Origin: Neelides folsomi
Lineage: Eukaryota; Arthropoda; Collembola; Neelipleona; Neelidae
DNA: 64,000 bases
Reading direction: 5' to 3'
Assembly: GCA_034687125.1 (NCBI GenBank)
Contig: JAQGBZ010000138.1
Coordinates: 1-64,000 of the forward strand
Shown here: positions 1-64,000 of the stretch, piece by piece
How positions within the stretch are numbered: position 1 is the stretch's first letter
Layout of the letters: every line of letters begins with the position of its first letter
Notes under the pieces: generated by a model
The model's database searches: none
What the model was told of the DNA's origin: nothing
The model's input: the letters and a program-made list of their open reading frames with translations, nothing else
Position numbers and translations under genes: made by a program

Positions 1-119
1 CGATGTTTAAAGATTTTTATCTTTAATCACATTAAAATGGTTGCCCATTAAAAAAAAGAAAGATACTTATGGCCCTCTCTGTATATGTAGGATATTAAAA
101 TTGAGAAAGTAAAAATTAC

Positions 120-3100
120 CCAGAAGCTAAATGACTTTGGAGTTCTTCTTCTCCGTCGAGTTCATTTTTAATTTCCTGGGGAGCTTCCTCGATATTCTCT
201 TCCATCATTCCTTCTATTTTCCCTTCGTTCATTTCTTGTTCCTCGTCATTTTGAGTTTGTTCCTTGGGATTTTGGTCGTTCATACCTTCAATGATTTTGT
301 CATCTCTTTCATCTCTTTGTTCATCTTCATTATGGAATACTCCGCTTGGAAGTTGACTTTGAAGTTCTCCTGCAATGAGATCCTCGGGCATATTTTGATC
401 CGTGGCTTTCTCGAGCTCCTTGGGTGTTTGTGCCATTGTTGAACGTGGTTGCCGTTGATTCCTATACTTTGTTGAGTACTTTAAGCTTCTGTCCTGAGGA
501 ATTCCGTAGTCCTCAGGTAGAGCTTCTTGAGGGTTCATGTCATTATTTTCCATTTCTACTCCTTTTCTTATTGATTCAGGCTCTGCTGATAACATAATTT
601 CCCCTTTAACCTCTCCATAATTACTGGCATTGTTCATGTTAAAAAGGTTTTCCTCTTGTGGCACGTCTTTTTTACTCATTTTTACGTCTTCAGCATCGAA
701 AAGAAACTCGTCTTTTAAGTCATCATACTCTAATTTGCCGTTTAAGACTGCAGGGGTTTCTTCGGAAATGCCAGGGCCAGAAAATTCTCCACTGGAAATT
801 CTTCTTTTCACTCCCATATGCCCAACAGGGGAAAACCGATCCCAACCTGTTATTTCCCCTTGGACTCGTGGAGCATCCGGAATAAATCTTAAGTTCCTTC
901 CGTCCAATTCTCCCGGGTGGATCCTATAATAATCTGGAGTCTTCCCTTTCTATTAAAGCAAACAGAGACAGTTAAATATATCTGTAATACCAATATAATA
1001 ACATACTGGTACGCACTAATAACGACGAATTCGAAATAAATATGTAAGTAATAAAACTGTGCCAAATTACACTGAAGAGACTTTGCCACAATTGTTAAAT
1101 GTAACATTAAATGTTAAAAGTGGATTTTATTATTGTGAAACTATGATAGGTAGTTATTTTAAAAAGAAAAAAGAGCTCCGAAGTTAAACAATAATGGATC
1201 GGAATATTTCGAATTCGCAATAAGAAATAGTTTTTAATGAGAAAATGGTTACTGATAGTTTATAGTGAAAAGAAATAAATCATACGATATCAGCTAAATT
1301 CTCATCGGCTCCATTTCTGATGAGAAAAGTGTAAGTTGATCCATCCCTGAGTCCCGCTGCATAATGAAGAGGTGTTAAACCGTAGTTGTCTGGCTCATTA
1401 ATCATCTCTGGATTGTCTTTTAGGAAGTATTCTAGCGCGAGTCGATTACCGAGGCCTGCTGCCTTTAATTTCAAATCAATACTTATACTCTGGCTATTGT
1501 ACTATGTAGAATAACTTTAGAATTATTTCATAAATATATAAAATTGTATATAAATTATAGATTTGTTGAAGAAAGTCTACTATATTTGTCAAGTTCTTAG
1601 CATAATATAATAATACAATGAAATTATTTTGAGTGCAATTTCCTTTATATTTTTATACTGATAACATGTTCACCAGTCATAATAATTTGGACGAATGAAT
1701 ATTTGATTAGATTTTGGGGTTGGGTATTGAACCCAATTACATTATCATATTTAACATAACTCAAAATTTTAGAATCAGCATATTTGTATACTGATTCTAA
1801 AATTTTCTTATTTATTTGATTCTACATTAAATATTAAAAAGTTAAAACAATAACTAATTTTTATCAATGAAACTCTTAAAACAAACTTAAAAATATCTTT
1901 GAAATTCACTACAAGCAATGAAAGTGCCTCAAGAAATTGCCTTTATTAGATGAATAAGGAAGCAATAAAGGAGGCATTTGTTGAACAAATTGCTAACATA
2001 AGTAGGTTCAAAAGCATTATCGAAACGTAATCGGAGGTCTCAAGAAAAAAAAAGTTTTATTTACTTTGTGAAGTGGTGTGAGCCCATGAGAGTCTTTCGC
2101 TGAAAATAATTCATGAATATCCGTCCTTCTTTTCATTTCCTACAAAAAATCGATTGAAAATTAGAAAAAATGAGCTCACAATGTGAAATTTTGACACAGG
2201 ATGAAAACATTGTTGATCCTCACTCTGACACTCTCGATGTCGTTGTTAATTGCAGACCCATGAATGTTCTTTATTGAGGAAAGAACATGAGGAACGTTGT
2301 CGAGGAATTTCCTCACTCTTGAATTATTTGTTGTTTCAAGCAGAAGCTTCTCCCCTTGTCCAGACCACAATATCGTCTCTAATTTTGTTATGTCTCTTTC
2401 ATGGATCCATATTCGGACCTGGGCTCTCGTTATTGACCCGGTTGGACTCACTACATAGACATTTAGGATGTTTACATAAATATAATAAAAATCATGATAC
2501 ATTGCAATATTGATTAACTATGTCCAATATTTAATTGACCTAAAATCTTGGAGAACATAAAGTTATTCAATTTTTTTTCATTATAATGGAATGCAATTTG
2601 CCATAATGAGTGCAACGAATGTGTAATAATGGATTGGGGTGTGTTGTATTGAAATATTCATTTAATGGGTGCAAATTATGCAGTTTTGCACTACAAATAT
2701 ATGGTATTATACGAAATAAATATGTCTACGAGAAAGGTAAAAGAGAACACCCACTTGATTTGGGATAAATCGGAGAAATCTTTCTTCTTTTTCCTCTCGA
2801 CCAGTTTCGTGGGCCTTCGATGTCAAGTTCCTCAGGGTGCTGAAGATAGTAAATGGGTTTCCTCCCGTGAATATCAATTTGATTCGGATTTGCTCCCAGG
2901 GATATAAGCAAATCATGCATTTCTTCGGGTTCTTTACTCGAGGCCGAGTAGTGGAGACAAGTCCTCGACTCCTAAATATTTATTTTATAAGACGGATGGC
3001 CCAATCGTTTATAAGCTCTACTTAAGGGAATAGCCCGAAATTGGGTTGATTACTGTCATTAAAACTGTGAATTGTGCTATCGGTGACAGGCGGAGACATT

Positions 3101-4290
3101 CCACCATGAAATGTGGGTTCAACGGGGAATCAATAAGATGAGCCTCGTATGTCAAATGCAAGGTGAAATCGATTCCTCACTGCTACTGCTGCTATAAACT
3201 TGACTTAATTTGACTCACGTTATCCTTCAGGTGGAGCGTCTCAGGATACCTTTTCCCAAGCCATTCCACGATCCCTTTATGATAATAAAGAACGGCCTTG
3301 TGGGCCAAGCTCCTTCCAACTGCGTCTTTCGCCGTGGCCAATTTCCGCTTGTCTAGGAGAGCCTGGGTTTCTCTTAGCGATCCTCTAATTACTACACAGT
3401 CCAGAAAACAATTGATTTAATTGCCATTTATAAAATAATGAGCAATTTAGGTTACTTATGCTAGTTTGATATCGGATGATGTTACAATTTATTTATTTAA
3501 TGACTCACCAGCTTCATGAATTAGATCAACTTTTGCCATGTAGCTTGGGATTGACCGGAGAAATCCTTTTAGTTTTGGATCACTTGTCGCTTCCATGAGG
3601 CCAAGAAGCCGAGCTCCCTGCCCTTCTAATACTACATTTTCCAATTTTTCTACTTCGCCATTTTTCACCCATTGTCTGATGGCAGCTCCTTGTCCGGAAA
3701 TTGCTGTAAAGAATACCGAATATTACTTATTGTAAATAATGAGGTCAAACAACCTGTATACTTTGATCCTAAAAGCTAAAATAATCTTGTTGAATGTCGC
3801 CTATATCGCACATTCAGGCATGTCGGCCCACCATAAAGCTTTGACCATTATGCTAAATTTTTTAACAGAATGTAAGGCCTTTATGATAAATCAAATGAAT
3901 TTTAACTTGTAAGAACTACTACTATTTATTGCTAGTTATAAGAAAATTAAAATGCTCAATAAGCAATTTCGTGTGTACAGTAATATAAAAAGAATAATTT
4001 TATTTAACACTTTGTAAACACTAATTCATATCCCCAAAATGTAGAAATTAAAAAGCATTAAAAATTAAATGCCGGTATTTTATGAAATAGTTTAAACGTT
4101 TTTTAAGTAATAAATAAAAAACACTGTTGTACAGATACAATGATTATACTCTCAGCAAAAGTTATGCAGTTGTATTATTATCGAAGTCAAAGGTCAAAAT
4201 AAATTCATAAAGCAAATAAAGAAATTGCTTAAATTAGCGCTTACCTTTGGGGGGATTACTGTGCACATAGACGTTGTTATATACAGCCAT
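120..4290 (-). CDS. Ankyrin-repeat protein with duplicated module and acidic tail (3' end off window)
   Basis: Eight exons read on the minus strand: 4245-4290 (start ATG at 4290), 3509-3703, 3219-3391, 2755-2971, 2224-2450, 2065-2139, 1286-1462 and 120-949. All have GT-AG borders and phases that close. The protein begins MAVYNNVYVHSNPPKA. Two related modules of about 180 residues follow. Each opens with a W-(V/I)...KLE..(V/I)L..GQG..LL motif and continues into ankyrin repeats: LHYSASS and LISLGANPNQID in the first, GLTPLHKAAG, GLTPLHYAAG and IRNGADENLADI in the second. The last exon begins KGKTPDYYRIHPGELDGRN and becomes a long Glu/Asp/Asn/Gln-rich, probably disordered region. A donor at 114-119 shows that the gene continues past the left edge. 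Ankyrin repeats mediate protein binding; the partner is unknown and I do not recognise a named family. The gene diverges from the DLEC1-like gene, with about 600 bp between their starts. Confidence 0.8.
1763..1806. repeat. Perfect 16-bp inverted repeat (hairpin) in an intron
   Basis: The arms AAAATTTTAGAATCAG (1763-1778) and CTGATTCTAAAATTTT (1791-1806) are exact reverse complements around a 12-base loop. They lie in the ankyrin gene intron between exons 1286-1462 and 2065-2139. No target duplication was obvious, so a transposon origin is not shown. Confidence 0.8.
3704..4244 (-). other. First intron of the ankyrin gene, no other feature seen
   Basis: This is AT-rich sequence between coding exons 3509-3703 and 4245-4290, bounded by a CTTAC (donor) at 4240-4244 and a CTG (acceptor) at 3704-3706 on the plus strand. 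No open reading frame or repeat of note was seen. Confidence 0.6.
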
Positions 4291-4898
4291 TGCTCAAGAC
4301 TGGCCAAATTCGGTTTGGGTTGACTGACTATCTTTTCTGGACAATCGATTCGTGGATGAATTTTTCACCAGCGTTCTACTTTTCCAACCACCTTCAATCG
4401 ATTGATACCTTAATGATTCTCAGAACTCTTGTTATATTCTTTGCTTGAATTAATATTTGCATATAGCCACTCCTCAACGTGCGTAGTCACTGAATCTTAT
4501 CGGCATTATTCATATTGTACATTCCTTAATGTCTATAAAATAATGGAGGATTTAATGGATTGTACTTATATTTAATGTTAGTTAGTCAGAATAACTCCTC
4601 AATACGCATGCATTTTATGAAATAAAAAGCCCATAATTGTAACAAACTCGATTGTCTCTAAATTAATTAATTTGCCCTGTATTATCAATAGGGGTTTCAA
4701 GGTCTGCTGAAGGAAAATGGTACATATAATTTTCTCCAAGGAGTTTTCAATGTTTTCCCTTTCATAAAAATGTGATTTCCAGCTCGAAACTGAAAGATAG
4801 TTTTTAATTTTAAGCAGTGTGAAACGGAAATTACATTCAGCTGTTGTAGCATCAGCTAAATAGGTTTATAATATTGGCTTGGATGCTTAGATTTCACA
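4291..4898. promoter_or_regulatory. Divergent intergenic region between ankyrin gene and DLEC1-like gene
   Basis: The ankyrin gene starts at 4290 (minus) and the DLEC1-like gene at about 4899 (plus), so these 608 bases should hold both promoters and 5'UTRs. No clear TATA box or other named element was picked out. The assignment rests only on gene orientation. Confidence 0.45.
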
Positions 4899-7800
4899 AT
4901 GACTTCAACATTGAATGCAACAAGAGAAAGTGAACTCTTTTATGAATTCCTAGAATATGAGGGAGAAGAAGGGAAGATTGGGGAGATTGATGAGCAGGAA
5001 TTTGAGCTTAACGTCGGAAGCGGGGAAGATTTCCCAATTACAATTGCACTGCCAGAATACCCTGCTATGAAAGACTTTGACCAAAAAATGAAAAAGACCA
5101 GACGATTTAAGAAAAGAGAAAAGAGAAACATTAAATTGAACTACAAAAATTTTATAAAAATGATCAATGAAATTAAAAAGGTTCCCATTTTCAAAATATT
5201 AGACAATTTCAATCATATTAAAATATGTAATACATTATTACACATTTGGTACTGTACGAATGTACTTATTTACGTAACATATTTATGTAGTTATATTATG
5301 TAAAAGTATATTTATTTATTGCAAAATTAGTTAATGACATTCAATCAATAAATTAAATTGTTTTTCATAAAATAAATAGTTTAATAAAGTTTATATTTAA
5401 CTTCGTATAATTACAAAAAATTTCACTAAATATTCTTTAACTTTGCTTAAACAGTATTTTGTTTATATACTCACTTACATATACTGTAACTGGTATATGC
5501 ACTCTATATGTGTATTTATTGAGGATAGTTCATATTTATTCTATGTATTTTTGTATTATTTACTACGTATTAGTATTATACACAAATGAAAACCATTATT
5601 TTTAATTGCAATTTGTTTAGCTAAGGAATGCTGGATGCTTGTTAAATGTCTGGAAATTGACTGAAGATGAAGCAATTGGTATTATAACATAAATATAACA
5701 ATTTCATATTAATTACATTATTAGTGAATTGCAAATGTATACTTGAGTATTACTATTAGTTATTAGTTATTACTTCACTATAAACTTTTATATTATATGG
5801 AATAACGAGAATAGTCGATAAATGAGATAAATAATAAAATAACAACTATACAAAACTTTGTATCTTTTGTATTTTAGATCTAATCCATGACTAACTTTAT
5901 TTCTTATTTATTGCTTTCAAAAAAGCGTTAATAATTATGAATAACTAATTAATTACATTAAATCTTTATTTGCATAGACCAAGATCCTGTTCTGGATCAT
6001 GATAATGAAAATATCGGAAATAAAGTAAAATTGCGTTGTATTGTTGAAGATCAAATTAATGATATACTCAGAGCTTTACAAGGAGGGGGTTTTGCAGAAG
6101 AGAGCACAACGTAAACATTATTTGAAATTATTTACCTTTTTTTCAATTAAATCAATATCTTATAAAATCGTGTTCAAATAATTCATTCATTCAATTAAAA
6201 TGATATTGTATTAAACGATCCAAATTTGGTTATCGATATTACTATTCATTTCTTTATAATCCATATTATTAGAGATAAACAAGAAGCAGATAAGATAAAA
6301 TATGAAGAAGCAACATCAAAAGACCCATGCGAAAAATGTGAATATACTTTTTTAAACAACTACTTTAACAATTTAAAGTTAAAGAGACGAGAATCCACAA
6401 CATTCTCAGTGGAACCTACTAGAATATTTTTCCCCAAAACTGTGGCTGGACAAAAATATTCGGTGATAAATGAGTCGAATGAATGAATTTATTAGTAGAA
6501 TTTATCTATAAGCTAGTACTCATATTGGTGATCAATTTCAGTTAACTTTAAAATTGACTAACAAAGGAGTTAAACCGAGACGTTTTTGGGTTATTCCACC
6601 TTTTTCCCAATTTCTTGACGTTTCATGGGGAGCCGAATTGGATAGAAGTGTATTGGTTCCACCTGGGCTCTTTGCGTCGATTTATGTAACTTTTGCCCCC
6701 GTTGATGACGTTATAATGGAAGATGTAAATTTTTGTATACATTCACGAAAATAGTATTTAATAATACCAATAATCGATTGAATTCTAATTTCTTTTATTA
6801 ACCCGCTAAATTGACAATTTGTAATTAGGTCATGACAATTATCGTTAAAGGAGATGGGGCAATCGTTGTTCCATTATTTTCAACTTTACCTTGTTCTCCA
6901 GCTCTAGAAAGTAAGGACAAAAAGTTGGTGAAAGTTTTGTTTTCACTGTATAAGCGTATTATGAAATATGTATTTATGATTAAGATAAATACCTATGCAA
7001 TTATGAATTTAATTTTTATTTATGTTTAATGTAATACTACATAGTGATGGAATGGAATTGTGGCTGCAATTATATAAACGATGTGCCTAAAGTCAATGTT
7101 TTTGAACTTAAAAATGTTGGCGAAACTGCTCGTTTCTGGATATTATATGAACATGATTTTGTGAATAAGGTATGGTATAATAACGAAATCTGTAGAAATA
7201 TTTGTATAACAAAGTGTCATTATTCTCTTCAGTGATTAAATTAATAAGTATAATAAGGATCTTTTTATTTTTATTATAAATATTTTGTTTGCTTACTTTT
7301 TAGAATTATTATAAATTTGGGAATGAAGAAGAAGGAGAGTTTAGTTGTTCAAGTGGTCCAGAAGAAGAAGAAGACAGTGGAGAATCTACGTCCATCTCAT
7401 GCCAGTCGTCCAAAGCATCATTTGAGGATTTTGGGGATGATTTAACTGTAGATGCTGATAGTAAACAACTGGTGATAATTCCCACTCCAAAAGAAGCTAA
7501 AAAGAAGAGGACCCTTGATTACGTTTTAAGAAAACCATTCTTAATATCTCCAGCATGCTTCAAACTTGAAACAGGACAAAGCATACAAATCAAAATTCAT
7601 TTTGACCCTACTGAAGCTAAAGAATACATTTTGAAGCTCGCCATACTGTGTGACAATGGAGAAATTCGATGGAAGAAGGTGAGAGGTCTTGGGTGTGAAG
7701 TTTGTTATAAATTGTGCGAAGAAGATTATTCAGAAGACAATTGCACGCTTCCGTTGGATATTCGTCTTTGTGAATTTTCAAATAATGATTTTTATTTCGA

Positions 7801-9300
7801 ACCATCATTCATGAATTTAGAGCAAAATGTCAAAGAAAGAGCAGTAAAGTAATAATGCAATATAAAGTAATTTATGTAATCTAAATAATTTATAAAGACA
7901 TGAAACAACTTAATTTAAGAATAATGATGTTTTGTTTATAACATTTTAGCACAATGAAATTCTTTAATCTGACAAGCCATCCTGTTCTTTTTAATTGGAT
8001 TAATCAAAGTTGGCCAAATATGACAATTGAATTTGAACCACCGAGCTTTTTTGTTTGCCAAAACTATCATGCAGATGTGAATATCATTGTAACAGCAAGA
8101 GAGAATGGAGATGTGAGTAAAAAACCACTACTAATGCTAATTAATACACACTTTTTAAATAGGATAAAATACAATACGATCGTTTTGGTATGACTTTAAC
8201 TAATGAACAAACTATGCTCATTGTTAGTTTAAAGTCCAATTGTGTGGAGAGCTCATCCTTCCTTTCACATATCTCACTTACAATTTGGGATTATACATTA
8301 AAACAGTAGAGGCTTATTTGGAGATAATTCCTTCTTCACGTCTTGCCTTTGGCTACATTCCTTATAAATCAACCATTACGAAGAATATTACTTTTTTTAA
8401 TTCGGGGTATTTATTAATTTCATGCTAATTTTAACTATTTAATTAACAATCTAAAATATGCATTCAAAGCGACTTATTTTGAAAAGCTTTTACAAAACGT
8501 TTAAAATGTGGCTTTAGTTATAACCGAATATTGTTTTATAGAACTCTACCGATTACTTGGCAAATAAAAATGCATGACCTATCAGCAGCAGATGCTGATG
8601 ACAGTTTCGTTCCTGAAAAAATGCTGTCAAAAAAGAGAATAAGAATAAACCCAACTCATGGAATCGTAGAAGGAGGAAAACGAGGATGCATCAACATTTC
8701 CTTCAGGGCAAAAGTAAGGCTTTCCCTTTACATTTCACACACATATTCTATGGTAGTACATAAGATATACATTAGTCAAAGATTTGACTATGAAAAGCTT
8801 TTTTGTGTATTAAGAATTTGAATTATGTTTTTCTTTAAATCAAGGTTATTGGGTCATTCCGTTGGACTGTTGAAATAATTCTTCGCGAAAATCCAACCTT
8901 CAAACATGAAATAGAAGTAACAGCTATTGTTGAGAGAAAGTCTCTTTTTGCTGAATCGAACACAATAGAACTCTGGAACTTGAAAGAAACGAACCCTCCC
9001 GTTGCGTACGTCAATTTAATCAACCCAGGGTCATTGAATGTGCCTTTCACATGGGGAGACGTGATTGGAGACCAAAGTTCACTTTATAAAATTACTCCAG
9101 AGAAACCATCAGGCTCCGTTCCTCCAAAAAGCAATGTTAAATGTAAAATATTTATTGAGAAATTGAGTCAGACAGCTTACCTTGAAGATGTCTTTTTGCC
9201 ATGTAACGTTGAAGGAATGAAACGACCAATCATCATTTCAATCATTGGCCTTCTTCCATCAAGCGACCAAATGTTTGGCGAAGATGGAGAAGCAGAATAA
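4899..9300 (+). CDS. DLEC1: DLEC1 (CFAP81)-like ASH-domain ciliary protein, C-terminally short
   Basis: Eleven exons: 4899-5226 (5' exon, least certain), 5978-6110, 6273-6462, 6542-6724, 6829-6910, 7045-7169, 7304-7848, 7950-8112, 8228-8406, 8542-8713 and 8845-9300. Phases close to an 851-residue protein. Identity comes from recall of human DLEC1. Matching blocks in the same order are PRRFWVIPPFSQF, FELKNVGETARFWI, ILCDNGEIRWKKVRGLG, FNLTSHPVLFNWI, LPITWQIKMHD and LPCNVEGMKRPII. These are immunoglobulin-like ASH/MSP domains of axonemal proteins. A Glu/Ser-rich acidic insert follows NYYKFGNEEEG in exon 7304-7848. The protein stops right after the VEGMKRP block, whereas human DLEC1 continues for several hundred residues. 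AATAAA follows the stop within 20 bases, and IFT80 ends 390 bp downstream on the other strand. The likely role is in motile cilia or sperm axonemes, inferred from the family. Confidence 0.8.
5227..5977 (+). other. Putative first intron of the DLEC1-like gene
   Basis: This is AT-rich sequence with no coding signal. A donor T|GTAATA at 5227 gives the 3n+1 phase that the next exon (5978) requires. That phase match is the main support for joining the 4899 exon to this gene. Confidence 0.45.
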
Positions 9301-9689
9301 TGCGTTATTTTTATAATAAACACCTATAATTCCTATTAAGTATGTACGAGATATTATATCGTATGATCATATTGGTATTATCTATTCACTAACCAGTATT
9401 ATTATGCTTTATATCTGATGTAAAATGTCAAAAAATTAAATATTCCGTACTAATGTATGCATGTATAGAAAAAATTAATTTTTACATGAACCATTTATAG
9501 TTTTATTATAAAAATAATTTCATTAAAGTAAAATCCTAGATTTTATAATCATTAATTTGGATTCGAACACATTCACACTATCACACTCACACGTTTTCAA
9601 ATAAGCTACCTATTACCTACATCAAAACAATTCTTATTGATATAAATAACATATAACTCGAAATAAGATTTGACAGTTAAATTATTGAT
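9301..9689. terminator. Convergent 3' flanks of DLEC1-like and IFT80 genes, with poly(A) signal
   Basis: The two genes converge here with 389 bases between stop codons. An AATAAA hexamer at 9315-9320 lies just after the DLEC1-like stop and could serve as its polyadenylation signal. There is no room for the missing DLEC1 C-terminal domains, and no coding signal was seen. Confidence 0.5.
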
Positions 9690-12600
9690 TTAAGAAGACT
9701 TTGTAGGAATATTGGATTTTTTCTTTGTGTGCTTCTGCTCGGCTTTTTGATTTTCGGCCACTTCAAGAAACAAAGGAAGAGTTTCAGTAATTTTTGTATC
9801 ATTGAGAAATTCTTTTCGAGCTTTAAGAACGAAATCTGAATCTATGTTGTGTTTTATGGCCAATTCGAGAGCTCTAAAGAAATGCGAAAATTAGTCGTTT
9901 GATATTAAGCGTACCAAACACGTAATGATTATGCAAATTCAATTAATTGCTACTCTAATTTATTTTTTGTTTATACATATCTACAATAGTAATAATCACG
10001 TTAATAAAATACAACAATGTGCACCTTTCCCAACGATGAGTGTTAACATTTAACTGAATCGCAAGAGCAATACTTCCACTCTGAATAAGCATACTTTCAG
10101 ATTCTAAAACTCCTCCGATGAGAAGAGGAGCTTGTGCCTTTCTCAAGACATCCTGTGGTGTATCCTTTATAAAAATGATTACATACAATAAACCTTGTAA
10201 ATATTTTTTATACTAACAAAAGTTATTATATTTGCAAAACTTACATAACGTAGAAAAGATTATATTGATTTAACAAAACAGCAATTCTTAATCAAAAATA
10301 AGAAAATAAACTATTACTTGAATATCTCTGATAAAATGAACTTTATCATAATGTTCAATTTCCTCAAAGCAAGCTTGAGCAACAGCGACACTTAAGTCAA
10401 GAGAAGCCAAACATCCAACAATTCCCCACAACATCTTATCCTTGGAGAAATGGTAAAATGCACACAACATAAATATTCGAATTTAATTAAACGATTACAG
10501 AATAAATGTTAGGCATACAATCACTGAAAAAGTAAAATATATAGTTTCATACGCCATCAATGTATCTTGAAATTTTAAGAGCCTCGCTGAAATCCTTTTC
10601 CCAAGAATATTTGTACGCATATTTGATAAAAGGATTTGAAAATTTTGTAGAGAAAGTTGCGTCTTTGCACGATAAATCAATTCGGTCATCAAAATATCCA
10701 CAAATCTTCGCATCAAGTTCTTCAGGCCTAAAGAAGCAATTCATTCTTGTCTGTGAATTAGATCTTCATATTTTTATATTCATATGGTGTATGGCGTATG
10801 GTTGGTAAATAAAATAAAAGTAGTAGTGAAAGGAAAAGTGATAAAGAAAAATGTATTGTTGTGACGCTTTGTTATCCTTTTCAACCTTTCGTCGTATACA
10901 AATATGATCAACTTATAAAGCTATAAAAAATAAATTATGCATTGTATTTACGACAAAAGAATTTCCTGTGAAGTGTTTTCAAGCATGGTGGGGTCAGAAA
11001 AGAGTGCTTGTGGGAAGTAGTTTATTTTCAACCGCTTTCCTTCTTCAATGTAGGCAAGGATTGGAACCTTCCAATTCCATTTCATTGAAGTTACGCCTTT
11101 CCCCAGGCAATGTGTCGTAATTCTTCCTACTGTCATCACTTGAAGCAAATGGAGTTCTTTCTTAGAATCAATGATCGAAAGGAGACGCTCTTTCATTCCC
11201 GGATACTCATTTTGAGCGAAGGAGATTTCCATTGCGTGAAATTCAACCTCGACTTTCCCTTTATCTTTTCCGTTCCAAGGATCGAAGAGGCGTATAATCT
11301 TTGGATTTTTTGTGTCAATGAAAGCAATAAGGTCGGGACTCATCGCACATTTATTTTCATCTCCCCTCACTCTGATTCCATGCCATTTGATCTGCCCGAG
11401 CACTCTCCCTTCGTAATTGTAAACCAAAATAATATCGCCGGCACAAACGACGAATTGCCTAAAATCCAATTATTATATAACAAATGGCAACCCCTTCCGT
11501 TTGAAGACGTAAATATAGTCAAAGATTTAATTCGAACCTGTTGTTTTGTAAGATCAAATTGATCTTGCCTTTTTGTTCGACTCGCATTTCAAGGGTTGTT
11601 GCTATCTCGAGTCTATAGCAGTCGTATATTATAATATAGTCCTGTGTTACAACCACCAAAAAGTTTTTTCTTATTGAGGCCTATAGGAATTTAATGAAAA
11701 TTAATGAAATATTTGCGATTAATGCTATACTATAACATACAATATGAATTGACGGAAAGAAGAACCGCGTATCCAATTTCGGATTAATTTTAATAAATCG
11801 TGACCTTGCCGAAATTTGAAGAATAAAAATTACTAGCAGTATAAGTTCTTAATACACAAAATGACAAAAATACAAATAATATTTAAATAGTAAACCCATG
11901 CAAAAAATCTTTTCCACACTAGTCCAAAGAGCCAAATCTTTTTTTCAGAATCTATTAAATATAATATATCGATTATGGTCTAAAAATAATAAATTGATGA
12001 TACTTATGTAAAATTTTGGATAAACGGAGTGATTGCATCAGTTTTAATTAAAAGTGAAAGGAGAAAGAAGCCACAAAATAATTTCCACGCTTTTTTAAAA
12101 CGGTTAATCTTTAAAGCATTTAAGGCTTTTTGAGTTTATTTTATGGCTAAACTTTAATGTGACCTCCACGACTTGCAACTACTTGAAGTGCTCGTCTCTG
12201 CATAGAAGTTGCCAGCGTCTGAAGAATATTGAGGGGAATTTCATCCCATGCTTGTTGGACCGCTGCTCGGAGGCTTGGAAGGTCGTCAAATTGCCTCCCA
12301 TCGGCGTATACACGACGTGCCATAATTCCCCATAAATTTTCGATGGGGTTGAGATCAGGAGAAACGGCCGGATGATCCATAACGGGAACATTTTTCTCTT
12401 GTAGCCACTCTATTGTTGACGCTGCTGTGTGAGGGCGAGCTCCATCCTCCATTTTCCACATTTTCTCGTCGGACCAGACTATCTTCTTCCATCTTCCTGG
12501 GAACTGAACTTTGTCTTTAGCCCAGGCCAACCTACTCGCAATATGCCCTGGTTGTAACTTCGGACGGACGGCCATTTTGCGAAATTTAAGCGTTGGAGTT

Positions 12601-15460
12601 GAATTCAACATTCTCCTAATGCTTTCCCTGGAAATGTCCAAGTTGAGTTGGCTTTTAATTTGGGGACAGGAAATTCTCTGGTTGCTGGCAAGTCGGCGAA
12701 TGTGGCGTTCGTCAACGGGACTCACTTTTTTGGTCTTCCTCTTCTCTCCCTCCTTGGACCAGGCGGCGTGTTTTCTTTATTTTTGACAAATTTCGCAATA
12801 GTCGAAAAATCCCGACCAATTTCTCTTCCAATTTCGCGAAAAGACTGGCCGTTTCTACGCAAAGCGACGATTTGCCCTTTTTGGAATTCGGTCAATAACG
12901 GTCCTCTTCCCATTGTCACTAAATAAACAACCATCGTTAGGGAATTGTATTTTTTGAATTATTTACCCATTAAATAATTATTCTAAATAATAAAAATTAT
13001 TACAAAATCCATACCTGATTTTAAAAGCCTGAAAATAGAAGTGAAAGTCCTGGGAAAGCCAGATGTGGAAATAATTTTGAGGCACCCGGATTTTGAATTT
13101 TTTCGAAATTTCAGTTTTATAAAAGTGATGGCTCTTTCAAACTCACTGGATATTGTTTAAAGCTTATTTTTAACATCCCACTACATTGGTTTGTGATTTA
13201 GTCAATTGGTTCTATAAATTTCGCACTTTATTTTAGTGTGGAAAATATTTTGTGCATGGCTTTATAAATGAATAGTTTATATAAAAGTGTTTAACACACT
13301 ATTATAATACATTCGCACTGCGAATACCTGTGAAGCTCAATATTGAAAATGCATGTGATGTGGAACAGGAAACATTTGTATTACCTATCCTTATAATGCC
13401 CACCTTTGCATTTTCAAAACTGCGCTTTTAACTCAAGGATATTCGCAGCGTGAAAGCATTATAAGTTAAAGAATTAATTAAAATTAATAATTATAACATA
13501 AACACCAGATTGTCAAAATTCCAAAATGATCTCTTTTATGTACATACGTATTTCTTTTCAATTTTTACCCTTTTACAAAACCACTCAGGAATATTCACAA
13601 CTTTTATTCGATGGAGATTATTGGAATTTAATAAATTTTAATGTCTATTCCAATTTAATTATAAAAGTAATTAGTTAAATAATTAATAGTAATGTAGAAA
13701 AGAATTGTAATGCGTTAGAATATTAGCTCATTTAAAAGAGAACGAAATTTCAATCTCATCAATTCAACTCGTGCGTACAAAACGAGAATTTTCAAAAACC
13801 GAATATATAAGATAAAATTCAAAATCAATTTATTTGTTGTTATTTTTTAATTTGCACAAAATTGGATACGTGGTTCTTCCATCTGACTAGTCATATAGTT
13901 ACAATGTAAAATAGTTAAAGTACCCACCAATAACACTCTGTGTTTCACGTTGGAACAATGTTCTTCAGGCTCATTGATGTCCGAAAGTGTCAATAGGTTA
14001 TCATCATTGTGAAGAACTATACAAATCAATCAATAAAAATTAATTACTTTTAAAACCACCTTTAAGACATAATCTTAACATTCATAGAGAATGTTCAACT
14101 AAAGACCTGTTATTGTGTCCCATTTCCATTTCCGATTTAAAAGAGTTGCCAATAAAACATTTCCAGATGCAGAAGCTCCAATAACTCTTGTTCCATCTAA
14201 TGCCCATTCCATATCATAAAGACTTCCGAAGTTATGTCGTGTAGGGCTTAACACTGCCTAAACCCACACTTCATTTATTATTTATTACATAGTACATTAA
14301 ATGTAAAAATGTAGTATTTATTAATATGGTATGGTACAGTATGTTATGTATTTATGTACCAGTATGTATTTAAATCTAATATAGAAAATGGAAAATTTGA
14401 TTTTTATCAACTTTATCTCACTCACTCCATACTTATTGCATAAAAGAATTGAATTGAACACTCCAACGGCAAATAAATTTCCTAGTGGGGCCCAAGAAAG
14501 AGATGTGATTGGAGATTTGAGAGGAAGTGAAGTAAACATTACTTGACCGTTCACATTCCATATTTTGTATACAAAGTCTTCACCGCCGGAAAGAATGAGA
14601 TCGTTCTCAGTGTTCCATGAAAGCGCTAGAACAAGTCCATTATGGCCAACCCAACACTTCCCTGAAGAATCTGCTACGACTCGCTGGTAGATAATGTTGT
14701 GCCCACACGAGTAAATGATTGAATTTGAGTTTGGTGACCAAGTTGAGGCATAAATTGGTGACAAATCTTTAGCTAAAATCAATCTGTTTGATCCGGAGAG
14801 AGACCAAGTTTTAACAAAACCATCTTCTCCTGTCGTTAATACCTCTTGGCCGTTAGGGCTCATTGAAATGCTTAAAACAGCCCCTTGATTTAAAATCAAA
14901 ATGTAAAGATAGTAAAGGATGACATAAAATCCAGCATTATGAAATTATTTTAATCATATAAGAATAACTAGAAAATCATAATTTCATCGTACAATAGTTT
15001 TAAAGTTGAATGTGGAAAAGATGAAAACCTTTGTGGATTCCTTGCAATGCAACTTCAACTTTTCCTTTGGAATCAAGGTAGTAAGCACTTCCATCGCTTG
15101 TTGCAAGAAAATAAAGTAATCTGCCAGGAATATGTTTAATAGACGACTTTAATTTTGTAGGATAAACATTATCTTGGAATTTAAAAGATTCAGTCGTTAT
15201 ATTTGACAAAATGTTCCATTTCATAAGAGTATGATCATCGCTAAATTATGAATTTGTATTTTTAAAATTATTTATAAACGAATATAAATATAATTTTTTG
15301 GAATTTAGTTTCAAAATTTTATAAATATATTAAGATACAAAATAGATTAATAAATGAAAAATTCGCACCCAACAGACAAAGTTTCATTATTGTTGATCCA
15401 AGTTGCGGAAGCATTCACCGATTGATGAGCATGATTGGCAAGAATCTTGAACTTCATCAT
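9690..15460 (-). CDS. IFT80: Intraflagellar transport protein 80 (IFT-B complex)
   Basis: Eleven exons on the minus strand: 15369-15460 (ATG at 15460), 15029-15240, 14426-14883, 14107-14257, 13928-14016, 11538-11680, 10952-11458, 10553-10727, 10318-10440, 10025-10164 and 9690-9873. They give 757 residues, against about 777 in human IFT80. Residues 1-550 form two WD40 beta-propellers, with motifs such as VLTTGEDGFVKTWS, ILSGGEDFVYKIWN and GNLFAVGVFNSILLC. Residues 553-757 are an alpha-solenoid containing DKMLWGIVGCLASLDLSVA, IQLNVNTHRWERALELAIKH and a Lys-rich tail. Alignment to remembered human IFT80 is collinear throughout. IFT80 is a peripheral IFT-B subunit needed to assemble cilia. The intron between exons 11538-11680 and 13928-14016 carries a Tc1-like element in the same orientation. 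IFT80 lies head-to-tail behind PPIH with 348 bp between coding ends. Confidence 0.95.
11893..13262 (-). mobile_element. Tc1-like DNA transposon, degraded, in an IFT80 intron
   Basis: Imperfect terminal inverted repeats, AACCCATGCAAAAAATCTTT on the left and AAGCCATGCACAAAATATTT on the reverse complement of the right end, both continue into TCCACACTA. TA dinucleotides at 11891-11892 and 13263-13264 match the Tc1/mariner target duplication. The interior holds a broken transposase on the minus strand. At 1370 bp the element is smaller than a typical intact copy (about 1.6 kb). It lies wholly within the IFT80 intron, away from splice sites, so it need not disturb the host gene. Confidence 0.88.
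12147..12934 (-). pseudogene. Tc1-like transposase remnant (frameshift plus internal deletion)
   Basis: An N-terminal frame (12722-12934) encodes a paired-type helix-turn-helix domain, with MGRGPLLTEFQKGQIVALRR near its start and GRPKK at its end. A second frame (12147-12725) begins SPVDERHIRRLAS and carries DDE motifs: IVWSDEK, then DGARPHTA, then SPDLNPIENLWG. The two frames meet at a run of six T (12726-12731 on plus) and are offset by one base, consistent with a small indel in the run. Only a couple of residues separate SDEKMWKM from DGARPHTA, where Tc1 transposases normally have roughly 80-90, so the middle of the catalytic domain is deleted. The copy cannot encode active transposase as read; mobility in trans is possible if a full-length relative exists. 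Confidence 0.88.
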
Positions 15461-15808
15461 CGAATTGTTCAAAACAACATAGTGAAATGAAATAAAAAAT
15501 GAAGAATAGTTACTAAAGTAGACTTATAAACTTCTATGTCAACTGTTACCATAAAATGGCGAAATTAAAATATCATCATTTTCATCATCAACAATATGTT
15601 ATAGTAAAACAATATGATATTACTCCAACATTGTGTTGGTGGCTTTTGTGTATAATACCTAATAAATACAAACCAGAGTAGATTGAATATGTACAAGTTA
15701 TAAAACACAAATAAACAAGATGACGAATTTTAAATAAAAATATAAAATGTTTATTAACTTTATTAACATTGATGCATGTTATGATATATCTACCTGTAAT
15801 ATATTTTT

Positions 15809-16863
15809 TTACATTTGTCCGCATTGGGTTATCGTGACAGTAATTTTAGGTTTATTGTTCGGTCCGGTTGGAACGTTTTCAATTTTCCTCATCACAAGAA
15901 GTCCATCAATAACACGACCAAAGACAACATGCTTTCCATCCAAAAAATCGCATTTTGCACAAGTTATGAAGAATTGGCATCCATTTGTGTCAGGACCGCT
16001 ATTTGCCTGCGCAAAAAATATTTGTAGGTTGTTGAAGGGTATCGAGGTTTGCAATAATTTATTGTAATAGTACCTTATTAAATTACATTTTACTATAAAA
16101 TTATGTTTAGTAAGGTATACCATTGATAACAGTCCTGGAACATCATGAGTCAAAGTAAAATTTTCGTCTTTAAATGAGGATCCATAAATGCTTCTACTTC
16201 CAGTGCCGTCATTCTACAAAACATGTTAATGGAATGTAAAAAACAAATTCAACGGTAATTAATTAGAAATGGATTAGATATTATCATGAAAACGGTTAAT
16301 TTACATTTAGAAAATCTCCTCCTTGAATCATAAAATCTTTAATCACACGATGAAACGTGGCTCCTTTATATCCGATCGGCAAACCATCCTTTTTATACTC
16401 TCCTGTACAAAACTGTCTGAAATTTTCTGCTGTTTTTGGAGCGACATCAGCGTAAAGCTACAAAATATAATGTTAAATATAAACATAGTTAAATATACAA
16501 AAAATATTTATATGCAATATAAAAAGTAGTAAAATCGTAAATAGTGTAAAAGTATCAATTTCGTCAAACCTCGATTATCATTCGGCCGACCTCCTGTAAA
16601 CAAAAATAGAATAATAATAAATAAAAATGGCATAATAAAGTAATATTTTTTATTGTACTATTGTAATTGTAGCATTGAAATTGTAATTAAATTGCTAAAT
16701 AAAACATTTCTAATGCTTAATAATATAAGTTAATATACTTATAGTTAAAAACTATTTACAGTATTTAATTTAATTTTACCATTGTTCCAATGCTGATATC
16801 AAGGAACACAACAGGATTTTGCGGTGTCCTTAAATGGGTTTGAATCTGTGCCCAAGTCGGCAT
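15809..16863 (-). CDS. PPIH: Peptidyl-prolyl isomerase H (spliceosomal cyclophilin H)
   Basis: Five exons on the minus strand: 16780-16863 (ATG at 16863), 16570-16593 (a 24-nt microexon coding EVGRMIIE), 16305-16457, 16121-16213 and 15809-16006. Together they give 183 residues, close to human PPIH (177). Diagnostic cyclophilin motifs are [55 protein letters not shown] and [14 protein letters not shown]. The last, together with the end TQCGQM, favours PPIH over cyclophilin A. PPIH is part of the U4/U6-U5 tri-snRNP (with PRPF3/PRPF4) and isomerises Xaa-Pro bonds. The position equivalent to CypA Trp121 is Phe here ([13 protein letters not shown]). The N-terminus [15 protein letters not shown] is slightly extended. 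An in-frame upstream stretch exists, but the 16863 ATG is the best start. Confidence 0.95.
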
Positions 16864-17500
16864 TTTAGTTATCGTTGGTCTCTCAAACTGCCAATAAAGA
16901 CAAATTAAATATTACGAAAATAATTTATTACATATTTAAGATTTTAATAAACTTTGTATTTGGTCAGTTTAAACATTGCCATTACCTTTTATTTGACGTA
17001 TGACGGAATAAAACAGTCGAACGAAATAATACGAAAGAAATAATTAAATAATAAAGGATTTAAGTTAAAGATTTCACAGTTAAGATTTAATGACGTTGAC
17101 AATTATCTATATTTAATAGTATAAATAATTTATCGAAACTTGACAATTATTTCGCTAGCCACTCGCTCTCGCTGTCGAATAGCCGCTATTATGCCGCAAA
17201 TGCTTATAATATTGCCTATGCCTATGCTCAATTCTGCATAAAAATTACACATGAATGAATGTCTACAATTTTGGAGGCAAATAAGATTCAAGTTCAAGCC
17301 AGCAAATACATTTCTATAAATTCTAAATCATTTCTCTCTTCAGTATGCTCAACGACAATACTCAATAACTTCTTTTGACCCTAATCAAAAATTCGCTTTT
17401 GTAATTGTAATTTATTCTCATTGATTAGAAATTCGCAAAATAGTTTTTTTTTTCAAAATTGCTTATCTTGATACATTGTTGAAAGGTAGACGCTAAAGGA
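16864..17500. promoter_or_regulatory. Intergenic region upstream of PPIH and of GIGYF
   Basis: PPIH starts at 16863 on the minus strand and the GIGYF transcript probably begins rightward after about 17.5 kb, so this stretch likely contains divergent promoters. A PPIH 5'UTR intron may be present (acceptor next to TTTGAGAGACC near 16889). No clear core promoter motif was identified. Confidence 0.35.
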
Positions 17501-18467
17501 TGAACTGTTAACATGTGTATTCTGAAGCTGTCCCAGAAGAAGCTCCTCTTTTGGTGCCGCGAGAGGATGTCAAGTGGGCATGTCCCCGAGTTGATGTTAT
17601 GAATGGGATTGTGGTAGTGTGGAGAAAGTGCGACGTAGAAGTGAGATGGCGCTCATGACGCCCATTTGGCCTGGGGCTCCTCAACGCCTGCCATATTTGG
17701 ATAACGAAGTGAAGTAAAGTCTAACTAAAGTGCAAAAAAACCGTTCGATCAGAATCAGTAGAGAGAGACTCTTTCTGTGCATTGTGGATGGTGTGTGTGT
17801 ATGTTTGTGGAGTGTGTATTCTAATTGTGCAGCCAGCAGCATCCGTAGACTCGTATTATTCGCTCGCCAGTCACTCAGCATCTTTCGCATTATTCGCATT
17901 ACAATCCGCTCACAGATCCTCATACCACACCATCAACATATTTAATTCCTTCTACTTCACTCCAGAATTGAGACCGTCAAGAGAGATCAAAAATCAATTG
18001 CCATCAACTTCGAGCCAATAACATTCGGCCGAAGACGTGAGACACACGAGAAGTGGAGGTCTGGTCCACACGACCTCAAATCGTCGTCTTCGTCTAATTA
18101 AATTCCAATTGTACCATTCTCCAGCCAACCAGCCCTCTCGTCTCTTCCATCAATTCCCACTCCTTGAGGTTTTAAATAAATACTTGAGTGCGAGACATTT
18201 TCCAAAAATTTTAAATCATTTTTGACAAAACTTTAACTGTGTTCTGTCTTTTTTAAAAACTACGTTTTGTTTAATTTAACTCTTTTTCCTAGGAGTCTTT
18301 GTATACTGCGTTGAAAGTGCGTTTTTTTCCTGCGTCGTACCTCTTTTGAAATTATCTTTGGTGCCTTTTTGTGTTTCGAAAACATCTTTACAATTTCAGT
18401 TACCCGAATTCAATTATTCGATTGAAACATTCATTCCAATTCTTCTTTTATCATCACATCTCTCACC
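17500..18467 (+). other. Probable GIGYF 5'UTR exon
   Basis: This stretch has less AT bias than the sequence around it. It ends in a good donor, CTCACC|GTAAGTTGG, at 18467/18468. The next acceptor on the plus strand with a coding exon is TTGTTCCAG at 19404, six bases before the GIGYF start codon. The pair would form a 937-bp 5'UTR intron. The left boundary is a guess. Short open frames inside show no family resemblance. Confidence 0.4.
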
Positions 18468-19404
18468 GTAAGTTGGTTCTGTTGGTTCATTCATTGAAAT
18501 TGGCAATGAGTAATTAGTTTAATCATGATTTATCATGGTGGGGATTCAACAATATGTTTCTACGTTTTTCTGTAACTTGATTTTATTGGAAATTTGAGAA
18601 TATTTTACATCAGCTGAGTTTGCTGAGAAATGTTTACAACTTTTAATATTCTTTGTTAATTTTTGATTTATAATCTCAATTTGTATGCTTTGTTAGATAA
18701 GATATTTGATACTCCTTCTTTTATCTTTTTATATCTGATTTTAACCGATATCAAACTGTTTTGTGTTTTTATTTACGAGCATCGAATAATGTATAGAACT
18801 TTAATGCTAATGCACCTCTGGGAAATCAATAATAGACACATGAAATTGATTATGCATTATGCATACCTAAATAATATTAGAAAAACAATAATTCCCTCGT
18901 TTTATTCTATCATTAATTTAACATTTTAACTCAATTCAATTGTAGTTTCTTGATCTTAAATGAGTGTTTTTGTAGCATTCCAAGGAACCATTAAATTATT
19001 ATCAAATATTGTAATTGATGTCATAAAATATTTTGTAATTTGTGAAATGTTTACCACTTACATTTTCGAATGGTGGCATTCTCGACTTGTTGTCTTTGTT
19101 GACTGTTTATGACAATGAGTTTACACTTCATACAAATTAGGACGCTAGTTTATTTATAAATTTTAAGTTCAAATTTCAACCACGTTTATTTAATAGTGTA
19201 TTGGATATTTATAAACTTTTTCGTTAACTGTAGTCAATCAATAATATATAAAGGGAACTTTAAAATTAAACTTGTAATTAGATGCTCTAGTTTTAGATAA
19301 GAAACTCTAATAACACTAATAAGTTATAGTTTAGTATGTACTCACAAAAGAAATCAAATTAATTTTCCTCTATACAATTGTAACCCTTTTTTGTTTTGTT
19401 CCAG
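18468..19404 (+). other. Probable 5'UTR intron of GIGYF
   Basis: AT-rich sequence bounded by GTAAGT at 18468 and a pyrimidine-rich tract plus CAG ending at 19404. It contains no coding signal or repeat that I could support. Confidence 0.4.
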
Positions 19405-19410
19405 GTGGCA

Positions 19411-22400
19411 ATGTCACCGATGCCGATGCAGACGAAGATCGGAGACGCGTCTCTAAAGTTTGGGCCGGATTGGCTCCGCGCTTTGTCATCAGACAGCGGG
19501 AGTGGAGGCGGTGTGACCGGCGGAGGCGGAGGAGGGGGTTGGAGTAGCGGGAGTGGAGGCGGCGGTGGATCAGATCGGGATCGTTTTCGGGATTATCAGC
19601 CTCACCACGCTTCCCACTCCCATCAGAGCCATATGAAGGGTCGCGAACGTGGAGACGAACCGTATATTCGAGAACGAGATCATACGCGGGAACCGAAAGG
19701 TTCAGCCTCGCCCGAACATCCATCATTTCGGTTCAAGGCAGCCGAGTTTCGCTACACGCGGGAAGAAATGTTGGCTCTCTACGACAAGAACCTTTCAACT
19801 CCTTCTTACCTCAGTTCATTCGGGACTCTGTTTGTTGAGAAAATGCAACCGCCACTTGCCTTCTCGCAACCTTCAGAGGAAGAAATTGTAAGACCCAATT
19901 CCCTACTTTCAAAATTGGAAATATAGAGAGACCATGTGAGAATTTGAGGAAAATAAATTGAATTTAATTGACACGCAGCGCATCTGGCACATCCCACAAC
20001 CGGAGTCATCTAGACAGGGAGGGAGTACGGGGCCGCCGCCGTCTGGCCGAGGAGGATACTCAGTCCGGGGTCGTGGTGGAGGGATTGAACGTGGGAGAGG
20101 AAGAGGCCGGGGTGGTGTGGGTCCAGGTAGTGGTGGTGGCTACTACGGACGACCTCACGAAGAAGAAGACCGCTCTTTTACTCGCCCAAGAACCTTTGAG
20201 CGTTCTCAGGTAAAGGTCACGAAGGTAATTCTATGGCTCTCACTAACTCTTTCCTTGAGTTGCCGATAGAATTATTCTTTTAATTTTTTATCTCTCCTCC
20301 TTTTCCTTTTACCTTTCTCCTCTCACTAACTTTATTTTGAGATTTTTTTTGAAGAAGAGCTTTTTATAATGTACAACATTATTCATTTATTTCATTTATA
20401 TTCGAAAATTTTAAATGATTCAGAGCGCTCACGAGAGGGCTTCTTGGACTGAGAGGAACGGAGCGATGGGTGGCCCTGGTCCTTCTCCACCTGAAGAAGG
20501 AACACGAGGGGCTTCTGGAGGCAGCTGGAGAACTCGAGAATCCTTTGGTGGACGACGACATGAGGAAGACGAAGCCGGGTGGCGTAAAACGCGTTGGAGG
20601 AGAGACGAAGAAGAAGAAAACTCAAGGACTCAGGGCTCTGGTCGTCGACTTCATAAAAGTTGGAGCGAAGATGGAAACAACGATAACCTTCCTGAATGGT
20701 AATTAGAAGAATTTAATTTATAAAAGCTAAGGCAAAGAAATGTATCTCTCTATCAGGAAACAAATCTAAATTACTTAATATTTTCCCATCAAAAGGGCGA
20801 AAGACAATCCATGTGAGGAAAGTGGGACTTTTGATTCGACGGGGGCTTTCCATGGAGAAGATCGGCATGGAACCTCGGCTTCCAAGAGTCATTCTTACGA
20901 TGGAAGAACTGGAGGCAAGTTGAGAGATAAAAATGAATCCGAGCCTCATGGATCTCAAATTGATAGAGGTATTTTAAAATGTTTATTAAAATTTTGATTA
21001 TTAATAAATAAATACCTTATTTGTTATTTTTAATAAATTGTATTGATATTTTTTATATCAGTAAATCACTTTACAGTACAAAAAAGAACTCCTGAGAGGA
21101 ATGAGAGTAAAAAAGCTGTGATTCCCCCATCAGTGAAGGAAGAATCAGAACACGAAGTTTCTTCAAATGACCATACAAAGGAACGTTACTCGGCGACTGT
21201 CACAAGCTCCTCGACGGCTTACCGGAATTCAGACGATCATCATCATCCTGACCAGTATAAAAACCATTCAAAGTCGGACGTGTCTCATAATCAGTTGAGG
21301 AACGATGGTGGGAGCCAAGCTGACCAATTTCAGAAATTAGCTTCGAAGATTATCTCAGGACCGACACATTCGGGGAAAATGCGACAAGAGGACAGTATTG
21401 AACTTTGTTCTTCCACAAACTCTCACAATTTATCCGGTCACCACAAACCCGTTGAAGACGACCAGTTTCTTTGGTATGAATTATTTTCTCAATTTGACCA
21501 AGTTACTTTGAAGTAGTGGTTATTGATTATGGGCTTATTTATTTCAGTATGACGGAAGCAGATAACCTCGTAGCCAAGCTTGTTGAAGAAGATGCTTCTA
21601 TGAGAGTGAGAGCTTCGAATAAAGAGATTCCTTCAATGAACCTCGGGAGCCATTCTCACGCTCATCCCATCCAGACTCAACATCAGGCAAAAAGTCCATC
21701 CATGAACCCTATCGTGAGCAATAGTAGTAACCTGAGTGGTGGAGGTGGAATTCATCCGCCTTCTCACATGGGCCTTCCTCCCCCTGGAGAAATCAAGTGG
21801 CTTTACCGTGATCCACAAGGAAACGTGCAAGGGCCGTTTGAAAGCCATGAAATGGCCCAATGGTACTCGCAGGGCTATTTCGCGGGAACCCTTCTTCTCC
21901 GACGAGATTGCGATAAGAATTTCACAACTTTATCTGACATGGCTATCCTCTACGGGAGAAATCCCTTTGTTGACCATCCTGAAGCTGGCGTGCCTCCTTC
22001 GCCACACGTAATAATTCAAAACTTTTATGTATATTTTAAAGTTTTATTGAGCCAAACTAATTTCTTTTAATAATTAAGTATTATCACGCCACGAGTCATT
22101 AAATAATTTTATTTATTGACAATATAGGAACAGCAACAGTTCCCGATTCAGCATCCAAGTGCCTTAGAAAACGAAGACTCGAACTTCAATGAAAGCAACC
22201 CTGAGCTAATTCAACATCAAATTCAAAAGCAACATGAACAATTTCTTCTTAAGTAAGTTTTAATGAAAATAACTTCACTTTATTGGCCATTTGTGAAATA
22301 ACTTCTTTAATATTTAATATGCTTTTTTTATTTAGTTGCATGAATCAAGGAGGTATCCCAAGTCATAGTCAAGAAAAGGAAGAATCCGGATGGTCGAATC

Positions 22401-25400
22401 ACGGAATTCAGCATCCTTCTCAACCTTCGAGCCAAGTAGTGCAGCAACAGCAAGGTCCTGGAAGACCCGGAGGTCCAATGGGAGCCTTAACGCATGAACA
22501 AATGGCTCTGCTCAACTTTGCTAAAGCACAGGGGTTAAACATTAATAACTTAGACCATCCGAATCCCATTGAACATCTCTCTTCCTTGTTTCAGCGTCAA
22601 GCTCAGGTAAAAATATCTATAAAGAATTTTTCTCCTGTTTTTCTCCTATTATTTAGGCTTTAAGTTGTATTTTATATGATTTTTTTAGCTCAAAAACCAA
22701 GAAATACTTCATAAAAATCCTTCCTCGAAAAACGACTTTTCGAGTTCTATTCTAAATCAAATGAGTGCATCGGTAATGTTTGCAATATTTGACAAAACCC
22801 TAAATATAAATATTTAAGAGATGAGGCCAACTTTTCTTATAATTTATTCTCTATAGCATGAAGTACGAAAATCTCCGAATCCCTCTTCTGATCCCATTCA
22901 GTCACTGGTTCAACAGTTAACGAACATGTCACAACTTCAAGAGCAACAACAACAGAGACAACAGATGAAACATACTGTGGTTCCGGTGAATAAGATGGAG
23001 AATCAATGGGGAGCATCCCCTCCAAGTTCAATGGTTAATCACCAGCAGCAAATCCTTATGAATTCTTCTATGAATTCAGCTGCTCCTCATCCCCAATCCA
23101 CATGGATGGGTCCATCCGTTAGTATGGACTGGCAATACCGTGAACACATTATGAAAATGCAACAACATAAAATGGTATTTATACAAATACTAACCCGCAT
23201 TTGATACTGTAAACCCAGCCCTTTAAGTTTTATTTAACGAGTATCATAAATATTTAATTAATTAAAATTTCAGCAAGAAGAAGAGAATTTGCGACGAAGA
23301 AAAGAAGTCGAAGAAGACAGGAAACGATTCAATGACGAAGAAGAACGAAAAAGACTCGAAGCCGAAGATAAAGAAAAAAAGCGAATTCTTGAGGTTAACT
23401 ATCGCTTTAAATACTTTATTTTAATTAATTAATATTTTGTTTCCAACTTTTATAAAAATTAAACGGGTCTTAAAATTATAGGAGCAATTCCTTCAACAAC
23501 AAAAACAAAAGGAGGCTATTTTACAGCAGCAAAAGAAAGCAGCAGCCCATCAATTAGAAATGAGGCAAAAAGAAATTCTTTTGCAGCAACAACAACAACA
23601 GCAACGGCTCCAATTCGAACAGCAACAGAGAATTGAACAACAACAAAGACAAGAACAGCAGCAAAGGCATGAAGAACAACAAAGAATTGAGGCTCAAATG
23701 AAGCTCGAAGCACAACAGAGACAAGAGGCTGAACAACGACAACAAGCAGAAGCCCAAAAGCGACAACAGGAAATGCAGAGACTTCATCAAGAACAACAGA
23801 GACGCGAGGAGCTGCAGCGAAGAGAACAAGAAGAACAGCAGAGGCTTCAAGAACAACAGTTATTCAATTGGCAGCAACAAAGCCAACAAGCTTCCCAATT
23901 GCCCCAACGCCCTCCGCAGACCATACTTGAAATCCAAGAAGAAGAGGCTAGGAAGCAACAGGAGGAAGAACATCGTCAGCAATCGATGAAAAAGAAGCAA
24001 CAACTGCAGGAGCAACAGAGGCAAAGAGAACAACAGCAACAGAGCAAAGCTGCTGGACTCAGTCTTAAATGGGCCCAATCAGCCGCGGCTCAACAGCAAA
24101 ATGTCCCAATTAAGAGCTTGAAAGAGATACAGGCTGAAGAGCAAGCAAAGCTTGCGAATGTACATTGACAATATTTTCTCTTTAATAATATTATTAATAG
24201 ACAATTTTAAGTAATAACCAATTATGTTTTTTTAATTTTATAGAAAATGTACAATTAACATAAGTTTAATTGTATGTTTTCTGATTTAAAATATCTATAT
24301 TTTTATAAGTATTGGATTTTTCTTACTTGACTCGGTCGGGTGAAAGCATATAAATTGAGAATTTTATATTCAAATAAACTTATTAATTTCTTATTTAAAT
24401 ATTTGTTAACTTGTATTATCATCTAATTAGATCCAAGAAAAGGAAAAGGCAGACAGAGCCAAAATTCAACTCCATAATCAACAACAACAGGCTTGGAGCT
24501 CACATCTAACATGGGCAAATCGTGCATCCCTCAACGCTCCAAATCCTTCGACCAAAACTAATGGTTAAATATTGGAAAAATTATATTTAAATTCATTGAA
24601 GGAATTCCGTTTAATAAAATTTTACTAATAGGAGGGATTTGGGATGAACCGAAGAGTCAGCCGTCAGCGAAAGCCACTGGGCCGCCTCAGAATCCTCAAA
24701 ATAGCAATCCGTTTCCGAATACGAACTACCAAAGCAGCAGCAAAACCACTGGGAAAGGAAAGAAAGAAGGCGAAGACTTCATTAAACTTCTACATGACCA
24801 ACAGCAGGGGAAGGGGAAATCAGCGGCTCAGACGCAGCCACAAGATGAATTTACCCGCTGGTGCTTTGAGACTGTTGAGAATATTGGAGGTGGCGGGGTT
24901 GACACCCCGACATTTGTCAATTTCCTCAAAGAAGTGGAGTCTCCGTTCGAGGTTGGGGATTATGTCCGGTCGTACCTGGGAGAAGGACGGGACTCGAAGG
25001 AGTTTGCTAAAGAGTTCCTCGAGCGACGTTCACGGTGGAAGAGTGCTTGCCGAAAGGGAAAGGACGAGGGAGGAACGTTTGAAGACAATCTCTGTCGACC
25101 TGCCTTCGCAGTCAACCCTTCACAGAATGACTTCCAAGAAGTCAAGGTGAATTCATCAAATCATCTCTCCACTTTTACTTTTTAAAACGTGTATTTTTAA
25201 TTCAATTAACACATGTTTTTTCACTTTTAATATTAATTATTAATAATTAATTTTTCCATAATATTTAATCCATTTTTTACAAGTTTTTCTTCAACTTTCT
25301 TGTTAGTTTTTGTTGATAATTTCTCTTAATTAATTGAACGCCTTTTTATAGGCGAAGGGGAAGAAGGGAAAGAAAGGGAAGATGCAGAAGGTGGATTCCC

Positions 25401-25480
25401 GAATTCTCGGCTTCAACGTCACCTCGGCCCCGGACCGTGTCAACGTTGGGAAGAGGGACTACGGGGACGGAAATGATTAA
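19411..25480 (+). CDS. GIGYF: GRB10-interacting GYF protein (4EHP-binding translational repressor)
   Basis: Fifteen coding exons: 19411-19887, 19979-20209, 20424-20698, 20796-20968, 21077-21473, 21548-22007, 22128-22252, 22336-22606, 22689-22772, 22857-23174, 23274-23393, 23482-24159, 24431-24563, 24632-25146 and 25352-25480. They give 1461 residues with closed phases. Landmarks are [13 protein letters not shown] (N-terminus), [12 protein letters not shown] (residues 113-124, the 4EHP-binding motif, with Phe where human has the first Tyr), an RGG/RGRGRG stretch, LPEW...[10 protein letters not shown] (DDX6-binding block), the GYF domain at about 598-660 ([28 protein letters not shown]), a Gln/Glu/Arg coiled-coil region in exon 23482-24159 with polyQ, and the C-terminal [20 protein letters not shown]. 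It ends with a Lys-rich block and [20 protein letters not shown] recruits 4EHP and decay factors to repress mRNAs. Compared with human, an insert of about 100 residues rich in Gly/Ser/His/Arg separates the first two landmarks. Confidence 0.96.
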
Positions 25481-26647
25481 TTTTATTTTCAACGCCTCAA
25501 TGTTTGGATCAAAATGAACGTGTGGGATGTAACTGACCAACTCTTAAATATGAAGGAGGGGTTCTTTTGTGTAAGAACGGAAACTGAATTGTTAATTACT
25601 AGAGAGAGTATTTATTTAATTAAAAAAAGATGCTGTAAAAATCAATGAGTTATTTTGATCTAATTGGGGCACTGGTTGAAACATTTAATAATGACGAGCT
25701 ATGAGTGTCAAAGAAGAAACCAAACAAAGTATAATTTTAAAAATGCATATAAAAATGATACTGAAACGACATGAGATGAGGAAGATATACAAATGTGTAG
25801 GAAGAAGCATGGAAGGTTTATATTATATATAAAAACGACTATGAATTTGATTATTAAATATAATTATTATATATTACCTTATACTACAAATAAATACATT
25901 AAATATGAAAGTTTTGTCTATTTAACGAAAACAAATGCATTATTTCTAAATTACATAATGATGGCCATCTAGATTTAGAAAATTATGACGCAAGACTTGA
26001 GCTAACTAATGAAGTAATGATAGATGAAATATTTTTCAATTTAATCTTTCGTTCTCGTACATAGGATTATTCAAATTATTCATTTTGAGATAAATTGTTT
26101 CTTTATTAAAAGAATACCATTTAATTACAATTTTACAATCAATGAGATTAAACTAACAATTTCTATGATCATGGGCATATTTTTGGCAGATAAGTCGATA
26201 TACTATAATAGAAAAAATTAATGAAAATAGTAAAATAGTAAATCCAAATTAACAAGAAAAATGTTGAGCAAATGAATGATACTAATTAAAGTAACTTGCA
26301 ACTCCGTTTATTCATAATTATATCATACGAGGATGAACAACGTAAAATCGACATTAGATGGTAATGTACAAATGAAGTTATCCAATATATATTTTCATAC
26401 TTCCATTTCTGGTGAACTTTTAATTTATTGTAACTAATTCAAGATGTTTCATAGTCCAAACAATTTTTTGATCGTAATAACAGGGAATATTAGAGAGAAA
26501 TGAGTTATAAAAAAGACATGTCTTGAAGAAAAGTTCTAACATGTTTATTAGCTATTATAACCCTTAATATAAATTGTAAAAGAGGATTAAGTTGCTTAAA
26601 TATTATATTTTATAGTTTGGGTTATTTTTGAGAAGATTATGTTCAGT
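25481..26647. other. Convergent 3' region between GIGYF and p23
   Basis: AT-rich sequence holding the 3'UTRs of two genes that converge (GIGYF stop at 25480, p23 stop at 26648-26650). No coding region, RNA gene or repeat could be supported. Confidence 0.6.
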
Positions 26648-27529
26648 TTACTCGAGGTCGGGAAGTTCCTCGTCATCATCTGAGTCTGTAGCGGGATCGT
26701 CACCAAGGTCGTCGAGATTTGGTTTGTCCATTCCCATTCCCATTCCGCCCATACCTCCCATTCCGCCCATTCCACCCATACCTCCTGCCATACCGCCAAG
26801 ACCTCCCATTTGTCTCATCATCTAATTTATAATTAAAAATGTTATTATTTTTCATTTTAAATTGCATAATAAATTAATCATTAATATTTAGAATTATTTT
26901 TCATTGCCTCTTCAAAGTCAGTGTCTCCAGCACCGCCCCTCATTCCACCGCCACCTCCACCAGGAGCTTCTTCGTCCGACTCGTCTTCATCGACCCATTT
27001 ATCAAAGTCAATTTTGACCCAGTGATACTTCGCGTTCCCTTTCGTGAGTCTTGGCCAATAAGGTCCTTCTTTCGACTTCTTGAGGCAGAATTCAATGAAT
27101 CGATCTCGGACAACATGAAGGGACTTGTCAGGGTCGATGGCTTCGTGGAGATCTATCGTCACTTGATATTCCTTCTTGTCGGTTCCTCCTCTCCCGTGAA
27201 AGTATACTTTTTCTGGCTCAATTTTGATGGTCGGATCTTTACAATCTTCTAATAAAACTGTTAAGAAGAGACAGTTGTACCGCTGCGCCCACGTCACACT
27301 CGGAGTATTAACTCTATAAAATATGTGATCCATCTATTAGTTGATTAGTCTTCAAAAGTATTACGCAATACAATAAATGTAAACGTAATGTATTCAAAAA
27401 CGCCAAATAATGAATTGCAGTAGTAATTCGGTAAATCGAACATTAGCTAAAAATATAAGTGAGCTTCACACATATTCTACAAAGAGATTAAATACAAAAA
27501 CCATTGACTCACGCTTGATTAGATGTCAT
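26648..27529 (-). CDS. PTGES3: Hsp90 co-chaperone p23 (prostaglandin E synthase 3)
   Basis: Three exons on the minus strand: 27513-27529 (MTSNQA), 26908-27313 and 26648-26821, giving 198 residues. The CS domain (about residues 5-110) shows TPSVTWAQRYNCLFLTVLLE, VYFHGRGG, YQVTIDLHEAIDP and the p23 signature GPYWPRLTKGNAKYHWVKID, followed by DFDKWVDEDESDEE. A Gly-rich stretch and GGM repeats follow, ending in DSDDDEELPDLE, which closely resembles the acidic end of vertebrate p23. The second intron (26822-26907, 86 bp) has no GT on its 5' side; joining GAG|GCAATG to TTAG|ATGATG gives the conserved tail, so a GC-AG intron is inferred. Left unspliced, the frame would end at MKNNSKY and lose the tail. 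p23 stabilises ATP-bound Hsp90 with its clients. Confidence 0.93.
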
Positions 27530-29461
27530 TTTCCTTCTATGCAAATAAACTCGTCCAGAGACTGAAAGATCTAACGATGGGAAAATTGACTCGAGCGATG
27601 AATGACGTTCCGGAAAACTGCAATGAGAGGAAGAAGTGAATAATGAGGAATTGTGTTATAGCTAATTGGTCGGTTGTTAATAAATAATGAATTTAATTTG
27701 GTTTATACTTTCGGCCTTTTTGGATTAGACGACTTTCCTCTTTCTACCTCGTCGGCGTTCTATTCGTATCTTGGTCGTGGAGAAGCCGTAAGGCGCCTAC
27801 TGGAAATTGCTGGAAGGTTTCAACGTAAAGGGAGCCATCTTGTGCCTCGTGACCAACACTCGACCTATCGCTTCTCACTACAATTTCAATTTACCCGCCC
27901 CAACACCTCTTCTTTAGCTTAAATTATTAAAATATAATTCTCAAGTAGACCAATCATTGCGTATACAGGTGCGTTTATGGGCATCTATCATTTAAAGAAT
28001 AGTAATACTACCCAATGTATAATCTTTTGGCTATTACATTATTATATATTTTTTTATTGTGGTGTTGGAATATTGGTAGATGCACAATTCTAAATATATC
28101 GAATATTGTACAGTTGTAGATTTATAGTTGATGTTTTAAATTCTTTATATCAAGTTAAAGCATATAATTTACATGAAGCTTAACATTTTAAATAAATAAT
28201 TCACCTATATTATTAGACTGTTATTAAGAAATTATGTATGCTATGTAATACAGAATGATAAGAAACCTTGTTTTTGACATTTTATATAATAGTTTTATTT
28301 TAATTTAAAAAACAAAAGGCATTCATCAATTCATCGAGAAGCACAACAAGATGACAGAGACCATCAGTGTATTAACTGTAGTAAATAGCAAATAAAAATA
28401 TTTGAGAAATAGAGATGTCCATTGATGGCATATTGTGTTAATTGAAATAACATTGCAGAATCTTTCTCGACTTACAACTCTCATGTAGTATATGTATAAT
28501 TCGTGTGTGTAACAATGAAATATTCAGTTTGTAAACAATGAGTGATTTTTGTTGAGAGAGAACAAGACATTGACAGATGTGAAGAAAATGAGCCATGGTT
28601 CACGAAGGAATAGAAGTAATACATTGATTTCCAACATCTTTACTATTTAGGTTAAGATTAGGGCTAAGCCTGTCATTATATTGAGCAACTTCAGACAAGA
28701 GGGGAGTTAAGCAGATAATAATGGTCATGAGAAAAACTTATATTTTGATATTGCAAATATATGCAGAGAGAGGAATAAGGAATTAGGACCAAGTGAGGAT
28801 GCGTCCGGCGAAGTAAAAGGGAATGAAAAATGACCTGCCGTTCTCAAGATTTGTCTTTCAATGATTTGTGATGAGGTAGAAGTGTCTCTAGTGTGGTAAT
28901 TGGCCATTTAAGACGACACTCCACTTTGTTTCGCTCCGAGACGAACAGAGTCAGAGGACAATTAATAACAAAGTAATAACTAATGATCCAACTTCATTCA
29001 AAATGAGTCTATTGTATTTTTATGCTAATCACTTTCTCATTTGTATTCATATTGAATAAAGGGTGAATCGTTACGAAATCAGACTTCCATTTCTTTCCAA
29101 ATTGAATTGGGCGAAAAAATTTTAAGGTGTAGTTAAAAGGAGATGAGATTACTTATCTAGTTATCAAGATTTTTTCCCTAACCCTCTTCGTTGAAGATGA
29201 TTTCAAGAGCATCTCACCTCAACTCTCTCATTAACATTAACAGTTGTCATTCAATATTCAAGTTGCCTTCTTGACCCTCATTATTATTCTTCAGCTCATA
29301 TTTCCCAATTGGTATATCACGAACCATTTATGTAAATGCATTCATTTTTATTAATCAAATAACAATCATTCATATACAGTACATCTAATATCATTTGGGT
29401 AAAGGTTTCAAATATTCGTTTAGACAATTTAATTTAGCAAGATCCGAAGTTACAAACATCA
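27530..29461. other. Intergenic region upstream of p23
   Basis: This region should contain the p23 promoter near 27.53-27.7 kb and the 3' flank of the minus-strand gene that ends at 29462. An 82-codon plus-strand frame at 27674-27922 has no recognisable domain. No RNA gene or mobile element was seen. Confidence 0.5.
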
Positions 29462-31000
29462 TTACGGATACCAGTCAATTTTCCATTTTGTTCTCATCAT
29501 CCAAGCGTCGTCACTTTTAATGTTCACCCAATTCCATTTATTAGTTGTTCTGAGCAGAGCTTGAAGCGCTTTAGTTAAGAGGATCGGATTGATTTCAAAG
29601 ACGCTCTCGTCTTCGTCCGAGAATGGAGAATCCGTTGGGTTTATGAGAGATGCCTCGGTGACAGCGTGTTGCTTGAGTTTTTTCCATTCCACTGTATCTG
29701 ACGCAGAAGTTTGAGATAAACTCTTGCCTGTAATGTCCAATTCCAATTTCTCATATGCTATTGGCATAATTCTTTCGCCCTCACTGCCTATGCTGTAGCT
29801 TGAGTTTGAGCTTATGCATTCTTCATCGTCGTCTTCGCCACCAAATTCCTCTTCATCATCATCTTCGCCAAATTCTTCTTCATCATCCTCTCCACCAATT
29901 TCCTTTCCACTATCTTTAACTCTTTTCAATTTGCTCACAAAACTTCCATCGAGATTTGGATAGTAGTGAGAAGTCCAAGCAAAAAAATCGACTTCTCTCT
30001 TCATTAGCAACTGATTCAAGTGATAGCATTTTCTGATTGCTCTGTACAATTCCTTTTCTGACATCACAACTTCCTATTACAAACATATTTAATAAATAGT
30101 ACAACAGTAGAGTACAGTGGATTCATTTCAAATTATGATAGATTTCATAATTTCATTGATTCCATCATATTTAAATTCATTAATTTTTTCTCAAAAATAT
30201 TGAGTTTTACCTACTGGTACCATGAGTGGATAAAATGATTACTCCACGTATGAATAAAATATGAAATTGGTGTGAAATTGATTCATTTCAATTATTTACC
30301 GGTGAACTTTCTTCGTATCTCAATAGTGCTTTTTGGGCCGAAAAGACAGTTTCAATCTTTTGTAGAGATATTTTATAAAAGAGCTGTAACGCCTTTTCAT
30401 CTGAAGATACCATGCGAAGTTCCTCGTTCTTTAAACTTTTTACTGTTTCAATCCAAATTTCCGATTTTTTCAAGTCGAGATAATTAATGATGATTTGCAT
30501 TGTAATCTACAACAATTATATATTTTCAAGCAATTTCGATGTAAATGTAATTTTACTATTATTTATAGAAATAAATACATAAGATTACGTATAAGGTACA
30601 TTGTGCATACTTGATTAGGCATGCTAAGAGTCCTGAAAGTTGTCATTTCCCCATTTGGAGTTACTTCGATCACCCTTTTCAATAAAAGATAAATTTTTGA
30701 TCTGACACATCCAATCATGTCAAGAACGGGTGGTCCTGGCTTCTCATTCACATTTTTCCTCTTGTAGTCTCTCGCGTATTGGCTCATTAACGGCTCTTCG
30801 AGAGCTGAAAGGGAGAAGAAATTAAAAATAGTTAGTTTCTTATCGACTAATGAGCTAATTGATGTCGATAATTGTACAGTTGCCTGAGTGGGTGAGTTAT
30901 CATTACTAAATCTTCCATCTTTAGAAATTGATATATCAAAATGAGAATGTTTGTAATTAATGAGAAAATTGCATCGAAGTCTTTTAATGATAAGCCGCAT
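29462..31000 (-). CDS. Unrecognised protein with Glu/Asp-rich tract
   Basis: Three exons on the minus strand: 30611-31000 (ATG at 31000), 30300-30506 and 29462-30073. All phases are zero with GT-AG borders, giving 402 residues. I do not recognise the family. The first exon is basic and hydrophobic (MRLIIKRLRCNFLINYKHSH) and contains EKPGPPVLDMIGCVRSKIY. The second is helical-looking (YLDLKKSEIWIETVKSLKN). The third has SEKELYRAIRKCYHLNQ, WTSHYYPNLDGSF, then an imperfect acidic repeat (GGEDDEEEFGEDDDEEEF and a further copy), and ends NKWNWVNIKSDDAWMMRTKW before IDWYP. No signal peptide or membrane segment is evident. The Trp-rich C-terminus and clean exon structure argue for a real gene. It could be lineage-specific, nuclear or cytoplasmic; no function is proposed. 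Confidence 0.7.
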
Positions 31001-34000
31001 TGCATTGTATTACTATAAATAATTAAGTATTGTTAAATGCATTATAGCGTAAAGCAATAATTTATATATTTGCATCCTGATAAAATATGTTAATTTAGTA
31101 AAAGTTGCGATTAACAAACGAGAAATCAACTACTTTATCGCGCATAAATACATGAATGTATGTTTCTGTACGTCGTGTACATTGGTATTACTCGTATAAT
31201 CTATGTAACGTGTGAAGTAAAAGTTAAAAGTTGTAATAAGTGACATTTGTAGGTATTAAGGTAATAAACATAAACCATCCTTGAAGAAGAAGAAAGATAA
31301 AAAAATCTGACATTTCCAATAATAGTACAATTCCAGTACTTAACAATTTAGGTAAATACATGTAACACACATGTAGGTAATATAATATATAAAATCAGTT
31401 GATCAAAATCAAAATGATATTAATATTATTTTTTCATTGTCACTTTATATATTGGTAATCATTTAATCATCAATTGCAAGTTTGCAAGTTCATATTGTAT
31501 TAGTATCTTTTTATGGTGTTCATTTTATATTTACGAGTTTAAAAACATTGTTTACGATTTTAGTATAGTCATGTCATAATAATAAAACAAGTAGAGTACT
31601 ATGTTACTATCGATGTATACGTGTACGTATACATTAGTCTTACATAACTAATACCCATAACTAATAACAGAAATATTGTTGAATCTTATTAAACATGAGA
31701 TGCTGGTTAGTGCTAACAATACCTATGAATATCTAGGTATGTAGGTATTAAATATGATAGTTTATTACGATACGAAATCATTAGGTATAGAGCGGAAACG
31801 ATCCTAAATGGATTGCATAGTTTCTGTAGAGGAAGCGATGAGGCTTGAGTTTATACAGGTTAACAAACCCTCCCTTTTTCTCGTTGGTTGTAAAATGTAA
31901 ATCTCTTGCTGGTTTCCCCCAAAAGAACTCTTGCGAAATCCCACCCATTACTCAGTCGCCAGAATCTGCTCATCAGCGGGAGCCCCGAGTATATAGAAGG
32001 GTGTACTTACAAGTATTTGTAAGTTATGGGGCATTAGCGGCAGTAAAACAAATCTCGAATCTGCAGATTGTATCAAATGACGAGGAGGAGCTCATCATAA
32101 ATGAAAATTTGAGAAAGGCTCTCTGTAGCTGCAACCAATCGAACTCTAATTATTTCCGGTTCATTTCTTCATCAGCGCATCATGAAGGAGAGGAGGACGA
32201 GGAAACGAGATGGTGGCGTCTATTGGGAATTACATTTAAAAATCTCATCACACGTATTATTTCAAACCTCTCTCAATTAATGCGAATGATAATGTAAGCC
32301 AGGCCAGGCGACTGACCAAATGGATCTTAAGGAGGAATTTAATAAAATTGAAAGTGTTCATAATGAGGAAACTAAAATGAATATTCTTACCATACACAAG
32401 AAATTAGCGAATAAAATATACAGTAGCGAACGTGGTAGTAATATTATATAGTATGTACTTACTTATTATTATGTATACAATTAACCTCAAAACGAGAATA
32501 ATGGTTTTTATTAAGTTCACGATGGTGCTTTAAATTAAACGGTTTAACTATGCAATTATTTCCTATATGTAATATTGAAACTTTTGTAATACCACACCAT
32601 AATAACGTAACGTAACTTAATAATTATGATGTGATGTCCATTGTTATTCCTATACGATTGTTCTTATAAATTAAATCTACCGTTGTGTTACACGAAAAGC
32701 ATTATTAAGTCACTTTGCTTCAATTCGTACGTATTTTCAAGTAGATATCATATTCTGAGCTTCAACAAACTCAATTTACGGAGATGTACCAATAAATGCC
32801 TACAATTAATTCTTTACCCTTAATTGTAGCGAGAAAGTTAAAAAAAATTCTAAGCACCTCACCACTGAAATATTGCACCAAACACGAATAGGAATTTCTA
32901 ATGAGATTATTGCAAATTAAATTATTTAATTCCTCTATGAACCTCTATTCAAAGACTCGCATTCACATTTCACCAATTTTATTGCCTCTCGCCTCCTCAG
33001 TGCAGTTTTCCCATGAATAACAAGAAGAGAGAGAATGAGACAAAAAACGAGCTCGCAACAAACGAATAAATAAAGGAGGTGAATGAAAGAACCCAAAGAG
33101 GAGATCCCTACATGAAGAAGCTCCTTTCATTCAATTTCTCACTTTCATTGAGAAATTATGATTATTAAAGATTGTTCTATTAATCACGATCTTTTAAGGG
33201 AGAGTCTGTTCAATTGTAAGACGAGACGCGGTATATGAGACGAGTCATAGGGCTGAAAAGACTTCCAAATGTCGAGAAGGCTCAAAGGAAAAAATGACGT
33301 AGGTAATACAAGATAAGTAGGATTGGGATGGAAAAGGAAGAGAGCGGTTGGACCATTGAAGATTCCTTCTTTTGTTACCATTATCCTATTTCGTCGTTGA
33401 CTCTTACACGAACACATATTTAATAATGGTTGAACAAGTGGAGAAGTTGTAATAAATGAGAATTCAAAATTGTGTTTACTCGAAATTTCCAATGTGGCGT
33501 CTCATCTTTACTTTGTACCTCCAATCCAACTCTTTTCACTCATGTTTTCCGAGTTTCTAACTCGGCATGATGAGGATGCAGAATCATTGTAGTTCATCCT
33601 ATACCTAAGAGGCATGTAATAGGAATAAGCCTAGAACGACGGATCTTCTCAAACTAAAAGGCTAGTTGAAAACCTTAGAGCTCTCTGTGTGTGCAAACCA
33701 CTCGTCGCCGCAGTCGAACATAATGCTTCTCACTGGATTGACTCTCTTGAAAACGTCAAAAATCTCCCATCAGTCAACCGTATTAGATATACTTACTTTT
33801 ACATCCATATTTTACAAATGGACTGTCAGTTTTCCCTCTCACATGGAAATCTCATAAGAGGAAGGCTTCTAAAGGCTTGTCGTATTAAAATGAGTACCCA
33901 GCCACCTTCCAATAAATAGACATAAATTAGAGGTGGGAATGAAGAGAGCCATGCAGGAAGAAGTCCATAAACTCTTTATCTTCTTCCACCACATCCTCCT

Positions 34001-37000
34001 TCCAATTCTAATTCTCTCTTCTTAATTCATCTCTCTCTCGCTCAGAGCCTTGTTCAATTGATAGTAGTATGCTCACTTAGTAAAGCAAATCTTTAAGGAA
34101 CTTTCAATTTCACTCTCCGTCTCCCTCAGCTCTTCGTCATTTTTAACATTTTAACCATTTGTTGGGAAGAATAGGTAAGTAGGAAGATTGACATAACTTG
34201 AGAATAAATAGGAAACTTAAAATGCATGAATTCCCCACAAATGATAATATTACTTGTGAGATGGACAGGCATAAAGTACACTTTGCTTAGCTACATTTGT
34301 AGTTGTAGACGATTTTCCACCTGAGTGAATCAACAATCCCGCATGATTGGTATTCTATTATAAACATAGACATTTTCTAATATATACTTAAAATTAAATA
34401 TTAATACTATATGGCTACAGAGGTACTAACAATAAATACATGGATACATAATTACAGATATACAAACTTGTATTTTGATAACTCATGGATTTGGAGGTAT
34501 GTAAGTATAAAGAAATGATCTAAAAATAAATATCTCCTCGGCTTTCACATCCTTGCCTTCAGAATAGTAGAAACTATGAGTAAACAATTTTCAACGGGTT
34601 ATGATTGTAATTTCTGTTAATAAATTACCGAGTCGCTAGCCGGGGAGAAATGAGTTGACTAAACTATTTTTAGTTATTTACATACAGGCAGTCATACAGC
34701 ACAAACCAAAATAGTAGATTCAAATTCAATGTTCACCGTTCATGATTAATTTTTTGCTTTGCTTTGCTGATTTACGCGTTAGGGACAAAATTATGCACAT
34801 GCAATTTCAAACTTTCATTAAAGAAATCGTATTTAATTGAAAGTAATTAAAAGAAATAGTGCACATCAATTCTATTAGTAAAAATATAACTTAAAATATT
34901 GTAGTACTAACTATAACTAAAATATTTTATTATCTGGATCCAGGATCCAGCAAGTTGATTAGATTAATATTCGCCTAAAAAGTAAAATATGTAAATAATG
35001 TTATCAATTAACCATTATCATATTTCTAATTCAGTAGAAACTAGAAGCAATCCTGGAACACCGTAGCGAAAGTTTATAAGAACACTTTTTATCAAATTAG
35101 AGAAAATAATAGATTCTTATGATACAGGTAATGAATAGTAAAAGTAAGAAACAGGCTTGATGAAATTGATGAATAGAATGAATACCTAATTATTAAAAAG
35201 ATTTACTTTTGAGAAAGAGTACAAAAATCTTATTAAACATCCTACAGGTAGATTACTAACAATGTATATTGCTCATAATTTATTAGCCTAGTGATACATA
35301 AGCCACTTCATTATTACCTAAAATTATAACTTTAAGCCAAATTATAGTGAACTCAATTACAAATAGGCAATTTATATTATAAATTGTATCACATCGTCAA
35401 AAGTTTGCAAGATTTCCTCATTAAAATCTTTCAAAGCTAACTAAAGATAAGTAATGTAATGAGGATTAAAGTACGAAATAATAAAAAAAACTATATTGAA
35501 ATTGGTCATGTGGCGAAGAATAACATCTCGTCCGGATTATGCAATGATGCTAATTTTAAGGACAGTTTCGAGTACTCTCCTCCCACTATGACTTCACGAG
35601 ATTGAAATGAGTAAACCTCATGAAGATATTAAACATCTTGAAATACTTTTCTTTGGAAGTCATCGCCGTTTCTTAATGTAACATTTTTATTCTCCATAAT
35701 GATTACAAACATTGCATATGAGATATTTGCACTTTGTTTTGTAACCTAACGTTCCTTTCATTTTCGAGTGCATGACTTTGTGTCCCACGGTGCACTTACC
35801 TATGTATGTTAGGCGTAATCGATAAAATTGTCACTATTCTGTCCATGCAATATATTTGCTATTTTGCCTAATTCTAAGAGGCCTTTCGTTAAAATATAAA
35901 TAGGTAAACAGATGGGACTAATTATTTTTGACGGAAGTTTTTTAATTGAGAATATAATTTGTATTGCCGTTTTTAAATTTAAATATTAAAATTAATGCAT
36001 TATTCACTTACTTTATAAAATAAGTAAGCAAAGATTTTAAAATGTGTAAAATGTGGAAGGATGATATAATTAGAAACTTCCATTCGTTAACAAAGTAAGA
36101 GTAATTTTAACTCAATATGCAGCTGTGCACGTCAAAATTTGATTTAAGCATGAGTTAATGAGCTCGAGCATATCGGAGATGAGAATAAAAGGCTTTAGCA
36201 CGACAAGACAAGGGAATCCCAGAGTCATCAAACTTTACAATTAGTTTAATAATTTCTTTTTGAATGGAATCGTAAGAAGAAAATAGTACCCAGTAAGGAG
36301 AGTCTTATACGAAATCAGTTGTTCGTTCATTCTCAGAAAAGCTCTTGACTTTTCTCTCACAATCACCCTCCGAGAACGAATGTGGAGTCCAATTAATTAA
36401 GTCTCAATATGAGCAGAGTATTTGGATAGAAAGGTGAAGAAAATGGGTGAATAGCTCTCAAGAAAATATTTTATGGGAAATGAGTGGCTCTTCAAGAAAC
36501 CCATGAATGAATCTTAAGGAGCATTGAAAATATAATGATTTATATATCTCAATGCATTCAAATTTAAAAGCTTTTAATATAAAAACGTAAGTTCAAAATG
36601 CATTCACACTTTAGGTCCATTTTTACTAAAAAGATTGTACTAAAAAGTAACTACAACATGTAATGCTCAAAGCAGCTTTTCAATGTTGGTGAATAAACAT
36701 ACATTTAATGATCTAATCATCTAATACATATCTTGCATCGGTGTACCTAATTCTTTTACTTTTAGAATCTTCTTACTTTGGTAATACTGGTAAAGATTAT
36801 GAATGATAGAGGGGAACCGGTAAAAGAGAGGAGGGAAGTGTTATTGGTACAGAGAGGATTCACAATAATCCCCCTATTGCCCTCATGCTTTGATACATGT
36901 TGGGATGGATGTGGATTTGAGAAGTTTGCTTTTCCTCCTGCTTTCTTGTGCCTTGCCAAGGGTGTTTTGGAGGGTTTAAAAGGAAGAGCCATCAAGAGAG

Positions 37001-37094
37001 ACGGCAAGTGTCCGTTCGGACTTGATACAGAGAACATCAGTTTGTGTTCTAGTCCTTTTATAATTTTTCATATAAACAAGAAACTCTATAAAAC
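31001..37094. other. Gene-poor interval of about 6 kb
   Basis: AT-rich sequence with no gene that I can support. Isolated open frames of 60-150 codons (for example 31845-32297 plus, 33184-33492 minus, 36778-37098 plus) lack domain signatures, and their neighbours show no joining exons. A 22-bp palindrome occurs at 31613-31634. Regulatory sequence for the flanking genes probably lies here, but none could be pinned down. Confidence 0.5.
31613..31634. repeat. 22-bp near-continuous palindrome
   Basis: The arms ATGTATACGT and ACGTATACAT are perfect reverse complements separated by GT. The palindrome lies in gene-poor sequence, and no function is indicated. Confidence 0.7.
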
Positions 37095-38113
37095 ATGAAG
37101 GTTCTTCTGGTAAGCAAAAAATTTTACATATTGCAAATATCGAACCTTAAAAATAATCGAAAATAGTTAATTTCAAGTGTCGAATTTCAATTTCTATTTC
37201 ATAAAATAAAATAAAATAAACTAACCAACAATTTGAACCTCCAAAATTTTGTGAGTAAAATAATTGAATGAATTTTCCTTTTAAAGATCCTTGCATCTTT
37301 CGGGATGCTCGCCTCAGCACAATACCCTCCCTCCCAATCTCGCTCTCAATACGGAGCTCCTCAACAACAACAACAAGGATACTCAGCTCCCCAACAGCAA
37401 CAACAACAGTATTCAGCTCCCCAACAAGCTCCTAGACAATCTTACGGAAGCCCTGCTCCACAACCGAGCTACAATCCAGCCCCACAATCTGGAGGCTACA
37501 GCCAACCCCAACAACAACAACCCCAATATGGAGCTCCAGCTCAAGAGCCAGTTATCCACAAGCACGTTTACGTCCACGTTGCTCCTCCAGAGCAGCCGGA
37601 AGCCAGGGCGCCAAAACCATACCGAGCCCCACCACAGCCAGAGAAGCATTACAAAATCCTTTTCATTAAGGCCCCAACACCTCCAGCTCCAGAACCCGCA
37701 GATTTCCCAGAGCTTCCACCTGCACCAGAACAGAAGACTTTGGTCTATGTTCTCCTCAAGAAGCCAGAACCAACTCAGGCTCTCATGATCCCAACCCAAG
37801 GTATGAAATCTCGCTCGCGAGCCAATTTCAATAGTTAAATCAGAGTATTTGAGAAATTGTAACATTTGGTTATTTGTTAGCTCCAACCAAGCCATCGAAG
37901 CCAGAGGTTTATTTCATCCGGTACAAGTCCCCAGAAGCCCCAGCCGAAGGTGGATATGGAGGTAAAACAATGCCAGTTATCAATTTTCAATAGTCAAATT
38001 ATGTCTATGTTAAAAAACGAATTTTAATATTAGCACCAGCCCCAGCACCAAACTCCGGATATGGAGCTCCAGCTCAAGGAGGAAACGGAGGATCGTCTGG
38101 TGGATACAACTAA
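37095..38113 (+). CDS. Tweedle-family (DUF243) cuticle protein
   Basis: Four exons: 37095-37109 (MKVLL), 37287-37800, 37881-37961 and 38034-38113, giving 229 residues with closed phases. The short first exon followed by an intron inside the signal peptide (MKVLLILASFGMLASA) is typical of arthropod cuticle protein genes. A Gln/Pro/Tyr-rich low-complexity segment follows (repeats of YSAPQQ and YGAPQQ). Then come the four Tweedle blocks: VIHKHVYVHVAPPE, KHYKILFIKAPTPP, QKTLVYVLLKKPEP and KPEVYFIRYKSPEAPAE. The tail is Gly/Ala/Pro-rich and ends GGSSGGYN. Tweedle proteins are secreted and bind chitin in the extracellular cuticle. The gene stands alone in a gene-poor region. The family is strong evidence that the organism is an arthropod. 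Confidence 0.93.
37200..37219. repeat. Short AAAAT simple repeat
   Basis: About four units of AAAAT/AAATA occur in the first intron of the Tweedle gene. It is an ordinary low-complexity tract. Confidence 0.6.
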
Positions 38114-38845
38114 ACTTTTTCCTACAAAAAGAATTTTATTTGCCCAAGTCTTCTCGCTACTCGAACTTCTTCATTTCACCATTCCTTCTGCTCTTCTTTA
38201 TTTGTCAGTTTTTTATACCCTTGAGACTGTTACATCTACGACAACTACCTGCTAAACAATTCAAAGGGGTGGATGGGAATTGAGAAGTGATTCTCTCTTC
38301 TTACTCAACTTTAATTGAGACTAACCTGCCCCTAGGGCCCTTGGAGGAAATATGAGCGCATTATAAACCCCGTGACATCGGAGAAGAGTCGGAAATCTCT
38401 CCAAACCACACGAGCCATAACAATCCTTAATTATGTTAACTTCTTAGATTTCAACTCTCTATTTAACATGGGAACGGACAGCTTACCACACTGATTCAAG
38501 ATTTCCATCATGAGAGTAAGATCCATTGTGTCCCTTGTCACTCGCCCATTTATCCTGATCAACTTATGACCTTTGTTCTTTGTCTCTCTTTGGTCACTTT
38601 CTTTACATGCCTCAAAGGCTTGTAGACTAATCAGTCATTATTAATTATGTATTGATATGATTCACGTCAAACATATCTATTTTTGTACTTCGAATTAATA
38701 AAAATCATATATGAATCAATTTACACTTTCCCTTTTTAATTCACCATCACTATAATTTACTAAAGATTTCCATTCTTTTCATCTTAAACCACACCACAAT
38801 AAATGTATCAACGATCAAATTAAAATACTCGTACATGAATGAAAA
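38114..38845. other. Convergent 3' region, no gene seen
   Basis: This is the 3' flank of the Tweedle gene (plus) and of the armadillo-like gene (minus). AATAAAAA near 38697 might serve as a poly(A) signal for the Tweedle gene. No coding region could be supported. Confidence 0.45.
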
Positions 38846-40026
38846 TTAAAAATTATTCATTTCCCCGGTGTAGTAAGATTTCATGTGTATCAAATTTTGT
38901 AAATAAGTAGGTACTATAAAATAAACACAATAGGACATAGATAAAAAAATCGTCTTACATCCAATTAGTAAACCATCCCTTAGGACGCCAAGTCGCCTTT
39001 CTTCTCTTCTCCAAATTTCACAAAAAACTGCTGATAAAGAAATATCCTTTTCATCGCTCACCTTTTCTCCTTCTTGATTGTCAGCATTGCGAATCGCAAT
39101 AGGTTGTCGCTTTAATGGAAGACCATCTCCAGATGCAAATCGTCCTCGTACATGACGAAATTTTCTTTTCCAGAAAATGAGTTGATCGAAACATCGTGGA
39201 TATTCACAAAGCTCCAAAATACAATTAAGAATGTGAAGCTGACACGGTGGGGCTTCAGATATCTAAAACGAAAAGTTTCTATTATAATTTTTTCCATTTT
39301 ATCACAAATATAAACTTAAAACATTCATATTACTATTTATTTATTATGATTTTGGTTAAATAACCTCTAGGTAGTCGAGGATCTTAAACATTCCTTCATA
39401 AGCAATGAAAATCTCAAGACAAGTTGGTGAGTCTGCGACACATTTATAAATGCAGTTTGTAAATGCAATCTGGAGGCTGAAAAAGAATAAAATAAAGCCA
39501 TGCATTCCTCTTAAAAAGAGAAAATTGGATTTTGAATTAAGAAATACTGACAGTGGATTCACGGGGATCTCAGTAGCAAGAGCATTAATCACTTGATTTA
39601 TGAATTGAGTGAGAATTTTGACTCCGCCGTTTTCTGCAAAGGTGTCTTTCTGCTTTTCATCATTCTCACACAACGTTTCGCAAGAGAGAAGAACGTTGCA
39701 GAGTGTCGACTCATCTTCGAGGTTCAAATCACGATTTGAGAATTTTTCAAAATGCCCTAGGAGAAAATGAATGATTGTAAAATAAGGCAATTAAGTCATT
39801 ATAAATTTTCTGGTGTACGCATTCACTGGTGTGTAGCATCAGTGTGTAGCTTTACTTCAATTACTCACTAAATAATTACATATAGAGAAGTACCTTCAAG
39901 AATCATAAAAATGCGTTCTAAACTGCTCTTTGTATTCCATAATGGATCATCACGACAGCGAAGACCACATGCCTCCAAGAGATCACTTTCCTCTATAAGA
40001 TATCGTACACTCTGTGTCTTTGCCAT
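38846..40026 (-). CDS. Armadillo-like protein, possible CFAP69-type fragment
   Basis: Four exons on the minus strand: 39894-40026 (ATG at 40026), 39552-39756, 39365-39476 and 38846-39262. They close in phase to 288 residues. The sequence is helical and repeat-like: YLIEESDLLEACGLRCRDD, STLCNVLLSCETLCENDEKQ, AENGGVKILTQFINQVI, FTNCIYKCVADSPTCLEIFI and LHILNCILELCEYPRCFDQL. Near the end, VFCEIWRREERRLGVLRD resembles what I recall of the C-terminal part of CFAP69, a ciliary central-apparatus protein. I cannot confirm this, and the product is far shorter than a full CFAP69 (over 900 residues). Either the gene is truncated, upstream exons were missed beyond 40026, or it is a different armadillo protein. 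The final 37 residues after LLIG look less protein-like and could be intron read-through. Confidence 0.55.
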
Positions 40027-42762
40027 TTTAAAAATTATAAAAGCCAAAGTATGTATTCGCATTCTTTTATATAATTTTAATCAAAGAAAATTAAAATAAT
40101 CAGCATTATTTTCATAGGTACATTCGTTATGTGTTACATTATGTCTCACATTCAGTTAAATTAAGCAGATTAAAGCTGGTTTGGGCCCATTTGAAAGAGA
40201 CGATCTCTTGTTTAAAGGCTTTCCAGTGACTAGGTAAGTGCATAAAAATAATAAATGTGTTGAACTATCGATTTCCCATTTTACAAGGAAGCAGAAAGTT
40301 CAATGTTGTGTTCGTGAGGAGATTGTAAAAGACAAAATTAAGAAATGGCATTTCATAAAATTATTTTAATATACCTACAATTTTAGGGACTTATATACTA
40401 TGCTTTGATATACCTACTCAATGTATAGGATGATACTTTTTTGAACTTTAATACAGAGCAGAGTAAAATAAGATATGTAATTCTACTGTAAATTACACTA
40501 TTGTTAAATACCATATCATATACATAAATATGCATTAATTAGTTTTAAAGTGAAATTGTTTGAAAAGTATTTGTTTATTTATTAAAATCGTTTTTACTTT
40601 GTAAAATGAGACATTTTTATAACTTAACTTACTTGCTAATTTATATTATACTTCCTATGTACAAAAAATCGAACAAATTAATAATTATTATCTATATGTA
40701 ATATGTAGCCTTAAAGCCTATGAAAAATATTAAAGCAACGACCAATTAAAGATGAAAATCAGTATAGGTATTTTAAATAAAAACATTTTAACTATGTATT
40801 CACTTTACACAAATTAAGTTTAGGTATGTAAATTCAGATTGGCAGATTATGCGATTAGCACAAATCATGTATGCTATATAAAAGTGAGTTCTTTATATTT
40901 ATTATACAGTCAAAAAGTATTATATACCTAAATAATGTATAAAATAGATAAGTAATAGTTAAATCCCTTACAAGTAAATATAATACATAATACACACTAT
41001 CTGATAAAGTAAAACAAGAGATTTTTAATTAATTTAAAGTTCAATGTTTAATTGGCCATATAATCAAGCAACTTAAAAATTAATAACTAAAAAATACAAT
41101 TAAAACTTTAAAACATCAAATAGATTATGAGTAGCAAAGTGAATATAAATATTACGTATAGTATCCTGAATATTCAAACAAATATATGTAAAACTTACAT
41201 TTTCACCTTATACAAACTATACAATTAAAACTCGCATTCTCGACTAGATTGCTAAAATAGAGTTAATTTTTGTATATTATAAGAACTGTTTTTAAATCAT
41301 TAATTAATATGACATACTCGCTCCAAGTCGTATGTTATGTTTATAGTTAGTTAGTACGCAAAATATAATTACACAGCTCATAACTATGCATGTATAATTG
41401 TATGCAATGTATGTATGTCTATAAATATTTACTAAAAGTAAGTAATACGGTAATACCTATGTAAGTAAGTTTAAAGTAGTAAGCCAAGATATAATACATT
41501 TACCTATTCACATTTTAATGAATTAAATTATTGATACCTACTATTTTAGCTTCTTTGATTAACAAAGAAGCTTACAATTTTTACTTTCTGATTCCATTCC
41601 ATATAAAATAAGATATGGTTTATTGATGATATCTAAACAGCATTGTATTTATTTAATAATTTTGCAACTAAATTTTTGTAAAAATCTTAAAATTTAATTC
41701 TTAAGATATACAAATACAATTATGTATAATATTTACATATCAAACTGGTTTTACATTCTTTAAATGATACGAGTATTTCATAAATTGGCACTTCTAAATG
41801 TAACGAATCCTCAACATTTTGAATACAGCGATTCCTTTACAAAGAGTCCGAAAAATTATTTTATCATTTTGATGTTTTTCAGTCCAATAAACTAACGTCT
41901 TAAATTAATAATCAAATAGTTTTTTGGAAAGTTGTGATATTCTTGAGAAAATGTTATATGGACTTATTTACTGATCGCGTGCTATCTCAAACTGATCCTA
42001 TCTAATTGTAATTGAATGTACCTAATTATGTATGAATACTAGATTTTTTGTATTAATATTGTAAAATCTACTTAACATTTATCTTAAAAAGGTACTTTAG
42101 TTTAAAAAGGAGTAAGCGAGAGAATTTTATTACTTACATGTTAAAAATTTATGTCAATACATAGATTTTTTTACTATTGATTGATGATTTAGTTTGTGAT
42201 AAATTACACTTAAATAAGATTCAATAAATTACTTATTTCATAACAGTATATGACTAATCTTTTATAAAATAACAACTCTCATACTTACTTTTAGTATTAA
42301 AGCTTAAAATCTTATATTTATGTAATGTACATTGTATACTGATTTACATATAATGATAAATTAATTATTAATAATATACCTAGTATAATATATAATATTC
42401 AACGAACTTAATGTTTTCAATCTTATTGTTCTGAGATGATTTGAGATGACTTGATTCATTATATAAAAATTATTGATAATTCCTTTTGTGAGGAGATTGA
42501 AAGTGGAACAACAGGAAATGTTTTTGTGATATTTGGGACGGTTCTTATCTAATAACAATTTGACAAAAGGAGTGCGATGTAATAACATTTGTCAATTTAG
42601 CACTTGAGAAAATCATATACTTAACGACGAGCTTTTCAACTCGTTCTTCTATTGATGGGCGTCTTCAACGTGGAACATGTACGAAAGTCGAAGATTCATT
42701 CTTGGCTGTTTTCGGCTTGACTATATAAAAGTGAAAGGATGAGTCTGGTTGAATTATTCGGC
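40027..42762. other. Gene-poor interval of about 2.7 kb
   Basis: Strongly AT-rich with many short GTAT/TATG runs. It contains no coding frame, RNA gene or repeat that I could support. It includes the 3' flank of agrin, whose stop codon is at 42763-42765, and any missed upstream exons of the armadillo-like gene. Confidence 0.5.
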
Positions 42763-44920
42763 CTAGTCGTCATCTTCACAGAATGGGGTTCCTGTTGCAT
42801 ATGCAATCTTGGACAATGGCAGTCTTCTTTTCTCAATTCGGACCATATCAATGCAACCGACGAATCCCTGGTGTAACTCTGGAGGAACTTCACCAGGCAA
42901 AACCGACGTCGCAACACCTCCTAAGGAATAAAAACCAACATCAAACAAAGTTGAAGAGGAATAGGAGAACAAAAAGTCCATAAAGTAGATTCCGTAATCC
43001 TCTCAATAGCTTCTAGAGGCTTCAACAGTGGCTCCTGGAGTGCTTTTAAGTTCAGCCCTTCTTTAGGTTTATACATTTTATATTCGGTTTATACCTAGCC
43101 AATATCGGCCGTCAGAGAGGAGAACGTTACTTCCAACAGGAGCCGTCGCTCTTTGAGGTGTTGAAGAGTCCACCTGAAGAACAATTAATCTTCGTCTTCG
43201 TGCTATTAAAATTTGATGCCAGCGCCCATCGTCCGATACTTTTACCTGAACAAAGAGAATATTCCATTTATCATTTTCGCTAATTGAAAGATCCTTATTA
43301 ATATAATTTAGCTTTGCTCTACTTTATAATGTGAAAATTTGTAATTAATGAAAGAAGCTAATTTCAAGAGCAACGAACCTTGGATCGAATAATGGTAGGA
43401 CGTTTGTGTTTTCCTGCACCTAACTCGACTCGAAGCTCTGGATAGCCGTCAACAATGAATAGACCCAAATATCCCTTCCGCTTGTTGCTTTGCACGTGAG
43501 TTCCTTTTCCCGTCCAGATCAATAGCCCGGGATTCTCGCTTTTCGTTCGGAAGACGATCTCTATCCGATTTCGCCGCTGAGCCTTCACCCTGGAACAAAC
43601 CCTCATCATTTATTTATGTGAATTTGGAAAAGCTACAGAGTGAGAGAACTTTAATCATCTCATCATCTTCTTATTCATCTCAACATCGGCTAACTTTTTC
43701 TCTTGCTCTTATCAATTCATTCAACTCCTTTCATGAATAAGTTATGAGAAATTTTCCGTTTCTCCCCTTCCTCAAAGCAGAAATGACAAAAAATAAAAAT
43801 GTGATTTATCTTTGTATTAAAAGCCTAAAGAAATTGAGAAAATTCACTCAGCTGTATAAAAAACAAATTAATAAAACCCCAATCAAAAACTTTCATCGTC
43901 AACATTTTATAACTACCTATGTAAGGCTTAGATATTACAAGAGTTGGGTTTCTGGACTTTTGCCAACACGGAGGAATCGTTAAGATTTTAAACAGCTTTA
44001 TTAAAGATTTAATTAAAGGCATTAAAGGTTCATTAATTATTAGAACATTTATATGCAAGGTAGATGATAGTAAGAAAGTATTTGCATAGATAGGATAAGA
44101 CTCCACTTAAAGAAGATACACATTCGTTTCCACTACGGATATTTTTAATAAAATTCTATATTGGCAAAGAATTAATTAGCTGAGTGAGTGCCGTAACGAT
44201 ATTTGACATAATTAGTTATTGAATTGAAGGAACGAAAGGGAAACTGCACCACGAAACATTAATTACCCAATTAGTAAATAGATCTGTATAGGAAGCAAGA
44301 TTAGATGTCGTTAATTAAGTTTTAGAGAAGGAAGTTAAACCTGTTTTCTGACTCATATTCAAGAATTGGATTGAAATCGTCATTGTCGACATATTCTTCG
44401 TTTTCAAATTCCGCATTATCTTCGTCAGGTGAACCCTCAACAGGATCGTTTTCTCCTTCAGACTCCTCTGAGAGAATTTCATCATCAGAGAAAAGTTCAT
44501 CGAGATGTGAATCAAAATGCTCGTTATACAAATCGTCGTAGTCGGAAAAGTTGAAAGACTCGCTAGTTGAAGGAACGGAAGCATAAATAGAAAGAAACAA
44601 AGTCACCATGTTCGATGTTAGTTGATTTCAAACAAAGCTTAATTAATAGTAATCTTGTTAATTATTTTTTCATATAAAGGTATTCTATTGCATTAATATT
44701 AAAAAATGCATTCATAGCTTCAATTTTATATAATTATTAGAAAGATGTCAGATTTGCTTCAGCTTTACATACAAGTATCTGTATCATACTCTACTTTAAA
44801 TAATGGAATGAATTATTTAAACTACAGGTATGTATATCAATACTTACTTTTTGGAAACTTTTCTGGGAAATCTGAGATAGCTTTGGCCATCAAAACTAAC
44901 AGGGCCTGGAATTTCCAACC
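42763..44920 (-). other. AGRN: Agrin LG3 domain exons
   Basis: The exons are 44848-44920 (GPVSFDGQSYLRFPRKVSKK), 44341-44562 (acidic cassette), 43379-43589 (RRNRIEIVFRTKSENPGLLI, FIVDGYPELRVELGAG), 43095-43245 (DDGRWHQILIARRRRL, LLSDGRYWLGG) and 42763-42920 (GFVGCIDMVRIEKRRLPL, ending TPFCEDDD). They form one laminin-G fold of about 180 residues without the cassette. In vertebrates LG3 carries the z-site that controls LRP4/MuSK signalling. Confidence 0.92.
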
Positions 44921-47900
44921 CTAAAATTTAATACAAAAAACATTAAAATCCAAATTAATAAATCAAAAGATAGTTAACTTCATGTCATATTTATGTTAAC
45001 AAAGTAAACCGTCAAATTTAATAATGAATAATTAGGTAAGCAAGTTTAAACAACTGATTCTAAAGTATCATAAATTTTCATAATGAATTAATTATGGTAG
45101 ATTATGTGTTTGTAAACTTACGAATTTCGCAATTTCTTCCAGAGAACTGAGATGGGCAAAGACAAACAAAAGATTCAAGCCGAGGAAAGCAAGTTCCTCC
45201 ATTGAGACAAGGAGCTTCTACACTTGTTCCACACGGAGGCCCTTCATAACGATGAACAAGTCTTTCCCTGAGCGCAGTATTAATTTCCTTATGATAAGTC
45301 TCTCCATTCACTCTCATAAACTGAAGTGCTCCGTCGAATGGAGTTAAGATTCCCAATTCCCTATGCACCATATTCATATCCCTGCAAGAATCATAACATT
45401 AAACATTTTGTTTTCCCAATTGAAATTGAAAAAATAAAAATAGATTTCCCTGTGACACCAGAGTCACCAGACATTAAGACAAACGAGTCACTGTAAAATA
45501 GAATTTTATTTTACCTGATTCCCCCAATGTAAAGTGGAAGCTCCAAATTGAGTTCAGAGAGAGTCGGAGGCGATCGGGTTAATTGAACGGGTTGGCCATC
45601 AATCTGAAGCCTCCCTTCTCGCCCCTCTCTCTTCACCACGACCCAGTGCCACTTGTTCAGTGAAATTGGAAGACTCCACCTTTAAAGTCATTCGATCAGA
45701 GCTTAAATATTTATTTACGCAGCCTCACGTTAAATTCGCCATTCCGCTCCCGAGGTCAAAGAGGAATTGGAGGTGGCCATTATGAACGAGCAAAGTTAGG
45801 AAATCTCCTTTCCCCATTTCTTGTCCGTTGTAGAGAATGAGTCCATTTTGAGCACGGAGCATAAGCCACATTTCAATCGACACTTGCCTCGCGCCATTGT
45901 CTATCTTTGGGACTTCAAGGTATGAGAATCCTCGAAAGTCGAGCATGGCTTCTGTCTCAACAACGGCACTCAGACGAGAGTCGCAAACACTCCCTGCCAA
46001 ACATCCATACTTAAGAATTTTCCTTCCGAAACCTATAATTTTATTATTACCAGTGTACTCGGGGTGACAGACGCATTTGAATCCACTCGAAACTCCTTTA
46101 TCCTCCCAGCAAATTCCGTGGTTTTGACACGGGCTCTTTGAGCAACGATTCCCAGTCACAGGTCCTTCAAGGAAAGTTTGATCTGTCGTTGAAGTTGTTG
46201 ACTTTCTTCTCAACGAGGCCGACTGCTCCTCTTCGCCCTCTCCCTCAAAGTACACATTGTACATTGGAGTCGTGGTGAACCGATGGAAAGGACTCATCAC
46301 AGGGCATTGGAATACATTGTCAAATGAGACGATAAGCGGATCTTTTTTCTCGAACTCTATCGGACGTCGTCCCACTTTCAGCTTATGGACACAGCCTATG
46401 AAGCCTTCGGACGTCCCCACTGTCTCCCAAATCCTATTTCCATGTTACAGACTTAGATTTACAAAACCGGGAAAGAGTTCCCTAAAAGCCTTCAAAAAAT
46501 CTTTGTCATACTTGGTGGAATTAAGTGGCGTATAGCCCAAGTAGCCCCCATGGTCAAGATTGAGGGATTTCATCGTGCCGGGAGAAATCCCTTTCACATC
46601 TTCCTCTTCGTCAACTCGGAGCAGACCGTCGCGGTTGTATCGTTTAGCTACAATATGATAAGTTGACCCTGCATGCACCCTGGTCGCCGATCTTAATATT
46701 GCCGGTCCATCACCAAGATCGTATCGGAACTCGACGAATCTACGAAGGAAACAGAGTGCGATTAAGTAAGTTCAAATCCCTCAAAGCTCCTGAGGATTAA
46801 AGTTCCAAAACTTTTTATTTTCATTTTTACCCGTCGATGAGAGCCAAAGAAAGGAAATCTCCGGATCCGTTTGAGTGCTGAGAAGAAAAAACGAGGATTC
46901 CATGGGCATAATCAAGATATGGGGTTACTTCAAGCTCAAGGCTCAACTTGTGGTAACCGGCGAGTTTCCCGATAGAAATCGTCGACCGCCCGGAGAAGAA
47001 AGGGAAAGGATGCTCTGAAGGAATTGGATCACGAATTTACAAAATACTCCGTCCAAAGAATGTTCAAAATGTTCAAAATCCTACCTGTGTGAGAGCAGCC
47101 ATTCTCCGAATTGGATTTGGCCAAAGGACAAACACAAGAATGAGTCCCATTCAAGTGATCAAAGCAGTCTGAAGGGAATTCGCAAAGATTTGAGTCCTTG
47201 CTGCACCTTAGCGGCCCTGTATGCGGATCTAGAGGAAAAGAATGGGATTAAATGCTGTAAATTGCATTCCGCTCCTCCAATTCTCTTTCGTCGAAAGAAA
47301 CTCATTTCGCTTTCGTTCAGCCTTCATTAAACCAAAGGCTGGGAGTGAATTGAACTGTCTTGACTGATAAGTTTTGACGTTGGGAGAGATCCCCTTTACT
47401 TACGGATAGTCTTGCACTGAATTCTTTCAGAGTCTTCGTGAAAGCCCTCTCTGCAGATGCACCAACCGGAGAGACAAATGCTGTGAGCCGTCACACAATC
47501 CTTCTGATTGACGCAAGATTCCCCCAAGTAACTCCGTATCTGTAAATGAAAATTTTGATTTGGTGCCCCACTCAGAGATTTTGTATTAAAAATGAAACTC
47601 TTTTAACCATATTTCAAATAATTAAATCTCCATTCATGGAGTGATAAACTAATGTGGCTCATTCTTACCTGAATTGTTGCAGAGGTTGGAGATCGATGAC
47701 CGTAGAAATTCTTGAGGAAACTATCTTGGAATTTTGGTTGAAGTGGGAGATGTCTTGTTGATTTCATGCCTGAGGACCCAGCTCCCATTTGATCTCGCCA
47801 TATTTCTCCATTACTTCTACCCGACTCGCTCCCATCCATCCCGTCGTCTCCGGGTTCCGTGAAGTGAAGTCCTGAAATCCCTGAGCCCGTCCATCTCCTA

Positions 47901-50900
47901 ATCGTCGGACTCTCCGTCCCATCCGACTCACCTGTACATTCATTCACATCTTAGCTCTCTCAATTATTAATGAGGGAATCGGCTGTAAAATTCACTTACT
48001 TGAGTCTCGGCAAGGCCCTTTGAGCGTCACCCAAATTGGCTTTTGACTCCTACAAGATTGGAGACGCACAAGGCATTCGCTCTCATAGGTAAATCCGTCA
48101 CTCGCACACACCTCCTGTCAGATTCATTGTAAACCAGTGTTATTTTCTTTCCTTTCATCTTCTTCCTCATTAAAACCTCTCACATCATTCAAACTCTTTG
48201 TAATCATCTTTTGTCAAAAGTTCGCATTGACTTCTACCACACTTTCATTGTAAATACTCTCGACATCCCCTGATACCTACAAGCCTTACAAATACAATAC
48301 CACCCGCGTTTTATGGTACACAAACCCTTGATAAATGTTTTCCTACAGTAAATAAATACATAATAGGTATTCCTACTTTTTAAACTTTAGAAGTTGTATA
48401 GTAATATGATGTAAAAGTAAAAGATATTTTCCCTTTGTGTTATACCCAAGGCTGTTCATAAACAGGTGTTTAAACATGTATAAACATATATAAATCTGCA
48501 TAAATCTGTTTAAACATGGGTGAATATGGATAAAATATAAAAAATTAGGCATATTCCTGAATGAGATAAAAGGAATTTCAAATTCTGTGTGCATTTACAT
48601 TAGATCATGAGGGGCCAGGGTCTAATTCCACCCGACCTCGGCAACCCACTACTCTTCCTCATTTTCACAAAGGATTAAATGAAAATAAATTTATTTTATT
48701 TTAAACTGAAAACTGGGGCACCGTGAGAGATATAAATATCCCATTCATCCAGCCTGGATGAATTAAATAATTTATCCATGTTTAAACAGGGTAAAAAACC
48801 AGCCCTGGTTATACCTATTTCAACCAACAGATACCTATGCAGAACTTAAAAATTGTAGGATGAAATTACTGTATGCATGTATTACATGTGATGCATTAAC
48901 TAAACCATTCGGAATAAGTTTAACAAAGGTGTTTATGAAAAACATAATTAAAATAAATTTATTTTAGTGATATATGAAACGATGATACTGGTATCTGATA
49001 TGACTACTAATATGTGTATAAATATCATATGGCGATTGATTTCTAAGATTCAATACATTATTCATCTAATAATGGAATTTTTATAACCTATTGCATGTTA
49101 ATAAATAAATAATTGAATTTACCTCCTTGTCGGGAATATCTGTGCAATGGATATTGCAGATACACCCAGCTCGATTCCCATCCTGCTCGCATTCTGCCCC
49201 AAAGCCACAAACAACTTCTTCGCAAGTTCTCCCAAGATTCACTGAGTCTGAAATTGGAGAAGGAAATTAGAAAATGACAAAGGAGAAATTCGAGGTGAAA
49301 GGATGAAGAATTCCTTTCTCGCCCTTCTTCTTCTATTAAATGGAAAAGCGGAGCCAGCAGAGGGGAAAATCATAATTCTTTGTTTACTACAATTATCCCC
49401 ATATAAGGCCCATATTGACGATTGGGAATGGCCTCTTTTCGTCGCGAAGTTTTTAGGCTAGATTTCAATTTCCGCTCAGGGATTTAGAGATTTCTCTATT
49501 GAGAGGAGATGAGGAAGGCGAAGAGAAAAGGAAAGACTCATAGAAAGTAATAATAATAGAACGGGTGGTTTTATGAGTGCCATGAACTGTGTGTCTTTAC
49601 ATGGTGGCCGTAACAAACAACGGCTATAACTCTCATCTGACTCTCGGCCCATTGAGGAAAGGAAAGAGAAATCCTGAGTTGTGGCTGACAAGTCTTACCA
49701 GAAGTACAGCCATAGGGTCCGAGGAATTCTCCTTCGCCACATGAATCACATTTATGGCCCAAGACCCCAGGTTTGCAAACACACCGCCCTACAATATAAA
49801 AATTCCTCATTATTTCCAACATTCGGACCAACATAATCCAAATTCGATTAGCGAGGAATTATTAGAAGGTATGGTGAAATGAGAGGAAATAAAAATCTTA
49901 CCGCTCATCTGCTCACAGTCGTCTCTGACGGACCCGAATTTTGAGCAACCACAAGCTGAAAAATGAAAGTTGTTTATCAATCTCATCTCAAGAAATCATT
50001 GATGTGGAGAAAGTCGGTCAAGTGTAAAGATGGATTTCTTACACATGCAGCCAGTTTCTCCTTCAATCGCGATCCTTTGAAGACCCCAGAAGCCAGGGAG
50101 ACATCTGTCACATTTATTGCCTCCAACTCCAGTTCTGCAGAGACAGTCTTGAGTGACCGGGTCGCAAGTCTCTGCCACCGAACCCAATTTGTTACATTGA
50201 CAAATTGAGGGACATCCAGCGTTGTTAGGATCAAAAGCTACGGTTTGACCATCTGGACAACAACCAAATGTGGTTCCCGAGCATCGGCCTCCACTCGCCA
50301 TCGGCCTCCTAGTCGTCGAACGTTCTTCAACTAATGAACAAATAGTCAAGTCATATACACGCTCATAATTTACGACCTTTGTATATTGCTAGAAATCTAT
50401 CTCGTTCAAATGACTAATGAAGGTAATCACTATCATTGATTTTTGTAAATTGTACATCAATACCTATCTTAGACTATGATTGCATTTAAAGGCCTTTTGT
50501 TCAAAGGAAAAATTTAAGATTGTATTATAGAGGATTATCTTTATAAATTGAATTGAGAAAGACTTAAGGATAAATAAGCCTTTTTCGAAATAAAACTATT
50601 TTATGACATTTTACATATAAATATGTAAGAATCTGCAAATATAAATCGATAATAACAATAATTAAAATGGCTGCTTGAATATTCTTCCCAAATGTATACT
50701 TGGAAAAGGGGGATTGGAGGCAAATAGTTGAAATTTAAAGGTTCTTGAAGGTCCAAGACGTCATACATAAGAAAAGGGTTTATGAAGCAGAAGAACAGAT
50801 TGCTTCCCCCTTCATCAAGACTTTCCCCTCATCTCTCCTCATATAGAGGTGGTTTATCTTTACGATCTCATTTCTCTCTCCTCTCAAGTCCCCCTTTATC

Positions 50901-53900
50901 CAAGGTATTATTTTTATGACCAAAGTTTGATGGTTTAAGAAGTGGGTAAGATGGACCAATTCATATGAAGGAGCGGGAGAGTGAGAGGAAGGAAGGGCCA
51001 GCCATCCTGGCAAAACCCATAATTCATTTCACGATGGAGAAGAATGAGGGGCGGGGGAACGGTTGAGGAAGGGCCACTTCATTTCGACACAAAAAGAGAA
51101 AAATAACGTCGCTCGAAGTGATTAGAAATATAAGGAAATGGGCTTACGTTTTTTGCAGCATTTTGCAAAGGATCGACTCCGATGACAGAAGCTTCCCGCG
51201 GGGCAATTTGCCCGATTCTGGCCGTTCCCACAATTTATGTCTTCTCCTGTCTCCGCACTTTTCACCGGTTCCTCACCATTGCACGGCCTCAACTCCGTTT
51301 CTAAAAATGAAGACAGCTTCCATAATTCTTTATCCAGTTTAGATAAATGATTCTCTTCCGAATTGACTATACGAAAAGTTGAAGTTGGTCCATCCGACTC
51401 AACTTAATACAAGACGCGTATATATCATATATGGAAAACGGATCGATGATGTTGAAATATATAATGCGGATATATTGAAAATACTACGCGAGAAGAAAAT
51501 GAAAAATAAATGTCCTGGAACAAATTTTAATCTTTTGCGTTTTTTATAAAGTTATATAAGATTTTCCATTTCGGATTTCGGTTAGTAAATATGGATCTTA
51601 TACGCCTTTACGCACACAATGGTTCTCGATTTCTTAGACGTGGATGTAAAAGATTGAAATTCACTCTCAAAAATTCTAAGGATGCAATCATGAGGATTAG
51701 CGAGGCAAAAGCGAGCAAACCTTCGCAGAGTTCCATAGGTCGAGGACGAAGCTCAGTTTGCCGGTGACAGGCCTCTCTCCTCATTTCGCATTCACCCGAA
51801 TAAAGCTTGAGATCCGAGCCGCAGACGGGATTCCCAGATGTAAAAGTGCAATTGAACTGGCAAGTACACCGAGGAAAACCATCTTCTCCCAATTCGCAAA
51901 GAGCTCCGTAGTCACAACGAATGTTATCGCAGAGTTTGGGTCTTGGTTCATCCGGGTGAAAGAACCCTTGGCTAATTATGCTTCCAAATTTACTTGATCC
52001 TGTAGGATGTGCGTATTCGGGCTCCAATTTCACTTTTGTACCTGTATAATTAATTTTCATTTACACATACCTACATATATTACGTTTCATACTGTTGGAA
52101 TTTATTCATCATATATCATATCTAAATGTAATTACATGAACATTAATATCTATAGAAAACCTATAAAAACATGTATAGGTACATGTTTGTATTATCATAT
52201 TACGTTTAGTTCTAAACTTCTAAATATCACTTGAATTTTGATAATTTTATTAAACAAGTATGGGGAATAATTTACCACTAGAGCCAGAAATTCCTTCATT
52301 GCAATCTCCATAAAAGTGGACACTGAGAGTGCGACCCAGGCGGCAGGCAGCTTTCTGTAGTTCGCACTCATTGGAGTAAGTGAGGAGATTGGATCCACAA
52401 ACAGCCTCGCGGTTCGGCGGACATTCGGTTGGACACACACAAATCCCCCCATCGCACTTGGCTCCAAATTTACATTGCACGTTCGCACATAAATCTGGAA
52501 AAGATTTAAGAGTGAGAGAGTGAAGAGCTGTGAAATATTGGCTCCATATTATTGGCTCTCATAAATAACTTAAATAACATTTTTGAGAAACATGTTTACA
52601 AAAATCGTATTTCATTTGAAAAAATCTTCATAGACAGAACCTTCTCATTTTCAAGCGAAGATGAAAAACGAGGAAATGTTTTCCGCTTCTTCATCCTCTC
52701 CACCCTCGCATTATCAAAATGATATTTACAATGAGAGGGAGGAGATGAAGGACTCAATGTATTTATGAGATGTTTATTTTTCTTCCAAATAAATGATCTA
52801 TGGCGTTTACAAATTAGAGATGTGTAGGGAGGAAACTCCTCTTTGCCAAATGAACGAAAAGCATGAGGTTGGAAAATGTCTTGTTCAAACATTCATCATC
52901 ATTAGCTTAATGCTCAAGAACGTACATAAATACTTTGGGCCGAATAAGTTTAAGGTAGTTGATGAGCAATCAAGGATCAGGCAATTCTCCTCGACATTAA
53001 ATAACCCAAAACTGAATTTCTCTCTCGACTCCTCCTATGATGTCTCGCCCATTAGGACCTTAATGCTTGAATTTATAATGGAATAAAATCCGACGTACCG
53101 CAATGTCCCTTCGAAGCCACCACTACAAATTTCTGTTGTAGGCAAGCCTCTTTCCGTAATTCGCATTCAGAGTCGTAGGTCGTCCCGTCCGTTCCGCAAA
53201 CCGCCGTGGCCAACGATGAGGAGGAGGAAGTCTTTATTTAGAGAAATCATTTGAATAAATATACATGCGATGCGAGCTCAAATACCAACTAATTCTCATT
53301 TACTCCAATAGAGATAATTTTCCCACAAAATTTATTTGTAACTCTTCCTTAATTTTCAATGTGTATCCTTCCACTTCAAATTACCTCGCTTGTTTCGGAG
53401 GTGCAATTCTCTCGACAGACGCACTTTGTTCCTCCTAAATCAGATTCACAAGAGGCGTAGAAATCACACTGCTTCTGATTGCATCCATCTAAATCATCAA
53501 TGGTCTTTTATCAAAACAAATAACTTTATAGCTTGAATTTTAGCTTGAGGTGATCAATAAGTACTAATAGTGTTAAAATATTATATGCAAATTCATTAAG
53601 TATACTATGTTATACAGTATAAAATATTGTCAAATTTTTACTGGCATTCAAAATATCCATCAACATTATTAGAATTTATGAATTAACACGCATTAGAATT
53701 TATCTTTAGAATTAAGGAGGAAAGGCCAGGTTAACTGAATTAGCAAGAAAAAAAATAGTCTCATACCTTCTCGACAAGTACATAATATGTACAATACTTC
53801 TTATGTGGTACATACCATGTATGCAAGGCTGTACAATTATGTAGTAGAATCAAAGCACAAATTAAGTAACCAAAGCACAATGTAGAGGTGAATAATATAA

Positions 53901-56900
53901 TGTTTAAATTGTTGCACAAAATACAATTTAATGACAAAAATCATGCATGGAATTTCAAAATAAAACTAAAATAATTTATCATTTAGATTGTGTTGTTATC
54001 TAATAATAATAAATATCCATAAATGATTTATCTAAATATTATTGGTAAGAAAAGTTGAAATGAATAAAATAAAATATTATATAATATTTAAAATAATATG
54101 TATTTAAAATAAAATAAATTCAAAAATATTTATTTATTTTCGTTTGTGATTTGAAAATAGTGAGAAATAAATGTAATTTTATCATTACATAATTGTATTT
54201 ACTATTTACCATAATCTGCTAAAATGTTCTTACCATTATTATTAAAATCGCGTATTAGATCTAAAAGGGTTAAAGCAAAGAAGAACAAGCATATTACTTT
54301 TAATTTAACAGTTGTATTATATAGAGAATACAGACTATAGGTATCTAATACGGCAAAGGTATTTTGAACACTTAAGTCACATCAAAGCCTTAGAAAAATA
54401 GAAATTATAAAATATATGATTATTAATGTATATTTCTATTATTTTAAACATTTTGAAGTGTCATTAGTCATTAGGGAGAAAAGCATCACTATAAAATTCA
54501 ATACGAACCTTACAAAATAATTGTTAGTACTAGACATACATATGTTTTACTAACGAAAATAATAGGATGAAAATTTTGAAAACTGACTGAAAATCTATAT
54601 AGGTATTTCATTAATTAATGTTGATAATCAATGGTGATGGTGGAAATAGGACTTACTACATAGGCCGGTATATTTTAGCTCGATATGATTATTGGTGATG
54701 CCTGTTGATAAAAACAAAATGAACAATTAGATAAAGACATAATAAGTTTCTTACATGTGGATAAATACGATAATAAATTATGAAATCGTTTGATTTCAAC
54801 TAGGCATGCAGTATTATAAAAATACTTCCATACTATACTGTATAATACTGTAAGGATAAATGTGTATATCTGTATAGTTTAAAATACCAATGTCTGTATT
54901 TAAGTATATGGTACTCTCAATACAGGGAAAATTACGCATTATTAAAAGAGAAATTGTTATTACATGATTCAAGGCGAAGGCGACACTCGTTTTGATAACT
55001 AACTCCATCAGCTCCGCAAACTGGTGAATATTCAGAAGAGCATTTCGGACATTCGCAAATCAATTCTCCATTTTTCTCTGAACAAGTGGCTCCAGGTTGA
55101 CACGTATGTTTCAAACATGAATTTCCACTCTCTAAAAACAGGAAAATAAATCAAAAGTGTTAAACGGCTCCTTGCGTTGCAAAAGTGTAGTTTCACAGTA
55201 TTACATACACACAAAAAAAACTTTTAAAGTTAAGACCTTATACCTAAGATAAGTATGTTAGGTATGTGAGTATTAAACTTAAAAATACAAAATTAATTAA
55301 TTCGTATTATCCTTTTTATAACTACAAATACACTTACATACACTTAGATAGTTTCTTTTAATATAAAATCGTGTCACATTGGCATCTCGTTAATTTCCTT
55401 CGGCGATCAAAGATAACAAATAAAAGTGAACAACGGGAGATTTCATTTACCTAATTTGCACGCAAAGGAGAGGTGAGTATGAAAGCCAGCATGGGAGAGG
55501 GAACACGTATAATTTCAACAAGATTAAAAATAATCTCTTTCGAAGCACGTCGTTTCGGGAAGGAAGGGGGAGTATTAGTGTGTGTGAGTAGCCCATGTTT
55601 ATGATCTGATCTCTATTTGTTTAAGACTTTAAGCTTATTTTTCTCCTTGCGTGAGGAGAAAGCGAAGAAAGGAAGCAATTTCCCTTATCCTCGTGAAGAA
55701 GAAATCCAAGGGTCGATTCTGTCCTTTCATTTTCCTAAGGCCGAAATTTAATCAAAAGGTACTTGTGGGGTTTAATCAGACACGAGCTTGGTAAACCCAA
55801 CCTCCCGAATATGATGGGCATTTCATTTCGAGAGAAAGCATTTACTTTTACGCCCCTCCAAAAGAAATAAAAGTTTCTGAAGATACTCTCATTGCTTCCT
55901 TTGGTCAGTAGAAGATTTTAAATGAGCTCGCATGTAAAATGACGCAAAGTTTCTTACGCGCGTTTAGTCCATGTATGAGCAATCGTATTGCAATAAAGAT
56001 AGTTGGAAGAGAGGAGAAACAGACTGAAGAAACGACAAGTGTCAAATATAATGTGCCAAACTCGGAAAATGTCTCGTAAAAACAAAGTAGCAATTTCTCC
56101 TTTTCCTAGACTTATTTTCTTTCCCATATTCCTGACTCAAATGTTTGCCCCTCGACCGGCTCAAACAGACTTTGCATCATTCTGAGCATACGACGCCAGA
56201 GAAATGGCGACTCTCACTCCATATTACAATCAACTGAGGAAATTAAGTCAACTTCAGCATTTAAACTACATACCGGTATTTGTAATGCTCGTACTTACAT
56301 AAGTACAAGAAACACTAAATACAAATGCAATATGTCTACTATATGGCATATTATGTGAATTCCCACTTTCCCATAAGCTCACTCAAATATCAAAATCTAT
56401 ATTATACTACTATTATACTATTAGTAGATAGATAATTACATAATAATGATATTTATAATCGTATAATACTTGACCCTTAATAATACGCAAATTGTGTAAT
56501 TAATGCATACATTACATTATACACAAACGTTATTATCTAACAATAATAAATTAGTCTAATCATAAAATAATCCCTTCATGACTGATTAAAGAATAATAGG
56601 TAATGTTTATTTAAATACCAAAAATCAAGTAAAAGAATTTTTTTTAATTTTATGTATAATGTCACTTGTATGGTACATTTCATTTATAAATATGTTTCTA
56701 CCATACATAAAATAGGATATTTTTAGGAAACTCTTCCTACAATGAGCAAGGGAATTAATTAGAAAGGGATCAAATGAATGAAGGGAAAATTGGCTTTGGG
56801 GTTGAGTGAGCCGATGACAGACTTAAGTGGTAGGTTGAGCAGTCTCTCTATCACTTCCAGTGGTGGAAATAAATGAGGATGGTGAAAGAGGGCTTTGCTC

Positions 56901-59900
56901 ACCGAAGGTAGCACACATGAAGAATGGGAAGTAGCCTTTGAGCAAGAGGCCTTTATATGAGTAGATAAATGGATGGACAAACCATTAATGCGATTAAAGG
57001 ATTGCGTGCAATTGATCTCCCGGCTGCACGAAAGAACAAACAACTCTTTTTCAAATGAAATGCTCTTTTCCGCCGTTTGGAAGGTATACTTATTTCAACT
57101 GTGCATTATTTTCCCTTCATACTTATACATACAATAAGCACTAAACTAATCGCAACTTTTCCACTCGTATGGTTTTACATAAGAGAAAGCTGCTGTAGTT
57201 CTTGATCTCATTCCTCTTCCTATGGAACAACGTAAAAGTACTATAAACTATCTCCAGAAGTTCAACCCGTTTCGCCTCTCATTCTAATTTCTTTTCTTCG
57301 ACCTCAGTTGTTAGAGAAATTGGTGAAATTCACCTTGAAGAACCCCCTTTGCATTTCATCCATTCCATTCCTCCTCCTTTCTGGGAAATTGAATTAAAAT
57401 TATAAAGTCGATTTGGTTAGGAATGGAAAGGAAAGGGTAATTCAATTCAGTTTGATTCAATTTCCCTTTGTCTTAATCCAAAGGAAACTCTTAGCCAATC
57501 CGCTCCACAGGCCAATAAATGAAATTCTGACAATTTAGGAACTCCTAAGAAAACTTTGATCTCACCGAACCAACTCATGAGCAAAAACAAACACTGAGTT
57601 TGAGAAACTCCTTGACCAGGTAGGAGTGTAAGAATGGTTAAAATGTAGGTGCTGGTTCTATTTATTGAAAGGAAGAGTTCAAACTCTTCAAGCATCTTGG
57701 ATCAACTTTGTTTGAGATTTTTTCTCTCCTCACCTTATTGTATTACTCACGTCATGAACTCATGAGTATACGTATTAGGTATGTACCTTTGGTGAGTCGA
57801 CTACATTGGTAGTTGAGGTACTATGTATCTGTATTTAGCACAACTCCTATAGTACTTGTATATTATGTAATGTATTTTTTCATTACTTTGCGGTATTGTA
57901 AACGTAATTTCCGGATCCTCTCATTAAACCCTAGACCCAAGAGCCTTAGATCCTTCAAATGGGAGATTCGGAGGACACGAGAGGGCCGTTTGGGAATGGC
58001 TATAAACCTTAGCATACAGAGTACGTTACTTCTACGCACATTTATTTCAGCATCCTTTTGGTCTTAAGATTGTCTATGCAATATACTGTCTGTGTACAGT
58101 GTTAGTGCCATCATGGCATGGCCACCTCTTCACCATCTCAACAAATCTAAGTGAAGACAGTAGGACTGAACTTCCTGAAAGGGATCAAACATACGATGCT
58201 AAGAGATTACAATGCCATTGAGGTCTCTTTTCTCTTTTATATGGTAATGGCCGTTCAGCCCCCTTTCGCTCCTTCCAACATTGATTTCCTCCAATTATTC
58301 GAAATTTAAAAGCCGAATAATGACACCATTAGGAGCTGAGGAAATTATCCCATTAGACCAGTGAACCAGAGGGCCCTTCTTTACCATAATAATAAGAGTA
58401 ATGAAGGAGCTGGGAGGCTCATTTGTCAGACTCAAGAGATTAAATTCATGCGGAGCTGAATTCATCCCGAGATCAACCCAAGGAGAAACTTTCTTTGTTT
58501 CCTCTCGGGGGAGAAAGGAGAAGACTCCCCTCTATTCCTCTGAGGATCTCTAAAGAATATCAGAATAGATAAGTATTATATACGCACATATGTATGGGAA
58601 CAAAGGAGAATAAAAAATGATGAAAAATTTGAAAAGTCAATAGAAGGTTGACGAGTGTGGTGGAGACAGGTCTTCAAAATGTGGCTAGACTATTTTATTA
58701 CCTTTAGGAGAAAATGTCATATTATTTATTGGATTTACTTCCCCGTACTTTTTTCCAATTCAAAGCACGTAAATATATTTTGGTTTCAATATTCATTGTT
58801 TAATTTATTATTAAATTTTCTGAAATTAATTTGAATGTAATACATATGAATATTATTTGACTGAGGTGCTAATTATTAAGGGATTTATGTTTGCAATTTT
58901 AGCGCTGATAATGCTGATATGTTGTATAGAAAGCATATGCTTTATCAAGTTAGGTAATTATAAAAGAATTTATGCATGCCATAGATAATAATAGCTAATA
59001 TGATAATAACATTACTACATACAGATATATTTTATAATCCCTCATTTGATGAACCATTATGCGTATCGAGATAAATACTAGAATTTAATGTAGAATTTAT
59101 TATACTCTATATAGAGTGTGTAGCTGTATCATAAAATGTATCCAAGGATGGGAAAGGTTATACAATAAAAGTTTTGAGGACTAAACTTTGTGTTTTGAAT
59201 TGAAAAGAGTTGAAAGAATGAAAATTGAGGGCGATGTGAAGTTTGTTGAAATAAATGAATCATGTGGGCTGAATAACTATTATTTGCCCTTGTATGAAAA
59301 TATAACAAGTCGGTTACGAGGTTCTAATATAAAGAGTTGGAATTATCAAGGGAGCCAATTGTGAAGAGATGAAAGGGAGAGAAAGGATTTTGTTAGGAGG
59401 AGGAAACAGCTTTCCCCAAATTCTCTAAGGGAGGAAAAGGTGGAATGGATGAGGAAGGCAAATGTGATGCCATGTCATTAAATTTATATTTGGCTTTCTA
59501 CTCTAACATTCGGGGATTCCTTCCCCTTAAAAAGACTCCCTCTCAATTTAGAATTCCTTGGAAAATTCCATGAGCCCACTCAGGCTCCCGAGGAGGAGCC
59601 GGAAACCCGGTGTGGACTTTAGCTTTTATACACCCACAACCCTCGCTTCGACGATTTTACACACACAAAAAACTTTTTCATAATTTGACTCAAAAGAAAT
59701 AGAAGTTGAGACTGACCACAAGTTCCTTTGTATGAGACGGCAATGTGTTTTCCTTCGCGGCAAGAAGAGAGGGTCAATTGACAATGATTGTCGTATGTTT
59801 TCCCATCTGACCCACATACAGGTTGGATCAAGGGGTCACAGACCATTCCACAAGCACATTGGGCGATTCCAAAACGGTTGATAGCACAACTTTCATACCC

Positions 59901-62900
59901 GCGGCACGTTTTGCTTTCACACGGATTAACACCTATAAAGAAAAAAATGTTAATAACTACATATAATAAACAATTATTGTTAAATATTTTAATTATGATT
60001 AATATTTTTATTAATAAAAAGTTAAGAAGTTAGATTCAGGTTCTTTAAACATTTATTATGCATTACTCCATAAATATTATATTTAAAATTAGCCATTGTT
60101 CTAAAATTAAATCTAACTTTACAATCCCCATTTATTTCAAACTTCATGAAAATTAAATTCCTTTTAAAATAGAAGGTTCCGTTTCCTTTATAATAGACAT
60201 TTTTCAAAGTCTGCCAATCCGCGTTAAACAGGCATAATTTAAGAAATCTCCCCATCCATCAATCTGCCAATAAAGCTTGACAGAGTTTCCTTTCGGAATC
60301 TTTCTTCCTTCCTTTCTCCGTCGAATTCTATGAAAGCTTTCCCAGATACGTTCTCACTTAGGATGAAAGATGCTTTCCAAAACCTTACGAGTGTCAGGGA
60401 TCAATAGGGTTGAGTAAGATAAATAACTGGATCACTTTTATGAATCCACTCCTTTAATACTCTTTCTTCTTGCACAATCATGTAGTGTTGCATTAATTCA
60501 CCTTTTGTTTTTTTTAATAAAAACAAATGAATTGAATATGAGAAAATTAAATATTCTAAAAAAACTTATTCAAAGTTTAAAAAAATGTTTGATACTCCTG
60601 AACAAATGCATGAAATAGCATTCAGATGAAATCCTGAGTAACTTATCCTGACTTACATTCTCATTCTTTGTTGGTTAAAGCTTCAATTGTTTTTTAGAAT
60701 TATTGTTTATCTACCAAAGTGTATTAGCAAATGCGGGTGGGAGATGAAACGAAATAATTGATGAGTGTAAAATGAGAGACCAGGGTCAAATTGGATAACA
60801 ACAAAGATAAGCTTACATTAGTAGCTCAAAGAACAAAGGCTTGTATTTACCAGAAGAGCATTTTCCGCGGTAGATGATTCTCATATCCCTGCGGGTTCGA
60901 CAAGCCTCTTGACGCATTACACATTCGTTAGAATACGTCTTTCCATCACTTCCGCAAACTGGTTTGAATTCCATTGAGCAGGTCTCACTGCAGCGGCAAA
61001 CGGGCCTCCGGGTTTCGTCCAAATGACACACTTGTGGGAGAGTGCAAATGATGTCCTCGCATGGATCTGCAATTTAAAATTCCATTACAAAACCCATAAA
61101 TTGATTTTTCTTTATGCTCATTCATTTTTAATAGAAAGTTTATAGTATCACAGTTGAATTTCTAATATTAATAAAATGACACTATTTTATATTCAATAAT
61201 TTCTTCCTCATTTCATTAGAGACCTTTGAATGCATAATTGTTTATAAAAAATACTAATATAATATACCTACTCACATTGAATTGATCGTATTGTGAAAAG
61301 AAATTTTTGTGATGATTTCAAAAGTAAAATTATTTAATGGCCCATCATTTCTAATGATAAATCTTATGAAGAATTAATCAGTAGTATCCTAAGCCATTAA
61401 ATATAAACTTCAATTAATATGAGTAATAAAATGAATCAAGAAACTTATAGCTGAATTTAGATGAAGTAAGCCACAGCTTCAGCGTTTCATGTTTTAATCA
61501 AGGAGGATAATAAAACATTTTATGAGCGAGGATGAGGATCAAAATACAAATAGAGTACAAAGTACATATATTAGATAAATACATACTACTTCATATACTG
61601 ATACATACAGTGAAAGGTAGTAAAGCGGAATGAGCTTTAGTTAGAGTAGAATAATGTAAATTAAGATGCAACTTTGGATCCATTCTAGTACTTGCAGATA
61701 AACGTACAAGGAAATGTAAATTAATGTTCAACTTAATCTTCTTGCAAATTCACCCACCGCATGAAAGGATCAATTCCGAACCTAACAAAGGAAATTCCTC
61801 GCAAGCTCTCATCCGATTTAAGATATTCAATTTTACCTTATCTTTGCTTCGGTATATAAAAGCAATGGGGTAGAAAATAATTGAATACTAAAACTTAAAC
61901 AACCAATATCTTCCATTTTAAGTTTTGTTAAAAGATAATTGATTTATAAAAATGTTAAATTATTCATTTCAAATATTTAATTTTAATTTAATAAATATAT
62001 TTTAACGCATTCAATATTCGTTAAAATTCTTATTACAAATTAAATTATTCGAAGTCTTGGATAAATAAAGAACACTTTTACTGTTATGTATTTTAAAAGA
62101 TACAATAAATACTACCTACTATATTTACATTGTTCTATACATATCCTACATATATGTTAAAATACGAATCTTCTTTAAAAATTGGGCTTTATATTGATAT
62201 CCGATATTATTAAAATAGTTCTATTAACATCTTGCCCTTTTTTTGTAACGAGGAAAGATGGATTGTTTGAACGGGGAAAAAATTGTACGTATTAGAATTG
62301 TAAAACTTGAGAAAAACCAGTTGTGCTTCTGCTTTCTATCTACAAAAGCACTAAACTCAAATAAGGTTTTCTTCTGTATGAATGGAGAATATTGGAAAAA
62401 GTTCTTAAAGAAAATTATTTTGTAGCGTCTATAAAATAACACTAAAGATAAAGATTATAATAAAAGTAAATTAAAATGCATTCATAAAAAGTTAATTAAT
62501 CGTGGTTTTAATAAATACCCATATCAATAATTTTTTAATGAACGTTTGAAATTTTTCAATATTTCACAAATGGTTTAATTAATTAATGTCTTGTGTTTAA
62601 CATTATTAGATATGTTATATTTATTCACAATTTAAAATATAGCATAATTTTAAATACCTTCTTAATTGATTCGATTTTCGATTTATGAATCTCAAGAATT
62701 CACACTTCCAAACAGTAAAGAAAATATATAACCTAAACGTCGAACGCGCTAGATTTATACATTCTTTAAATGCTAATGCAGGAAAGTAGTTTAAAAAGAA
62801 CGTTGAAGGGGGTGGAGATGCATGGATATTGAATCAATAAAGAAGTTCAAAGCAGGATAACTATGTTATCATGTTGGTATTAATGGGAGCGATTTGTTAT

Positions 62901-63267
62901 GTTGCGAAATCTAATTGGAAGGGAAAGGAATCTAATTTAATTGAAAGCGGGCTCTCAAATACTTTCCCGTTTTTATGTGGATAAAAATGAAACGAATGGG
63001 GATGGAGATAGAGATAAACGTTCGTATTACCGCATTTGCCGGGATATTTGACGGTGATATTTCTCGCCAAACTGCAGGCCTGTCGATCCAGTTCACATCG
63101 ATTACGGTAGTATCGACCATCTGACCCGCAGACTGGCTGAGACTCGTCACTATCCCCAAAGTTCGGACAAGACGCCGGGCACTCACACGTGGCATACTGA
63201 CCGTCCCGGGATGAAACGCAGCGGGAGCCGAAGAGGCACGCCTTGTCAGCACATGGGTTCGGAGTAT
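42763..63267 (-). CDS. AGRN: Agrin (heparan sulfate basement-membrane proteoglycan), 5' end off window
   Basis: Twenty-eight minus-strand exons read from 63267 down to 42763. They total 5372 nt with every junction phase closing, giving about 1790 residues. Domain order is: seven follistatin/Kazal modules, a Lustrin-like Cys-rich exon, two laminin-EGF modules, an eighth follistatin/Kazal module, a Ser/Gly-rich linker, an EB-like Cys-rich exon, EGF, LG1, EGF, LG2, EGF and LG3. The match to vertebrate agrin is close around LE1-LE2 (FGCCPDGQTVAFDPNNAGCP, CRTGVGGNKCDRCLPGFWG, SVRDDCEQMSGRCVCKPGV). Agrin is secreted, binds laminin, alpha-dystroglycan and LRP4, and organises synapses and basement membranes. 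The SEA domain is not seen. Upstream exons (signal, NtA and possibly another follistatin module) should lie beyond 63267; the phase-1 entry at the first exon confirms that the gene continues. Confidence 0.95.
44341..44562 (-). other. AGRN: Acidic cassette exon at the agrin LG3 z-site position
   Basis: A 222-nt exon between acceptor ACTAG|CGAGTC (exon end 44562) and donor AACAG|GTTTAA (exon start 44341). It enters and leaves in phase 2, so it adds exactly 74 codons. Skipping it joins AA (exon 44848) to GGTGAAG (exon 43589) as Lys-Val-Lys-Ala, still in frame. The residues are dominated by Asp/Glu/Asn/Ser (for example NFSDYDDLYNEHFDSHLDEL and EEYVDNDDFNPILEYES). It interrupts LG3 between KVSKK and KAQRRNRIEIVF, the position aligned with the vertebrate z-insert. 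Whether it is alternatively spliced cannot be read from DNA. Confidence 0.8.
45122..46433 (-). other. AGRN: Agrin LG1 end, EGF, LG2 and EGF exons
   Basis: Exon 45729-46433 holds the end of LG1 (GTSEGFIGCVHKLKVGRRPI), a Ser/Thr-rich spacer, an EGF module (CSKSPCQNHGICWEDKG, FKCVCHPEYTGNN) and the start of LG2 (LDFRGFSYLEVPKI, GLILYNGQEMGKGDFLTLLV). Exon 45515-45679 continues LG2 (NKWHWVVVKREGREGRLQID). Exon 45122-45381 ends LG2 and carries the last EGF (CLNGGTCFPRLESFVCLCPS). No insert is seen at the LG2 y-site equivalent (after LTRSPP). Confidence 0.9.
46512..47216 (-). other. AGRN: Agrin EGF and LG1 exons
   Basis: Exon 47085-47216 is a six-Cys EGF-like module (CSKDSNLCEFPSDCFDHLNG). Exons 46831-47014 and 46512-46739 form LG1 (HGILVFSSQHSNGSGDFLSL, FVEFRYDLGDGPAILRSATR, SLNLDHGGYLGYTPLNSTK). 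The intron to the next exon is only 78 bp and a multiple of three, but contains an in-frame TAA, so it must be removed. Confidence 0.88.
47404..47931 (-). other. AGRN: Agrin Ser/Gly linker and EB-like Cys-rich exon in place of SEA
   Basis: Exon 47669-47931 encodes about 88 residues without cysteine. It contains SG dipeptides in an acidic setting (TGSGISGLHF, DDGMDGSESGRSNGE, GAGSSG), plausible glycosaminoglycan attachment sites. Exon 47404-47539 is a compact Cys module (ESCVNQKDCVTAHSICLSG, WCICREGFHED) of EB/EGF character. Vertebrate agrin has a SEA domain of about 120 residues in this interval; no SEA-like sequence or cleavage motif is visible here. Confidence 0.7.
48000..49247 (-). other. 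AGRN: Agrin eighth follistatin/Kazal module (two exons)
   Basis: Exons 49123-49247 (TCEEVVCGFGAECEQDG, CICNIHCTD) and 48000-48114 (EVCASDGFTYESECLVRLQS, ending LKGPC) make one follistatin domain immediately after the laminin-EGF pair, matching the last follistatin domain of vertebrate agrin. The intron between them contains the hAT-type MITE. Confidence 0.88.
48447..48807. mobile_element. hAT-type non-autonomous element (MITE), 361 bp
   Basis: The element starts CAAGGCTGTTCATAAACAGG and ends with the reverse complement of CAGGGCTGGTTTTTTACCC. After the first segment both ends share TGTTTAAACATG. It is flanked by perfect 8-bp direct repeats GTTATACC at 48439-48446 and 48808-48815. The 8-bp duplication and the CA(A/G)GGCTG termini are classic for hAT elements. 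It has no transposase coding capacity and sits in an agrin intron. Confidence 0.87.
49699..50330 (-). other. AGRN: Agrin laminin-EGF pair exons
   Basis: Exon 50043-50330 encodes FGCCPDGQTVAFDPNNAGCP followed by LE1 (CQCNKLGSVAETCDPVTQDC, RTGVGGNKCDRCLPGFWG). Exons 49902-49955 and 49699-49788 form LE2 (CGCSKFGSVRDDCEQMSG, RCVCKPGVLGHKCDSCGEGE). The residue pattern follows vertebrate agrin almost position by position and is the strongest identity evidence for the gene. Confidence 0.93.
50331..51147 (-). other. Agrin intron, no other feature seen
   Basis: Intron between the LE1 exon and the Lustrin-like exon. It is AT-rich at first and more purine-rich near 50.9-51.1 kb. No coding or repeat feature could be supported. 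Confidence 0.6.
51148..51300 (-). other. AGRN: Agrin Lustrin-like Cys-rich exon
   Basis: A 153-nt phase 1-1 exon encoding TELRPCNGEEPVKSAETGED, then INCGNGQNRANCPAGSFCHR and a terminal CCKK. The C...NCGNG..R..CP.GSFCH......CC spacing is that of Lustrin/WR1-type cysteine-rich motifs found in invertebrate extracellular proteins. It links the last pre-LE follistatin domain to LE1. Confidence 0.75.
55132..59716 (-). other. Large agrin intron (4.6 kb)
   Basis: Intron between follistatin modules 3 and 4. No further Cys-rich exon, transposase frame or RNA gene was seen on either strand. Purine-rich and poly-pyrimidine stretches near 57-58 kb lack a recognisable identity. Confidence 0.55.
59933..60850 (-). 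other. Agrin intron, no other feature seen
   Basis: AT-rich intron between follistatin modules 2 and 3. No supported feature. Confidence 0.55.
61067..63030 (-). other. Agrin intron (2.0 kb)
   Basis: AT-rich intron between follistatin modules 1 and 2 of the window. Short open frames only; nothing supported. Confidence 0.55.
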
Positions 63268-64000
63268 CTGTGAAGAGAAATTGAGAGGATTAAAAACACG
63301 AAAGCCATTCTGGGCTCGAATTAAAGACGCCTCACGCCATCGACGTGGAAATATCTTCCTAATGGCCTACCTGCTGGGAATAGGTAACACGAGAGTGTGG
63401 CGACTACATCAAACCCAAGAACCACTGCGATCACCAAAGTTAGTGAAATCACTTTCTTACCACCCATTCTCAAATTAATTCCCTAGCCTCATTCGCTCCT
63501 TCCTTAATTAATAGTCCTTCTCAACGAGAGAGTTTATTCTTTCTTAAACTCCGTGCGAACCACTGTCGAGTAATTGCTTGTACTCAAACGCTAACTCGAG
63601 GTCAACGGTCGTGCTGATTCGAACTAAAGCTTATCTGGAGAAGATGAAATACGAGGGGGCGTCGTTTACAAGGAGATATTATGAGAAATGAATAGGTGGA
63701 GGGCGAGGCAGGTGAAAGTCCCGAGGAGCAAAAGACTCTGTGATGGGTAGAGAAGAAGCTGTGAAGGAGAAATGGTTCCTAAATCCACTGGCAGCTTTCA
63801 AGCCCGGACGAAAATTGCGAGTGGTGTTGAAAACATTAGGACAGTTAAAAGCAACACGCTTGCCTACTCACTCTCTTTACTCGATCCTCTTCATGAAGAG
63901 GAAGAAGAAAGCATTACATTTGTTCCATTAAGAACCGCCTTAGCCCCTGGAACTCTTTCCGCTCCTTTGCCAACTTGCAAAAAGTCGTTTGTATAATCTA
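63268..64000 (-). other. Agrin intron continuing past the right edge
   Basis: Sequence upstream of the first agrin exon in the window. Because that exon starts in phase 1 with a CAG acceptor, this is intron leading to further 5' exons outside the window. No exon was recognised here. Confidence 0.6.

Follow-up and report, generated by a model that had tools for sequence, protein, structure and literature searches.

The agrin gene in the window (the whole stretch of DNA analysed here, 64,000 nucleotides) contains a candidate cassette exon of 222 nt (44341..44562 on the (-) strand) that splits LG3 at the position of the vertebrate z site and would insert an acidic segment of charge -30. We propose, with confidence that falls a little short of even, that this is a real exon of pancrustacean agrin, that its use is optional and that its role is electrostatic, in that inclusion would turn the basic surface of LG3 into a negative one. 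The position, frame and composition of the exon are given below, together with the charge of LG3 and the state of its Ca2+-ligand positions; the alternatives are that the exon is constitutive, that the segment is not part of the mature mRNA, and that it is a homologue of the chordate z exons.

The agrin gene and its candidate acidic exon

The LG1-EGF-LG2-EGF-LG3 part of the gene is encoded by ten exons, which run from 47014 down to 42763 on the (-) strand and form one open frame of 689 residues. Six of them (45122..47014, (-)) lie 5' of the z site and encode LG1, EGF, LG2 and EGF, and the last coding exon (42763..42920, (-)) holds the end of LG3 and the stop. The upstream part of the gene, with Kazal/follistatin-like, laminin-EGF-like and EGF-like exons (47029..63289, (-)), was assigned by eye from translations of open reading frames, and its borders are provisional. 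LG and EGF domains of Pfam were detected in the C-terminal part. Ranked by whole-sequence E-value, agrin (8s9p) led the matches of the LG2 query and of the LG3 query alike, followed by the multi-LG protein neurexin-1-alpha (3qcw). The best single-domain score of LG3 among the alignments listed was with chicken agrin (1q56, 91.5 bits), and LG2 scored 120.9 bits against the agrin LG2 chain 3pve. The LG1-EGF-LG2-EGF-LG3 C-terminus is closest to that of agrin, and we assign the gene accordingly. When the host genome (75 Mb) was searched with LG3, seven matches were obtained, four at the agrin locus and three weak ones elsewhere (E-values of 2e-8, 7e-5 and 0.003), and no second agrin LG3 was found in it. 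Protein scans with LG3 of viral contigs and of genome contigs, sets without relatives of the host genome, yielded no relative.

The acidic exon is bordered by the acceptor TTCCTTCAACTAG/CGAG, which is pyrimidine-rich, and by the donor AACAG/GTTTAA (slashes mark splice junctions), so that it has GT-AG flanks on both sides. The intron 5' of it (44563..44847, (-), 285 nt) has the donor GTAAGT and a pyrimidine-rich 3' end, and the intron 3' of it (43590..44340, (-), 751 nt) extends from the donor GTTTAA to the acceptor TTGTTCCAG. In the exon on the 5' side (44848..44920, (-)), LG3 starts with LEIPGPVSFDGQSYLRFPRKVSK, followed by the nucleotides AA at the junction; the LG3 exon on the 3' side (43379..43589, (-)) begins with VKAQRRNRIEIVFRTK and holds the motif KRKGYLGL. 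Glutamate (17) and aspartate (13) make up 41% of the 73 whole codons, and there are no lysines, arginines or stops. The preliminary description of this DNA had given the exon coordinates, the length of 222 nt, the 2-2 phase and the Asp/Glu richness exactly to the base, and its two flanking exons are likewise as it described them. Skipping is frame-neutral, as had been claimed, the exon being symmetric (phase 2-2, 222 nt). Inclusion converts KVSK-K-VKAQ into KVSK-N-(73 residues)-R-VKAQ, so that the protein becomes 74 residues longer, and the skip form of LG3 reads FPRKVSKKVKAQRRNRIEIVF. When searched against the whole host genome, the exon peptide matched only the exon itself, and it belongs to no Pfam family.

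The skip form of LG3 aligns with chicken agrin LG3 1q56, an insert-free form (PMC6450144, in the part available), without a gap over the junction, and KVSKK/VKAQ is matched to AVTKS/EKALQ. The alignments with the z8-bearing structures 1pz8 and 3v64 require eight additional residues at this junction, which the aligner splits in both cases: for 1pz8 between the junction and a point one residue later, and for 3v64 between points three residues before the junction and one after it. The acidic exon therefore enters where the vertebrate z inserts do, after AVT(K/E)S and before EKALQ, as proposed earlier. The point at which LG3 had been said to be split stands with respect to its location, with the small correction that the segment after the insert starts with VKAQRRN. 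Without the insert LG3 is an ordinary domain of its kind, and its Pfam LG score of 71.9 bits hardly differs from the 70.7 bits obtained with it. The z-site loop of LG3 is described as a hyperflexible region close to the Ca2+ site (PMC6966886, available part).

The position of the other vertebrate splice site, the y site of LG2, lies in the interior of the exon 45515-45679 (-). Because this exon is continuous, a y-type cassette would have no intron to lie in.

Evidence that the segment is an exon

To judge how often such a segment occurs, a null set was taken from 264 kb of the host genome, made up of the window and 20 further 10-kb stretches, each scanned on both strands. It comprises 1310 segments that are symmetric between AG and GT, 150-400 nt long, open in frame and preceded by a pyrimidine-rich acceptor. 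An Asp/Glu content of at least 33% was found in 5 of the 1310, three of which are nested in the acidic exon and two in one acidic run of the stretch L013. Five of the 1310 are free of Lys and Arg over at least 60 residues; two of these lie in the acidic exon, and the other three are nested in a single stretch of L019 with 29-30% Asp/Glu. Only exon 44341-44562 combines both properties (at least 33% Asp/Glu and no Lys or Arg). An acidic open exon devoid of Lys and Arg is unlikely to arise by chance.

Codon usage was scored with the ten neighbouring agrin exons, each withheld from training. The frame of the acidic exon scored 0.23, compared with 0.00 to 0.46 for the ten neighbours, and none of 60 windows from the two flanking introns reached this value (best -0.12). 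The codon score is nevertheless weak evidence and is not specific for the frame: among the 393 open windows of 73 codons in 200 kb, 140 did at least as well as the exon, and another frame of the exon reached 0.37 when the 14 stops in it were disregarded. The case for an exon is carried by the composition and the exact frame, and not by the codon score.

We consider it quite improbable that the segment is absent from the mature mRNA, or present only as rare noise, for instance as an acidic open frame left in an intron by a decaying exon. Such an origin would be compatible with the donor GTTTAA, the lowest-scoring of the 17 compared below, with the lack of another genome copy and of a Pfam family, and with the 140 open windows elsewhere that match the codon score. 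It is difficult to reconcile with 73 open codons that are 41% acidic and hold no Lys or Arg, a segment unique for both among the 1310, with a codon score above that of all 60 flanking-intron windows, and with a frame that fits at both ends.

Optional or constitutive splicing

We infer that exon 44341-44562 is used alternatively, from its donor, which is the weakest, from the intron that skipping would create, which is the longest of the LG region, and from the clean product of skipping. Nineteen agrin junctions were submitted to a simple splice scorer with a generic matrix; 16 gave a frame-compatible pair and three were dropped. The donor of the acidic exon, GTTTAA, scored -3.7, the lowest of 17, versus -2.3 to 5.6 for the other 16, whose scores are biased upward because these sites were picked as the best-scoring frame-compatible pairs. 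The donor appears weak enough for the exon to be used only rarely. A second donor of about equal score (GTCAGA, -4.0, phase 2) is located 12 nt inside the exon. The acceptor of the acidic exon scored 1.6, which is mid-range, and that of the next exon, TTGTTCCAG, scored -3.0, the lowest of the 16 scored besides the acidic exon's own; taken together, the two acceptor scores favour neither splice form.

Skipping would excise an intron of 1258 nt, compared with 49-201 nt for the other nine EGF-LG junctions. For the gene's upstream half, this scorer picked introns of 918 and 4585 nt, and the argument from intron length holds only inside the LG region.

If the exon were constitutive, LG3 of this lineage would always carry a 74-residue acidic loop that neutralises a very basic domain, and there would be no switch. 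We regard this as rather unlikely. The unusual charge of LG3 without the exon (+17, see below) would be sensible if the domain were permanently paired with an insert of -30, the acceptor of the exon (1.6) outscores the following one (-3.0), and the agrin gene has long introns in other places as well. These points have to be set against a donor that is the weakest of 17, an intron span that is the longest of the LG region, and a skip product that keeps the frame and matches insert-free agrin LG3 without a gap, all of which argue for optional use.

Motifs of splicing regulators (YCAY, TGCATG, PTB-like, TTTCTTT, U7 and CELF) showed no convincing enrichment in five stretches (30 tests). The Nova motif YCAY occurs 8 times in the 751-nt downstream intron versus 8.6 expected, and 6 times in the last 250 nt of this intron versus 3.0 expected (17 of 400 shuffles), the latter being one of the 30 motif-region tests. 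The z-site intron was also scanned for further z11-like exons, with pyrimidine-rich acceptors only. Seven segments were returned: four start from the acceptor of the acidic exon, and two from an out-of-frame acceptor 4 nt further in. The seventh, a 36-nt segment at 44120-44155 (donor GTATCT), was judged not credible as a further z11-like exon.

Charge, Ca2+ ligands and glycan binding

Counting Lys, Arg, Asp and Glu, the assembled LG3 (194 residues) has a net charge of +17 without the exon and -13 with it, or +15 and -15 when the two Asp codons that lie between the end of the assembly and the stop are included. The net charge of LG1 and of LG2, taken as stretches of 170 residues, is -3 each. 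The aligned LG3 segment carries +20 here versus -3 in chicken, and the 16 residues around the insertion point, with the basic stretch RKVSKK/VKAQRRNR, carry +8 versus +1. These figures agree with the earlier suggestion that a long acidic insert could differ in function from the vertebrate ones.

Both acidic side chains that bind Ca2+ in vertebrate agrin LG3 are replaced. The position of Asp1820 is Gly (KRKGYLGL, in exon 43379..43589), and that of Asp1889 is Leu (NVLLSDG, in the LG3 exon 43095..43245, (-)); the numbering follows the available part of PMC6966886 and was set on the alignment by the spacing to Leu1837 and Gln1887. Just N-terminal to the Asp1820 position, the stretch THVQSNKRK contains a five-residue insertion relative to chicken.

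With its basicity and the loss of the acidic ligands, LG3 seems poorly equipped to bind sugars in the classical Ca2+-dependent way and well suited to polyanions, a property that the insert would undo. In vertebrates, agrin LG3 needs no Ca2+ to bind heparin and heparan sulphate (NMR work cited in PMC6450144, available part). The same review classes it as a dystroglycan non-binder in the part available, which makes heparan sulphate the likelier partner here. On the basis of charge, the insert may mask a Ca2+-independent binding of polyanions, for example heparan sulphate.

In the mechanism that we propose, inclusion of the exon would place a long, probably disordered polyanionic loop (-30) in the flexible z loop of LG3. 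This loop would sit inside the strongly basic RKVSKK/VKAQRRNR and bring LG3 from roughly +17 to roughly -13. Skipping would leave an adhesive LG3 with Ca2+-independent binding of polyanions, such as heparan sulphate or related glycans, and the inclusion form would hide the basic surface and either repel glycans or recruit basic partners instead.

Control of glycan binding by splicing of an LG domain has a precedent inside agrin. The vertebrate y (A) exon, which encodes KSRK in LG2, is a charged insert near the Ca2+ rim of the domain that creates a heparin site and alters heparin and dystroglycan binding (PMC6450144, in the part available). It differs from the acidic exon in adding four basic residues, and in LG2 instead of LG3, and the y-position intron is absent from the gene described here. 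The A1 insert of neuroligin-1 is another optional charged insert that tunes the heparan sulphate binding of a synaptic protein (PMC7486126, available part); in contrast to the negative insert of the acidic exon it is positive, increases binding and belongs to an unrelated domain.

When the 73 residues were folded alone from the single sequence, the mean pLDDT was 58; apart from a low-confidence helix spanning residues 5-23 the model was unstructured, and the insert is perhaps disordered. Inclusion would add two N-x-S sequons (potential N-glycosylation), the first of which is formed by the splice junction AA/C. The insert also contains four tyrosines, and around each of them, up to five positions away, lie three to six acidic residues. 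Acidic surroundings of tyrosine favour tyrosine sulphation.

The acidic exon and the chordate z exons

At the vertebrate neuromuscular junction, neural z-splicing of agrin acts as the textbook switch. z exons with an N-x-I/V/F motif have been described in vertebrates and Ciona, and putatively in amphioxus (PMC12445529, published in 2025). The available part of that work concludes that z exons are chordate-specific and names only C. elegans and sea urchin, and no arthropod, as non-chordates examined for them, both of which have an intron at the z site without a z exon. According to the available text of PMC2874008, the vertebrate insert motif is absent from invertebrate agrins, those of bee and beetle included. 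C. elegans AGR-1 is an invertebrate agrin that matches the z0 form best; in the part of PMC1939731 available, it is without insert, alternative splicing was not found, and the splice sites are judged to be vertebrate-specific. Among the matches listed from the openly licensed literature, no title or abstract opening reports an insert at the agrin z site in an arthropod.

The acidic exon resembles the chordate z exons in that it enters the same LG3 loop at the same alignment point, as a symmetric in-frame insert. The chordate z exons, however, are N-x-I/V/F microexons of 5-19 residues, whereas the acidic exon, with 222 nt and 74 residues, is not a microexon. We consider it very improbable that the acidic exon is a true homologue, that is, an LRP4-binding insert in which NPI, the one NxI motif of the insert (in FNPIL), acts as the NxI/V of z8. 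The insertion point is identical and the motif is present, but at least one NxI/V is also found in a fraction of 0.38 of shuffled exon sequences (0.71 for NxI/V/F), and the constant part of LG3 holds an NRI as well. Beta-propeller receptor exons are present in the host genome, including propeller exons on stretch L033 that were judged by eye from the translation to be LRP5/6-like (arrow), but the search yielded no propeller exon assignable to LRP4 in preference to other LRPs. Moreover, with 73 whole codons the acidic exon is far longer than chordate z exons of 5-11 residues and shows no resemblance to them beyond the motif, and the published searches in nematode and sea urchin, in the available part of PMC12445529, are without a z exon. 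N-x-x-F/Y, one of several patterns examined, occurs four times in the insert, as in 0.9% of shuffles.

The preliminary description had left open whether the z site is an old splice position or whether arthropods placed an insert there independently. An old intron with an independently acquired insert fits best, and homology with the z exons is not supported. Nor is there support for the acidic exon as an early version of the z exon, in view of its different size and composition, of an NxI motif that is expected by chance, and of the lack of a z exon in C. elegans and sea urchin (PMC12445529, available part). The acidic exon probably originated independently of the chordate z exons, and what it shares with them probably comes down to an old intron, located in a loop that tolerates insertion and filled separately in different lineages. 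Judged by the isoform proteins, the vertebrate z-site intron seems not to be in phase 1, which leaves phases 0 and 2.

Our reading of the exon as optional and electrostatic can be extended to a broader one, in which the z loop of LG3 is a regulated splice position well beyond chordates and the exon is a pancrustacean polarity switch (from about +17 to about -13) that turns a Ca2+-independent glycan module off or towards other partners; we put this forward tentatively, as a somewhat unlikely possibility. If it were true, a large insert kept in frame in an arthropod agrin would make the z loop a recurrent or ancient site of diversity made by splicing, and in its older use this loop may have governed glycan binding and not LRP4 signalling. 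Published work, in the available parts, describes z-splicing as vertebrate-specific (PMC1939731) or chordate-specific (PMC12445529).

All vertebrate and invertebrate agrins are said to conserve a constitutive N-x-I/V that immediately precedes the z site (PMC12445529, available part). The corresponding position in exon 44848-44920 reads R-K-V here, if the N-A-V of chicken is the motif meant.

Other sequences of the window and the host genome

A neighbour of agrin in the window is a DUF243 reading frame at 37272-37835 (+), with a Pfam E-value of 5.9e-17, which we take to encode a Tweedle-type cuticle protein. An open frame of 203 residues at 29462-30073 (-) contains the acidic stretch DDEEEFGEDDDEEEFGGEDDDEE and matches no Pfam family. 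The placement of the host in Pancrustacea comes from L040, 10 kb of the host mitochondrial contig, in which tRNA-Leu(taa) lies between cox1 and cox2, the typical pancrustacean arrangement.
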